Shown here: in pieces, positions 1 to 36,026 of the stretch
Numbering within the stretch: position 1 is the first letter of the stretch
How the letters are laid out: every line of letters starts with the position of its first letter
Source of the DNA: Burkholderiaceae bacterium
GTDB lineage: Bacteria > Pseudomonadota > Gammaproteobacteria > Burkholderiales > Burkholderiaceae_A
Assembly: GCA_023261135.1 (NCBI GenBank)
Contig: JALRJP010000008.1
Span: forward strand, 1 to 36,026
DNA: 36,026 nt
Reading direction: 5' to 3'
Notes under the pieces: model-generated
What the model was told of the DNA's origin: nothing
What the model saw: the letters and a program-made list of their open reading frames with translations, nothing else
Databases searched by the model: none
Made by a program: the position numbers and the translations under genes

Positions 1-2
1 CC

Positions 3-974
3 AAGCTTGGTGTGTTTGTCCTGGAGGGGACCCAGGTGGGCCCAGGAACACTTCGTGTTGGTGGGCGAGTGGAATACGCCCGGGTCAAGGCTGATCGGAC
101 ATTCAGTGTTGCTGAGTATGGTGACGGTGGTCGCAGTGAGGAGGGCCGCATCAACACCTCTCGTGCTACCCAATCCAAGTCCTACACACCAGTATCGGCC
201 TCTCTGGAATACACCCATCCTTTGTCAGCCGGGACGGGTCTTGGGGCGTCGGTCTCGCATGTGCAGCGGGCGCCATCGAATTACTAGCTCTTTGCCATGG
301 GCATACACCATGCCAGCGGGCTTTTTGAGGCCGGCAATATCAATCTGGCTAAAGAAAAGGGTAACCACTTAGACCTTACACTCAGTCACGTCCAGGGGCG
401 CAGCAAGTTCAAGGCCTCAGCCTTTTATAGTCGTTATTCCAACTATCTCAGCCTCATCAAGCGGGGTAGTGGGAATACCGACTTCTATCACGAGCATGAA
501 CCTGGGGAGATTGAGGGGGTCCCTGTATATGACTACTCCGGGGTTGGCGCGAAGTACTATGGCGCTGAATTGGAGTTTGGAACATCATTGTCGCAGGGTG
601 GTTGGACCGTCAGCCCAAAGCTCACCTATGACTACGTCATAGGGAAACGTACATCGAACGATGCGTATATTCCTCGACTAACGCCCCAGAGGCTTACGCC
701 CTCGGTTGAAGTTCTCTCTGGGCCTTGGCTGTTTCGAGGAGAGGTTCAGCTGGTTGGAAAAGCCAAATTGGGCGAGAACGAAACTGCACAGGCCGCCGGA
801 TACTCCTTGGTCAATTTGCTGGTGCAGCATCAGAGTGGGCGTCACGTCTGGTTCGTTAAAGGTACCAACCTAACCAATCGATTGGCCTTTAACGCCAACA
901 CTGTGGAAGAGGTGCGCCAATTTACGCCTATCGCAGGCCGGGCGTTGGAGGCGGGCGTACGAGTGTTTTTTTAG
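3..974 (+). pseudogene. TonB-dependent outer-membrane receptor, ZnuD-like, 3' part, interrupted by an in-frame TAG
   Basis: The reading frame is open at the left edge, so the 5' part lies outside the window. The translation is the C-terminal half of a TonB-dependent beta-barrel: alternating amphipathic strands, the conserved segment RAPSNY-x-LFA, and a terminal aromatic residue (GVRVFF). The layout resembles the ZnuD zinc-uptake receptor family, in which this segment normally reads YELFA followed by a G-N-x-x-L-x-x-E block, here GNINLAKEKGN. At 285-287 the expected Glu codon is TAG, and the same frame then continues cleanly to the natural TAG at 972-974. A single GAG-to-TAG change would explain the break. 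A barrel cut there would lack several strands and should not fold, so I call it a pseudogene; a sequencing error is the alternative. The ligand cannot be told from this fragment. Confidence 0.85.
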
Positions 975-998
975 TTCGGCGGTTGGTCTTGCTCGGGG

Positions 999-1076
999 AG
1001 GGTCAAAGACGGCTCTCTCCCGGCAAGCCGGAAGTTCGAATCCCCAATATCACAACAATCGATTTATTTTGACCCT
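999..1076. repeat. 9-bp inverted repeat with a 60-nt spacer, downstream of the receptor
   Basis: AGGGTCAAA at 999-1007 is the exact reverse complement of TTTGACCCT at 1068-1076. The spacer contains a further short G/C-rich hairpin (CCGGCAAGCCGG, near 1020-1031) and a T-loop-like TTCGAATC. There is no T-tract after the second arm, so this is not a classical terminator. It could be a decayed RNA gene, a transcript end, or chance. The rest of the 975-1182 spacer shows nothing recognisable. Confidence 0.3.
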
Positions 1077-1182
1077 AGCAAGTTAGCGCAGCGACTCCCC
1101 CCTTTCCTTGCTCGAGGCTGAACAAAACCTAATCAAGGAGCACCGACTGAGCCTTGCCGCCGGCGGCTTCCCAGACAAGGCC

Positions 1183-1812
1183 CTAGCTTTTCGCCTCAAG
1201 CAACGGCGCTAGCGCTGGATCGAAGCGCCCGTCGATTAGCACGAAGAGGATCCTGCAGGGCTTTCCCGACCGATTGGCCCAGGCATGGTTCGTGCCACGC
1301 TCCACTATGAAATCGCCCGCGCGCATTAGCACCTCTTCCTCATCGAGCACCAGCGTGATTTCGCCTTCGAGCACGAGCCCGTAGTCCACGGTCTGGGTGC
1401 GGTGCATGAAGGGGTGTTTGGCTGTGCCGCTGTGGTTGGTCGATGCCTTGTCGGTACCGATGGCCCCCCAGGCCTCGCGCGTTCCCGCTACATCGATCTT
1501 CTCCAGCCACTCTCCCTCCGGACCGAACTCGACAATTCGGACCACGGTGCCGCCCGCGGGTGGCTCCAGCGTGACGGGCCGTTGCGTCGTCGGATCGGCC
1601 TCGTTGCCGATGGCGGCTGGCGACTGCAGGGTCATCCACAATTCCGTCAGGCAATACCCGACCCGTTTGGGGTTGGTGCGAATCACAGGCGCGGGACCAT
1701 CGCTGCTGACGATGGAACGCCCTTGCGCGTCGTGGCCGGTCACAATGCGCCGGACAACGCCTTGTACGCGCGCGGATGCCCCTTCCTCTGCATTCATCGA
1801 CGTCTTGCCCAT
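1183..1812 (-). CDS. cupin-domain protein, function unknown
   Basis: This 209-residue soluble protein has a C-terminal small-barrel cupin domain. Residues about 133-150 (HPFMHRTQTVDYGLVLEGE) match the first cupin motif, with a histidine, a spaced Tyr-Gly and a Glu. Residues about 166-180 (GDFIVERGTNHAWAN) match the second motif with its metal-binding-type histidine. The N-terminal 90 residues (GHDAQGRSIVSSDG) occur in a cupin subfamily of unknown role common in proteobacteria. The ATG at 1812 is chosen because GGGAG lies about 9 nt upstream; an internal ATG five codons later is possible. The gene stands alone on its strand between the receptor remnant and the DUF2256 pair, so the context gives no clear hint. 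A sugar- or aromatic-compound-related role would be a guess. Confidence 0.8.
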   Translation of the reverse strand: MGKTSMNAEEGASARVQGVVRRIVTGHDAQGRSIVSSDGPAPVIRTNPKRVGYCLTELWMTLQSPAAIGNEADPTTQRPVTLEPPAGGTVVRIVEFGPEGEWLEKIDVAGTREAWGAIGTDKASTNHSGTAKHPFMHRTQTVDYGLVLEGEITLVLDEEEVLMRAGDFIVERGTNHAWANRSGKPCRILFVLIDGRFDPALAPLLEAKS

Positions 1813-2079
1813 TGCGGCACCACTCCCGTGTCTTTAATCACTAGCACTCATTATATTCACCCCTGTACTCCGGTGGCTGGCGAACTCGAGCGGTGCTCGG
1901 CCCTTCGCATTCAGGCCTGCGGCGGCTGTTGAGACTGCTGCTGCGTCGAGACCATAGATCCCCAATGGTTCCGCTATAAAGCTAAGAAGGTTGCCGAGGC
2001 TGGAAGAACACTTGTCCAGCGGCTTGAGAATGGTAAAGCGTCTTGAGCGAAGCCAATAGGATTGGTCGAGGGGCCTCAT

Positions 2080-2250
2080 TTACTTCCCAGACGCCTTCTT
2101 AGTACGACAGGCGTCTGAGCAGTATTTCACGCTATCCCAGTTCTTCGCCCATGCTTTTCGCCACGTCATCTCTCGGCCACAGACACTGCATGGTTTACTC
2201 GGCAGATAGCCCTTATTACCTCTAAAAGAACCTTTACTTGGGTCCGCCAT
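2080..2250 (-). CDS. DUF2256 family small zinc-ribbon-like protein
   Basis: This short gene encodes 56 residues starting MADPSKGSFRGNKG and ending KKASGK. It has the DUF2256 layout: a basic N-terminus, KPCSVCGREMTWRKAWAKNW, and a second cysteine pair in KYCSDACR. The four cysteines (21, 24, 44, 48) form a CxxC...CxxxC set suited to binding one zinc. AGGAAG lies a few bases before the ATG. It starts 13 nt after the stop of the TIGR03643 gene on the same strand, so the two are almost certainly co-transcribed. In other bacteria both families are often found near cryptochrome/photolyase genes; none is visible here. The biochemical function is unknown. Confidence 0.88.
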   Translation of the reverse strand: MADPSKGSFRGNKGYLPSKPCSVCGREMTWRKAWAKNWDSVKYCSDACRTKKASGK

Positions 2251-2263
2251 GGCTTCCTGGGCC

Positions 2264-2482
2264 TTACTTGTAAAACGCTCTTTGCCTTGAAAAGGCGCTC
2301 ACTCTTTTTCGCCATGCCTTATAGCTACCAGGAGCAAGGCGGCTTTTCATAACTTTTTTGATCTCATCGGGCGTCAAGTTAAACATAGTTCTAATGGCCT
2401 CAAAACTCACATGATCACTGAGCGCCATATGAATGAGTTCACTCGCCTCGCCCTCAGTCAATATTTCGTTTTTTTTAATCAT
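2264..2482 (-). CDS. TIGR03643/DUF2805 family protein
   Basis: This 72-residue protein matches the TIGR03643 family over its whole length. It has the segment IHMALSDHVSFEAIRTMFNLTPDEIKKVMKS, which looks like a helix-turn-helix-type fold, followed by the signature SYKAWRKRV. The family is small, acidic at the N-terminus and basic at the C-terminus, and its molecular role is unknown. The gene is directly upstream of DUF2256 (13-nt gap) and the pair probably forms one transcript. The ATG at 2482 has no strong ribosome binding site. A later in-frame ATG (MALSDH) would remove the first helix, so the longer start is kept. Upstream, 2483-2775 contains no gene I can support. Confidence 0.85.
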   Translation of the reverse strand: MIKKNEILTEGEASELIHMALSDHVSFEAIRTMFNLTPDEIKKVMKSRLAPGSYKAWRKRVSAFSRQRAFYK

Positions 2483-2775
2483 CGTCAGTGGTGTCTTATT
2501 TGTTTAAAAAATCGCCTTGTGTCGAAGACCCAAATTGCCGCCATTCGGGTTTACAGGAACCTTCCTTAAGTAGATTTCGGCAGAGATTAGTGGGGGGCTG
2601 TACCTGCGGCAATTGTGCTGCGCATACTCTTCACCTGGGTACCCTTCGACAGGTCCACACCACCGTGATCTTTGCCAAGCCAGCCGCAGGACTTAGCTGC
2701 TTGGATCCCGGCAGGTTGGAAAGGCCGTGTTTGACTGCAATCGGAGTACTCGCACTCTGAAGTGTTTACCCTAGT

Positions 2776-3258
2776 TTACGCCCACTGCAGGGGGAGGGCG
2801 GTCTTGTACTTGACCTGCTTGAGGGCAAAGCTGGATCGAATTTTCTCGACGCTTGCGATGGGCGTCAGTTCCTCCAAAATGAATTTCTCAAGCGCTGGCA
2901 TGTCCGGTACCACCACACGAATCAGATAGTCCGAGTCTCCGGTCATCAGGTAACACTCCATGACCTCGTCATGGCTCTGGATACGACTTTCAAAATCGGC
3001 CAATGCCTCTCGACTCTGTGCTTTGAGGCTTATGTTGATAAAGACGTTCAGGTGCAGCCCAACCGACTGCGCATTAACCAGGCTAACGGTTTTTTGGATG
3101 ACGCCTGATTGGCTGAGTTGTTTGACGCGGGCCAGGCAGGGGGAGGGCGAGAGGTTGACCTGTTTGGCTAGGGCTACATTGGAGAGACTTCCGTCGGTCT
3201 GCAAGGCCTCGAGTATTCGCAGATCCACCCGATCTAGGCTATGGGAATTATTTTTCAT
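2776..3258 (-). CDS. Lrp/AsnC family transcriptional regulator
   Basis: This 160-residue regulator has the standard two-part layout. An N-terminal helix-turn-helix spans roughly residues 8-52 (LDRVDLRILEALQTDG, then NVALAKQVNLSPSPCLARVKQL). A C-terminal RAM/AsnC ligand-binding domain follows, with VMECYLMTGDSDYLIRVVVPD and a closing SSFALKQVKYKTALP. The ATG at 3258 gives the usual family N-terminus; an upstream TTG (3273) would add only five residues. It is transcribed away from the E1 dehydrogenase gene. The shared upstream region holds a perfect palindrome at 3315-3332, a likely site for self- and target regulation. The closest known arrangement is the Pseudomonas putida mdeR-mdeAB locus, where an Lrp-type protein controls methionine gamma-lyase and an E1-like 2-oxobutyrate dehydrogenase; here the lyase is absent. 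Confidence 0.9.
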   Translation of the reverse strand: MKNNSHSLDRVDLRILEALQTDGSLSNVALAKQVNLSPSPCLARVKQLSQSGVIQKTVSLVNAQSVGLHLNVFINISLKAQSREALADFESRIQSHDEVMECYLMTGDSDYLIRVVVPDMPALEKFILEELTPIASVEKIRSSFALKQVKYKTALPLQWA

Positions 3259-3314
3259 GCTGAGTATTTCCAATTAAAAAGCATAAAGTGCTTTGATTAA
3301 GGCATTTATACCTC

Positions 3315-3332
3315 ATATTTGATATCAAATAT
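3315..3332. promoter_or_regulatory. perfect 18-bp palindrome, candidate Lrp/AsnC operator
   Basis: ATATTTGATATCAAATAT is identical to its own reverse complement. It sits between the divergent regulator (start 3258) and E1 gene (start 3360), about 28 bp upstream of the E1 start. AT-rich palindromes of this length in a divergent Lrp-type intergenic region are the usual form of such operators. Binding itself is inferred. Confidence 0.65.
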
Positions 3333-3359
3333 TGGTTTGGCTTGGCTATCGTTCTGTGC

Positions 3360-5912
3360 ATGCACAACGATATTGATCTACAAGAGACCCAAGAGTGGCG
3401 CGAGGCCTTTGCCAGCCTAGTGGCGCACGCCGGCCCTGATCGGGCTCGGTTCATCCTAGAAGAGCTCAACAGCCAGGCCAATGGCCTGCGTCTGGGCTGG
3501 CGTCCCTCCGCTGTGACGCCTTATGTCAACACCATCGGGGTAGATCAGCAACCGGCTTTCCCAGGGGACCTCGACCTGGAACAGCAACTCGCCAGCCTGA
3601 TGCGCTGGAATGCCCTGGCCATGGTGGTTCGGGCCAATCGATTAACCGGCGAGTTAGGTGGGCACATTGCCAGTTATGCCAGTGCAGCGGACTTGTTTGA
3701 GGTCGGCTTTAACCACTTCTGGCGCGCCGGCCAGCAGGGTGATCTAGTCTTCATGCAGGCCCACAGTGCGCCGGGTGTCTATGCCCGCGCCTTTTTGGAG
3801 GGTCGCCTCACCGAGCACGACCTATCCTTCTACCGCCGTGAACTAGCGGCTCAAAAAGCAGTTGCGCTGGGGGAGGTACCCGCCGGCACCAGGGGGTTAC
3901 CGAGCTATCCCCATCCTTATCTGATGCCCGATTTCTGGCAGTTTCCCACGGCTTCGATGGGGCTAGGCCCAGTGCAGTCGATCTACCAGGCGCGCTTCAT
4001 GCGCTACCTGACGGATCGGGGGCAGCATGACTGCAGCGGTCGTCACGTCTGGGGCATTTTTGGTGATGGGGAGATGGACGAGCCCGAGAGCATGAGCGCA
4101 CTGACCATGGCCGCTCGGGAGGGTCTTGACAATCTGACCTGGGTGGTCAACTGCAACCTGCAGAGACTCGACGGCCCTGTACGTGGTAACGGCCGCATCA
4201 TTGACGAGTTGGAGACCCTCTTTGTAGGGGCTGGCTGGCGCGTTATCAAACTCATTTGGGGAAGTGACTGGGACGGTCTTTTTGCGCGAGACACCACGGG
4301 CATTTTGACACGGGCCCTTGGCCAGACCGTTGATGGTCAGATGCAGACCTTTGCCGCTAAAGACGGCCGGTTCAACCGCGACAACTTCTTTGGCCAGCAT
4401 CCGGCACTGGCCACGCTGGTCCAGGGTATGACCGACGAGCAGATCGATGGCCTGAAGCGTGGTGGTCACGACGTGGTAAAGATCTATTCAGCCTATGCCG
4501 CAGCCGTGCAAACAATTGGCCAGCCGACTGTGATTCTGGCTCACACCAAAAAAGGCTACGGCATGGGGCAGGCGGGTCAAGGCCGCATGAACACCCATAG
4601 CAACAAGAAACTAGAAGACAACGATCTTCTAGCGTTTCGAGATCGGTTCGGCTTGCCCCTAGCCGATGAACAGGTGCTGGGATTGTCCTTCTTTAAACCA
4701 GCGACTGATAGCTACCTGATTCATTATCTGCGCGAGCGTCGCGAGCGCTTGGGCGGAAGCTTGCCTAGGCGACAGACTGACGCACCGGTATTTCAAGTGC
4801 CCGATATTAGCTCTCATGCCCAGTTCGCCCTATCTCCCAAAGGCAAAGAGATGAGCACCACCATGGCCTTTGTTCGCCATCTCGGTGCGCTGTTAAAAGA
4901 CCCAATGATTGGTCCGAAGGTGGTGCCGATTGTTGCGGATGAGGCTCGCACCTTTGGCATGGCCAATCTCTTCAAACAGGTCGGTATCTATTCGAGTGTC
5001 GGTCAACGCTATTCGCCTGAGGACATTGGGTCGGTCCTTAGTTACCGTGAGGCCAAGGATGGGCAGATTCTTGAAGAGGGTATTAGCGAGGCTGGTGCGA
5101 TTTCCAGCTGGATTGCGGCTGCCACCAGCTATGCAGTCCATGGCCAACCCATGGTGCCCTTTTATATTTTCTATTCCATGTTCGGCTTTCAGCGCATTGG
5201 GGATCTAATTTGGGCAGCGGCCGATCAAAACCCTCGTGGTTTTCTGTTAGGTGCGACCTCGGGCCGGACCACTTTGGCTGGGGAGGGCCTACAGCACCAA
5301 GACGGCACCAGCCTGCTCTGGGCCTCGACTGTGCCCAATTGTCGATCCTATGACCCCGCCTTTTCTGGTGAGTTGGCGGTTCTTATTCAGCATGGTCTGC
5401 AGGAGATGTTGGAGCAGCAGAAAGATATCTTCTACTACATCACCATGACCAACGCCAACTACCCACAGCCTAGTTTCAATTTGGACTATGCTGAGTCGGT
5501 GGTTCGGGGTGGCTACCTTCTGAAAGTGGAGGGGCAGGGCGAACCTTGCACCCTGCTGGCTTCGGGTGCGGTCATGACCGAGGCCCTGCAGGCATTTGAT
5601 AGACTCATCCACAATAGTCGTCGGGTCTACCTTTACAGCATCACGAGTTATTGCGAGTTGGCCAGGCAGGGTGTTGGCCAGGACGGCTCTTATCTTGCGG
5701 CTTTAGTTGCTCAGAGTCAGGGCCCCATTGTCGCTGTCAGTGATTGGGTTCGGGCAGTACCCGAACAAATTCGAGCTTATCTGCCTGCTTCTCGATCCTT
5801 TAAGGTTTTGGGTACAGATGGCTTTGGCTGCAGTGACACCAGGTCTGCCCTGCGCGAGAGGTTTGGTGTGGATGCCAATGCCATCGTTAACGCTTTTCAG
5901 CGCATGGTCTGA
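3360..5912 (+). CDS. homodimeric 2-oxoacid dehydrogenase E1 (AceE/MdeB type)
   Basis: This 850-residue thiamine-diphosphate enzyme is homologous over its full length to homodimeric pyruvate dehydrogenase E1. Such enzymes decarboxylate a 2-oxoacid and pass the acyl group to a lipoyl E2. The ThDP/Mg motif is GDGEMDEPES at residues 235-244, followed by NCN at 264-266. The family landmarks GGHIASYAS (100-108) and QAHSAPG (133-139) are present, as is a C-terminal transketolase-like domain. The ATG at 3360 gives the typical N-terminus (MHNDIDLQETQEW); a TTG at 3342 would add six atypical residues. No E2 or E3 gene is adjacent. The divergent Lrp-type regulator suggests a role in amino-acid-derived oxoacids (pyruvate, 2-oxobutyrate or branched-chain) rather than the housekeeping complex, so no symbol is assigned. 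Confidence 0.93.
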   Translation: MHNDIDLQETQEWREAFASLVAHAGPDRARFILEELNSQANGLRLGWRPSAVTPYVNTIGVDQQPAFPGDLDLEQQLASLMRWNALAMVVRANRLTGELGGHIASYASAADLFEVGFNHFWRAGQQGDLVFMQAHSAPGVYARAFLEGRLTEHDLSFYRRELAAQKAVALGEVPAGTRGLPSYPHPYLMPDFWQFPTASMGLGPVQSIYQARFMRYLTDRGQHDCSGRHVWGIFGDGEMDEPESMSALTMAAREGLDNLTWVVNCNLQRLDGPVRGNGRIIDELETLFVGAGWRVIKLIWGSDWDGLFARDTTGILTRALGQTVDGQMQTFAAKDGRFNRDNFFGQHPALATLVQGMTDEQIDGLKRGGHDVVKIYSAYAAAVQTIGQPTVILAHTKKGYGMGQAGQGRMNTHSNKKLEDNDLLAFRDRFGLPLADEQVLGLSFFKPATDSYLIHYLRERRERLGGSLPRRQTDAPVFQVPDISSHAQFALSPKGKEMSTTMAFVRHLGALLKDPMIGPKVVPIVADEARTFGMANLFKQVGIYSSVGQRYSPEDIGSVLSYREAKDGQILEEGISEAGAISSWIAAATSYAVHGQPMVPFYIFYSMFGFQRIGDLIWAAADQNPRGFLLGATSGRTTLAGEGLQHQDGTSLLWASTVPNCRSYDPAFSGELAVLIQHGLQEMLEQQKDIFYYITMTNANYPQPSFNLDYAESVVRGGYLLKVEGQGEPCTLLASGAVMTEALQAFDRLIHNSRRVYLYSITSYCELARQGVGQDGSYLAALVAQSQGPIVAVSDWVRAVPEQIRAYLPASRSFKVLGTDGFGCSDTRSALRERFGVDANAIVNAFQRMV

Positions 5913-6488
5913 GCATTCACTTTCAAGGAGAGAATCTCCACAACGCTACACTAGACAAAACTTTTTTAAAAACTCATCGTGCAATCCATTCAAAAACGTT
6001 TAGCCGCTCTCTGAAGGCTTTCTGTCACAGAAGTCTCAAACATTGTGTGGGTACCTCTTCTATTGATCGGGGTGTTTTTTCTTCTTTTGCCGTGTCATTC
6101 CCATGCCTTTAAGGGAGATTTCGAGGCCGGCAAGAGGAGGGGAGGAATGCGAGGCGAAGCCCGAGAGTTTCCGTTGTTGATTTCTTTGGAGGACAATCAG
6201 ACCCTAACGCGAAAATTGTCTGGCCGGTTGTCTGTAATTTTCCGAAATAAAAGCTAAGGTTCCAGGATGCCTATCCAGAATAGGCGCCTTTCAGCGCGCC
6301 CAATGGTTCTACCTTTACGTCGTTTTCTTTTCGCGCCATTAGGTCAGCGTAGCGAGCAGAACTTAGGCTTGGACGCTAATTTTGAACTACTACAAAGTTT
6401 TTAAAGTTCGTCGGTTAAGTGAACGTATAAGAAAAGAGATTTTGGCAAGCGTAGTTCCCGGCTAAGCTCTCAGGACCCAAGATTCTTA
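5913..6488. other. 576-bp convergent intergenic region
   Basis: This lies between the 3' ends of the E1 gene and modC. It holds a weak hairpin at 5927-5939 (GGAGA-GAA-TCTCC) soon after the E1 stop and a 6-bp-stem hairpin at 6269-6285 (GCCTAT-CCAGA-ATAGGC). Neither is followed by a T-run, so no terminator is called with confidence. One doubtful small reading frame lies inside (6045-6257). Nothing else was recognised. Confidence 0.4.
6045..6257 (+). CDS. doubtful small exported protein
   Basis: This 70-codon frame has a GTG start. The translation begins with a signal-peptide-like stretch (MWVPLLLIGVFFLLLPCHSHA) and continues with a short basic, low-complexity tail. I recognise no family and see no convincing ribosome binding site. 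It is the only frame in this spacer that looks at all protein-like; it may equally be a chance frame or the remnant of a longer gene. Confidence 0.2.
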   Translation: MWVPLLLIGVFFLLLPCHSHAFKGDFEAGKRRGGMRGEAREFPLLISLEDNQTLTRKLSGRLSVIFRNKS

Positions 6489-7577
6489 TTAATGCCCCGA
6501 AAGGGCCACCGACTTCACCTGGGCCCAAACTTTGCTCCCAGCAGCCAGTTGTAATTCGATCGCTGCTTTACGTGTAATGCGTGCCATTAAAGTCTGCTCT
6601 TTATACCGAATATTAACCAGGCAACTTGCTGGGTGGAAGTCATCGTGAATGGACTCGATGAACCCCGTTAAGACATTCTGAACAGTACTGCCTTGGGGGG
6701 CTTGTGTGGCCAAGCTGACATCATTAGCCCGAATATGAACCCTTACTTGGGTTCCAATACAAACGTTCTTATAAGGTAACCAAAGAGCTGAACCGTTTAA
6801 TGCAATACAGGTCAAATGAAATCTCTGATCGTGCGCTTGAATAGTGCCGTCGAGTACTACCCCAGCCTCCGCACCCACCGATGCAGCAAATACAGGGTTT
6901 TTAAGCAAGTCCACTGTATTGCCTTCAGCCTTGACGCGTCCCTGATCCAGGAGTACGACGTAGTCGGCAAGTTGGGTTAGTTCTTGCATAGAGTGAGTAA
7001 CATAAAGCACTGGAATACTTAGGTTGTGATGCATTTGTTCGAGCCAAGGCAAGATTTCATGCCGTCGTCTAATGTCCAGTGAGGCCAATGGTTCGTCGAG
7101 AAGCAATAGTTTGGGCTGGGTTGCTAAGGCTCGAGCAATAGCAACTCGCTGGCGCTCGCCACCGGAAAGGCTTTGCGTTGAGCGTTCGAGCAGATGCCCA
7201 ATGCCCAAAAGCTTGATCGCCGAATTTAGTGCATCTGCCGTGCCTTGCTTCTTCACGCGGTCAACGCCAAAGCGCAGATTTGCGTAGACATTCATGTGCT
7301 CAAAAAGGCTCGCCTCCTGGAAGACGTAACCTAAGTCGCGATTGCAGGTCGCAGTCCACTTGCTTTGGGCATTGTCTTGCCAAGTATCGTTACCAATTGA
7401 TACAAGGCCCTGCGCCCGCTCTAGCCCTGCAACACATCGAAGAATAGAGGTTTTTCCTGAGCCCGAAGGACCAAAAAGAACAGTCACGCCTTGGCCCGGA
7501 AGTTTCAGATCGACCTGAAGTCGAAAGTCTTGGCGCTTGAGTTCAAGTTGAATAAGCAGACCGACTTTGGGGGTCAT
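6489..7577 (-). CDS. modC: molybdate ABC transporter ATP-binding protein
   Basis: This 362-residue ATPase powers molybdate import. Walker A is GPSGSGKT (residues 36-43), the Q-loop region is YVFQEASLF, the signature is LSGGERQR (137-144), Walker B is LLLLDEP (157-163), and the H-loop histidine is at about 195 (THS). After the ATPase core a C-terminal Mop/TOBE-type regulatory region (about 290-360; RVHIRANDVSLA) marks it as ModC rather than a generic importer ATPase. It overlaps the end of modB by 4 bp (ATGA), so translation is coupled. As third gene of modABC it should be controlled from the modA/modE divergent promoter. No clear terminator follows. Confidence 0.95.
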   Translation of the reverse strand: MTPKVGLLIQLELKRQDFRLQVDLKLPGQGVTVLFGPSGSGKTSILRCVAGLERAQGLVSIGNDTWQDNAQSKWTATCNRDLGYVFQEASLFEHMNVYANLRFGVDRVKKQGTADALNSAIKLLGIGHLLERSTQSLSGGERQRVAIARALATQPKLLLLDEPLASLDIRRRHEILPWLEQMHHNLSIPVLYVTHSMQELTQLADYVVLLDQGRVKAEGNTVDLLKNPVFAASVGAEAGVVLDGTIQAHDQRFHLTCIALNGSALWLPYKNVCIGTQVRVHIRANDVSLATQAPQGSTVQNVLTGFIESIHDDFHPASCLVNIRYKEQTLMARITRKAAIELQLAAGSKVWAQVKSVALSGH

Positions 7578-8254
7578 GGTAGCACTCGGTCAGCGCGTTT
7601 CTTCAGAAACGATAGAGCAATTAAAACCACGAATGAGAAGGCAACCATGCCCGCCGCAAGCCAGTGGGCTTGTGTGTACTCCATTGCTTCCACGTGGCCG
7701 AAAATTTGAGTAGAAACCACCCGCGTCTGCCCGGGGATATTGCCCCCAATCATCAGTACTACGCCGAACTCACCTAGTGTATGTGCAAAGCTCAGCACCG
7801 TGGCTGTTAAAAGGCCGGGCTTGGCAAGTGGCAAGGCGACATTAAAAAAGGTATCAAGAGGCGTAGCGCCCAGAGTGGCTGCCACTTCCATGGGCCGCTT
7901 GCCGATTGCTTCAAAGGCGTACTGAATAGGTTGAACCGCAAAAGGCAGCGAGAAAATGACGGACCCAATAAGAAGCCCTGTGAAAGAAAACGAGAGCAAT
8001 CCGATGCCGAGCGATTGGGTTAGCATGCCAATCCAGCCCTGTGGACCGAGCAAGACCAAAATATAAAAGCCTAGCACCGTAGGTGGTAGCACCAGGGGTA
8101 ATGTCACCAGGGCACCTATGGGAGCCCGCCATCTTGATTCGGTCTGCGAAAGCCACCAGGCCAGGGGTGTTGCAATCACTAATAGAATGACGGTGGTAAG
8201 TGTTGCGAGTTGAATGGTGAGCCCAATGGCTTGCCAGGCATCCGCACTAATCAA
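7574..8254 (-). CDS. modB: molybdate ABC transporter permease
   Basis: This 226-residue inner-membrane protein has about five hydrophobic spans, the usual size for ModB. The permease EAA loop that docks the ATPase is visible as EAIGKRPMEVAATLGATPLD, at residues about 133-152. It also has the family's conserved middle segment, PLVLPPTVLGFYILVLLG. It overlaps modA and modC by 4 bp at each end, so all three genes are translationally coupled. It forms the membrane channel through which the substrate delivered by ModA enters the cytoplasm. Confidence 0.95.
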   Translation of the reverse strand: MISADAWQAIGLTIQLATLTTVILLVIATPLAWWLSQTESRWRAPIGALVTLPLVLPPTVLGFYILVLLGPQGWIGMLTQSLGIGLLSFSFTGLLIGSVIFSLPFAVQPIQYAFEAIGKRPMEVAATLGATPLDTFFNVALPLAKPGLLTATVLSFAHTLGEFGVVLMIGGNIPGQTRVVSTQIFGHVEAMEYTQAHWLAAGMVAFSFVVLIALSFLKKRADRVLP

Positions 8255-9021
8255 AGTTCATACCCAAATGAGCGAATCACTGCCTTGGCTTTATCGCTGC
8301 GCAGATACCGCATCAAGGCTTGTGCGGCGGCGTTATTCTTGCCGGAATGAAGCAAGATCACATCTTGCTTAATGGGCTTGTGCATGTTTGAGGGCACGAT
8401 CCAGCCCGATCCCTCTTTGATTCTCACGCCTTCAAACACTTGGGAAAGCGCTACAAATCCAAGTGGAGCGTTACCCGAGGATACAAATTGAAGGGTCTGG
8501 CTAATATTTGCGCCTTCCACAATCTTCGGGGTGACTGCAGCGGTGAGCCCTAGCCTCTGAACGACCTCCATGGCTGCTGCTCCGTAAGGGGCGAGCTTCG
8601 GATCTGCAATTGCAATTTTCTCGAACTCCCCAGATTTCAGGATTTCTCCACGGCCATCGACTAGGTCTGCCTTGGTACTCCACAGCACGAGCTTTCCTGT
8701 GGCGTAGGTAAACCGAGTGCTGGCCACCCCAAGGCGCTCCATCTCGATTCTCTCGGGGGTTTTGTCATCGGCGGACAGCAATATGCTGAACGGCGCACCA
8801 TTCTTAATCTGCGCATAGAGCTGGCCTGTTGCTCCGAATACCAGAACGGCCTTATGCCCAGTTTCTCTCTCGAAGCTCTGCGCAATCACCTTCATGGGGG
8901 CAGTGAAGTTTGCTGCAACCGCTACGATCACTTCTGCCGCATGCGCGACCCGTGGGAGCAGGCAGGCAGTCAACAGACTCGTGAGAAATGCGCCGATTCT
9001 TCGAAATGGGAACTTTCGCAC
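8251..9021 (-). CDS. modA: molybdate-binding periplasmic protein
   Basis: This 256-residue solute-binding protein opens with a Sec signal peptide (MRKFPFRRIGAFLTSLLTACLLPRVAHA, cleaved about residue 28). The mature protein starts with the typical ModA opening, VAVAANFTAPMKVIAQSFERETGHK. Further ModA landmarks are GATGQLYAQIKNGAPF, the segment IADPKLAPYGAAAMEV, and GFVALSQV near the C-terminus. The start is a GTG with a weak ribosome binding site; no better in-frame start precedes the hydrophobic core. It is the first gene of modABC and is divergent from modE across 53 bp. The likely substrate is molybdate, possibly also tungstate. Confidence 0.95.
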   Translation of the reverse strand: MRKFPFRRIGAFLTSLLTACLLPRVAHAAEVIVAVAANFTAPMKVIAQSFERETGHKAVLVFGATGQLYAQIKNGAPFSILLSADDKTPERIEMERLGVASTRFTYATGKLVLWSTKADLVDGRGEILKSGEFEKIAIADPKLAPYGAAAMEVVQRLGLTAAVTPKIVEGANISQTLQFVSSGNAPLGFVALSQVFEGVRIKEGSGWIVPSNMHKPIKQDVILLHSGKNNAAAQALMRYLRSDKAKAVIRSFGYEL

Positions 9022-9074
9022 GGGAAGCTCGTTATTAGTAAAATGAACAGAAATATTAAAATGATGTTCTATTT
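9022..9074. promoter_or_regulatory. modA-modE divergent promoter/operator region
   Basis: This 53-bp AT-rich gap separates the divergent modA and modE starts. CGTTAT (9030-9035) and ATAACG (9079-9084, just inside modE) are exact complements and resemble the outer halves of ModE boxes, but they are farther apart than in the E. coli site. An imperfect inner repeat (GAACA...TGTTC) lies between them. Control by molybdate-bound ModE is expected from the layout; the exact box is uncertain. Confidence 0.45.
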
Positions 9075-9881
9075 ATGAATAACGATACCATACGCAAACG
9101 ATCAATAGCCGTGAACCGGACAAGTATTGATTTTGGCGATGCGCTGGGAAGTACTAGGACCGACAAGAGGGTTGAAATCCTGCGCTCGATATACCAATTT
9201 GGATCGATCTCGGAGGCCGCTCGGGCCAATGGAGTTAGCTACAAGGCTGCCTGGCAAGCCGTCGAGACTCTGGGTAATCTTGCTGGCGTGCCCCTCCTAG
9301 AGAAGTTGGTGGGTGGCTCGGGTGGTGGTGGGGCGCGTCTAACCGCAGAGGGACTGCAAGTTTTAGAGGCGGCCGATATGTTGAGTGCTGCCCGCGAGGA
9401 GGCGCTACGAAAGATCCGCGGTGGTGGGAAGTCCCCCAGCGCTAAGCTTCGCAATATCGCTGGAATTGCTTTACGCACAAGCATGCGTAATCAACTTCCT
9501 TGCATCGTAGGAGAGATTCGAAAAGTACAAGGTGCCGCCCATGTTCAGCTCGATATTGATCGTAGCCAGCGATTGCTGTCACGCATCACCTTGGAGAGTC
9601 TTCAACTGTTGGAGCTTAAGAAGGGCATGCCAGTATTGGCGCTATGCAAGGCAACCGCCGTAACGATTGCTCCAACCATTGTCGGAATCGGTGGAGTCAA
9701 TCTCTTAAAAGGTAAGGTGACCCGGCGAGTCGGAAACAAGGCCGATCGTCAGGTGTCTCTTGAGCTTCCCTCGGGGCTCCAAATTGCCGGGTTTGTGCAG
9801 GCCGATAGCGATCTAAAGCCCAAGCAAGCTGCAATGGCCGCTATCGACGCATCCGCAGTGGTTATTGGCCATGTTTCCTGA
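9075..9881 (+). CDS. modE: molybdate-responsive transcriptional regulator ModE
   Basis: This 268-residue regulator has the complete ModE architecture. An N-terminal winged helix-turn-helix covers about residues 25-95 (RVEILRSIYQFGSISEAARANGVSYKAAWQAVETLGNL, then the glycine-rich wing VGGSGGGGARLTAEG). Two tandem Mop domains follow, at about 133-200 (SMRNQLPCIVGEIRKVQGAAHVQLDI) and 205-268 (APTIVGIGGVNLLKGKV). These bind molybdate and switch the dimer to its DNA-binding form, which normally represses modABC. It is divergent from modABC. No clear ribosome binding site precedes the ATG at 9075, so a leaderless or weakly initiated message is possible. Confidence 0.95.
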   Translation: MNNDTIRKRSIAVNRTSIDFGDALGSTRTDKRVEILRSIYQFGSISEAARANGVSYKAAWQAVETLGNLAGVPLLEKLVGGSGGGGARLTAEGLQVLEAADMLSAAREEALRKIRGGGKSPSAKLRNIAGIALRTSMRNQLPCIVGEIRKVQGAAHVQLDIDRSQRLLSRITLESLQLLELKKGMPVLALCKATAVTIAPTIVGIGGVNLLKGKVTRRVGNKADRQVSLELPSGLQIAGFVQADSDLKPKQAAMAAIDASAVVIGHVS

Positions 9882-10050
9882 GCAGGCAGAGTTCTCAAGG
9901 GCGGCAGCACGGCCACGGTACTGTTGCTGTATCGCCCCAGAGCAACTTGCATTGTGGGCTTTCCTTCCTGTTTCAAAAATCAACTCCAAGGGTTTAAGCC
10001 GCAGCGCCTGTGCCGTCAAGCAGCGCTTTATTGGCTCGATCAAATGGCTT

Positions 10051-10452
10051 TTAAGTTGAGACCTGGCAAATTCTAAAAATCCGACGGGTTCGTGTTAGGC
10101 GAGGAAAGCTGTGCTCAATCGCTTGGGCTGCAATCCAGAGATCGTTAAACCTGGGTCTTGGTGAGCGCCCCGCTTGCTTGGTTGCTGCCGCTAGAAGGCC
10201 AAATGATGATGCTGTTTCTCGGCTCACCTCCAACACGGGAACGCGCTCAATCTGGCGATAAGTTACCTAAGTTACCATTCGCCGAGCCCGCTCGGAGGCC
10301 TCTGAACAACTCTGTACGCCAAATGCAAGCTCGCCCAGCGAAATTGCCGAAATAAAAACGGAATTATTACCCGCTGTTTTCATCACCGTTTCATCAGCGC
10401 TTTGTCCGCTAGCAAGCCCCACCCAGACACCAGTATCAAAAATTATGCCCAC
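10051..10452 (-). pseudogene. VapC-type PIN-domain toxin, broken by a 9-bp tandem duplication
   Basis: The frame reads as a PIN-domain ribonuclease of the VapC family. The N-terminal half has the acidic residue of IFDTGVWVG and the Glu of ISLGELAFGV. The C-terminal half begins VLEVSRETASSFG and contains the catalytic-type Asp of RFNDLWIAAQA. The halves are in the same frame but separated by TAG at 10267-10269. That stop lies in a tandem duplication of 9 bp; removing one copy restores an open frame of about 130 residues. The start is GTG at 10452, overlapping the antitoxin gene by 10 bp as in functional pairs. All acidic active-site positions survive, so inactivation looks recent. Confidence 0.85.
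10259..10276. repeat. 9-bp perfect tandem duplication inside vapC
   Basis: TAAGTTACC occurs twice in direct succession (10259-10267 and 10268-10276). On the coding strand this reads GGTAACTTA twice and places TAG in frame. The length is a multiple of three, so only the stop, not the frame, is changed. Replication slippage is the simplest origin. Confidence 0.9.
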
Positions 10453-10697
10453 GGATCGCGACGCTTCTCTTCAAAATTACCCAGGCTCTCTTTTAGCCAA
10501 CGCCGACCTTGAGCTGCGGTGAGCCCAGGACGCACCAAGGTCAGTGCCTGCGCCACGGTCATGGTGAGCTGAGGTGGGATGATCTGCGCAATCGCAATAT
10601 GGTTTCGTTCAATAAGAACCGTCTGCCGATCGCGTGAAACGACGTCAAGTATTTTACGAGTCTTACGCGCAAGATCGGTGGCTGTTATTGTTTCCAT
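10443..10697 (-). CDS. Phd/YefM-type antitoxin of a toxin-antitoxin pair
   Basis: This 84-residue protein starts METITATDLARKTRKILD and continues VSRDRQTVLIERNHIAIAQIIPP. That is the Phd/YefM antitoxin fold: an N-terminal DNA-binding, dimerising part with the conserved pattern of a strand, a repeated-basic helix and an IxR/IxQ strand. The C-terminal tail (LKESLGNFEEKRRDPWA) would be the toxin-wrapping region. The ATG at 10697 gives the standard family start; upstream TTG codons are ignored. It overlaps the toxin gene by 10 bp, the usual translational coupling. The upstream DNA has several GTAT repeats (about 10700-10725) that could be autoregulatory. The antitoxin is intact although its toxin gene is broken. 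Confidence 0.85.
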   Translation of the reverse strand: METITATDLARKTRKILDVVSRDRQTVLIERNHIAIAQIIPPQLTMTVAQALTLVRPGLTAAQGRRWLKESLGNFEEKRRDPWA

Positions 10698-10776
10698 AAT
10701 TAGTATCTTACGTATGAGTATGTATTTGTCCACTAAGCGGGGCGATAATCTGGTTACCGCGTCAAGGGGAGTTTGT

Positions 10777-11088
10777 GTGTCTCGATTCCTAGGTTTTAGC
10801 TTTGCTCTGCTTTTATCTCTTTGTGGTTTGAGCGCACCTAGTGCCCAACCGCTTTTTATACCGACGGCCGTTAAGGTTACCGGTGACGTGTATGCGTTTG
10901 TTGGCCCGTTAGGTTAGCGCAGCGATGCCAACGCTGGACTCAACGCAAACTACGGCTTTATTGCCACTGCAACAGGGGCAATTCTGATTGATAGTGGTGG
11001 GAGCTTGCACAGCGCGGCCACGCTGGAAAAAGCCGTGAAGGAGGTCACCCCCAAACCAATTCGTTGGGTGCTGAACACGGGGTCTTAA
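10777..11088 (+). pseudogene. metallo-beta-lactamase-fold hydrolase, N-terminal remnant (SoxH-like)
   Basis: The frame begins with GTG at 10777, five bases after a strong AAGGGGAG. A signal peptide follows (SRFLGFSFALLLSLCGLSAPSAQ), then the start of an MBL-fold domain: VTGDVYAFVGPLG, GLNANYGFIATATGAILIDSGGS and TPKPIRWVLNTGS. This resembles exported MBL hydrolases such as SoxH and the 'quinoprotein relay system' metallohydrolases. It has an in-frame TAG at 10915-10917, where the family usually has a polar residue such as Gln (CAG to TAG fits), and TAA at 11086-11088. The zinc-binding HxHxDH region and the rest are missing. It is a truncated, dead gene. Confidence 0.8.
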
Positions 11089-11173
11089 GGCTAATATGAA
11101 TAGAGTATTTGTTGATTACGAGGCTAATCCTTGAGGGCCAGTTTGAATCGTCGACCTCACTTGAAGAGCTAAT

Positions 11174-11935
11174 ATGGATTACGACCTACTCATTGACCTT
11201 TACAAAGGTACTACGCGCCAGGGCCCCGGTGGTCAGCCGCAAACCATGCAGGCCCTGCAGCTTACTGACCTATTGAATAGCCTTCATCCTTTAAAAGTTG
11301 CTGACATTGGCTGTGGCACCGGAGCCTCTACACTGGTACTGGCGGCGCAGCTAAACGCTAGCATCGTCGCAGTGGATTTATTCCAGAACTTTCTTGACGT
11401 TTTAGAGCAAGACGCCCAACGCCTTGGTCTTTCAGGCAAGATTCAAATCTTGGCGGAGTCCATGGATGCACTCTCCTTTGAAGCGGCTAGCCTCGATTTA
11501 ATTTGGGCAGAAGGCGCCATTTACAACATGGGTTTTGAAAAAGGCGTGACCTATTTGAAGCAATTTCTAAAGCCCAAAGGCGTTCTGGCTGTATCTGAGA
11601 TTACCTGGCTCACAAAAAAACGTCCATACGACCTTGAAGCGCACTGGAATGCTGAATACCCAGAAATTGCAATGGCTTCAGAGAAAATTAACGTTCTGGA
11701 AGAGGCGGGCTACCTTCTTAAAGGTTACTTTCCGTTGCCTGAGGCGTGCTGGATTGAAAACTACTACACGCCGCTCGAGCAAGCCTTTCAGGATTTTCTT
11801 AAGAGGCACGACACTCAAGAAGCCAGGGACATCGTGGATGACGAAAGGGCTGAAATTGCGTTGTATAAGAAACACCATGCCCACTATAGTTATGGTTTTT
11901 ATATTGCTCAGGTGGCTAACGAATCCAGCCTGTAG
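11174..11935 (+). CDS. class I SAM-dependent methyltransferase
   Basis: This 253-residue soluble methyltransferase has motif I KVADIGCGTGAS at residues 41-52, which binds S-adenosylmethionine. The acidic end of strand 2 is VAVDLFQNFL, and LDLIWAEGAIYNMGFEKGVTYLKQFLKPKG fits motifs II-III. GAAGAG lies six bases before the ATG. The C-terminal region (WIENYYTPLEQAFQDFLKRH) occurs in a small-molecule methyltransferase subfamily of unknown substrate. It stands alone between the hydrolase remnant and the convergent heat-shock gene and ends at a strong shared hairpin. The substrate cannot be deduced. Confidence 0.85.
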   Translation: MDYDLLIDLYKGTTRQGPGGQPQTMQALQLTDLLNSLHPLKVADIGCGTGASTLVLAAQLNASIVAVDLFQNFLDVLEQDAQRLGLSGKIQILAESMDALSFEAASLDLIWAEGAIYNMGFEKGVTYLKQFLKPKGVLAVSEITWLTKKRPYDLEAHWNAEYPEIAMASEKINVLEEAGYLLKGYFPLPEACWIENYYTPLEQAFQDFLKRHDTQEARDIVDDERAEIALYKKHHAHYSYGFYIAQVANESSL

Positions 11936-11954
11936 TAACACATTCAATTTAAAC

Positions 11955-11977
11955 GGCGGTGGGACTATCCCACCGCC
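11955..11977. terminator. bidirectional stem-loop between convergent genes
   Basis: A perfect 9-bp G/C-rich stem (GGCGGTGGG and CCCACCGCC) with a 5-nt loop lies between the methyltransferase stop and the small heat-shock gene stop. On the minus strand it is followed by GTTTAAATTG, a moderately T-rich tail. It probably ends both transcripts, better for the heat-shock gene. Confidence 0.75.
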
Positions 11978-11985
11978 ATAACGAA

Positions 11986-12456
11986 TTAAGCAGCCTGCTG
12001 CCTCTGGTTTTCAATCACCAAAGACGGCTCCGTACCCCCAATAAGAATTTTTCTTGGCTTTTTCTCTTCGGGAATAACGTTTTCAAGGCGAACAACAAGC
12101 AGCCCATCCACAAGATCTGCCCCACGCACAACAACGGTCTCCGCAAGCGTGAATTCGTGACGGAAGTCGCGTGTTGCTATACCCCGATGCAAGAACTCAC
12201 CCTCGCGCTGCGCAGCAACTTTGCCGGAGATTGTTAGCTTATTGGCCTCCGCAGTAATATCAATCTCATCGCGCTTAAAACCTGCGACTGCTAGCTCAAT
12301 AAGGTATTGATTCTCCGTCTGTTTGACAATGTTGTAAGGGGGGTAATTGGGTGCCGGATTGCTGGAGACCGATTTTTCGATTTGGGAAAAGGCATCGAGC
12401 AGTCGGTCAAAGCCAACCGAAGAAAGTAAAACATCACGACCGAATGGATAGTTCAT
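11986..12456 (-). CDS. small heat-shock protein, Hsp20/IbpA family
   Basis: This 156-residue ATP-independent chaperone holds unfolding proteins in soluble complexes. The alpha-crystallin domain runs from about residue 38 (YNIVKQTENQYLIELAVAGF) through ISGKVAAQREGEFLHRGIATRDFRHEFTL to GLLVVRLENVIPEEKKPR. A C-terminal I-x-I-type motif (KILI) used for oligomer assembly follows. The N-terminus (MNYPFGRDVLLSSVGFDRLLDAF) is typical of IbpA-class proteins. The ATG at 12456 is chosen because AAAGGAGT sits eight bases upstream; the frame is open for 32 more codons, but that stretch is the leader. The leader and the sequence before it look like a heat-controlled promoter and RNA thermometer. Confidence 0.95.
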   Translation of the reverse strand: MNYPFGRDVLLSSVGFDRLLDAFSQIEKSVSSNPAPNYPPYNIVKQTENQYLIELAVAGFKRDEIDITAEANKLTISGKVAAQREGEFLHRGIATRDFRHEFTLAETVVVRGADLVDGLLVVRLENVIPEEKKPRKILIGGTEPSLVIENQRQQAA

Positions 12457-12463
12457 TGAAAAG

Positions 12464-12517
12464 ACTCCTTTAAAAGTAAGCGAGTTTTGAAATAACCGGA
12501 CCCGTAAGGCACCCGGT
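12464..12517 (-). promoter_or_regulatory. candidate RNA thermometer in the hsp20 leader
   Basis: In mRNA sense, ACUUUUAAAGGAGU (12477 down to 12464) can fold into a 5-bp stem with a UAAA loop. Its 3' strand is the ribosome binding site GGAGU, paired to ACUUU through two G-U wobbles, as in fourU-type thermometers. A second hairpin, with ACCGG/CCGGU arms (12517 to 12495), stands at the predicted 5' end of the message. Two leader hairpins, the last masking the ribosome binding site, is the usual layout for small heat-shock genes. The folding is by eye. Confidence 0.5.
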
Positions 12518-12524
12518 AACGAAG

Positions 12525-12553
12525 AAGATGAAGGCGCTTTTCCTAATTTCAAG
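12525..12553 (-). promoter_or_regulatory. candidate sigma-32 promoter of hsp20
   Basis: On the minus strand CTTGAAA (12553-12547) is followed after 12 bp by CCTTCATCTT (12534-12525). These approximate the heat-shock consensus CTTGAAA and CCCCATNT, with spacing one base short. The predicted start near 12518 falls at the first leader hairpin. Confidence 0.55.
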
Positions 12554-12649
12554 AGCCCCGAGGCGTAAAATAAAGACGTATTTCAGACAACCTAGGCATA
12601 AGTCACGAAACACGTTAATGCGTCTACAGTTCTACCGCGTGAGTATTCC

Positions 12650-14119
12650 TTGAGGCGTTCCCCACCTCGTCTTGTTATTGTTGGCGGCGGTTTTACCGGA
12701 GCAACCGTTGCTGTGCAGGCTGCGCGTCGCTCACCTATTGCCCTTGACATTGTGGTTATTGAGCCCAGCGCTGAGCTTGGGCGGGGGCTACCTTATCAAG
12801 GTCACGATCCCGATCATCGGGTCAATGGCCCAATTGCTTCCCACTCCATCGATCCGCTTGACACAGGGCATGTTCAACGCTGGCTCGACAAATCCGACGA
12901 GCTTCAAAAAGATCCCGCGGCTCAATGCTCGTTTGGCACTTTTTTAAGGCGAAGTGACTACGGACGCTATCTTCACGAGTCTGTTCTTGAGTTTTCTAAA
13001 AAGAATGAAAGTGGTTCAACCATTCGCCATCATCGTGATCGCGTAAGACAGATCAAACTCGAGTCTGAGCATGTCGTTTTGGAGCTCGAACAAGGGCATC
13101 ATTTATTGGGGGACTCGGTGGTGTTGGCCTTTGGCAATCCAGCCTCTCGTCTACCTCCAATGCTTAAGCACGTAAGCAAGAGCCCAATCGTTGTTCATGC
13201 ACCTTTGGTGGGTAGCGCTCTGCACCAGCTTTGCGAACGTCTTGCGCCCGGTTCTGAAGTTGCGGTCATGGGCACAAGTCTTACGGCAGCCGATGTCATT
13301 TCAACGCTTTTGCGTCAGACTTCGGGCGTCGGCATCACGGCTTTTTCTAGGCGAGGTCTTATTCCTCATCGCCAGCGCCCGCCCGATCCGCTGGCCCCAA
13401 GCAGTCTTCCGAAGACTTGGCTTGTCGACCGTATAAATGGCGAGGTTCCAAGTTATCTCTTTCCAGACGAGGGGTCTCCCTTTACGGTGAGGCACTTATG
13501 CAGAGCAATGCGCAAGCGTATAAAGATGCTCACGAATCAAGGTCTTCCGTGGCAGCAAGGGTTTGACGAAGCCCGCGATGTGGTCTGGCAGTTCTGGCCC
13601 TTGCTTACTGCCCAAGAGAAGCAACGCTTTCTTCGGCGACTTCGGGTTTGGTACGACGTTGCGCGCTTTCGCCTGCCACCGCAGACCGCGGAAAGTATCG
13701 ATAAGGCAGTAGCTGCCGGGCGTTTAGCTTTTTGCGCTCAGGCCCTGCAAGGGGTGCAGGTGTTGGAAGGTCAGCGACTCAAGCTGACCTTCCAAAAAAA
13801 AGGGAAGCAGGTCGAGCAAGAGTTTGACGCGCTTATTAACTGTACCGGTTTCGATCTTGGCGGACCCGTTGACCAGAAAACTCTAGCAGGTAAGCTGGTT
13901 CAGGCGGGAATTCTTGTTAAGGACGAAAGCGGCATAGGCTTTTCTGTTGATAAGACCTGCAGAGTGATCCATTCAAATGGGCAGGCTTCTTCACGTATTC
14001 GTCTGGTTGGGCCTGCAACCGCCGGTGTTTTTGGCGATTCATTAGGTGCGATGTTTATTGCCGTTCAGGCGCATCGTATGCTGCCAAGCCTTTTTAACGA
14101 CTTGGGTCAAGCTCGGTAA
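12650..14119 (+). CDS. FAD/NAD(P)-binding protein, COG4529 type
   Basis: This 489-residue flavoprotein has an N-terminal Rossmann dinucleotide motif, LVIVGGGFTGATVAVQAA (residues about 8-25), ending in the acidic VVIEP. The NAD_binding_9 signature follows (LGRGLPYQGHDPDHRVNGP). A second nucleotide site is near SEVAVMGTSLTAADVISTL, and the C-terminal FAD motif is IRLVGPATAGVFGDSLGA. Members of this group have no settled substrate. The best start is a TTG at 12650, since no ATG precedes the Rossmann motif in frame. Its 3' end overlaps the convergent pgi gene by 13 bp. The context does not reveal its function. Confidence 0.85.
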   Translation: MRRSPPRLVIVGGGFTGATVAVQAARRSPIALDIVVIEPSAELGRGLPYQGHDPDHRVNGPIASHSIDPLDTGHVQRWLDKSDELQKDPAAQCSFGTFLRRSDYGRYLHESVLEFSKKNESGSTIRHHRDRVRQIKLESEHVVLELEQGHHLLGDSVVLAFGNPASRLPPMLKHVSKSPIVVHAPLVGSALHQLCERLAPGSEVAVMGTSLTAADVISTLLRQTSGVGITAFSRRGLIPHRQRPPDPLAPSSLPKTWLVDRINGEVPSYLFPDEGSPFTVRHLCRAMRKRIKMLTNQGLPWQQGFDEARDVVWQFWPLLTAQEKQRFLRRLRVWYDVARFRLPPQTAESIDKAVAAGRLAFCAQALQGVQVLEGQRLKLTFQKKGKQVEQEFDALINCTGFDLGGPVDQKTLAGKLVQAGILVKDESGIGFSVDKTCRVIHSNGQASSRIRLVGPATAGVFGDSLGAMFIAVQAHRMLPSLFNDLGQAR

Positions 14120-15651
14120 TTTTTCACCACCATGGTCTTGCCAAGTTCAACTCCCCACTGGTCAAACGCGGGAATGTTCCAAATCGCTGCCTGGGTAAAG
14201 ACTTTATGTTCGTAGACCGCTAGAAGTTGCCCGAGGCTAAAGCCAGTAAGGTCTTTTGTAAGAAGTAAATGGTTGGAGGGCCTGTTACCTGGGTACGTCC
14301 GGTGGGGCGCAAGCTGCTGAATGCGCTCAGGCGAAAAGTTCTCCTCTTGCATGGCCTGAACCGTCTCTTCTGTGTTACGCCCTTCTGAAAGCGAGCGCCT
14401 TTGAGCCTGCAGGTTCTCTTCCACAATGCTTAGATTGCGAACTGCATGACTAATGTCGGGGCCTTTTGATCTCACTGCAATGAAGTCCACAGGTACAACA
14501 TCGGTGCCTTGATGCAACATTTGAAAGTAGGCATGTTGACCATCTAATCCTAGTCCGCCCCAAATCACGGGGGATGTTTCTACTTTTGAAGGCTCACCAT
14601 TCACCTGTGTGCGCTTACCGTTCGATTCCATTTCAAGCTGTTGAAGAAATGCCGGCAAAAGTCGAAGCCGCCAGTCGTAACAGACAACTGCGTGGCTCGT
14701 GTAGCCCAAAAAATTTCGGTTCCAAATGCCAAACAGGGCAAGCCAATAGGCCATATTTCCTTCGCTGGGAGCTGTTTGAAAGTGCTTATCTATTAAGGCG
14801 GCGCCTTCAAGCATTTCTTCGAAGCTCTGCCGCCCGCAATGCAGGGCTATAGGCAGGCCAATGGCGGACCAGACCGAGGTGCGGCCACCCACCCAGTCCC
14901 AAAATAAGAAGGTCTTATTCTCGTCAAAACCGTGTGCTTTGGCTTGAGCAGGCTGAGCCGTCACAGCAACGAACTGTTGCATAAGCTTGTCCCGAGGAAC
15001 GCCTTGACCAAGGAGCCAGGCTTTCGCCGTCTCTAAAAGGGCCATAGTCTCTTGAGTTGAGAAGCTCTTCGACTGCACGATGAAAAGCGTTCTTAACGGA
15101 TCCACGCGTTGAAGGACGTCTTGAATCGCCCAAGGATCGGGGCTTGATAAGAATTCGACGGGAAAGCGCTTGTCTGCGCCTGGGCTCAGAGCAGCGCAGG
15201 CCATTCGCGGACCGAGGTCGGACCCACCTATCCCTAAATTAACGGCATGGCTAAAACCTTGACCCAGATGATTCAGCATCTCGCCCCGTCTTACAGATTC
15301 CGCAAAGCCAAGAAAGCGTTCTCGTTGTTCTTGAATAGCCTTGGCAATTGCGTCGCCCCAGGGCTGGTTATCCTTCGCATTCGCACGAAGAGCCATGTGT
15401 AAAACGGGGCGTTGTTCGGTGTGGTTGATGGCCTGGCCAAGAATCATTTGCTGCAAAAGGCTGGTTACACCTGCCTCGTCAATAAGCCTTGCAAGTCGCC
15501 CGCGTATGAGCTCGTTTGTCCTTTGCAGGGAACAGTCAAGCACAAGCTCTTCAGCCTGAACTTGGAACGGCAAGGGCTGCCTAAGCCCCGGCGCTGATCC
15601 GGACTGCTCTTTGAGACTTTGCCAAGACGGTAGGCTGGTAGGGCAGGGCAT
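14107..15651 (-). CDS. pgi: glucose-6-phosphate isomerase
   Basis: This 514-residue enzyme interconverts glucose-6-phosphate and fructose-6-phosphate in the cytoplasm. The phosphate-binding segments NLGIGGSDLGP (138-148) and QSKSFSTQETM (193-203) are present. The catalytic residues align: Glu342 in MESNGK, His373 in DGQHAYFQ, and the Lys of FDQWGVELGK at about 505. The PGI signature GGR[FY]S reads GGRTS here, with Thr in place of the aromatic residue; the active-site Arg is kept. The upstream gene ends 40 bp before it on the same strand, so read-through from the GntR/FAD-enzyme unit is possible. It overlaps the convergent flavoprotein gene at its 3' end. Confidence 0.96.
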   Translation of the reverse strand: MPCPTSLPSWQSLKEQSGSAPGLRQPLPFQVQAEELVLDCSLQRTNELIRGRLARLIDEAGVTSLLQQMILGQAINHTEQRPVLHMALRANAKDNQPWGDAIAKAIQEQRERFLGFAESVRRGEMLNHLGQGFSHAVNLGIGGSDLGPRMACAALSPGADKRFPVEFLSSPDPWAIQDVLQRVDPLRTLFIVQSKSFSTQETMALLETAKAWLLGQGVPRDKLMQQFVAVTAQPAQAKAHGFDENKTFLFWDWVGGRTSVWSAIGLPIALHCGRQSFEEMLEGAALIDKHFQTAPSEGNMAYWLALFGIWNRNFLGYTSHAVVCYDWRLRLLPAFLQQLEMESNGKRTQVNGEPSKVETSPVIWGGLGLDGQHAYFQMLHQGTDVVPVDFIAVRSKGPDISHAVRNLSIVEENLQAQRRSLSEGRNTEETVQAMQEENFSPERIQQLAPHRTYPGNRPSNHLLLTKDLTGFSLGQLLAVYEHKVFTQAAIWNIPAFDQWGVELGKTMVVKNYRA

Positions 15652-15691
15652 AGGCGCTTTCGTTGGTCTGTCAGCCTCCCATTCTAAAACG

Positions 15692-18600
15692 TCAGCTTGT
15701 CATTGCTTGGTGCATCACAAGAACAGCATGTTTTGCCTTGCGGGTCGAGAGGTCTGCAATTTGATGCTGGCAGGAGAAGCCATCGGTAACAATAACAGCG
15801 TCTTTGGGGGCAGCGTTCACTGCCGGAACAAGACTGGCCTGCGCCATAGCCTTAGAAACTGTCTGATGTTTCACGTCGTAACCGAAGCTGCCCGCCATGC
15901 CGCAGCAACTGGACTCAATTAGTTTTACCTCGGCCCCAAGGCTTCGCAGTGCCTCAAGGGTGGGGCTCATTGCACCAAGTGCCTTCTGATGGCAATGCCC
16001 ATGAACGTAGACCGTCTGCCCGTGGAGTGCATGACCTTTTTGAATACCGCCTTTCGTGAGCTCCTTAACCCACCATTCCTCAAAGAGCATGGCCTGCTTC
16101 GAAAGTTGCTCGGCCTTATCCCCAAGCTGCATAACCAGCCACTCGTCACGGAGGCTCAGGATGCAGGAGGGCTCGAGCCCAACGATGGGTACACCCCGAG
16201 CAATTGCAGGCTCGAGTTCAGAAAGACACTGCAGTGCCATGGCACGGGCTTCATCAACCTGCCCAACGGAAAGTGCGGTACGGCCGCAACAAAGCGGAGC
16301 CTTTGCCGCCGCACCAGACAGCGCCACTTTATAGCCTAAGTGAGTTGCCAGCTCGTAGGCAGCAACCAAGGTGTCCGGAGCATAGGCATCATTAAAGGTG
16401 TCGGCCCATAAGACAAGGTCACAGTCTTGAAGCAGGCTACTTATAAGTTTTTTGCTCTTGGATCGAAAGCCTTGTGGCTGCCAAAGGGGTAAAGGCCGGC
16501 TGGAAGATACACCCAGCAGCTTTTCGGTCGCGAAGGCTAGGCCGGGAAACCAGTTTCGAGCGTTAAGTAAAAATGCCAGACCAGGAACCTTTCGAACAAG
16601 CCCCGAGAGCTTCGGAAGATCAGCAACTAGCTTTTGTTGCGGTGTGAAACCCTGCTCGCGGCCAGTCTGATAAAGCACTTCAATTTTCATCTTGGCCATG
16701 TCGACGCCTGTAGGACATTCGCGCTTACAGCCCTTACAGCCCACGCACAGGTCTAGTGCGTCGCGAACTGCCTTTGAAGTGATGCCACCCGGAATTTGCC
16801 CACTGCTTGCAAGGCGCAAGGTATTTGCGCGACCGCGCACCGAATGTTCTTCCGTACGAGTGACTCGATAGCTGGGGCACATGGTTCCAACATCGAACTT
16901 GCGGCAGTGTCCGTTGTTGTTACACATCTCAACGGCCTTTGCGAAGCCGAGGCTAGGGTCGTGACCTGTACCCGGAGCACTGATCCTAATTCCAAAGCTA
17001 CCCGGGTCGCCTTTCACCGAGGGGTCGTTACGTACGTTCCAAGATGACCAGTCGAATACCGGCGTAAGGGGCTGTGTTGCGTAGCTGGGGGGAAACCGAA
17101 AAAGCGTCTGGTCGTCCATGCGGGTTGTTCGCACGATTTTCCCGGGGTTGAGTCGGCCCGACGGATCAAAGGCGTCTTTAACATCTTCGAATGCCTTTGT
17201 AATTCTTGGCCCAAACTGCCACTCCACCCATTCGCTGCGCACGAGTCCGTCGCCATGCTCACCCGAAAACGCCCCTTTAAAACGTCGGACCCATTCCGAG
17301 GCCTCTTGTGCAATGGCACGCATCTTGGCGGCACCGTCGCGTCGCATATCCAGAATGGGTCGCACATGCAAGGTGCCCACCGAAGCGTGGGCATACCAAG
17401 TACCTTGGGTGCCATGCTTAGCAAAAATTTCAGTAAGTCTTGCCGTGTATTCAGCAAGATGCTCAAGAGGTACGGCACAGTCTTCAATAAAAGAAACTGG
17501 CTTACCATCGCCTCTAAGCGACATCATAATGTTAAGACCTGCTTTACGAACTTCCCATAAAGCGGACTGTCGAGCAGGCTCAAGGAATTTCACGGTGGCT
17601 TTCGGTAAACCATGATCGCTCATCAAAACATCCAGGGCATCAAGCTGCTGGCTTAATTGATTTTTATCGTCGCCCGCAAACTCTATGAGTAACAAGGCAT
17701 CGGTCTCCTGACCATTGACGTTAACAAGCCCATCGGCAATCACCGGGGCAAAAACGGGGTTTGCGCGGCAAAGCTCAATCATTGTTCGGTCAACGAGCTC
17801 CACAGCCACCGGTTTGAGCTTCACAATTTCTTTGGTGAGCTCCATTGCGGTTTGAAAGTTAGGGAAGTTCACCACCCCCAATAGCTTGTGAGCAGGAAGC
17901 CTAGATAGCTTGAGATGTATCGACTCGAAGGTGGCAAGTGTGCCCTCGGAACCCACCAAAAGATGCGCCAGATTCAGGCTGCCGTCTTCGGTGTACGGCC
18001 TCTCACTTTGGGGGAAGAAGATATCAAGGTTGTAGCCACCAACCCGTCGCAGGACTCTGGGCCATACGTTCTTGATGTCGTCCTTAACACCCTCGGAAAT
18101 TTGAAACAATCGTGAGACCAAGTCTGACAACCGGCGACTCGAAAGTTGCATCTCGCCCTTGTCGCCGAACCGTCCGAAGTAGGCGCGGGCGCCATCATCA
18201 AGAATGGCGTCAATTCCTAGAACGTTATGAACCATATTTCCGTAATGCAAAGACCGCGAGCCACACGAGTTATTTCCCGTCATTCCGCCAAGCGTGCATT
18301 GGGCCGCTGTTGAAACGTCTACCGGAAACCACAGCCCTTTGGGTTTAAGCTGAGCATTTAAATGGTCAAGCACCAGGCCGGGCTGAACCACCGCCGTCTG
18401 CTTATCAGTGTCAAGTCGAACAAGCGAGCGCAGGTGTTTGCTTGTATCAATGACAAGAGCCTCGCCAACGGTCTGGCCGCACTGTGACGTTCCCCCTCCG
18501 CGCGGCAGCACGGCAACGCCTTCGTCACGCGCAATATCAAGAGCAACTCGAAGATCAAAGTCGGACCGTGGAACAACGACACCCAATGGCATGATTTGGT

Positions 18601-18757
18601 AAATGGAAGCGTCCGTGCTGTAGCGTCCCCGAGAGGCTTCATCAAAGTAAATATCTCCCCGAACTTCACGTTTAAGACGCTTGGCCAAGCGGGACTGCGA
18701 CCATTGGGTCGACGCCTGAGGGTTGGTTAGTGTTTTTGGGAGTTGAGGTGCATTCAT
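15692..18757 (-). CDS. fused FAD-binding and Fe-S D-2-hydroxyacid dehydrogenase-type protein
   Basis: This 1021-residue protein fuses a GlcD/Dld-like flavin domain to a GlcF-like Fe-S domain. The vanillyl-alcohol-oxidase-type FAD domain includes PRGGGTSQCGQTVG (about 85-98) and TLGGMTGNNSCGS. The FAD-oxidase C-terminal domain extends to about residue 540 (GEHGDGLVRSEW). Two cysteine clusters (CNNNGHC...MCP and CVGCKGCKRECP, about 620-690) bind Fe-S centres. Two CCG motifs (CCGRTALSVG, ESSCCGMAGSFG) lie near the end. The size matches E. coli YdiJ, a D-2-hydroxyglutarate dehydrogenase, but D-lactate or glycolate are also possible substrates. Its start overlaps the GntR gene by 4 bp, so they form one unit divergent from the aminotransferase/TRAP operon. 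Confidence 0.9.
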   Translation of the reverse strand: MNAPQLPKTLTNPQASTQWSQSRLAKRLKREVRGDIYFDEASRGRYSTDASIYQIMPLGVVVPRSDFDLRVALDIARDEGVAVLPRGGGTSQCGQTVGEALVIDTSKHLRSLVRLDTDKQTAVVQPGLVLDHLNAQLKPKGLWFPVDVSTAAQCTLGGMTGNNSCGSRSLHYGNMVHNVLGIDAILDDGARAYFGRFGDKGEMQLSSRRLSDLVSRLFQISEGVKDDIKNVWPRVLRRVGGYNLDIFFPQSERPYTEDGSLNLAHLLVGSEGTLATFESIHLKLSRLPAHKLLGVVNFPNFQTAMELTKEIVKLKPVAVELVDRTMIELCRANPVFAPVIADGLVNVNGQETDALLLIEFAGDDKNQLSQQLDALDVLMSDHGLPKATVKFLEPARQSALWEVRKAGLNIMMSLRGDGKPVSFIEDCAVPLEHLAEYTARLTEIFAKHGTQGTWYAHASVGTLHVRPILDMRRDGAAKMRAIAQEASEWVRRFKGAFSGEHGDGLVRSEWVEWQFGPRITKAFEDVKDAFDPSGRLNPGKIVRTTRMDDQTLFRFPPSYATQPLTPVFDWSSWNVRNDPSVKGDPGSFGIRISAPGTGHDPSLGFAKAVEMCNNNGHCRKFDVGTMCPSYRVTRTEEHSVRGRANTLRLASSGQIPGGITSKAVRDALDLCVGCKGCKRECPTGVDMAKMKIEVLYQTGREQGFTPQQKLVADLPKLSGLVRKVPGLAFLLNARNWFPGLAFATEKLLGVSSSRPLPLWQPQGFRSKSKKLISSLLQDCDLVLWADTFNDAYAPDTLVAAYELATHLGYKVALSGAAAKAPLCCGRTALSVGQVDEARAMALQCLSELEPAIARGVPIVGLEPSCILSLRDEWLVMQLGDKAEQLSKQAMLFEEWWVKELTKGGIQKGHALHGQTVYVHGHCHQKALGAMSPTLEALRSLGAEVKLIESSCCGMAGSFGYDVKHQTVSKAMAQASLVPAVNAAPKDAVIVTDGFSCQHQIADLSTRKAKHAVLVMHQAMTS

Positions 18758-19452
18758 TTCGATCTTCTGTCCTTGCTAGGTTCGTTTTTAAGAAGGCCGA
18801 CAACAATGTCTGATTTGGCTTTAAGGTGAGCTACTAAAAGTTCGGCAAGCTTGTCCCCGTCTCGCTTGAGAAGCGCTTTAGCAATCTGAGCATGCTCACG
18901 CACGGCCTTGTCCCATTTTGATTGGTTCAGGTTAGAGCGGAAACGCAGCGCCTGCAACCGCGAATTGATGGTTAGGTAGGTTTCTTTCAAAACGGGGTTA
19001 TGTGCTGCCTCTGCAATAAGAGAATGTATCTCTGAATTCAGGCTGTAGTAGCGCGGAAGATTTTTCCGCTGGTGAGCCGACTCCATATCCGCCTGGAGTT
19101 TCTGAATTTTCTGAAGCTGCGCAGGCGTTGCTCTTTGAGCAGCTAATAAGCCCGAGAGTCCCTCAAGAGACGCAATCACCTCAAACGTATGAATTATCTC
19201 TTCAACTGACATAAGAGGAAGAACGGCCCCCTTGTTCGGTAGGATGTGAATAAGGTTTTCACCTGCCAGAACCTTAAATGCTTCTCGCATGGGGGTTCTT
19301 GAGACCCCCATTTGTTCGCAAAGCGCGCGTTCGCTTAACCGAGACCCGGGCGCTATTTTCCCCTCGACAATAGCCGCACGAAGTCGGTTAACAACGGTCT
19401 GATGAAGCCCCTCGTGTTTAATGGGAATGATTTTGGACAGGGGATCACGCAT
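18754..19452 (-). CDS. GntR family regulator (FadR/FCD subfamily)
   Basis: This 232-residue repressor-type protein has an N-terminal winged helix-turn-helix at about residues 15-80 (VVNRLRAAIVEGKIAPGSRLSERALCEQMGVSRTPMREAFKVLAGENLI). It is followed by an all-helical FCD effector domain with the metal/acid-ligand histidines seen in this subfamily (NSEIHSLIAEAAHNPVL, then VREHAQIAKALL). FCD regulators usually sense small organic acids. The gene overlaps the FAD/Fe-S enzyme gene by 4 bp and is divergent from the aminotransferase/TRAP genes. A GTATAC-C-GTATAC site in the shared promoter region is its likely operator. Confidence 0.92.
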   Translation of the reverse strand: MRDPLSKIIPIKHEGLHQTVVNRLRAAIVEGKIAPGSRLSERALCEQMGVSRTPMREAFKVLAGENLIHILPNKGAVLPLMSVEEIIHTFEVIASLEGLSGLLAAQRATPAQLQKIQKLQADMESAHQRKNLPRYYSLNSEIHSLIAEAAHNPVLKETYLTINSRLQALRFRSNLNQSKWDKAVREHAQIAKALLKRDGDKLAELLVAHLKAKSDIVVGLLKNEPSKDRRSK

Positions 19453-19573
19453 TAGTAAACATCATACAATTCCGAGGGTTACTGTGAACTGCTTCTGCTC
19501 CTTTTTCCCCATCGAATACGGGTTTGTCCCATTTGACGGCTCAAGGACCGATAAACTTATTAAGTGATAATTT

Positions 19574-19586
19574 GTATACCGTATAC
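19574..19586. promoter_or_regulatory. candidate GntR operator
   Basis: TTGTATACCGTATACC contains two GTATAC units separated by one base, a near-palindrome of the kind bound by FCD-type GntR regulators. It lies 36 bp before the aminotransferase start, in the 169-bp gap shared with the GntR gene, where it could control both directions. Confidence 0.6.
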
Positions 19587-19621
19587 CATCTGCAGTGGTT
19601 TCTTAACTAAAGGAATTCTTT

Positions 19622-20851
19622 ATGCAGCGCGATTTTCCTCGGGCCATCAACCCCAGAGTTGGCCTTAATCGAACGGGACAAGGTAGGCATTTCCTTCAAA
19701 TTCCCGGACCCAGTAACGTTCCCGACCGTGTTCTCAGGTCTATCGATTTCCCTACAATTGACCACCGTGGCCCAGAGTTTCAGCAGCTCGGGCTAAAGAT
19801 ACTGGAGGCCATTCGCCCCGTTTTCGGAACACGCAACCCAGTTGTGATCTATCCGTCCTCAGGTACTGGTGCCTGGGAGGCGGCTTTAGTGAATGTTCTG
19901 AATCCTGGTGACCATGTTCTCATGTACGAGGCGGGTCATTTCGCTGCTGTATGGAGGCGTTTGGCAGAGCGAATGGGTCTTAAGACCGAGGTCATGGAGG
20001 GCGATTGGAGACAGGGCGTCGATGCGAACCGAATTGAAGAGCGGCTTCGTCAAGATACCTCACATTCTATTAAAGCCCTATGTGTTGTTCACAACGAGAC
20101 CTCCACGGGGATTACCGCGGACATACCCTCTGTAAGAGCTTCGCTTGATAACGCCAAGCACCCTGCGCTACTTCTGGTTGACACTGTCTCCTCTTTGGGT
20201 TCTGTCGATTTCCAGCACGATGCCTGGGGTGTCGATGTAACTGTGGCTGGCTCACAAAAAGGCCTCATGCTGCCCCCTGGTATTGCTTTTAACGCGGTCA
20301 GTGACAAGGCCATTCAGGCAAGTCGTGTCGCTACCATGCCCAAGTCGTACTGGGCATGGGATGAGATTCTTGTCGCCAACGAGAAGGGGTTTTGGCCAAG
20401 CACCCCCTCTACGAATTTACTTTACGGGCTGGCCGAGGCCCTCGACATGCTCTACGAGGAAGGGCTTGATAATGTTTTTAAGCGCCACATTCGTCATGCC
20501 ATAGCAACCCGGGCCGCGGTCGAGGCCTGGGGGCTCGAGGTGCTCTGTCAGAACCCCAAGGGTTATAGCCCTGTAGTTACCGCCGTTGTTATGCCGAAAA
20601 AGTCAGACGGTAGTTTTTACGATGCCGATGCATTTCGGCGTACAGCGCTTGAGCGCTTCAACATGTCCTTAGGAACAGGCCTATCGAAGTTGGCGGGCTG
20701 GGTGTTCCGAATTGGGCACATAGGCGACTTAAATGACCTATCTTTGCTTGGCACGCTCGGTGGAGTTGAGATGGCGCTTCAAGTCAATGGAGTTTCCATC
20801 AAAGAAGGTGGTGTTCAGGCTGCTATGAAGATATTAGTGAACCCCAGCTAG
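19622..20851 (+). CDS. class V aminotransferase, serine/alanine-glyoxylate type
   Basis: This 409-residue PLP enzyme belongs to the serine-glyoxylate (SgaA) group of class V aminotransferases. The N-terminal FLQIPGPSNVPDRVLR is the substrate-phosphate/loop segment of the group. The PLP-contacting SSGTGAWEAA is at 79-88, the Asp of LLVDTVSSLGS at 187, and the Schiff-base Lys at 213 in AGSQKGLMLPPG. It would move an amino group from serine, alanine or a related amino acid to glyoxylate or another oxoacid. AAAGGA precedes the ATG. It is the first gene of a long plus-strand run and carries the candidate GntR operator. Related enzymes include aspartate-glyoxylate aminotransferases, so the true amino donor is open. 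Confidence 0.92.
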   Translation: MQRDFPRAINPRVGLNRTGQGRHFLQIPGPSNVPDRVLRSIDFPTIDHRGPEFQQLGLKILEAIRPVFGTRNPVVIYPSSGTGAWEAALVNVLNPGDHVLMYEAGHFAAVWRRLAERMGLKTEVMEGDWRQGVDANRIEERLRQDTSHSIKALCVVHNETSTGITADIPSVRASLDNAKHPALLLVDTVSSLGSVDFQHDAWGVDVTVAGSQKGLMLPPGIAFNAVSDKAIQASRVATMPKSYWAWDEILVANEKGFWPSTPSTNLLYGLAEALDMLYEEGLDNVFKRHIRHAIATRAAVEAWGLEVLCQNPKGYSPVVTAVVMPKKSDGSFYDADAFRRTALERFNMSLGTGLSKLAGWVFRIGHIGDLNDLSLLGTLGGVEMALQVNGVSIKEGGVQAAMKILVNPS

Positions 20852-20913
20852 TGGCTTGGTGTATGGTTTTAGAGCGTTATCAACTAGGTTTTAATCATTA
20901 CGAGGAGATATCT

Positions 20914-21912
20914 ATGCGATCAAATCACGCTTCACGTCGAATCATTCTTGCGGGCGCTGCAGCCGCTGTAAGTCTTGGCCTTACGGGCCTCGGCACAGTC
21001 CATGCCCAAGCCGAAATCAAGTTCGGTCACGTTGGTAACCCGGGCTCGCTCTTCGAGGCCTCCGCCAACGAGTTCGCTCGTATTGCGAATGCAAAGCTTG
21101 GTAACAAAGCGAAGGTGGTTGTCTACGGTTCAAGCCAGCTTGGCGGCGACAAAGAAATGGTGCAAAAACTAAAGCTCGGTACGCTCGATTTTGCGCTGCC
21201 GTCTTCGGTGATGACCTCCGAGGTCGACCAATTCGGTATTTTCGACATGCCCTACTTGGTTGCTAACCGTGACCACATGAGGAGAATCGAGAAGGAGGTT
21301 GTTCGGCCCACGCTTTTCCCATTGGCGGAGCAAAAAGGCCTCAAGATTCTTAGCGTTTGGGAGAACGGTTATCGCCACATTACCAATAACAAGCGTCCCA
21401 TCGTTAAGCCGGAAGATCTTAAAGGGGTTAAGCTTCGCACCCCAAAAGGTAAGTGGCGCGTAAAGATGTTCCAGGCCTACGGGGCAAACCCCACGCCCAT
21501 GTCGTTCTCCGAGGTTTTCACTGCCTTGCAAACTGGCGTAATGGACGGTCAAGAGAATCCCTTAACGCAAATTTACTCGGGTAAGTTCCAAGAGGTTCAA
21601 AAGTATCTTTCGATGTCTGGCCACGTCTACACACCGGCATTCCCTACAGCCAGCGTAAAGCGTTTTAATGGCTACCCCTCAGATGTTCAAAAGGCTCTTA
21701 CTGAGGCTGCTATCGAGACGCAAGACTTTGTTTATAAAACAGCCGCAAGAATGGAAAAGGAGCTTCTTGACAAGATAAAAGCAGCAGGCACGCAAGTGAA
21801 TGAAGTGGATAGCAAAGCCTTTGTTACCGCAAGCAAGGCTATCTACGAAGAGTTCGGCCAAGACGTCAAGGGTGCGAACGATCTTATTAGCAAAGCCCAA
21901 GCGTTGCGCTAG
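20914..21912 (+). CDS. TRAP transporter substrate-binding protein, DctP family
   Basis: This 332-residue periplasmic protein carries an exported N-terminus with a twin-arginine-like SRRIILAGAAAAV and a cleavage site after VHA. The DctP fold is shown by IKFGHVGNPGSLFEASANEFA, the Gly-rich SQLGGDKEMVQKLKLGTLDF, and the carboxylate-binding Arg in LKGVKLRTP. FSEVFTALQTGVMDGQENPL is also diagnostic. GAGGAG precedes the ATG at 20914. It delivers an organic anion, usually a carboxylate, to the DctQ-DctM genes that follow. The ligand is not evident from sequence; neighbouring enzymes suggest a hydroxy- or amino-acid-related acid. Confidence 0.95.
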   Translation: MRSNHASRRIILAGAAAAVSLGLTGLGTVHAQAEIKFGHVGNPGSLFEASANEFARIANAKLGNKAKVVVYGSSQLGGDKEMVQKLKLGTLDFALPSSVMTSEVDQFGIFDMPYLVANRDHMRRIEKEVVRPTLFPLAEQKGLKILSVWENGYRHITNNKRPIVKPEDLKGVKLRTPKGKWRVKMFQAYGANPTPMSFSEVFTALQTGVMDGQENPLTQIYSGKFQEVQKYLSMSGHVYTPAFPTASVKRFNGYPSDVQKALTEAAIETQDFVYKTAARMEKELLDKIKAAGTQVNEVDSKAFVTASKAIYEEFGQDVKGANDLISKAQALR

Positions 21913-21938
21913 TGCAGTTCTGGCACAGGCGATAAAGC

Positions 21939-22472
21939 GTGCCAACTTCCTCGCAGTTGCAGAGCCATGATCAGCCCCAGCGGGGCTTGTCATGGCGGTT
22001 CTTATACGGACGCACGCTCGAATGGCTCGTCTTGGTTCTCATGATTGTTCTGTTTGTTGAAGTGACGCTGGGAATTGTTTTCCGCGTAATTGGGCAGTCA
22101 CTCTCTTGGTACGACGAGGTTGCGTCAGTTCTCTTGGCCTGGCTGACGTTTTATGGGTCTGCATTGGCCTCGTTTAAACGCGCCCATATTGGCTGCCCCG
22201 AGCTTGTCGATAGTTTCCAGCCCGCGCTGCGTCGGACCTTTGCAGTTATTGCGCAACTTCTTGTTATTAGCTTTTTTGGGCTGCTTGCTTACGTTGGATT
22301 TCAAATCATACCGATCTTGGCCACCGATTTCATGACAAGTCTTCCCGATGTTCCGATGAGTGTGGTCCAGTCGGTTATTCCAATTTCAGCTTGTCTTATT
22401 CTGGTATCCGAGCTTGACGAACTGTTTCGTCTTTTGACAGGCCGGGCGTGTCAAACCCTTTCTGGGCATTAA
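21939..22472 (+). CDS. TRAP transporter small permease, DctQ family
   Basis: This 177-residue inner-membrane protein has four hydrophobic spans (about residues 28-50, 60-80, 100-125 and 145-165). It carries the typical DctQ features of a conserved Arg-Val/Ile-x-Gly after TM1 (VFRVIGQSLSWYDEV) and E-x-A in TM2. It begins at a GTG 26 bp after dctP and ends 22 bp before dctM, between its usual partners. It anchors and stabilises the large permease. Confidence 0.92.
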   Translation: MPTSSQLQSHDQPQRGLSWRFLYGRTLEWLVLVLMIVLFVEVTLGIVFRVIGQSLSWYDEVASVLLAWLTFYGSALASFKRAHIGCPELVDSFQPALRRTFAVIAQLLVISFFGLLAYVGFQIIPILATDFMTSLPDVPMSVVQSVIPISACLILVSELDELFRLLTGRACQTLSGH

Positions 22473-22494
22473 CCCTCTTTAGGCGGTAAGCAAC

Positions 22495-23781
22495 GTGGCT
22501 ACGATGTTAATCCTCTTCGCGGTTGTTTTAGCGCTTGTTCTTATTAACGTACCCATTGCCGTTGCCTTGGGTATTGTTGCAACTGCGGCCATGGTGGTAA
22601 CTCAAGGCTTCGACCATCTTCCTAACCTGCCCATCATCGCATTTAACGGTGCTACAAAGTTCCCCTTGTTAGCCATTCCTTTATTCATTTTGGCGGGCGC
22701 CATCATGAATTCATCGGGCATTTCTCAACGCCTTATTAACCTCGCTTCGGCACTTTTTGGCTGGATACGTGGAGGGCTTGCCCACGTCAATATTGGCGTC
22801 TCCCTTTTCTTTGCTGAAATCTCGGGTTCTGCTGTGGCGGACGTCGCGGCCTTAGGCTCTGTTCTTATTCCTGAAATGAAGAAGAAGGGCTACCCGGCGC
22901 CGATGGCAGCCGCGGTAACGTCATCCTCTGCCTCATTGGCAATTATTATTCCTCCCTCGATCCCAATGATTCTCTATGCCGTCATGGCAGAGGCTTCGGT
23001 GGTGCAGCTTTTTGTCGCAGGAATTGTCCCTGGCATTTTGGGCGGCATGGGCTTAATGGCAATGTCTTACTACCTTGCGAAGCGTTACAAGCTTCCTCGA
23101 GAAGACCGCTTTTCTGGCCGCAGCGTTCTCATTGCCTTTAAAGAAGCCTCATGGGCCCTTTTGCTGCCCATGATTATTCTTGGGGGAATATTTGGTGGCG
23201 TCGTTACCGCCACCGAAGGTGCCGCGCTCGCGGTTATTGCAGCGCTCTTCGTGGGTATTGTGATTTACCGAGAGCTTAACTGGTCGCATCTTAAGGCCTC
23301 CATTATGGAGGGCGGTCTTCAGACGGCTGTGGTGATGCTCATGGTTGCCACAAGTGCCTTGCTAGGCAGTGTGCTTACTGAGCTTAATGCACCTCAGCAA
23401 ATGGCTCAGGCAGTTGCCGACTTCACACAAAACCCCTTGGTAGTCCTTCTGCTTCTTAATATTCTGTTTTTGTTTCTTGGCGTTTTTCTGCATTCGGCCG
23501 CAGCAATCATCCTTGTGGTCCCCATTGTTATGCCGCTCGTGAACCTTGTTGGAATCGACCCCGTGCACTTCGGCATCATCGTTACGCTTAACCTTGCCAT
23601 TGGCCAGCAGACGCCTCCCGTTGCAAGCGTTCTCATGGTTTCAAGCTCTATTGCCAAATGCAGTGTCTGGGAAGTGACGCGAACAAATATTTACTACATT
23701 GCTGTCTTGCTTACAGTTTTACTTCTTGTCACCTACGTGCCGGTTACTGGCATGGGCTTGGTCGAACTTTTTTATCGTTAA
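22495..23781 (+). CDS. TRAP transporter large permease, DctM family
   Basis: This 428-residue protein has about 12 hydrophobic spans. It shows DctM landmarks: the start (LVLINVPIAVALGI), IPLFILAGAIMNSSGIS, FFAEISGSAVADVAALGSVLIPEMKKKGY, IIIPPSIPMILYAV, and the C-terminal NLAIGQQTPPVASVLMV. It couples inward sodium or proton flow to import of the DctP ligand. It starts with GTG at 22495, with an ATG three codons later as an alternative, and ends 17 bp before the crotonase gene. Confidence 0.95.
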   Translation: MATMLILFAVVLALVLINVPIAVALGIVATAAMVVTQGFDHLPNLPIIAFNGATKFPLLAIPLFILAGAIMNSSGISQRLINLASALFGWIRGGLAHVNIGVSLFFAEISGSAVADVAALGSVLIPEMKKKGYPAPMAAAVTSSSASLAIIIPPSIPMILYAVMAEASVVQLFVAGIVPGILGGMGLMAMSYYLAKRYKLPREDRFSGRSVLIAFKEASWALLLPMIILGGIFGGVVTATEGAALAVIAALFVGIVIYRELNWSHLKASIMEGGLQTAVVMLMVATSALLGSVLTELNAPQQMAQAVADFTQNPLVVLLLLNILFLFLGVFLHSAAAIILVVPIVMPLVNLVGIDPVHFGIIVTLNLAIGQQTPPVASVLMVSSSIAKCSVWEVTRTNIYYIAVLLTVLLLVTYVPVTGMGLVELFYR

Positions 23782-23798
23782 GTTAGGTGTAAAAGGAT

Positions 23799-24578
23799 AT
23801 GTCAGAGCTGCTTCTTGAAGATCGATTGGGCGATGTTGTAACGCTTACCCTGAACCGGCCTGAGAAATTGAATGCCATGACCAAGCCGCTGTGGATGGCT
23901 CTTGGTCAGGCTGTAAGTCGTGTCTCCGAAGACAATTTGGTCCGATGCCTCATTCTTCGTGGTGCAGGCGAGAAATCGTTTTCGCCTGGCAACGACATTG
24001 CTGAGTTTGTATCCGAACGCTCGAACAAAGAGCAGGCCATTGCCTATGGAAAGGTTATGCACGAAGCGGTTCAAGCGCTTTCCGACTGCCCTCATCCCAT
24101 CATTGCTCAGATTCACGGGATTTGCGTGGGTGGCGGTATGGAGATCGCCTCTCTTGCGGATATTCGGATCTGTGGGAAATCAAGCCGGTTTGGCGCACCT
24201 ATTAAGAATCTTGGGCTGGTCATGGCCTACGATGAAATGGCGCCTCTTGCCCGTTTGGTTGGGCCCTCGAAGGCCCTTGAGATTCTCTTGGAGGGACGTA
24301 TTTTTGGAGCAGATGAGGCACTCCAAATGGGCTTTGTCTCGCGTGTTGTTGATGACGACTGTGTTGCCGCCGAATCTGTCGCCACAGCAGAGCGAGTCGC
24401 CGCAGGCGCGCCCTTGGTTGCCCGCTGGCACAAAAAGTTTGCGCGTAGGCTTCTTAATCCCTTGCCCTTAACAGCCTCCGAGCGTGATGAGTGCTTTGAT
24501 TGTTTCGATACCCAGGATTTTCGTATTGGTGTTGAGGCATTTCTGTCAAAGCAGCAAGCGAAGTTTGTTGGTCGATAG
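23799..24578 (+). CDS. enoyl-CoA hydratase/isomerase (crotonase) family protein
   Basis: This 259-residue protein has the crotonase fold. The first oxyanion segment is SFSPGNDIAEF (about 60-70) and the second is HGICVGGGMEIASLADI (about 107-123), which keeps the Glu aligned with Glu144 of rat enoyl-CoA hydratase. The second catalytic glutamate of true hydratases (Glu164, in FGQPE) aligns with Ile in FGAPIKNLGL, so simple hydratase activity is doubtful. An isomerase, decarboxylase, lyase or hydrolase reaction on a CoA thioester is as likely. It lies directly before a CoA transferase gene and after the TRAP transporter, suggesting that the imported acid is activated to a CoA ester and then handled here. 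Confidence 0.88.
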   Translation: MSELLLEDRLGDVVTLTLNRPEKLNAMTKPLWMALGQAVSRVSEDNLVRCLILRGAGEKSFSPGNDIAEFVSERSNKEQAIAYGKVMHEAVQALSDCPHPIIAQIHGICVGGGMEIASLADIRICGKSSRFGAPIKNLGLVMAYDEMAPLARLVGPSKALEILLEGRIFGADEALQMGFVSRVVDDDCVAAESVATAERVAAGAPLVARWHKKFARRLLNPLPLTASERDECFDCFDTQDFRIGVEAFLSKQQAKFVGR

Positions 24579-24623
24579 TGCAAGAAGGTAATAAGGCAAT
24601 TCGTTAAGAAGGCAGCCCGTACT

Positions 24624-25859
24624 ATGAGTTCTTCTAAATCCTCAAGCCGCACAGGCCCTCTTCACGGCATTAAAGTATTAGAGCTTGCTCAAATTATGGC
24701 TGGCCCCACCTGCGGGATGATGCTCGCAGATATGGGGGCCGACGTTATCAAGGTAGAGAAGCTACCCGGTGGCGATGACTCGCGAGGCTATAAAGAGCCA
24801 TTGCTTAACGGGGTGTCGGCTCCGTTTTTGGTTTTAAATAGGAACAAGCGCGGCATTGCTCTGAATCTTAAGCTTGACTCCGCTAAGGCGGTTTTAAAGC
24901 GCATGGTTGCTGGAAGCGATGTGCTTACTGAGAATTATCGCAAGAGCACACTCGAGAAGTTAGGTCTCGGTTATGGCGTGCTTTCTAAAATTAATCCACG
25001 CCTCATTTACTGCGCGGTGTCTGGCTATGGCCGCACGGGCCCCATGGCCGATGCTCCAGGCTTTGACCTCATTGCCCAGGGGTTCTCTGGCCTCATGAGT
25101 TTCACCGGTCACCCGAACATGCCGCCGGCGAAAACGGGAAACTCCATTGCCGATATCAATGCTGGCATTTTGGCTGCGGTGGGTGTCTGTGCGGCGCTTG
25201 TCGAGCGAGCCCAAACAGGCAAAGGCCAGGTCGTTGAAACCTCGCTTATGGAGGCAGCTATTCAGCAAACCTACTGGCAGGCTGCGGTCTTTTTTGCAAC
25301 CGGGCTATCCGCCACCCCCCTTGGCTCCTCCCACCCCTTAACAGCCCCTTACCAGGCATTCGCCTGTTCGGACGGCTATATCAATATTGGTGGGGCCAAT
25401 CAGGCCAATTGGGAGCGCATTGCCGATGCGCTTGGACACTCCGAATGGAAGTCAGATAAACGTTTCAAGACCAATACCGATCGTATGGCCAACCTTGATG
25501 CGCTGGTCCATGAAATTGAGTCGGTGACCCGGTTCCAAACCATAGCGCATTGGCAGGGCGTATTCGATGCGGCAGGTATTCCTGCAGGCTCGGTGCACAC
25601 GCTCAAACAAGCGTTAACCCACGAGCAAACACTCGCACGCGGAATGGTTGTGACATCTCAGCATGCAAAGGCTGGTAATGTTCAGGGTATTGGCCACCCA
25701 ATTAAGTTCTCCAATCACCCTCACGTTCAACAGTCAAGCCCGCCACCCATGCTCAGCGAACACGCCTTCGATGTTCTTTCGGAGTTTCATTATTCCAAGG
25801 CTGAAATTGACGCCCTCATTTCTGAGGGCGCGGTGGCTTCCCCAGACGCAGACCACTAG
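24624..25859 (+). CDS. CaiB/BaiF family (family III) CoA transferase
   Basis: This 411-residue CoA transferase has the N-terminal GIKVLELAQIMAGPTCGMMLADMGADVIKVE, the RNKRGIALNL segment, and GFDLIAQGFSG. The last places the catalytic-type Asp at about residue 148, the residue that forms the acyl anhydride in this family. Later blocks (KGQVVETSLMEAA, GIPAGSVHTLKQAL) complete the fold. It would transfer CoA from a donor such as succinyl-CoA to an organic acid. It is preceded by the crotonase gene (45 bp) and followed by nadB (17 bp). Carnitine-, formate- and itaconate-type transferases share this sequence level, so the substrate is not assigned. Confidence 0.93.
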   Translation: MSSSKSSSRTGPLHGIKVLELAQIMAGPTCGMMLADMGADVIKVEKLPGGDDSRGYKEPLLNGVSAPFLVLNRNKRGIALNLKLDSAKAVLKRMVAGSDVLTENYRKSTLEKLGLGYGVLSKINPRLIYCAVSGYGRTGPMADAPGFDLIAQGFSGLMSFTGHPNMPPAKTGNSIADINAGILAAVGVCAALVERAQTGKGQVVETSLMEAAIQQTYWQAAVFFATGLSATPLGSSHPLTAPYQAFACSDGYINIGGANQANWERIADALGHSEWKSDKRFKTNTDRMANLDALVHEIESVTRFQTIAHWQGVFDAAGIPAGSVHTLKQALTHEQTLARGMVVTSQHAKAGNVQGIGHPIKFSNHPHVQQSSPPPMLSEHAFDVLSEFHYSKAEIDALISEGAVASPDADH

Positions 25860-25876
25860 TTTTTGGTCATCTTGCT

Positions 25877-27487
25877 ATGACTCTTCCAAAAGCTAGCAGT
25901 GCACCCGTGGTTATCGTGGGCTCTGGTCTTGCAGGGCTTACCGTAGCCCTCGAGCTTGCGCCTACCCATCGGGTTATAGTTTTGGCGAAACGCTCCTTGG
26001 CGGAGTCGGCAACTGCCTGGGCACAGGGTGGAATTGTCGGCGTGATTGATGAGCTTGATAACATCGATGCGCATGTTGCAGACACCCTTGAGGCCGGCGC
26101 TGGCCTTGTGACTGAGTCTGTAGCCCGTGAAATTGCCAACCATAGTCCAGATGCGATTCAATGGCTTATCGATCAGCAGGTTCCTTTTACTGAAGATCCT
26201 CAAGGCCCCAAGGGACTGCACCTTGTTCGCGAGGGAGGGCACAGCCATCGGCGTATTGCGCATGCGGCCGATGCAACGGGTAAAGCTATTCAAGACACGG
26301 TGCTGGCTCAGGCGCGTGAGCATCCAAACATTACTCTGCTTGAAAACTATCTGGCGCTCGATCTCATACTTAGTAAACGCCTGTCAGGCTCCTCTAGCCC
26401 AGCAGACGAACACCTCTCTAAAACATGCTACGGAGTTTATGCTCTCAACCTTTCAACAGGGCGTGTTGAGGCCATGGCGGCCTCCGTTGTCGTCCTTGCT
26501 ACGGGTGGCGCGGGTAAGGTTTATCGATACACAAGCAATCCAGAGACAGCAACAGGTGATGGCATCGCCATGGCATGGCGGGCAGGGTGTCGGGTTGCGA
26601 ATATGGAGTTCATTCAGTTTCACCCAACCTGTCTTTATCATCCCCAAGAGCGCACCTTCTTAATTACCGAGGCTTTACGAGGAGAGGGTGCCCGACTCGA
26701 GCTACCCGATGGTACGAGGTTTATGCCTAATCACGATGCACGAGCCGAACTTGCTCCTCGTGACATTGTCGCTCGGGCCATCGATTTCGAAATGAAGCGG
26801 CATGGCCTTGACTTCGTTCACCTCAATGCAAGCCATCTTGGCGAGACCTTTCTTAAAGAGCATTTTCCAACCATTCACAGCAGGTGCCTTGCACTTGGAA
26901 TTGACATTTCCCGTCAACCTATTCCGGTGGTTCCTGCGGCGCATTACACCTGTGGCGGGGTTGTTACGGACATGTCCGGACGCACGGATCTCTCCAATCT
27001 TTTTGCAGTAGGCGAGTGTGCCTGCACAGGTCTTCATGGTGCCAACCGACTTGCAAGTAATTCCTTGTTGGAGTGCGTCGTTGTCGGACGTCAAGCCGCC
27101 AAGGCCATCGCAGCGCTCGGAGCGGTCAAGCCAGTCACAGTCAAGCCTTGGGACGAAAGCATGGTTGAGGATGCGGACGAAACCGTGGTTATTGCCCATA
27201 ACTGGGACGAGCTTCGGCTTTTAATGTGGAATTACGTGGGTATTGTGCGAACCGATAGGCGGCTTGAGCGCGCGCTTAGCCGTATTAAGCTACTGCAGGA
27301 CGAGGTGCAAGATTACTATGCGAACTTCAAAGTGAGTAGAGATTTGCTTGAGCTACGTAATCTTCTTGATTGCGCACAACTCATTGTTGAAAGTGCCTTG
27401 TCACGTAAAGAGAGTCGTGGGCTGCATTTCACGCGCGACTATCCTCAGAGCTTACCCGTGGCCTATCCCACGGTGCTTACACCCTAG
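25877..27487 (+). CDS. nadB: L-aspartate oxidase
   Basis: This 536-residue flavoprotein oxidises L-aspartate to iminosuccinate, the first step of bacterial NAD synthesis. The FAD motif is VVIVGSGLAGLTVALELA (residues 11-28), followed by the family blocks SATAWAQGGI and REGGHSHRRIAHAADATG. Catalytic-region HPTCLYHP and LITEALRGEGARL follow, then HYTCGGVVTDMSGRTD and the C-terminal FAD contact GANRLASNSLLECVV. A helical C-terminal domain closes it. No nadA or nadC is adjacent. It lies in line with the catabolic genes, 17 bp after the CoA transferase, so it may be co-transcribed with them. Very similar succinate-dehydrogenase-type flavoproteins exist, but HYTCGG and SNSLLE favour NadB. Confidence 0.93.
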   Translation: MTLPKASSAPVVIVGSGLAGLTVALELAPTHRVIVLAKRSLAESATAWAQGGIVGVIDELDNIDAHVADTLEAGAGLVTESVAREIANHSPDAIQWLIDQQVPFTEDPQGPKGLHLVREGGHSHRRIAHAADATGKAIQDTVLAQAREHPNITLLENYLALDLILSKRLSGSSSPADEHLSKTCYGVYALNLSTGRVEAMAASVVVLATGGAGKVYRYTSNPETATGDGIAMAWRAGCRVANMEFIQFHPTCLYHPQERTFLITEALRGEGARLELPDGTRFMPNHDARAELAPRDIVARAIDFEMKRHGLDFVHLNASHLGETFLKEHFPTIHSRCLALGIDISRQPIPVVPAAHYTCGGVVTDMSGRTDLSNLFAVGECACTGLHGANRLASNSLLECVVVGRQAAKAIAALGAVKPVTVKPWDESMVEDADETVVIAHNWDELRLLMWNYVGIVRTDRRLERALSRIKLLQDEVQDYYANFKVSRDLLELRNLLDCAQLIVESALSRKESRGLHFTRDYPQSLPVAYPTVLTP

Positions 27488-27562
27488 TTCCCCTACAAGC
27501 CCTGGGGAATATCATGAACGAGCGTCTTCATGTCTCGCTAATAAACCCGCACGGAGGTTCCT

Positions 27563-28015
27563 ATGATTTCACTGAAAGTTAACGGAAAGACGCACAAGGT
27601 TAAGGTGGAACCCGATACGCCCTTGCTCTGGGTCTTGCGTGAGCAGCTGGGCCTTACAGGCACCAAGTACGGATGCGGCATTGCCCAGTGTGGGTCTTGC
27701 ACCGTACTTGTCGATGGTGACGCCGTCAGGTCGTGCGCCTTACTGGTATCCGCGGCGCAAGGGAATACCATTCGCACCGTTGAAGACTTAGCAAGATCGG
27801 GCCAGCTCACAAAGGTTCAAAAGGCGTGGGTGGAGCATCAGGCCCCTCAGTGCGGTTACTGTCAGTCCGGAATGGTTATGGCGGCAACCGCTTTGCTCGA
27901 AAAGAATCCAAACCCAACCGATGCCGATATCGACGCTGCCATGACCAATATCTGCCGCTGTGGAACCTACCAAGAAGTCCGTCGGGCCATTCGCTCCGTC
28001 AGCCAGGCTTCCTAA
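27563..28015 (+). CDS. iorA: 2Fe-2S subunit of an isoquinoline-1-oxidoreductase-type molybdenum hydroxylase
   Basis: This 150-residue protein carries two [2Fe-2S] clusters. The plant-ferredoxin-type cluster uses Cys38, 43, 46 and 58 ([11 protein letters not shown]...RSC). The second uses Cys97, 100, 131 and 133 (QCGYC...NICRCGTY). GGAGG stands just before the ATG. It passes electrons from the molybdenum site of IorB to an outside acceptor. It has no export signal, so it would leave the cell folded together with Tat-targeted IorB. The gene is 75 bp after nadB and 11 bp before iorB. No FAD subunit gene is present, which is typical of the IorAB group that reduces cytochromes or quinones. Confidence 0.92.
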
Positions 28016-28026
28016 AGGAGACTGCT

Positions 28027-30288
28027 ATGAAAAACCTGCTTTCTTCGCTTTCTTCTGAAACCCAAGACTCTCGTCGGCAGTTTGTCGTGGGTGCGGTCTC
28101 CGTCAGTTCGGGCCTGGCCATTGGTCTTGAGCTTCCATGGGGCCTCTCACCATTGGCTGCAGCGCCGAGTAAAGCGGTGATCGAGCCAGTTCTGCCCACG
28201 TCGGTCAAGTCAGACCAATCCGAGATCGGTGCCTGGGTCGTGATCGAGCCTGATGATCGGGTTCTGGTACGCGTGGTTCGTTCTGAAATGGGGCAGGGCA
28301 CCATTACTGGTTTGGCTCAGCTTGTAGCTGAAGAGCTTGAGTGCGACTGGTCCAAGGTTCACGTGGAATACCCAAGTCCTGGCGAGAGTCTTCGGCGTAA
28401 AGATGTCTGGGGCTCTTTCTCCACCGGTGGAAGCCGGGGCATTCGAAACTCCGAAGACTATGTTCGGCGTGGCGGTGCAGTGGCCAGAAAAATGCTTATT
28501 CAGGCGGCCGCTAACCAGTGGGGCGTGCCAACCACAGAATGCTTTGCGCGAAAGAGCCTTGTCACGCATCGCCCCTCGGGTCGGTCGGCAAGCTTCGGTT
28601 CTCTTGCGCCTCAGGCCGCGAAGCTACCCGTACCGGACGCAAAAGCCATTGCACTGAAAGACCCCAAGGACTGGGCCATTATCGGCAAGCCTATGAACAG
28701 GCTTGATAGCTTTGAGGACAAAGTCACCGGTGCGCAAATTTATGCCATCGACCTTAAGCTTCCTGGCATGCTTACGGCCACCATTCGACAGTGTCCGGTT
28801 TTCGGTGGAACGGTAAAGTCGTTCGACGCCGCAGCGGTTAGTGGTATGCCCGGTGTAAAAAAAGTGGTTCAAGTCGATAACCACTCGGTCGCTGTTGTTG
28901 CCGACACGTATTGGCATGCCAAGAAAGCCGTCGACAAACTTCCTATTATTTGGAATGAAGGGCCCAACGCTAAGGTTCAGCAATCCGACATTGTTAAAAC
29001 CCTCGAAGAGGGTTTGGCGAGCAACCAATCCTTTGTTGGGCTTAAGAAGGGAGATCCACATAATGCAATGAAGACCTCGAAGAAAATCATCGAGGCAAGC
29101 TATTTCTACCCATTTCTAAATCATGCGCCTCTCGAGCCCATGAATGCCACAGCGGTCTGGGCATCTTCGTCATGCAAGGCGTGGGTGCCGACGCAAGACG
29201 GTCAAGCCTCTCTAGCGGCAGTCATTGAGGCTTCAGGTTTACCTGCTGCCCAGTGCGATGTTGTCAAAGTGAATTTAGGGGGAGGTTTTGGTCGGCGTGG
29301 TGCCTTCCAAGACTTCACGACCCAGGCGGTACTTATTGCCAAACAAATGCCTGGCACGCCCATTAAACTCATTTGGTCTCGTGAAGAAGACATGACGCAG
29401 GGACGTTACCACCCCATCATGATGGCGAAGATGAAGGCCAGCTTTAACGAGAAGAAAGAGCTCACTGGTATTCAAATGCGCTTGTCCGGCCAGTCCATTC
29501 TTGCGGCAGTTAGACCAGCCATTGTCGAGAAGAATAAGGGGATGGACCCTCTAGTTTTCCAAGGTGTGGCTAAAGATGGTGAGCATGCCATTAGTTACGA
29601 CTTTCCTAACGTGGTCATCGACCATGCCATGCGTAACACCCATGTCCCACCGGGCTTCTGGCGTGGTGTGAATGTGAACCAAAACGCCATCTTTATGGAA
29701 TGCTTCGTTGACGAGATGGCGGAGATTACCGGCATGGACCCACTGGCGTTTCGGCGAAAGTATTCAGCTAATCGTCCCCGTACCCTGGCCGTTTTAAATG
29801 CGGTCGCAGATCGTCTGAATTGGGCATTTAAGCCTAAGGCCGGTATCTTTAGGGGGATTGCTCAGCAGTATTCGTTTGGCAGTTATGTTGCTGCGGGCTG
29901 CGAACTCTCCGTTGTCGACGGCAACAAAATCAAAATTCACAGAATTGTTGCAGCTACCGATCCCGGGTATGCGGTGAATCCTGCCCAAATTGAACGACAG
30001 ATTTCAGGGTCCTTTGTATACGGATTGTCTGCGCTCTTCGAACAAGAGTGCACTGTGAAAGACGGTCGTGTCGCGCAAACCAATTTTGACTCCTTCGGGT
30101 CCATACGACTTGCCCAAATGCCGCCTGTGGAAACCATCATTCTTCAGGGAGGCGGGTCAAGCTGGGGTGGTGTTGGCGAGCCAACCATTGCCGTTGCAGC
30201 CCCTGCCGTTCTCAATGCCTTTTATAGGGCTACAGGGCGTCGGTTACGCACGGTTCCGTTAAAGAATCTTGGTGTCACTCTTGTTTAG
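28027..30288 (+). CDS. iorB: molybdopterin-binding subunit of an isoquinoline-1-oxidoreductase-type hydroxylase
   Basis: This 753-residue catalytic subunit belongs to the xanthine dehydrogenase superfamily. It begins with a Tat signal (SRRQFVVGAVSVSSG, residues 15-29), indicating folded export to the periplasm. Cofactor-binding segments include EMGQGTITGLAQLVAEELE, VNLGGGFGRRGAFQDF and PPGFWRGVNVNQNAIFMECFVDEMA. The active-site Glu of GGVGEPTIAVAAPAV lies at about residue 718. The ATG at 28027 has AAAGGAG seven bases upstream; the frame extends further 5' but overlaps iorA. Family members hydroxylate N-heterocycles or oxidise aldehydes. Here the next genes, 12 bp on, encode a SoxYZ-like sulfur carrier, so the substrate may be carrier-bound or sulfur-containing. 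Confidence 0.92.
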   Translation: MKNLLSSLSSETQDSRRQFVVGAVSVSSGLAIGLELPWGLSPLAAAPSKAVIEPVLPTSVKSDQSEIGAWVVIEPDDRVLVRVVRSEMGQGTITGLAQLVAEELECDWSKVHVEYPSPGESLRRKDVWGSFSTGGSRGIRNSEDYVRRGGAVARKMLIQAAANQWGVPTTECFARKSLVTHRPSGRSASFGSLAPQAAKLPVPDAKAIALKDPKDWAIIGKPMNRLDSFEDKVTGAQIYAIDLKLPGMLTATIRQCPVFGGTVKSFDAAAVSGMPGVKKVVQVDNHSVAVVADTYWHAKKAVDKLPIIWNEGPNAKVQQSDIVKTLEEGLASNQSFVGLKKGDPHNAMKTSKKIIEASYFYPFLNHAPLEPMNATAVWASSSCKAWVPTQDGQASLAAVIEASGLPAAQCDVVKVNLGGGFGRRGAFQDFTTQAVLIAKQMPGTPIKLIWSREEDMTQGRYHPIMMAKMKASFNEKKELTGIQMRLSGQSILAAVRPAIVEKNKGMDPLVFQGVAKDGEHAISYDFPNVVIDHAMRNTHVPPGFWRGVNVNQNAIFMECFVDEMAEITGMDPLAFRRKYSANRPRTLAVLNAVADRLNWAFKPKAGIFRGIAQQYSFGSYVAAGCELSVVDGNKIKIHRIVAATDPGYAVNPAQIERQISGSFVYGLSALFEQECTVKDGRVAQTNFDSFGSIRLAQMPPVETIILQGGGSSWGGVGEPTIAVAAPAVLNAFYRATGRRLRTVPLKNLGVTLV

Positions 30289-30300
30289 GTTTTTGGCGAA

Positions 30301-30771
30301 GTGAAGGTGCGACGAAGAGCCTTTGTTAAAAACGCTTTAAGGGTCGGTGGAGGCCTGAGCCTTTGGACGTGCTCAGGCCTAACAGTCTTTGCGTCCCAAT
30401 CTGCTGGGAAAAGGGACATTCCGAAGGCAGTCCTCGACTGGGCGGGTGGCCGCCCGCTGCAGTTTGAGCGAGTCCAGCTCATTCTGCCGCCCTTGGTTGA
30501 AAATGGCTTCTTGGTTAGTACATCGGTTCGTGTCGACAGCCCCATGACATCTACCGATTATGTTGAAGAACTACGCCTATTCTCGGAAGTGAATCCTTCC
30601 CCGTTCATCGCTAACTTTCGCCTTGGCCCGCGGCTACCCGAGGCTCGCATTGAAACCAGAATTCGGCTTGCCGATACACAGGCTGTCTGGGCGGTGGCTC
30701 GGACTAATAAGGGCGAATTCTTGTGTGCCTATCAGCAGGTTATTGTTACCTTAGCGGCCTGCGCAGGTTAA
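30301..30771 (+). CDS. soxY: SoxY-like sulfur carrier subunit with a variant C-terminal arm
   Basis: This 156-residue protein starts with a twin-arginine-type signal (RRRAFVKNALRVGGGLSLW, residues 4-22). The mature part aligns with SoxY, the periplasmic carrier that holds sulfur intermediates on a C-terminal cysteine: LPPLVENGFLVSTSVRVDSPMTSTDYV, an immunoglobulin-like core, RIRLADTQAVWAVAR, and the last strand VIVTL. True SoxY ends GGCGG; this protein ends AACAG, keeping the terminal-arm cysteine (residue 154) but replacing glycines with alanines. SoxY-related families with other arms are known. It starts at GTG 12 bp after iorB and ends 6 bp before soxZ. No soxA, soxX, soxB or soxCD is in the window. 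Confidence 0.88.
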   Translation: MKVRRRAFVKNALRVGGGLSLWTCSGLTVFASQSAGKRDIPKAVLDWAGGRPLQFERVQLILPPLVENGFLVSTSVRVDSPMTSTDYVEELRLFSEVNPSPFIANFRLGPRLPEARIETRIRLADTQAVWAVARTNKGEFLCAYQQVIVTLAACAG

Positions 30772-30777
30772 CTGGAA

Positions 30778-31119
30778 GTGAAGAGTCCCGACTCTCTGCG
30801 CGCAGTCTTGCAGTTTCAGTCGCCTGTGGCCAAAGGCTCCGTTATTGAAGTGCATGCAGTTATACGTCACCCGATGGAGTCGGGGTTTCGACATACCGAG
30901 CGCGGCGAAGTTATTCCTGCCAACCTTATTCGTCAGTTTGTCTGTCGGTTCAATGGTGAAGAAGTCTTTCGAGCAGACCTTCATCCAGGCATGGGGGCGG
31001 ACCCAAGTATTCGATTTCCATTTCGTGCGGAGCTGCCAGGAGAGATGGAATGCGAGTGGATGGGTGATCAAGGCCTTAGCAGAACCCTCAGAAGGGCTTT
31101 GTCGATTTCACGGCCTTAA
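30778..31119 (+). CDS. soxZ: SoxZ-like sulfur carrier subunit
   Basis: This 113-residue protein aligns over its length with SoxZ, the cysteine-poor partner of SoxY. It has KGSVIEVHAVIRHPMESGFRHTERGEVIPANLIRQF, then CRFNGEEVFRADLHPGMGADPSIRFPF, and the closing MECEWMGDQGLSRT. It lacks a signal peptide, as SoxZ does, and would be exported bound to the Tat-targeted SoxY. It starts at a GTG 6 bp after soxY, so a heterodimer is expected. Its last 12 bp overlap the convergent DUF1992 gene. It ends the eleven-gene plus-strand run. Confidence 0.9.
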   Translation: MKSPDSLRAVLQFQSPVAKGSVIEVHAVIRHPMESGFRHTERGEVIPANLIRQFVCRFNGEEVFRADLHPGMGADPSIRFPFRAELPGEMECEWMGDQGLSRTLRRALSISRP

Positions 31120-31398
31120 CCTATTACCTTCTCGGGCCCGCTTAATAAGCTCATTAAGCCTGGAGCGTCGACGATCGCCAGTAAGAATATGAGAAGCGAT
31201 TGCTTTCGGTTGATACTTGAGGTCGGAAAAGCCTCTTGGATAGGTCGACTTACGTAATAGCCACCTGACCGTCCAAGGTATGGAGAAGTCTTCCGTTACC
31301 TCAACGGCCTTGCCTTGGCCAGGCAGGTTTGAAAGATCCCCATTCTCTACAGCCTTTTGAATACGCAGTTCCGCGATCAGGTCCCAGGCGTCTACCAT
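31108..31398 (-). CDS. DUF1992 (DnaJ-homologue-C28-like) protein
   Basis: This 96-residue protein matches the DUF1992 domain. It starts with a short helix (DLIAELRIQKAVENGDLSNLPGQGKAV), the invariant feature of the family, followed by a basic helical tail (RRRSRLNELIKRAREGN). The family is shared by bacteria and the eukaryotic DNAJC28 and has no proven function. The gene is 2 bp downstream of the deacetylase gene on the same strand, so they are co-transcribed. It overlaps soxZ by 12 bp at its 3' end. Confidence 0.88.
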   Translation of the reverse strand: MVDAWDLIAELRIQKAVENGDLSNLPGQGKAVEVTEDFSIPWTVRWLLRKSTYPRGFSDLKYQPKAIASHILTGDRRRSRLNELIKRAREGNRLRP

Positions 31399-31400
31399 TT

Positions 31401-32333
31401 TTAAGCCGCCCGTAATGAAGGTTTAAGTAGGCTGGCGATATGCGAAGAGACGCTGCGACCCAGAGCATCAAGACAATAGCCTCCTTCAAGGCTGCTTACG
31501 ATGCGCCCCGTACAGAAGGCGTTTGCCACTTGAACAAGCGCATCAGTAATCCGCGCGTAATCGTCTTCGGTCCAGGCAAGTCCCGCCAGCGGATCTTCGC
31601 GGTGGGCGTCAAAGCCCGCGGAGATCAGTAAGAGCTGGGGTTCAAAACCTTCAAGTTGGGGTATCCAATGATGTTCAAGCATGGAGGCAATTTCTGCCGA
31701 GCCTGCGCCGGCCCGCAAGGGAACATTCACCATATTTTCGCCCTTTGGCTTTGAGCCAGAGCCGGGGTAGATGTCTTGTTGAAAAGACGAGACCATCAAT
31801 ACTCCCTCTTCATTCGCAAGAATATCTTCAGTGCCATTACCGTGATGCACATCGAAGTCAATGACGGCAACGCGTGTAAGTTTGTACTTCTTTCGGGCGT
31901 ATAAGGCAGCAAGTGCAATGTGGTTAACGAAACAAAAGCCCATAGAGGCGGCGCGTTCCGCATGGTGACCAGGAGGGCGAACCGCGCAAAAGGCATGACG
32001 TGTTTTGTCCGTCATAACGGCATCGACCGCCTGAAGTACGGCGCCGCTTGCTAAGAGCATGGCCTCGTAGGTCTGAGCATTCATGCAGGTATCGGGATCT
32101 ATGAATTCGTAGGTGCCCAGGGGGACAGGTAATGCAAGACGCTGTAACAGATCTTGGGTGTGTGCCAGTTCAAGCACTTTCATATCTACAGGCTTGGCAA
32201 CTTGATGGTCAAGCTGAGGCCAGAGCGCCTTCGCCTTGAGCGCTTCTTCGATTGCCACAAGTCGCTCAGGGCACTCCGGATGCCCCGAGCCCATGGAGTG
32301 GTCTTGAAAGCGAGGATGGGAGAAAAAGTACAT
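31401..32333 (-). CDS. histone-deacetylase-superfamily amidohydrolase (first copy)
   Basis: This 310-residue zinc hydrolase belongs to the bacterial HDAC/AcuC/acetylpolyamine amidohydrolase superfamily, which removes acyl groups from amines or lysines. The opening GHPECPERL is typical. The catalytic His pair is in RPPGHHAE (123-124). Zinc ligands are Asp161 and His163 in IDFDVHHGNGT and Asp242 in SAGFDAHREDPLAGL. A C-terminal LEGGY closes the site. The ATG at 32333 is preferred over a TTG six codons upstream. It is co-transcribed with the DUF1992 gene and divergent from the succinate-semialdehyde dehydrogenase gene. The target could be acetylated polyamines, protein lysines or another amide. 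Confidence 0.92.
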   Translation of the reverse strand: MYFFSHPRFQDHSMGSGHPECPERLVAIEEALKAKALWPQLDHQVAKPVDMKVLELAHTQDLLQRLALPVPLGTYEFIDPDTCMNAQTYEAMLLASGAVLQAVDAVMTDKTRHAFCAVRPPGHHAERAASMGFCFVNHIALAALYARKKYKLTRVAVIDFDVHHGNGTEDILANEEGVLMVSSFQQDIYPGSGSKPKGENMVNVPLRAGAGSAEIASMLEHHWIPQLEGFEPQLLLISAGFDAHREDPLAGLAWTEDDYARITDALVQVANAFCTGRIVSSLEGGYCLDALGRSVSSHIASLLKPSLRAA

Positions 32334-32382
32334 GACTTTCAAAGGATACAATGACTCAATTAAAACTTAGGAGACCGTCGTT

Positions 32383-33861
32383 GTGGATATGAAAGCAAAC
32401 CCCTTAAGCCTTTTAAAGGATCCAAGTCTGCTGAAGTCTCAAGCCTTTCTTGATGGCCAGTGGGTAGACAGTCAGCAAAAGTTTAGTGTGAGCGACCCCG
32501 CCACTGGCATGGAGTTGGGTAAGGTTGCCAACTGCACTGCCCAGCAGGCTGAGCAGGCCATTGAAGTGGCGAGTGCGGCCTGGTCCTCCTGGCGTGAAAC
32601 CCAGGTCAAAGCACGAGCGAATTTGCTGCGTAAATGGTATGAGTTGCTCATGGCCAATATCGACGATCTTGCCCGCCTCATGACGGCCGAGAACGGTAAG
32701 CCCTTGGCAGAGTCACGAGGTGAGGTTGCCTACGGTGCAAGCTTTGTTGAGTGGTTTGCCGAAGAGGCAAAGCGTATTAACGGAGAAACGCTTCCCACCT
32801 TCGATAATAACCGGCGTCTGCTTGTTCTTCGCCAAGCCATTGGCGTTTGCGCCGCTATTACGCCTTGGAATTTTCCTTTGGCCATGATCACTCGTAAGGT
32901 GGCGCCCGCCTTGGCTGCAGGCTGCCCCGTTGTCATCAAGCCCGCCGAACAAACACCTCTTACTGCTTTGGCGGTTGCCGAACTGGCTCAGCGTGCGGGT
33001 CTTCCCGCCGGTGTGCTGCAAGTCATAACCGCTGACGCCGAGAACAGCATTGCCATTGGTAAGGTTTTCTGTAGCTCAGAGACGGTTCGTCACTTAAGCT
33101 TTACTGGGTCGACTGAGGTTGGTCGCATTCTTATGGCGCAGTCTGCCCCCACCATTAAAAAGCTCTCGCTCGAACTCGGTGGAAACGCGCCATTTATCGT
33201 GTTTGATGATGCCGACCTTGACAGTGCCGTCGAGGGGGCCTGGGCAAGCAAATATCGTAATGCCGGCCAGACCTGTGTCTGCGCCAACCGCTTCTATGTG
33301 CAGGAAGGTATTTACGATGCCTTCGTTGAGAAATTCGCAGCCAAGGTTGCGACGGCTAAGGTCGGCAATGGTTTTGAGGACGGTGTTAATCAGGGGCCGT
33401 TAATTGAAGATGCTGCTGTAGATAAAGTAATGCGCCATCTTGATGATGCTCAGCAAAAAGGTGGGCGCGTCGTTACTGGGGGCAGTCGATTGTCCGGTCG
33501 ATTCTTTCAGCCCACCGTGCTTGCGAATGCAACAACGAATATGCTTTGTGCAACCGAAGAAACCTTTGGCCCTTTTGCCCCAATTTTTAAGTTCAAAACC
33601 GAGCAAGAGGTCGTGGAACTTGCTAATGCAACTGTTTATGGCCTTGCGAGTTATTTTTATGCCCGAGATGTCGGCCGTATCTTTCGCGTTAGCGAAGCGC
33701 TTGAATACGGCATGGTCGGTGTGAATGTCGGTATTCTCGCCACCGAACATGTGCCTTTTGGCGGGGTTAAGCAAAGTGGGCTAGGTCGAGAGGGATCAAG
33801 CCATGGCATTGATGACTATCTTGAGATGAAGTTTGTCGCCATTGGCGATGTTCGTCATTAA
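32383..33861 (+). CDS. gabD: NAD(P)+-dependent succinate-semialdehyde dehydrogenase
   Basis: This 492-residue aldehyde dehydrogenase has the GabD pattern throughout. The N-terminal part has VSDPATGMELGKVANC, the NAD(P) fold has PWNFPLAMITRKVAPALAAGCPVVIKP, and the general base is Glu264 in LELGGNAPF. The catalytic Cys is residue 298 in NAGQTCVCANR, with a second Cys at 300 that in E. coli-type GabD can form a redox-sensing disulfide. The C-terminal VPFGGVKQSGLGREGSSHGIDDYLE is typical. GGAG lies nine bases before the GTG start. It would oxidise succinate semialdehyde, for example from GABA or polyamine breakdown, to succinate. A quinone oxidoreductase gene follows after 5 bp. Confidence 0.93.
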   Translation: MDMKANPLSLLKDPSLLKSQAFLDGQWVDSQQKFSVSDPATGMELGKVANCTAQQAEQAIEVASAAWSSWRETQVKARANLLRKWYELLMANIDDLARLMTAENGKPLAESRGEVAYGASFVEWFAEEAKRINGETLPTFDNNRRLLVLRQAIGVCAAITPWNFPLAMITRKVAPALAAGCPVVIKPAEQTPLTALAVAELAQRAGLPAGVLQVITADAENSIAIGKVFCSSETVRHLSFTGSTEVGRILMAQSAPTIKKLSLELGGNAPFIVFDDADLDSAVEGAWASKYRNAGQTCVCANRFYVQEGIYDAFVEKFAAKVATAKVGNGFEDGVNQGPLIEDAAVDKVMRHLDDAQQKGGRVVTGGSRLSGRFFQPTVLANATTNMLCATEETFGPFAPIFKFKTEQEVVELANATVYGLASYFYARDVGRIFRVSEALEYGMVGVNVGILATEHVPFGGVKQSGLGREGSSHGIDDYLEMKFVAIGDVRH

Positions 33862-33866
33862 CTGAA

Positions 33867-34868
33867 ATGCGTCAGGTTGCAATTGCCCGCGCTGGCGGGC
33901 CCGATGTCTTGGTGATAGAGCAGGCCCAGGTTTCAGAGCCCGCTGCCAACGAGGTTTTAATTCGTGTGCTTGCTGCGGGTGTGAATCGCCCGGATGTTCT
34001 GCAGCGCATGGGGCTCTACGACCCGCCGGCGGGGGCTTCGTTAATTCCAGGGCTTGAGGTGGCGGGCGAGATCGTTCGTTGTGGCCAAGGCTGTCAACGT
34101 TATAAGCCGGGGGACGTCGTCTGTGCACTGGTCTCTGGCGGAGGCTACGCCGAGTATTGCCTTGCTCCAGAGTCGCAGGCACTGCCCATTCCCAAGGGGT
34201 TTACGTTTACCCAGGCTGCGGGCATTCCAGAAACGTACTTCACCGTCTGGTCCAATGTCTTCGATCGTGGGGGGCTTCAGGCGGGGCAGAGCATTCTTAT
34301 TCATGGGGGCTCAAGCGGCATTGGCACCACGGCCATTCAGCTGGCGCATCAGTTTGGTGCCAAGGTTTTCACAACAGCAGGCAGCACCGAAAAGTGCCAG
34401 GCCTGTATTGATCTTGGCGCTGACAAAGCCATTAATTACAAGACTGAGGATTTCCTTAGCATCGTGAAAGATGAGACGCAGGGCCGCGGGGTGAACCTTG
34501 TGCTCGATATGGTCGGTGGAAAAAATATTCAAAAGAATATTGGTAGCCTCGCGCCCGACGGTCGGCTGGTTCACATTGCGTTTTTAGAGTCCTCGGTGGC
34601 CGAGATCGACCTCATGCCGGTCATGCTTAAGCGGCTTACCATTACGGGGTCAACACTTCGGCCACGCACCCTTGCGCAAAAAGCAGAAATTGCTACTAAT
34701 CTTCAGACGCATGTTTGGCCCCTTTTTGAGGCAAATAAAATTAAGGTGCTTGTTGACAGCTGCTTTAGCCTTGACCAAGTTGCGCAGGCGCATAGGCTAA
34801 TGGAATCAAGCCAGCACATCGGAAAGATCATTTTAAAGGTCTCAGACCAGGCCGATACGATTTGCTAA
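33867..34868 (+). CDS. NAD(P)H quinone oxidoreductase, zinc-less MDR family (PIG3 type)
   Basis: This 333-residue medium-chain reductase lacks the zinc-site cysteines of alcohol dehydrogenases. An N-terminal GroES-like domain has VLIRVLAAGVNRPDVLQRMGLYDPP, a hallmark of the PIG3/quinone reductase group. The NADPH-binding fold follows, with ILIHGGSSGIGTTAIQLAHQFGAKVF. It starts 5 bp after gabD and is likely translated from the same message. It reduces quinones or enones with NADPH. It ends 11 bp before the convergent second deacetylase gene. Confidence 0.92.
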   Translation: MRQVAIARAGGPDVLVIEQAQVSEPAANEVLIRVLAAGVNRPDVLQRMGLYDPPAGASLIPGLEVAGEIVRCGQGCQRYKPGDVVCALVSGGGYAEYCLAPESQALPIPKGFTFTQAAGIPETYFTVWSNVFDRGGLQAGQSILIHGGSSGIGTTAIQLAHQFGAKVFTTAGSTEKCQACIDLGADKAINYKTEDFLSIVKDETQGRGVNLVLDMVGGKNIQKNIGSLAPDGRLVHIAFLESSVAEIDLMPVMLKRLTITGSTLRPRTLAQKAEIATNLQTHVWPLFEANKIKVLVDSCFSLDQVAQAHRLMESSQHIGKIILKVSDQADTIC

Positions 34869-34879
34869 GGTCTGGCGCT

Positions 34880-35812
34880 TTACACCGCTGGCCCCATACA
34901 GAAGCGGTCGATGGCGCATTCAAATGTTTGTCGGTGTGCTTGAACGGCAAGTTCAATAGGGTCCGCATAGCCACCTGCCATTGCTACAGCAATTGGAATG
35001 CCTCGTGTTTTTGCAAAAGTAAAGACAGCCTCATCCCGTGCGCGCAGTCCATTGTGGCTAAGGCTTAAACGTCCGAGTCTGTCACTTTCAAGCGGGTCAG
35101 CGCCGGCCAGGTAAATAATAAGGTCGTGCGCTACGGCTTGGTCGAGGGTCTGAAGCAGACCGTGAAGCGCCTCAAGATACGCCTCGTCACCCGTACCGTC
35201 TGCAAGTGCAATATCAATGTCAGAGCGTGTCTTTCTAAAAGGAAAGTTCGACGCCCCATGCATGGAGCAGGTTAAGGTTTCATTCCGTCCGGCCAGAATG
35301 GCAGCGGTTCCATCCCCTTGGTGAACATCAAGATCAATAATGGTGACTTGTCCAAGACCCCAGTGTGTCTGCATCCAACAACAGGCCACAGCAGCATCGT
35401 TAAAGCAACAGTAGCCCGACCCAAAGTTGCGATGCGCATGGTGGGTGCCGCCTGCCAAGTTAAAAGCAACTCTCGGTTCCGAGCAATAGGCAGCCTCACA
35501 GGCTGCAATGGTTGCCCCTACTGATCTCCGTGACCGTTCCACCATAGCGGTTGACCATGGAAAGCCAATTCGTTTCATGGCCTTCTCATCCAAGGATCCC
35601 GTACAAAGCTGCTCGACGTACACAGAGTCATGACACAAAAGCAGTTGCTCGTCGGTTGCCGCAGGCGGGCTTTCAAGGGAGATGGCAGAAAGCTGCTGCA
35701 AGGACTCCTTGAGCATTCGGTACTTCAACATTGGGAAGCGATGACCCACCGGCAGGGGCAGCTCAAACTGATCGGTGCTGAAAGCTTTAATTACAAAATC
35801 TGGCTGAGCCAT
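34880..35812 (-). CDS. histone-deacetylase-superfamily amidohydrolase (second copy)
   Basis: This 310-residue zinc hydrolase is of a different subfamily from the copy at 31401. It starts MAQPDFVIKAFSTDQFELPLPVGHRFPMLKY, as in class-IV-like bacterial HDAC homologues. The catalytic region is GGTHHAHRNFGSGYCCFNDAA (His124-His125). Zinc ligands are Asp162 and His164 in IDLDVHQGDGT and the Asp of YLAGADPLESDRLG. AMAGGY closes the site. The ATG at 35812 is preferred: the frame is open 16 codons further, but the upstream part overlaps the thioredoxin-like gene. The overlap with that gene (22 bp) suggests coupled translation. Its substrate is unknown. Confidence 0.92.
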   Translation of the reverse strand: MAQPDFVIKAFSTDQFELPLPVGHRFPMLKYRMLKESLQQLSAISLESPPAATDEQLLLCHDSVYVEQLCTGSLDEKAMKRIGFPWSTAMVERSRRSVGATIAACEAAYCSEPRVAFNLAGGTHHAHRNFGSGYCCFNDAAVACCWMQTHWGLGQVTIIDLDVHQGDGTAAILAGRNETLTCSMHGASNFPFRKTRSDIDIALADGTGDEAYLEALHGLLQTLDQAVAHDLIIYLAGADPLESDRLGRLSLSHNGLRARDEAVFTFAKTRGIPIAVAMAGGYADPIELAVQAHRQTFECAIDRFCMGPAV

Positions 35813-36026
35813 ACCCGTATACGCATGCCAAGCTCGGTGGTGTAGCCCACGGTGACCCAATGAAGCTCATTATGCTCAGTAATGACGATGAAGCTTGGTA
35901 CAGTCCGTAACCCGAGTGCTGAGAGCCATTGCCCAGAAGGGTCGACAAGTGTACGCAGTGAAAGGCTGCGGTCCTGTAAAACCCGGGTAACCTTCTGGGA
36001 GCCGCCAGATTGAATTGCCACAGTAA
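35791..36026 (-). CDS. thioredoxin-like protein, C-terminal part (cut by the window edge)
   Basis: The frame enters from the right edge; about 77 C-terminal residues are visible. RTLVDPSGQWLSALGLRTVPSFIVI followed by WVTVGYTTELGMRIRVW is the C-terminal half of a TlpA/redoxin-type thioredoxin fold, including the cis-proline of TVPSF. The CxxC active site, if present, lies beyond the window. It overlaps the start of the second deacetylase gene by 22 bp on the same strand, so the two are probably co-transcribed. Confidence 0.8.
   Translation of the reverse strand, partial: TVAIQSGGSQKVTRVLQDRSLSLRTLVDPSGQWLSALGLRTVPSFIVITEHNELHWVTVGYTTELGMRIRVWLSQIL

Follow-up and report, generated by a model that had tools for sequence, protein, structure and literature searches.

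A SoxYZ-like carrier linked to a molybdenum hydroxylase of the xanthine oxidase family: a possible branch of the Sox system

The window analysed here, a stretch of 36,026 nucleotides from a Burkholderiaceae bacterium (contig JALRJP010000008.1), contains adjoining genes for IorAB, a molybdenum hydroxylase, and for a carrier resembling SoxYZ. The coupling of the two, put forward in a sequence-only reading of this DNA, proves to be real and conserved: IorB of the window type and SoxY occur together in 142 of the 221 loci scanned, referred to below as cassette loci. We propose that the window's four-gene group represents a conserved periplasmic module in its short version; the full form is iorA-iorB-(FCSD flavoprotein)-soxX-soxY-soxZ-soxA. 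The module is marked by conserved linkage, conserved catalytic and carrier residues, a distinct carrier arm and, in the genomes checked, near-universal SoxA and frequent absence of SoxB.

The four genes lie in the order iorA-iorB-soxY-soxZ, all on the forward strand, separated by 11, 12 and 6 bp; open reading frames and family profiles confirm the genes, coordinates and gaps read earlier from the letters. The features are as follows.

27563..28015, + strand: iorA, two-[2Fe-2S] subunit of molybdenum hydroxylase; Fer2 and Fer2_2
28027..30288, + strand: iorB, molybdopterin-binding subunit with a Tat-like N-terminus; MoCoBD_1 and MoCoBD_2
30178..30180, + strand: codon of IorB E718, motif GVGEP; Glu in 140 of 142 cassette loci, with one S and one gap
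30301..30771, + strand: soxY-like carrier gene, GTG start; Tat-like N-terminus, arm TLAACAG; TIGR04487 133.6 bits, PF13501 91.5 bits
30760..30762, + strand: codon of the SoxY arm cysteine (Cys154); Cys in 142 of 142 cassette loci
30778..31119, + strand: soxZ-like carrier partner gene, GTG start; PF08770 85.2 bits, TIGR04490 72.6 bits, slightly below the cut-off of 76

No other gene of the window matches any of the 13 Sox/Ior profiles built here. The soxX and soxA profiles find no match in the window, both genes being located on host contig C242, and there is no FCSD gene in the 12 bp that separate the window's iorB from its soxY. A congener carries the same four genes, with the same upstream genes, at protein identities of 78-92%; dN/dS between the two loci is 0.03-0.09 across the four genes, with dS saturated. 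The source genome is in 296 contigs, which might favour a chance neighbourhood or an assembly artefact. This explanation is in effect refuted by the survey, and we give it a negligible probability: the locus and its neighbours are shared with the congener, and the pairing turns up in different families of the order, among Alphaproteobacteria and on contigs labelled Rokuibacteriota (in a named scan of the best 80 of 544 confirmed stretches), and also on a plasmid. The four-gene order, whose confinement to this genome would have spoken against a functional pairing, is thus found in the congener, in the order and beyond it.

Assignment of IorAB to the xanthine oxidase family, as first suggested, is supported by the presence of two [2Fe-2S] domains, the MoCo domains and the catalytic Glu; E718 of IorB, in GVGEP, occupies what we take to be the catalytic Glu position of the family. 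Seven of the eight cluster cysteines of IorA are kept in 136 of 136 cassette sequences and the other, C38, in 135. Among solved sequences, IorB comes closest to an aldehyde dehydrogenase large subunit (PDB 8gy3_C, residues 49-747, 1.9e-70), which it matches over nearly its whole length. We know of no SoxYZ partner of this aldehyde dehydrogenase, nor of any need for a carrier. With an aldehyde dehydrogenase as the best solved match, isoquinoline 1-oxidoreductase should probably be read as a name only for IorAB. The N-termini of IorB (SRRQFVVGA) and SoxY (RRRAFVKNA) contain what we take to be Tat-like motifs, and RRx[FV] is found near the IorB start in 134 of 142 cassette loci. By eye, IorA and SoxZ have no obvious signal, so that both would need co-export.

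SoxYZ is known as a thiosulfate carrier, and the arm cysteine of classical SoxY is the site that carries sulfur. All 142 cassette SoxY proteins have retained this cysteine, and the residues around it are distinctive. Cassette arms end in variants such as AACLE or AACTE, most of them AACxE, with AACAG in the window. The GGCGG ending is present in 25 of 25 soxB-linked SoxY proteins and in the host's own canonical SoxY but in 0 of the 142 cassette proteins, a figure that is partly selected because the loci were found with the SoxY_para profile. Among those examined, the arms of IorAB-linked and SoxB-linked SoxY differ without exception. In the SoxY tree a branch (100/97) separates the 26 SoxB-linked rows from all others, and the window SoxY is the sole end branch flagged as long. 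Its best NCBIfam match is TIGR04487, under that family's cut-off of 172 bits, with TIGR04488 (SoxY_true_GGCGG) behind at 83.9 bits; a copy on a Methylobacterium plasmid reaches 212.4 bits against TIGR04487 and carries that family's name. The model line of TIGR04487 reads 'SoxY-related AACIE arm protein' and states no function. The AAC-type arm, as opposed to GGCGG, supports the earlier placing of the carrier outside the classical Sox type.

The host also has a canonical Sox cluster, on C242, comprising soxC (truncated where the contig stops), soxD, soxY (GGCGG), soxZ, soxA, soxX and soxB. The initial statement that soxA, X, B, C and D are lacking therefore holds inside the window but not for the genome. 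The canonical cluster has its own GGCGG SoxYZ and therefore no need of the window's, and we have set aside the idea, raised as a caveat at the outset, that a Sox cluster elsewhere uses the window carrier. Likeness to canonical Sox (SoxAX, SoxYZ, SoxB and SoxCD) lies in the SoxYZ fold as judged by profile, the carrier cysteine, a likely SoxAX loader and a molybdenum enzyme as partner; the cassette differs in being without SoxB or SoxCD, in drawing its molybdenum enzyme from another family and, in the window, in its arm.

Linkage was measured in both directions in 349 genomes of the order. Forward, 57 of 76 TIGR04487 matches (E <= 1e-18) have an IorB match of at least 580 bits within 5 kb. The reverse search, which starts from IorB, is free of SoxY_para selection and scored the best three candidates per genome; in it, 57 of 81 IorB matches of at least 580 bits have such a SoxY no more than 5 kb away, as against 0 of the 28 lower-scoring matches tabulated. 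All four genes are carried by 10 of 10 fetched loci of relatives with a strong AACIE SoxY. Lineages with the cassette include many Bradyrhizobium, and titles of metagenome-assembled genomes (Bordetella, Klebsiella, Chitinophaga, Rhodoplanes) were taken as database labels, not species. Pairwise distances of IorB and SoxY correlate with r = 0.567 over 66 loci, a value that includes shared species history; 0 of 1000 permutations were as high. The association can be broken on either side. Sixteen of the IorB relatives fetched, with scores in the same range, lack an adjoining SoxY, a count that leaves out one locus (L241) ending 159 bases after iorB. Linked and unlinked rows are interspersed in the IorB tree, with 11 changes compared with a mean of 15.6 on shuffling (3 of 500 shuffles as low), and this type of IorAB can therefore exist without a local carrier. 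Conversely, a few AACIE soxXYZA loci (L067, L075, L078, L083, L101) have no IorAB nearby.

The cassette contents show that the original picture of a hydroxylase and a carrier, though sound in coupling the two, was incomplete. Both soxX and soxA are present in 103 of the 142 cassette loci, neither in 34 and one in 5, and because most cassettes carry the two genes in the same stretch, SoxAX is taken to be part of the system. Judged by position, 65 of the 142 have a gene of FCSD type placed between iorB and soxY; in the Methylobacterium copy SoxX, SoxA and the FCSD flavoprotein all exceed curated cut-offs. No profile match to soxB, soxC or soxD was obtained in any of the 142 stretches. Whole genomes tell a similar story. 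Among 66 checked genomes that have an AACIE-type locus, 64 contain SoxA at cut-off, compared with 168 of the order's 349; among the 64 are all 24 genomes whose cassette has no local soxX or soxA. The alignment column which we take to be the SoxA active-site cysteine is Cys in 105 of 105 (for SoxA mechanism we drew on part of PMC4423706). In 18 of the 66 no SoxB reaches cut-off, and 15 of these 18 are listed as at least 90% complete. The 66 are a chosen subset of locus carriers, including 7 of the 12 phylum-sample genomes of at least 160 bits from outside the order and two order genomes with no IorAB seen beside the AACIE soxY (G310, and G261, where contigs end). Since SoxA is found in 64 and SoxB missing from 18, these comparisons point to a Sox branch that uses SoxAX as loader but needs no SoxB or SoxCD, with IorAB as the probable processing enzyme.

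Our preferred reading, to which we give slightly less than an even chance, is that this branch has no SoxB or SoxCD of its own, SoxAX loading the carrier and IorAB oxidising the tethered substrate. SoxAX, whose genes adjoin the cassette in most relatives and which in this host presumably comes from the canonical cluster, would first link a thiol-type sulfur compound by a disulfide to the cysteine of the AAC-type SoxYZ arm. Exported IorAB might then oxidise the tethered substrate at carbon, taking the place that SoxCD has in thiosulfate oxidation, its two [2Fe-2S] clusters handing the electrons on to c-type cytochromes. Any sulfur that stays behind on the arm, be it persulfide or sulfide, could finally be taken off by canonical Sox or, in cassettes that have it, by the FCSD/SoxF flavoprotein. 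An organic substrate and direct contact between IorAB and SoxYZ are presumed here. The fuller version, an organic-sulfur Sox branch in which SoxAX tethers a thiol, the hydroxylase oxidises its carbon skeleton on the carrier and the persulfide is left for FCSD or classical Sox, is a tentative proposal that we hold to be on the unlikely side.

Much the same can be said, with a shade less conviction, of a single pathway without tethering, in which the role of IorAB is to oxidise the carbon moiety of an organosulfur compound (an aldehyde, for instance), and SoxAXYZ and FCSD take the released sulfide or thiol, so that substrate but no intermediate is shared. The aldehyde dehydrogenase match of IorB, the FCSD-type genes and the occurrence of window-type IorAB without soxYZ are all in its favour, but it leaves unexplained the non-GGCGG arm of all 142 IorAB-linked SoxY proteins examined and the 34 cassettes with iorAB and soxYZ but no local soxX or soxA. 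Xanthine oxidase family enzymes depend on a Mo=S ligand, and the carrier might instead service this cofactor, SoxAX-loaded SoxYZ giving sulfane sulfur with which the molybdenum centre, once out of reach of cytoplasmic XdhC-type machinery, regains its terminal sulfido ligand. That would suit the RRx[FV] motif of the 134 IorB proteins, and the short form would need SoxAX only in trans, as the 24 of 24 genomes with SoxA allow. Yet close unlinked IorAB exist, some in genomes without a TIGR04487 match (G335, G266, G163, G243, G345), XdhC homologues are at hand in the host for ordinary sulfuration, and FCSD is left without a role; we consider cofactor service improbable. Electron coupling alone, with SoxX and SoxA as cytochrome acceptors of IorAB and SoxYZ a passenger, seems slightly more improbable still: c-type cytochrome genes do adjoin IorAB relatives in a Methylosinus and on two Sinorhizobium plasmids, but soxYZ is kept in the 34 cassettes without local soxX or soxA, the arm cysteine is invariant in all 142, and purifying selection acts on both SoxY and SoxZ within the window's genus.

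The combination, not known at first reading as a described system, has in fact been described. According to Kappler et al. (2013, PMC3797975), Starkeya novella has a second sox cluster, soxX2Y2Z2A2F2, together with a molybdenum enzyme of the xanthine oxidase family (Snov_1975-1982). As described there, this is the gene set of the full form, with a SoxF-like flavocytochrome c and SoxX/Y/Z/A but neither SoxB nor SoxCD; the window differs as a short form, its molybdenum enzyme adjoining soxY and soxZ with no soxX, soxA or soxF in the operon. According to the same text, SoxAX and SoxYZ of the second cluster were undetected in the proteome, expression being very low, and one SoxF-like subunit was detected at a low level; the authors suggested no functional significance in S. 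novella, while allowing for other growth conditions. No other description of the combination appeared among the matches listed, in mainly openly accessible literature. The quinoprotein relay system (TIGR04557; ped cluster, excerpt of PMC12997753) likewise sets a SoxYZ-like carrier beside a periplasmic carbon-oxidising enzyme, but there with a PQQ alcohol dehydrogenase, a metallohydrolase and a fused carrier, whereas the window's SoxY and SoxZ are separate genes, scoring 52.7 and 40.4 bits against TIGR04557, under its cut-off of 140. Excerpts of two further papers report that soxY1 alone is essential for thiosulfate oxidation in Bradyrhizobium diazoefficiens (PMC5748708), and that SAR324 has FCSD beside SoxYZ and, separately, an isoquinoline 1-oxidoreductase (PMC4782131).

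What is already known is thus the gene set in one species, without a function, and the carrier family's name at NCBI. The interpretation first offered for this DNA is partly supported, and the cassette seems to represent a so far unexplored branch of sulfur oxidation in bacteria, perhaps of organic sulfur. If so, a carbon-oxidising molybdenum enzyme has taken the place of SoxB and SoxCD beside a widespread version of SoxYZ, some genes annotated 'sox' serve something other than thiosulfate oxidation, and estimates of sulfur oxidation based on soxYZ or soxAX counts in metagenomes would be affected. The duplicated sox cluster left roleless in 2013 gains a concrete partner in IorAB; were the organic-sulfur reading true, there would be periplasmic carrier-bound carbon chemistry carried out by a molybdenum hydroxylase.

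Flanking genes were considered as a clue to the substrate and rejected, CoA-transferase, enoyl-CoA hydratase and transporters not being clearly enriched over loci with IorAB alone. In the order sample, cassette and solo-IorAB loci respectively show CaiB in 4/59 and 2/19, enoyl-CoA hydratase in 1/59 and 2/19, DctM in 2/59 and 0/19, XdhC in 1/59 and 0/19, and TctC-type genes in 9/59 and 6/19; none of the five occurs in the 26 soxB and 10 second soxXYZA loci. Ergothioneine, thiodipropionate and methanethiol, considered as substrates, were dropped for want of evidence. A gene for SBP56, which we take to be methanethiol-oxidase-like, lies about 4-7 kb from soxY in six loci, five titled Bradyrhizobium and the sixth L107; these were treated as a single lineage and discounted as substrate evidence. 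In a single case (L253), YeeE/YedE-type sulfur-transport genes lie beside a solo IorAB.

Profile matches agree with the names of all four genes of the window's cassette, which are separated by gaps of 11, 12 and 6 bp:

27563-28015, on one strand with the next three genes: iorA
28027-30288, same strand as iorA: iorB
30301-30771, same strand as iorA: soxY-like gene
30778-31119, same strand as iorA: soxZ

IorB and SoxY each bear at the N-terminus what we take to be a twin-arginine motif, and no signal was visible by eye at the start of IorA or SoxZ. The best NCBI family for the window's SoxY is 'SoxY-related AACIE arm protein' (TIGR04487; 133.6 bits, under the cut-off of 172), and its arm, the C-terminal end with the carrier cysteine, reads TLAACAG, not GGCGG. 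Within the window's genus, dN/dS for iorA, iorB, soxY and soxZ is 0.041, 0.028, 0.089 and 0.067, approximate values given saturated dS; all four genes are, with that approximation, under purifying selection.

Beside the cassette, two PF00850 histone-deacetylase-family genes on the minus strand (31401-32351 and 34880-35860) enclose an aldehyde dehydrogenase gene (32383-33861) and a zinc-type quinone-oxidoreductase-like gene (33867-34868); both deacetylase genes and the aldehyde dehydrogenase are also present at L044, a congener's locus. Upstream, 15692-21912 looks like a glycolate/glyoxylate locus, with a glycolate-oxidase-like FAD/Fe-S gene, a regulator, TRAP transporter genes and a BhcA-like aspartate-glyoxylate aminotransferase (430.8 bits, cut-off 650).

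The sequence-only reading had seen no soxA, soxX, soxB, soxC or soxD. That holds within the window (contig C285) and not for the genome (1.85 Mb, 296 contigs, 92.5% complete), since contig C242 carries a canonical cluster of soxC (cut by the contig end), soxD, soxY with a GGCGG arm, soxZ, soxA, soxX and soxB. Two XdhC-type proteins are encoded in this genome as well.

The module is real and conserved, while its mechanism is still a proposal. Among the host and 60 relatives, 11 of 61 genomes have a strong AACIE-type SoxY, and all ten other such loci contain iorA, iorB, soxY and soxZ, with iorAB divergent in one (L045). Further loci were fetched from overlapping samples of the order and of the phylum (349 genomes each) and from a named scan, of which the best 80 of 544 confirmed stretches were taken; 30 of these 80 have Bradyrhizobium titles, others being Betaproteobacteria, Hyphomicrobiales, Telmatospirillum and contigs labelled Rokuibacteriota. 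Scanned with profiles built for this analysis, 142 of 221 loci in all proved to be cassettes, having IorB of the window's type (> 300 bits) together with SoxY: 67 from the relatives and the two samples (window included), 74 of the 80 named loci, and L245. The remaining 79 comprise controls (canonical sox, solo IorAB and second soxXYZA loci), soxY loci lacking IorAB and loci truncated at contig ends. iorB and soxY share a strand in 139 of the 142 cassettes. Bradyrhizobium sp. BTAi1 is one of the bearers of a cassette, at L204.

The linkage was also measured in the reverse direction, starting from IorB in the 349 genomes of the order and scoring the three best candidates per genome. IorB matches of at least 580 bits numbered 81, with a TIGR04487 match at most 5 kb away for 57; below 580 bits, none of 28 was linked to SoxY among the matches listed. 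Of the other 24 strong matches, one (G147, L245) lies beside divergent soxY, soxZ and soxA, three are at contig edges (G261, G004, G289), 16 have no SoxY in the fetched stretch, and four fell outside the fetched set. Taken from SoxY in the same sample, 57 of 76 matches have an IorB of at least 580 bits within 5 kb. Twelve of the 19 without one score at most 101.4 bits; the other seven are a contig end (G261), contig C51 of G165 (L096), where IorB lay beyond the three-best limit, a GGCGG arm (G173, L094) and four soxXYZA loci whose stretch contains no IorAB (G310, G153, G190, G281). At L075 (G153), L083 (G281) and L078 (G190) the soxXYZA genes are of AACIE type, and L075 and L083 have soxC- and soxD-like genes some kb away; all three genomes also hold the short form, iorAB-soxYZ. 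G165 yielded three cassettes (L055, L064, L096), and at L096 the AACIE SoxY adjoins a very divergent, long-branched IorB.

The cassette comes in a full and a short form. Both soxX and soxA are found in 103 of 142 cassettes, neither in 34 and one in five, at least two of which are cut by contig ends; an FCSD-type gene stands between iorB and soxY in 65, and soxB, soxC and soxD gave no profile match in the 142 stretches. NCBI annotation of a Methylobacterium sp. NMS14P plasmid gives the full form, in the order (2Fe-2S) protein, molybdopterin protein, cytochrome c, FAD oxidoreductase (an FCSD flavoprotein by Pfam), SoxX, SoxY-related AACIE arm protein, SoxZ and SoxA. The window's IorB clusters in the tree with those of G019 and the f31 genomes G055, G099 and G244 (SH-aLRT 100), the G244 member being an unlinked copy. 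Apart from the window, the linked members of this group have soxX and soxA, so that its short form probably arose by loss, and its SoxAX may now come from the host's canonical cluster.

Every one of the 142 cassette SoxY keeps the arm cysteine and none has a GGCGG end; AACLE (39), AACTE (35) and SACLD (12) are the most frequent arms. By comparison, GGCGG is found in all 25 soxB-adjacent SoxY examined (a 26th soxB locus, L233, was left out) and in the SoxY of the host's canonical cluster. Together they make up 26 rows on one side of a branch (support 100/97), and the IorAB-linked rows are broken only by the six included soxXYZA-only rows and the SoxB group (5 changes). The IorB catalytic Glu is kept in 140 of 142 cassettes, the IorA cluster cysteines in at least 135 of 136 sequences, and the active-site cysteine of cassette-adjacent SoxA in 105 of 105. 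IorB and SoxY distances correlate (r = 0.567, 66 loci, none of 1000 permutations as high), which may be partly due to species history. A further SoxYZ group (L132, L136, L137, L138, L139, L141, L142, L145) has GGCAG, GGCAN, GGCVG or GGCSG arms and no soxB, soxA or IorB match in its stretches; L132, L137, L138, L139 and L141 have an FCSD-like match.

SoxA was found at cut-off in 64 of 66 genomes selected for an AACIE-type locus; the other two (G346, G230) have contigs that stop at the cassette. All 24 genomes whose cassette has no local soxX or soxA possess SoxA, a local soxA being possible in G047 and G174, where the contig stops near soxZ. Across the order SoxA occurs in 168 of 349 genomes, or 113 of 292 once the 57 locus-bearing genomes (55 with SoxA) are subtracted. 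SoxB reached cut-off in 48 of the 66 and was not found at cut-off in 18, of which 15 have a listed completeness of 90% or more and two (G664, G169) are assembled in one contig. The module therefore accompanies the loader SoxAX rather than the hydrolase SoxB; the counts come from related genomes and are not independent. Separately, loci L226-L232, L234 and L235 contain soxX, soxZ and soxA with canonical-type SoxY/SoxZ matches and no soxB in the fetched stretch; every one of them except L226 has soxY, and a frame of 293 aa at L226 may encode SoxY fused to SoxZ; in five of these genomes (G041, G088, G169, G063, G098) soxB is absent at cut-off genome-wide.

The sole near whole-length solved relative of IorB, at the sensitivity used, is an aldehyde dehydrogenase large subunit (8gy3_C, 241 bits; next best 77). 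IorAB relatives with no soxYZ in the stretch adjoin genes for c-type cytochromes, a multihaem one in Methylosinus and one on each of two Sinorhizobium plasmids. Given this match and these neighbours, IorAB is most likely a periplasmic hydroxylase or aldehyde oxidase passing electrons to c-type cytochromes, and its isoquinoline name should not be taken to indicate the substrate. At L256, on plasmid pOB3b1 of Methylosinus trichosporium OB3b, the IorAB relative has a multihaem cytochrome and an arylsulfatase on one side and a nucleotidyltransferase and XdhC/CoxI on the other.

The cassette retains loader and carrier but neither processing enzyme of thiosulfate oxidation; its arm is a different one, and IorAB is added. 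SoxAX would oxidatively couple a sulfur compound to the carrier cysteine; PMC4423706 supports such joining to cysteine for the SoxA-family enzyme TsdA. The simplest reading is that IorAB would take over as processing enzyme and act on a different, probably organic, load. Its main rival is that IorAB and SoxYZ handle separate parts of one molecule, with no tethering; the substrate and any direct IorAB-SoxYZ contact are what we infer.

Starkeya novella has a second cluster, soxX2Y2Z2A2F2, together with a Mo enzyme of the xanthine oxidase family, as described by Kappler et al. 2013 (PMC3797975). There, expression of this cluster was very low, SoxAX and SoxYZ went undetected and one SoxF-like subunit was detected at low level, except on glucose; its authors suggest that the cluster has no functional significance in that species, but leave room for a role under other growth conditions. 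For Bradyrhizobium diazoefficiens, PMC5748708 reports that only soxY1 of two soxY is essential for thiosulfate oxidation; soxY2 may be the cassette gene. Among the literature matches listed, no account of the combination other than that of Kappler et al. was found. New here are the breadth of the module, the arm rule, the pattern of presence with SoxA and without SoxB, and the short form.
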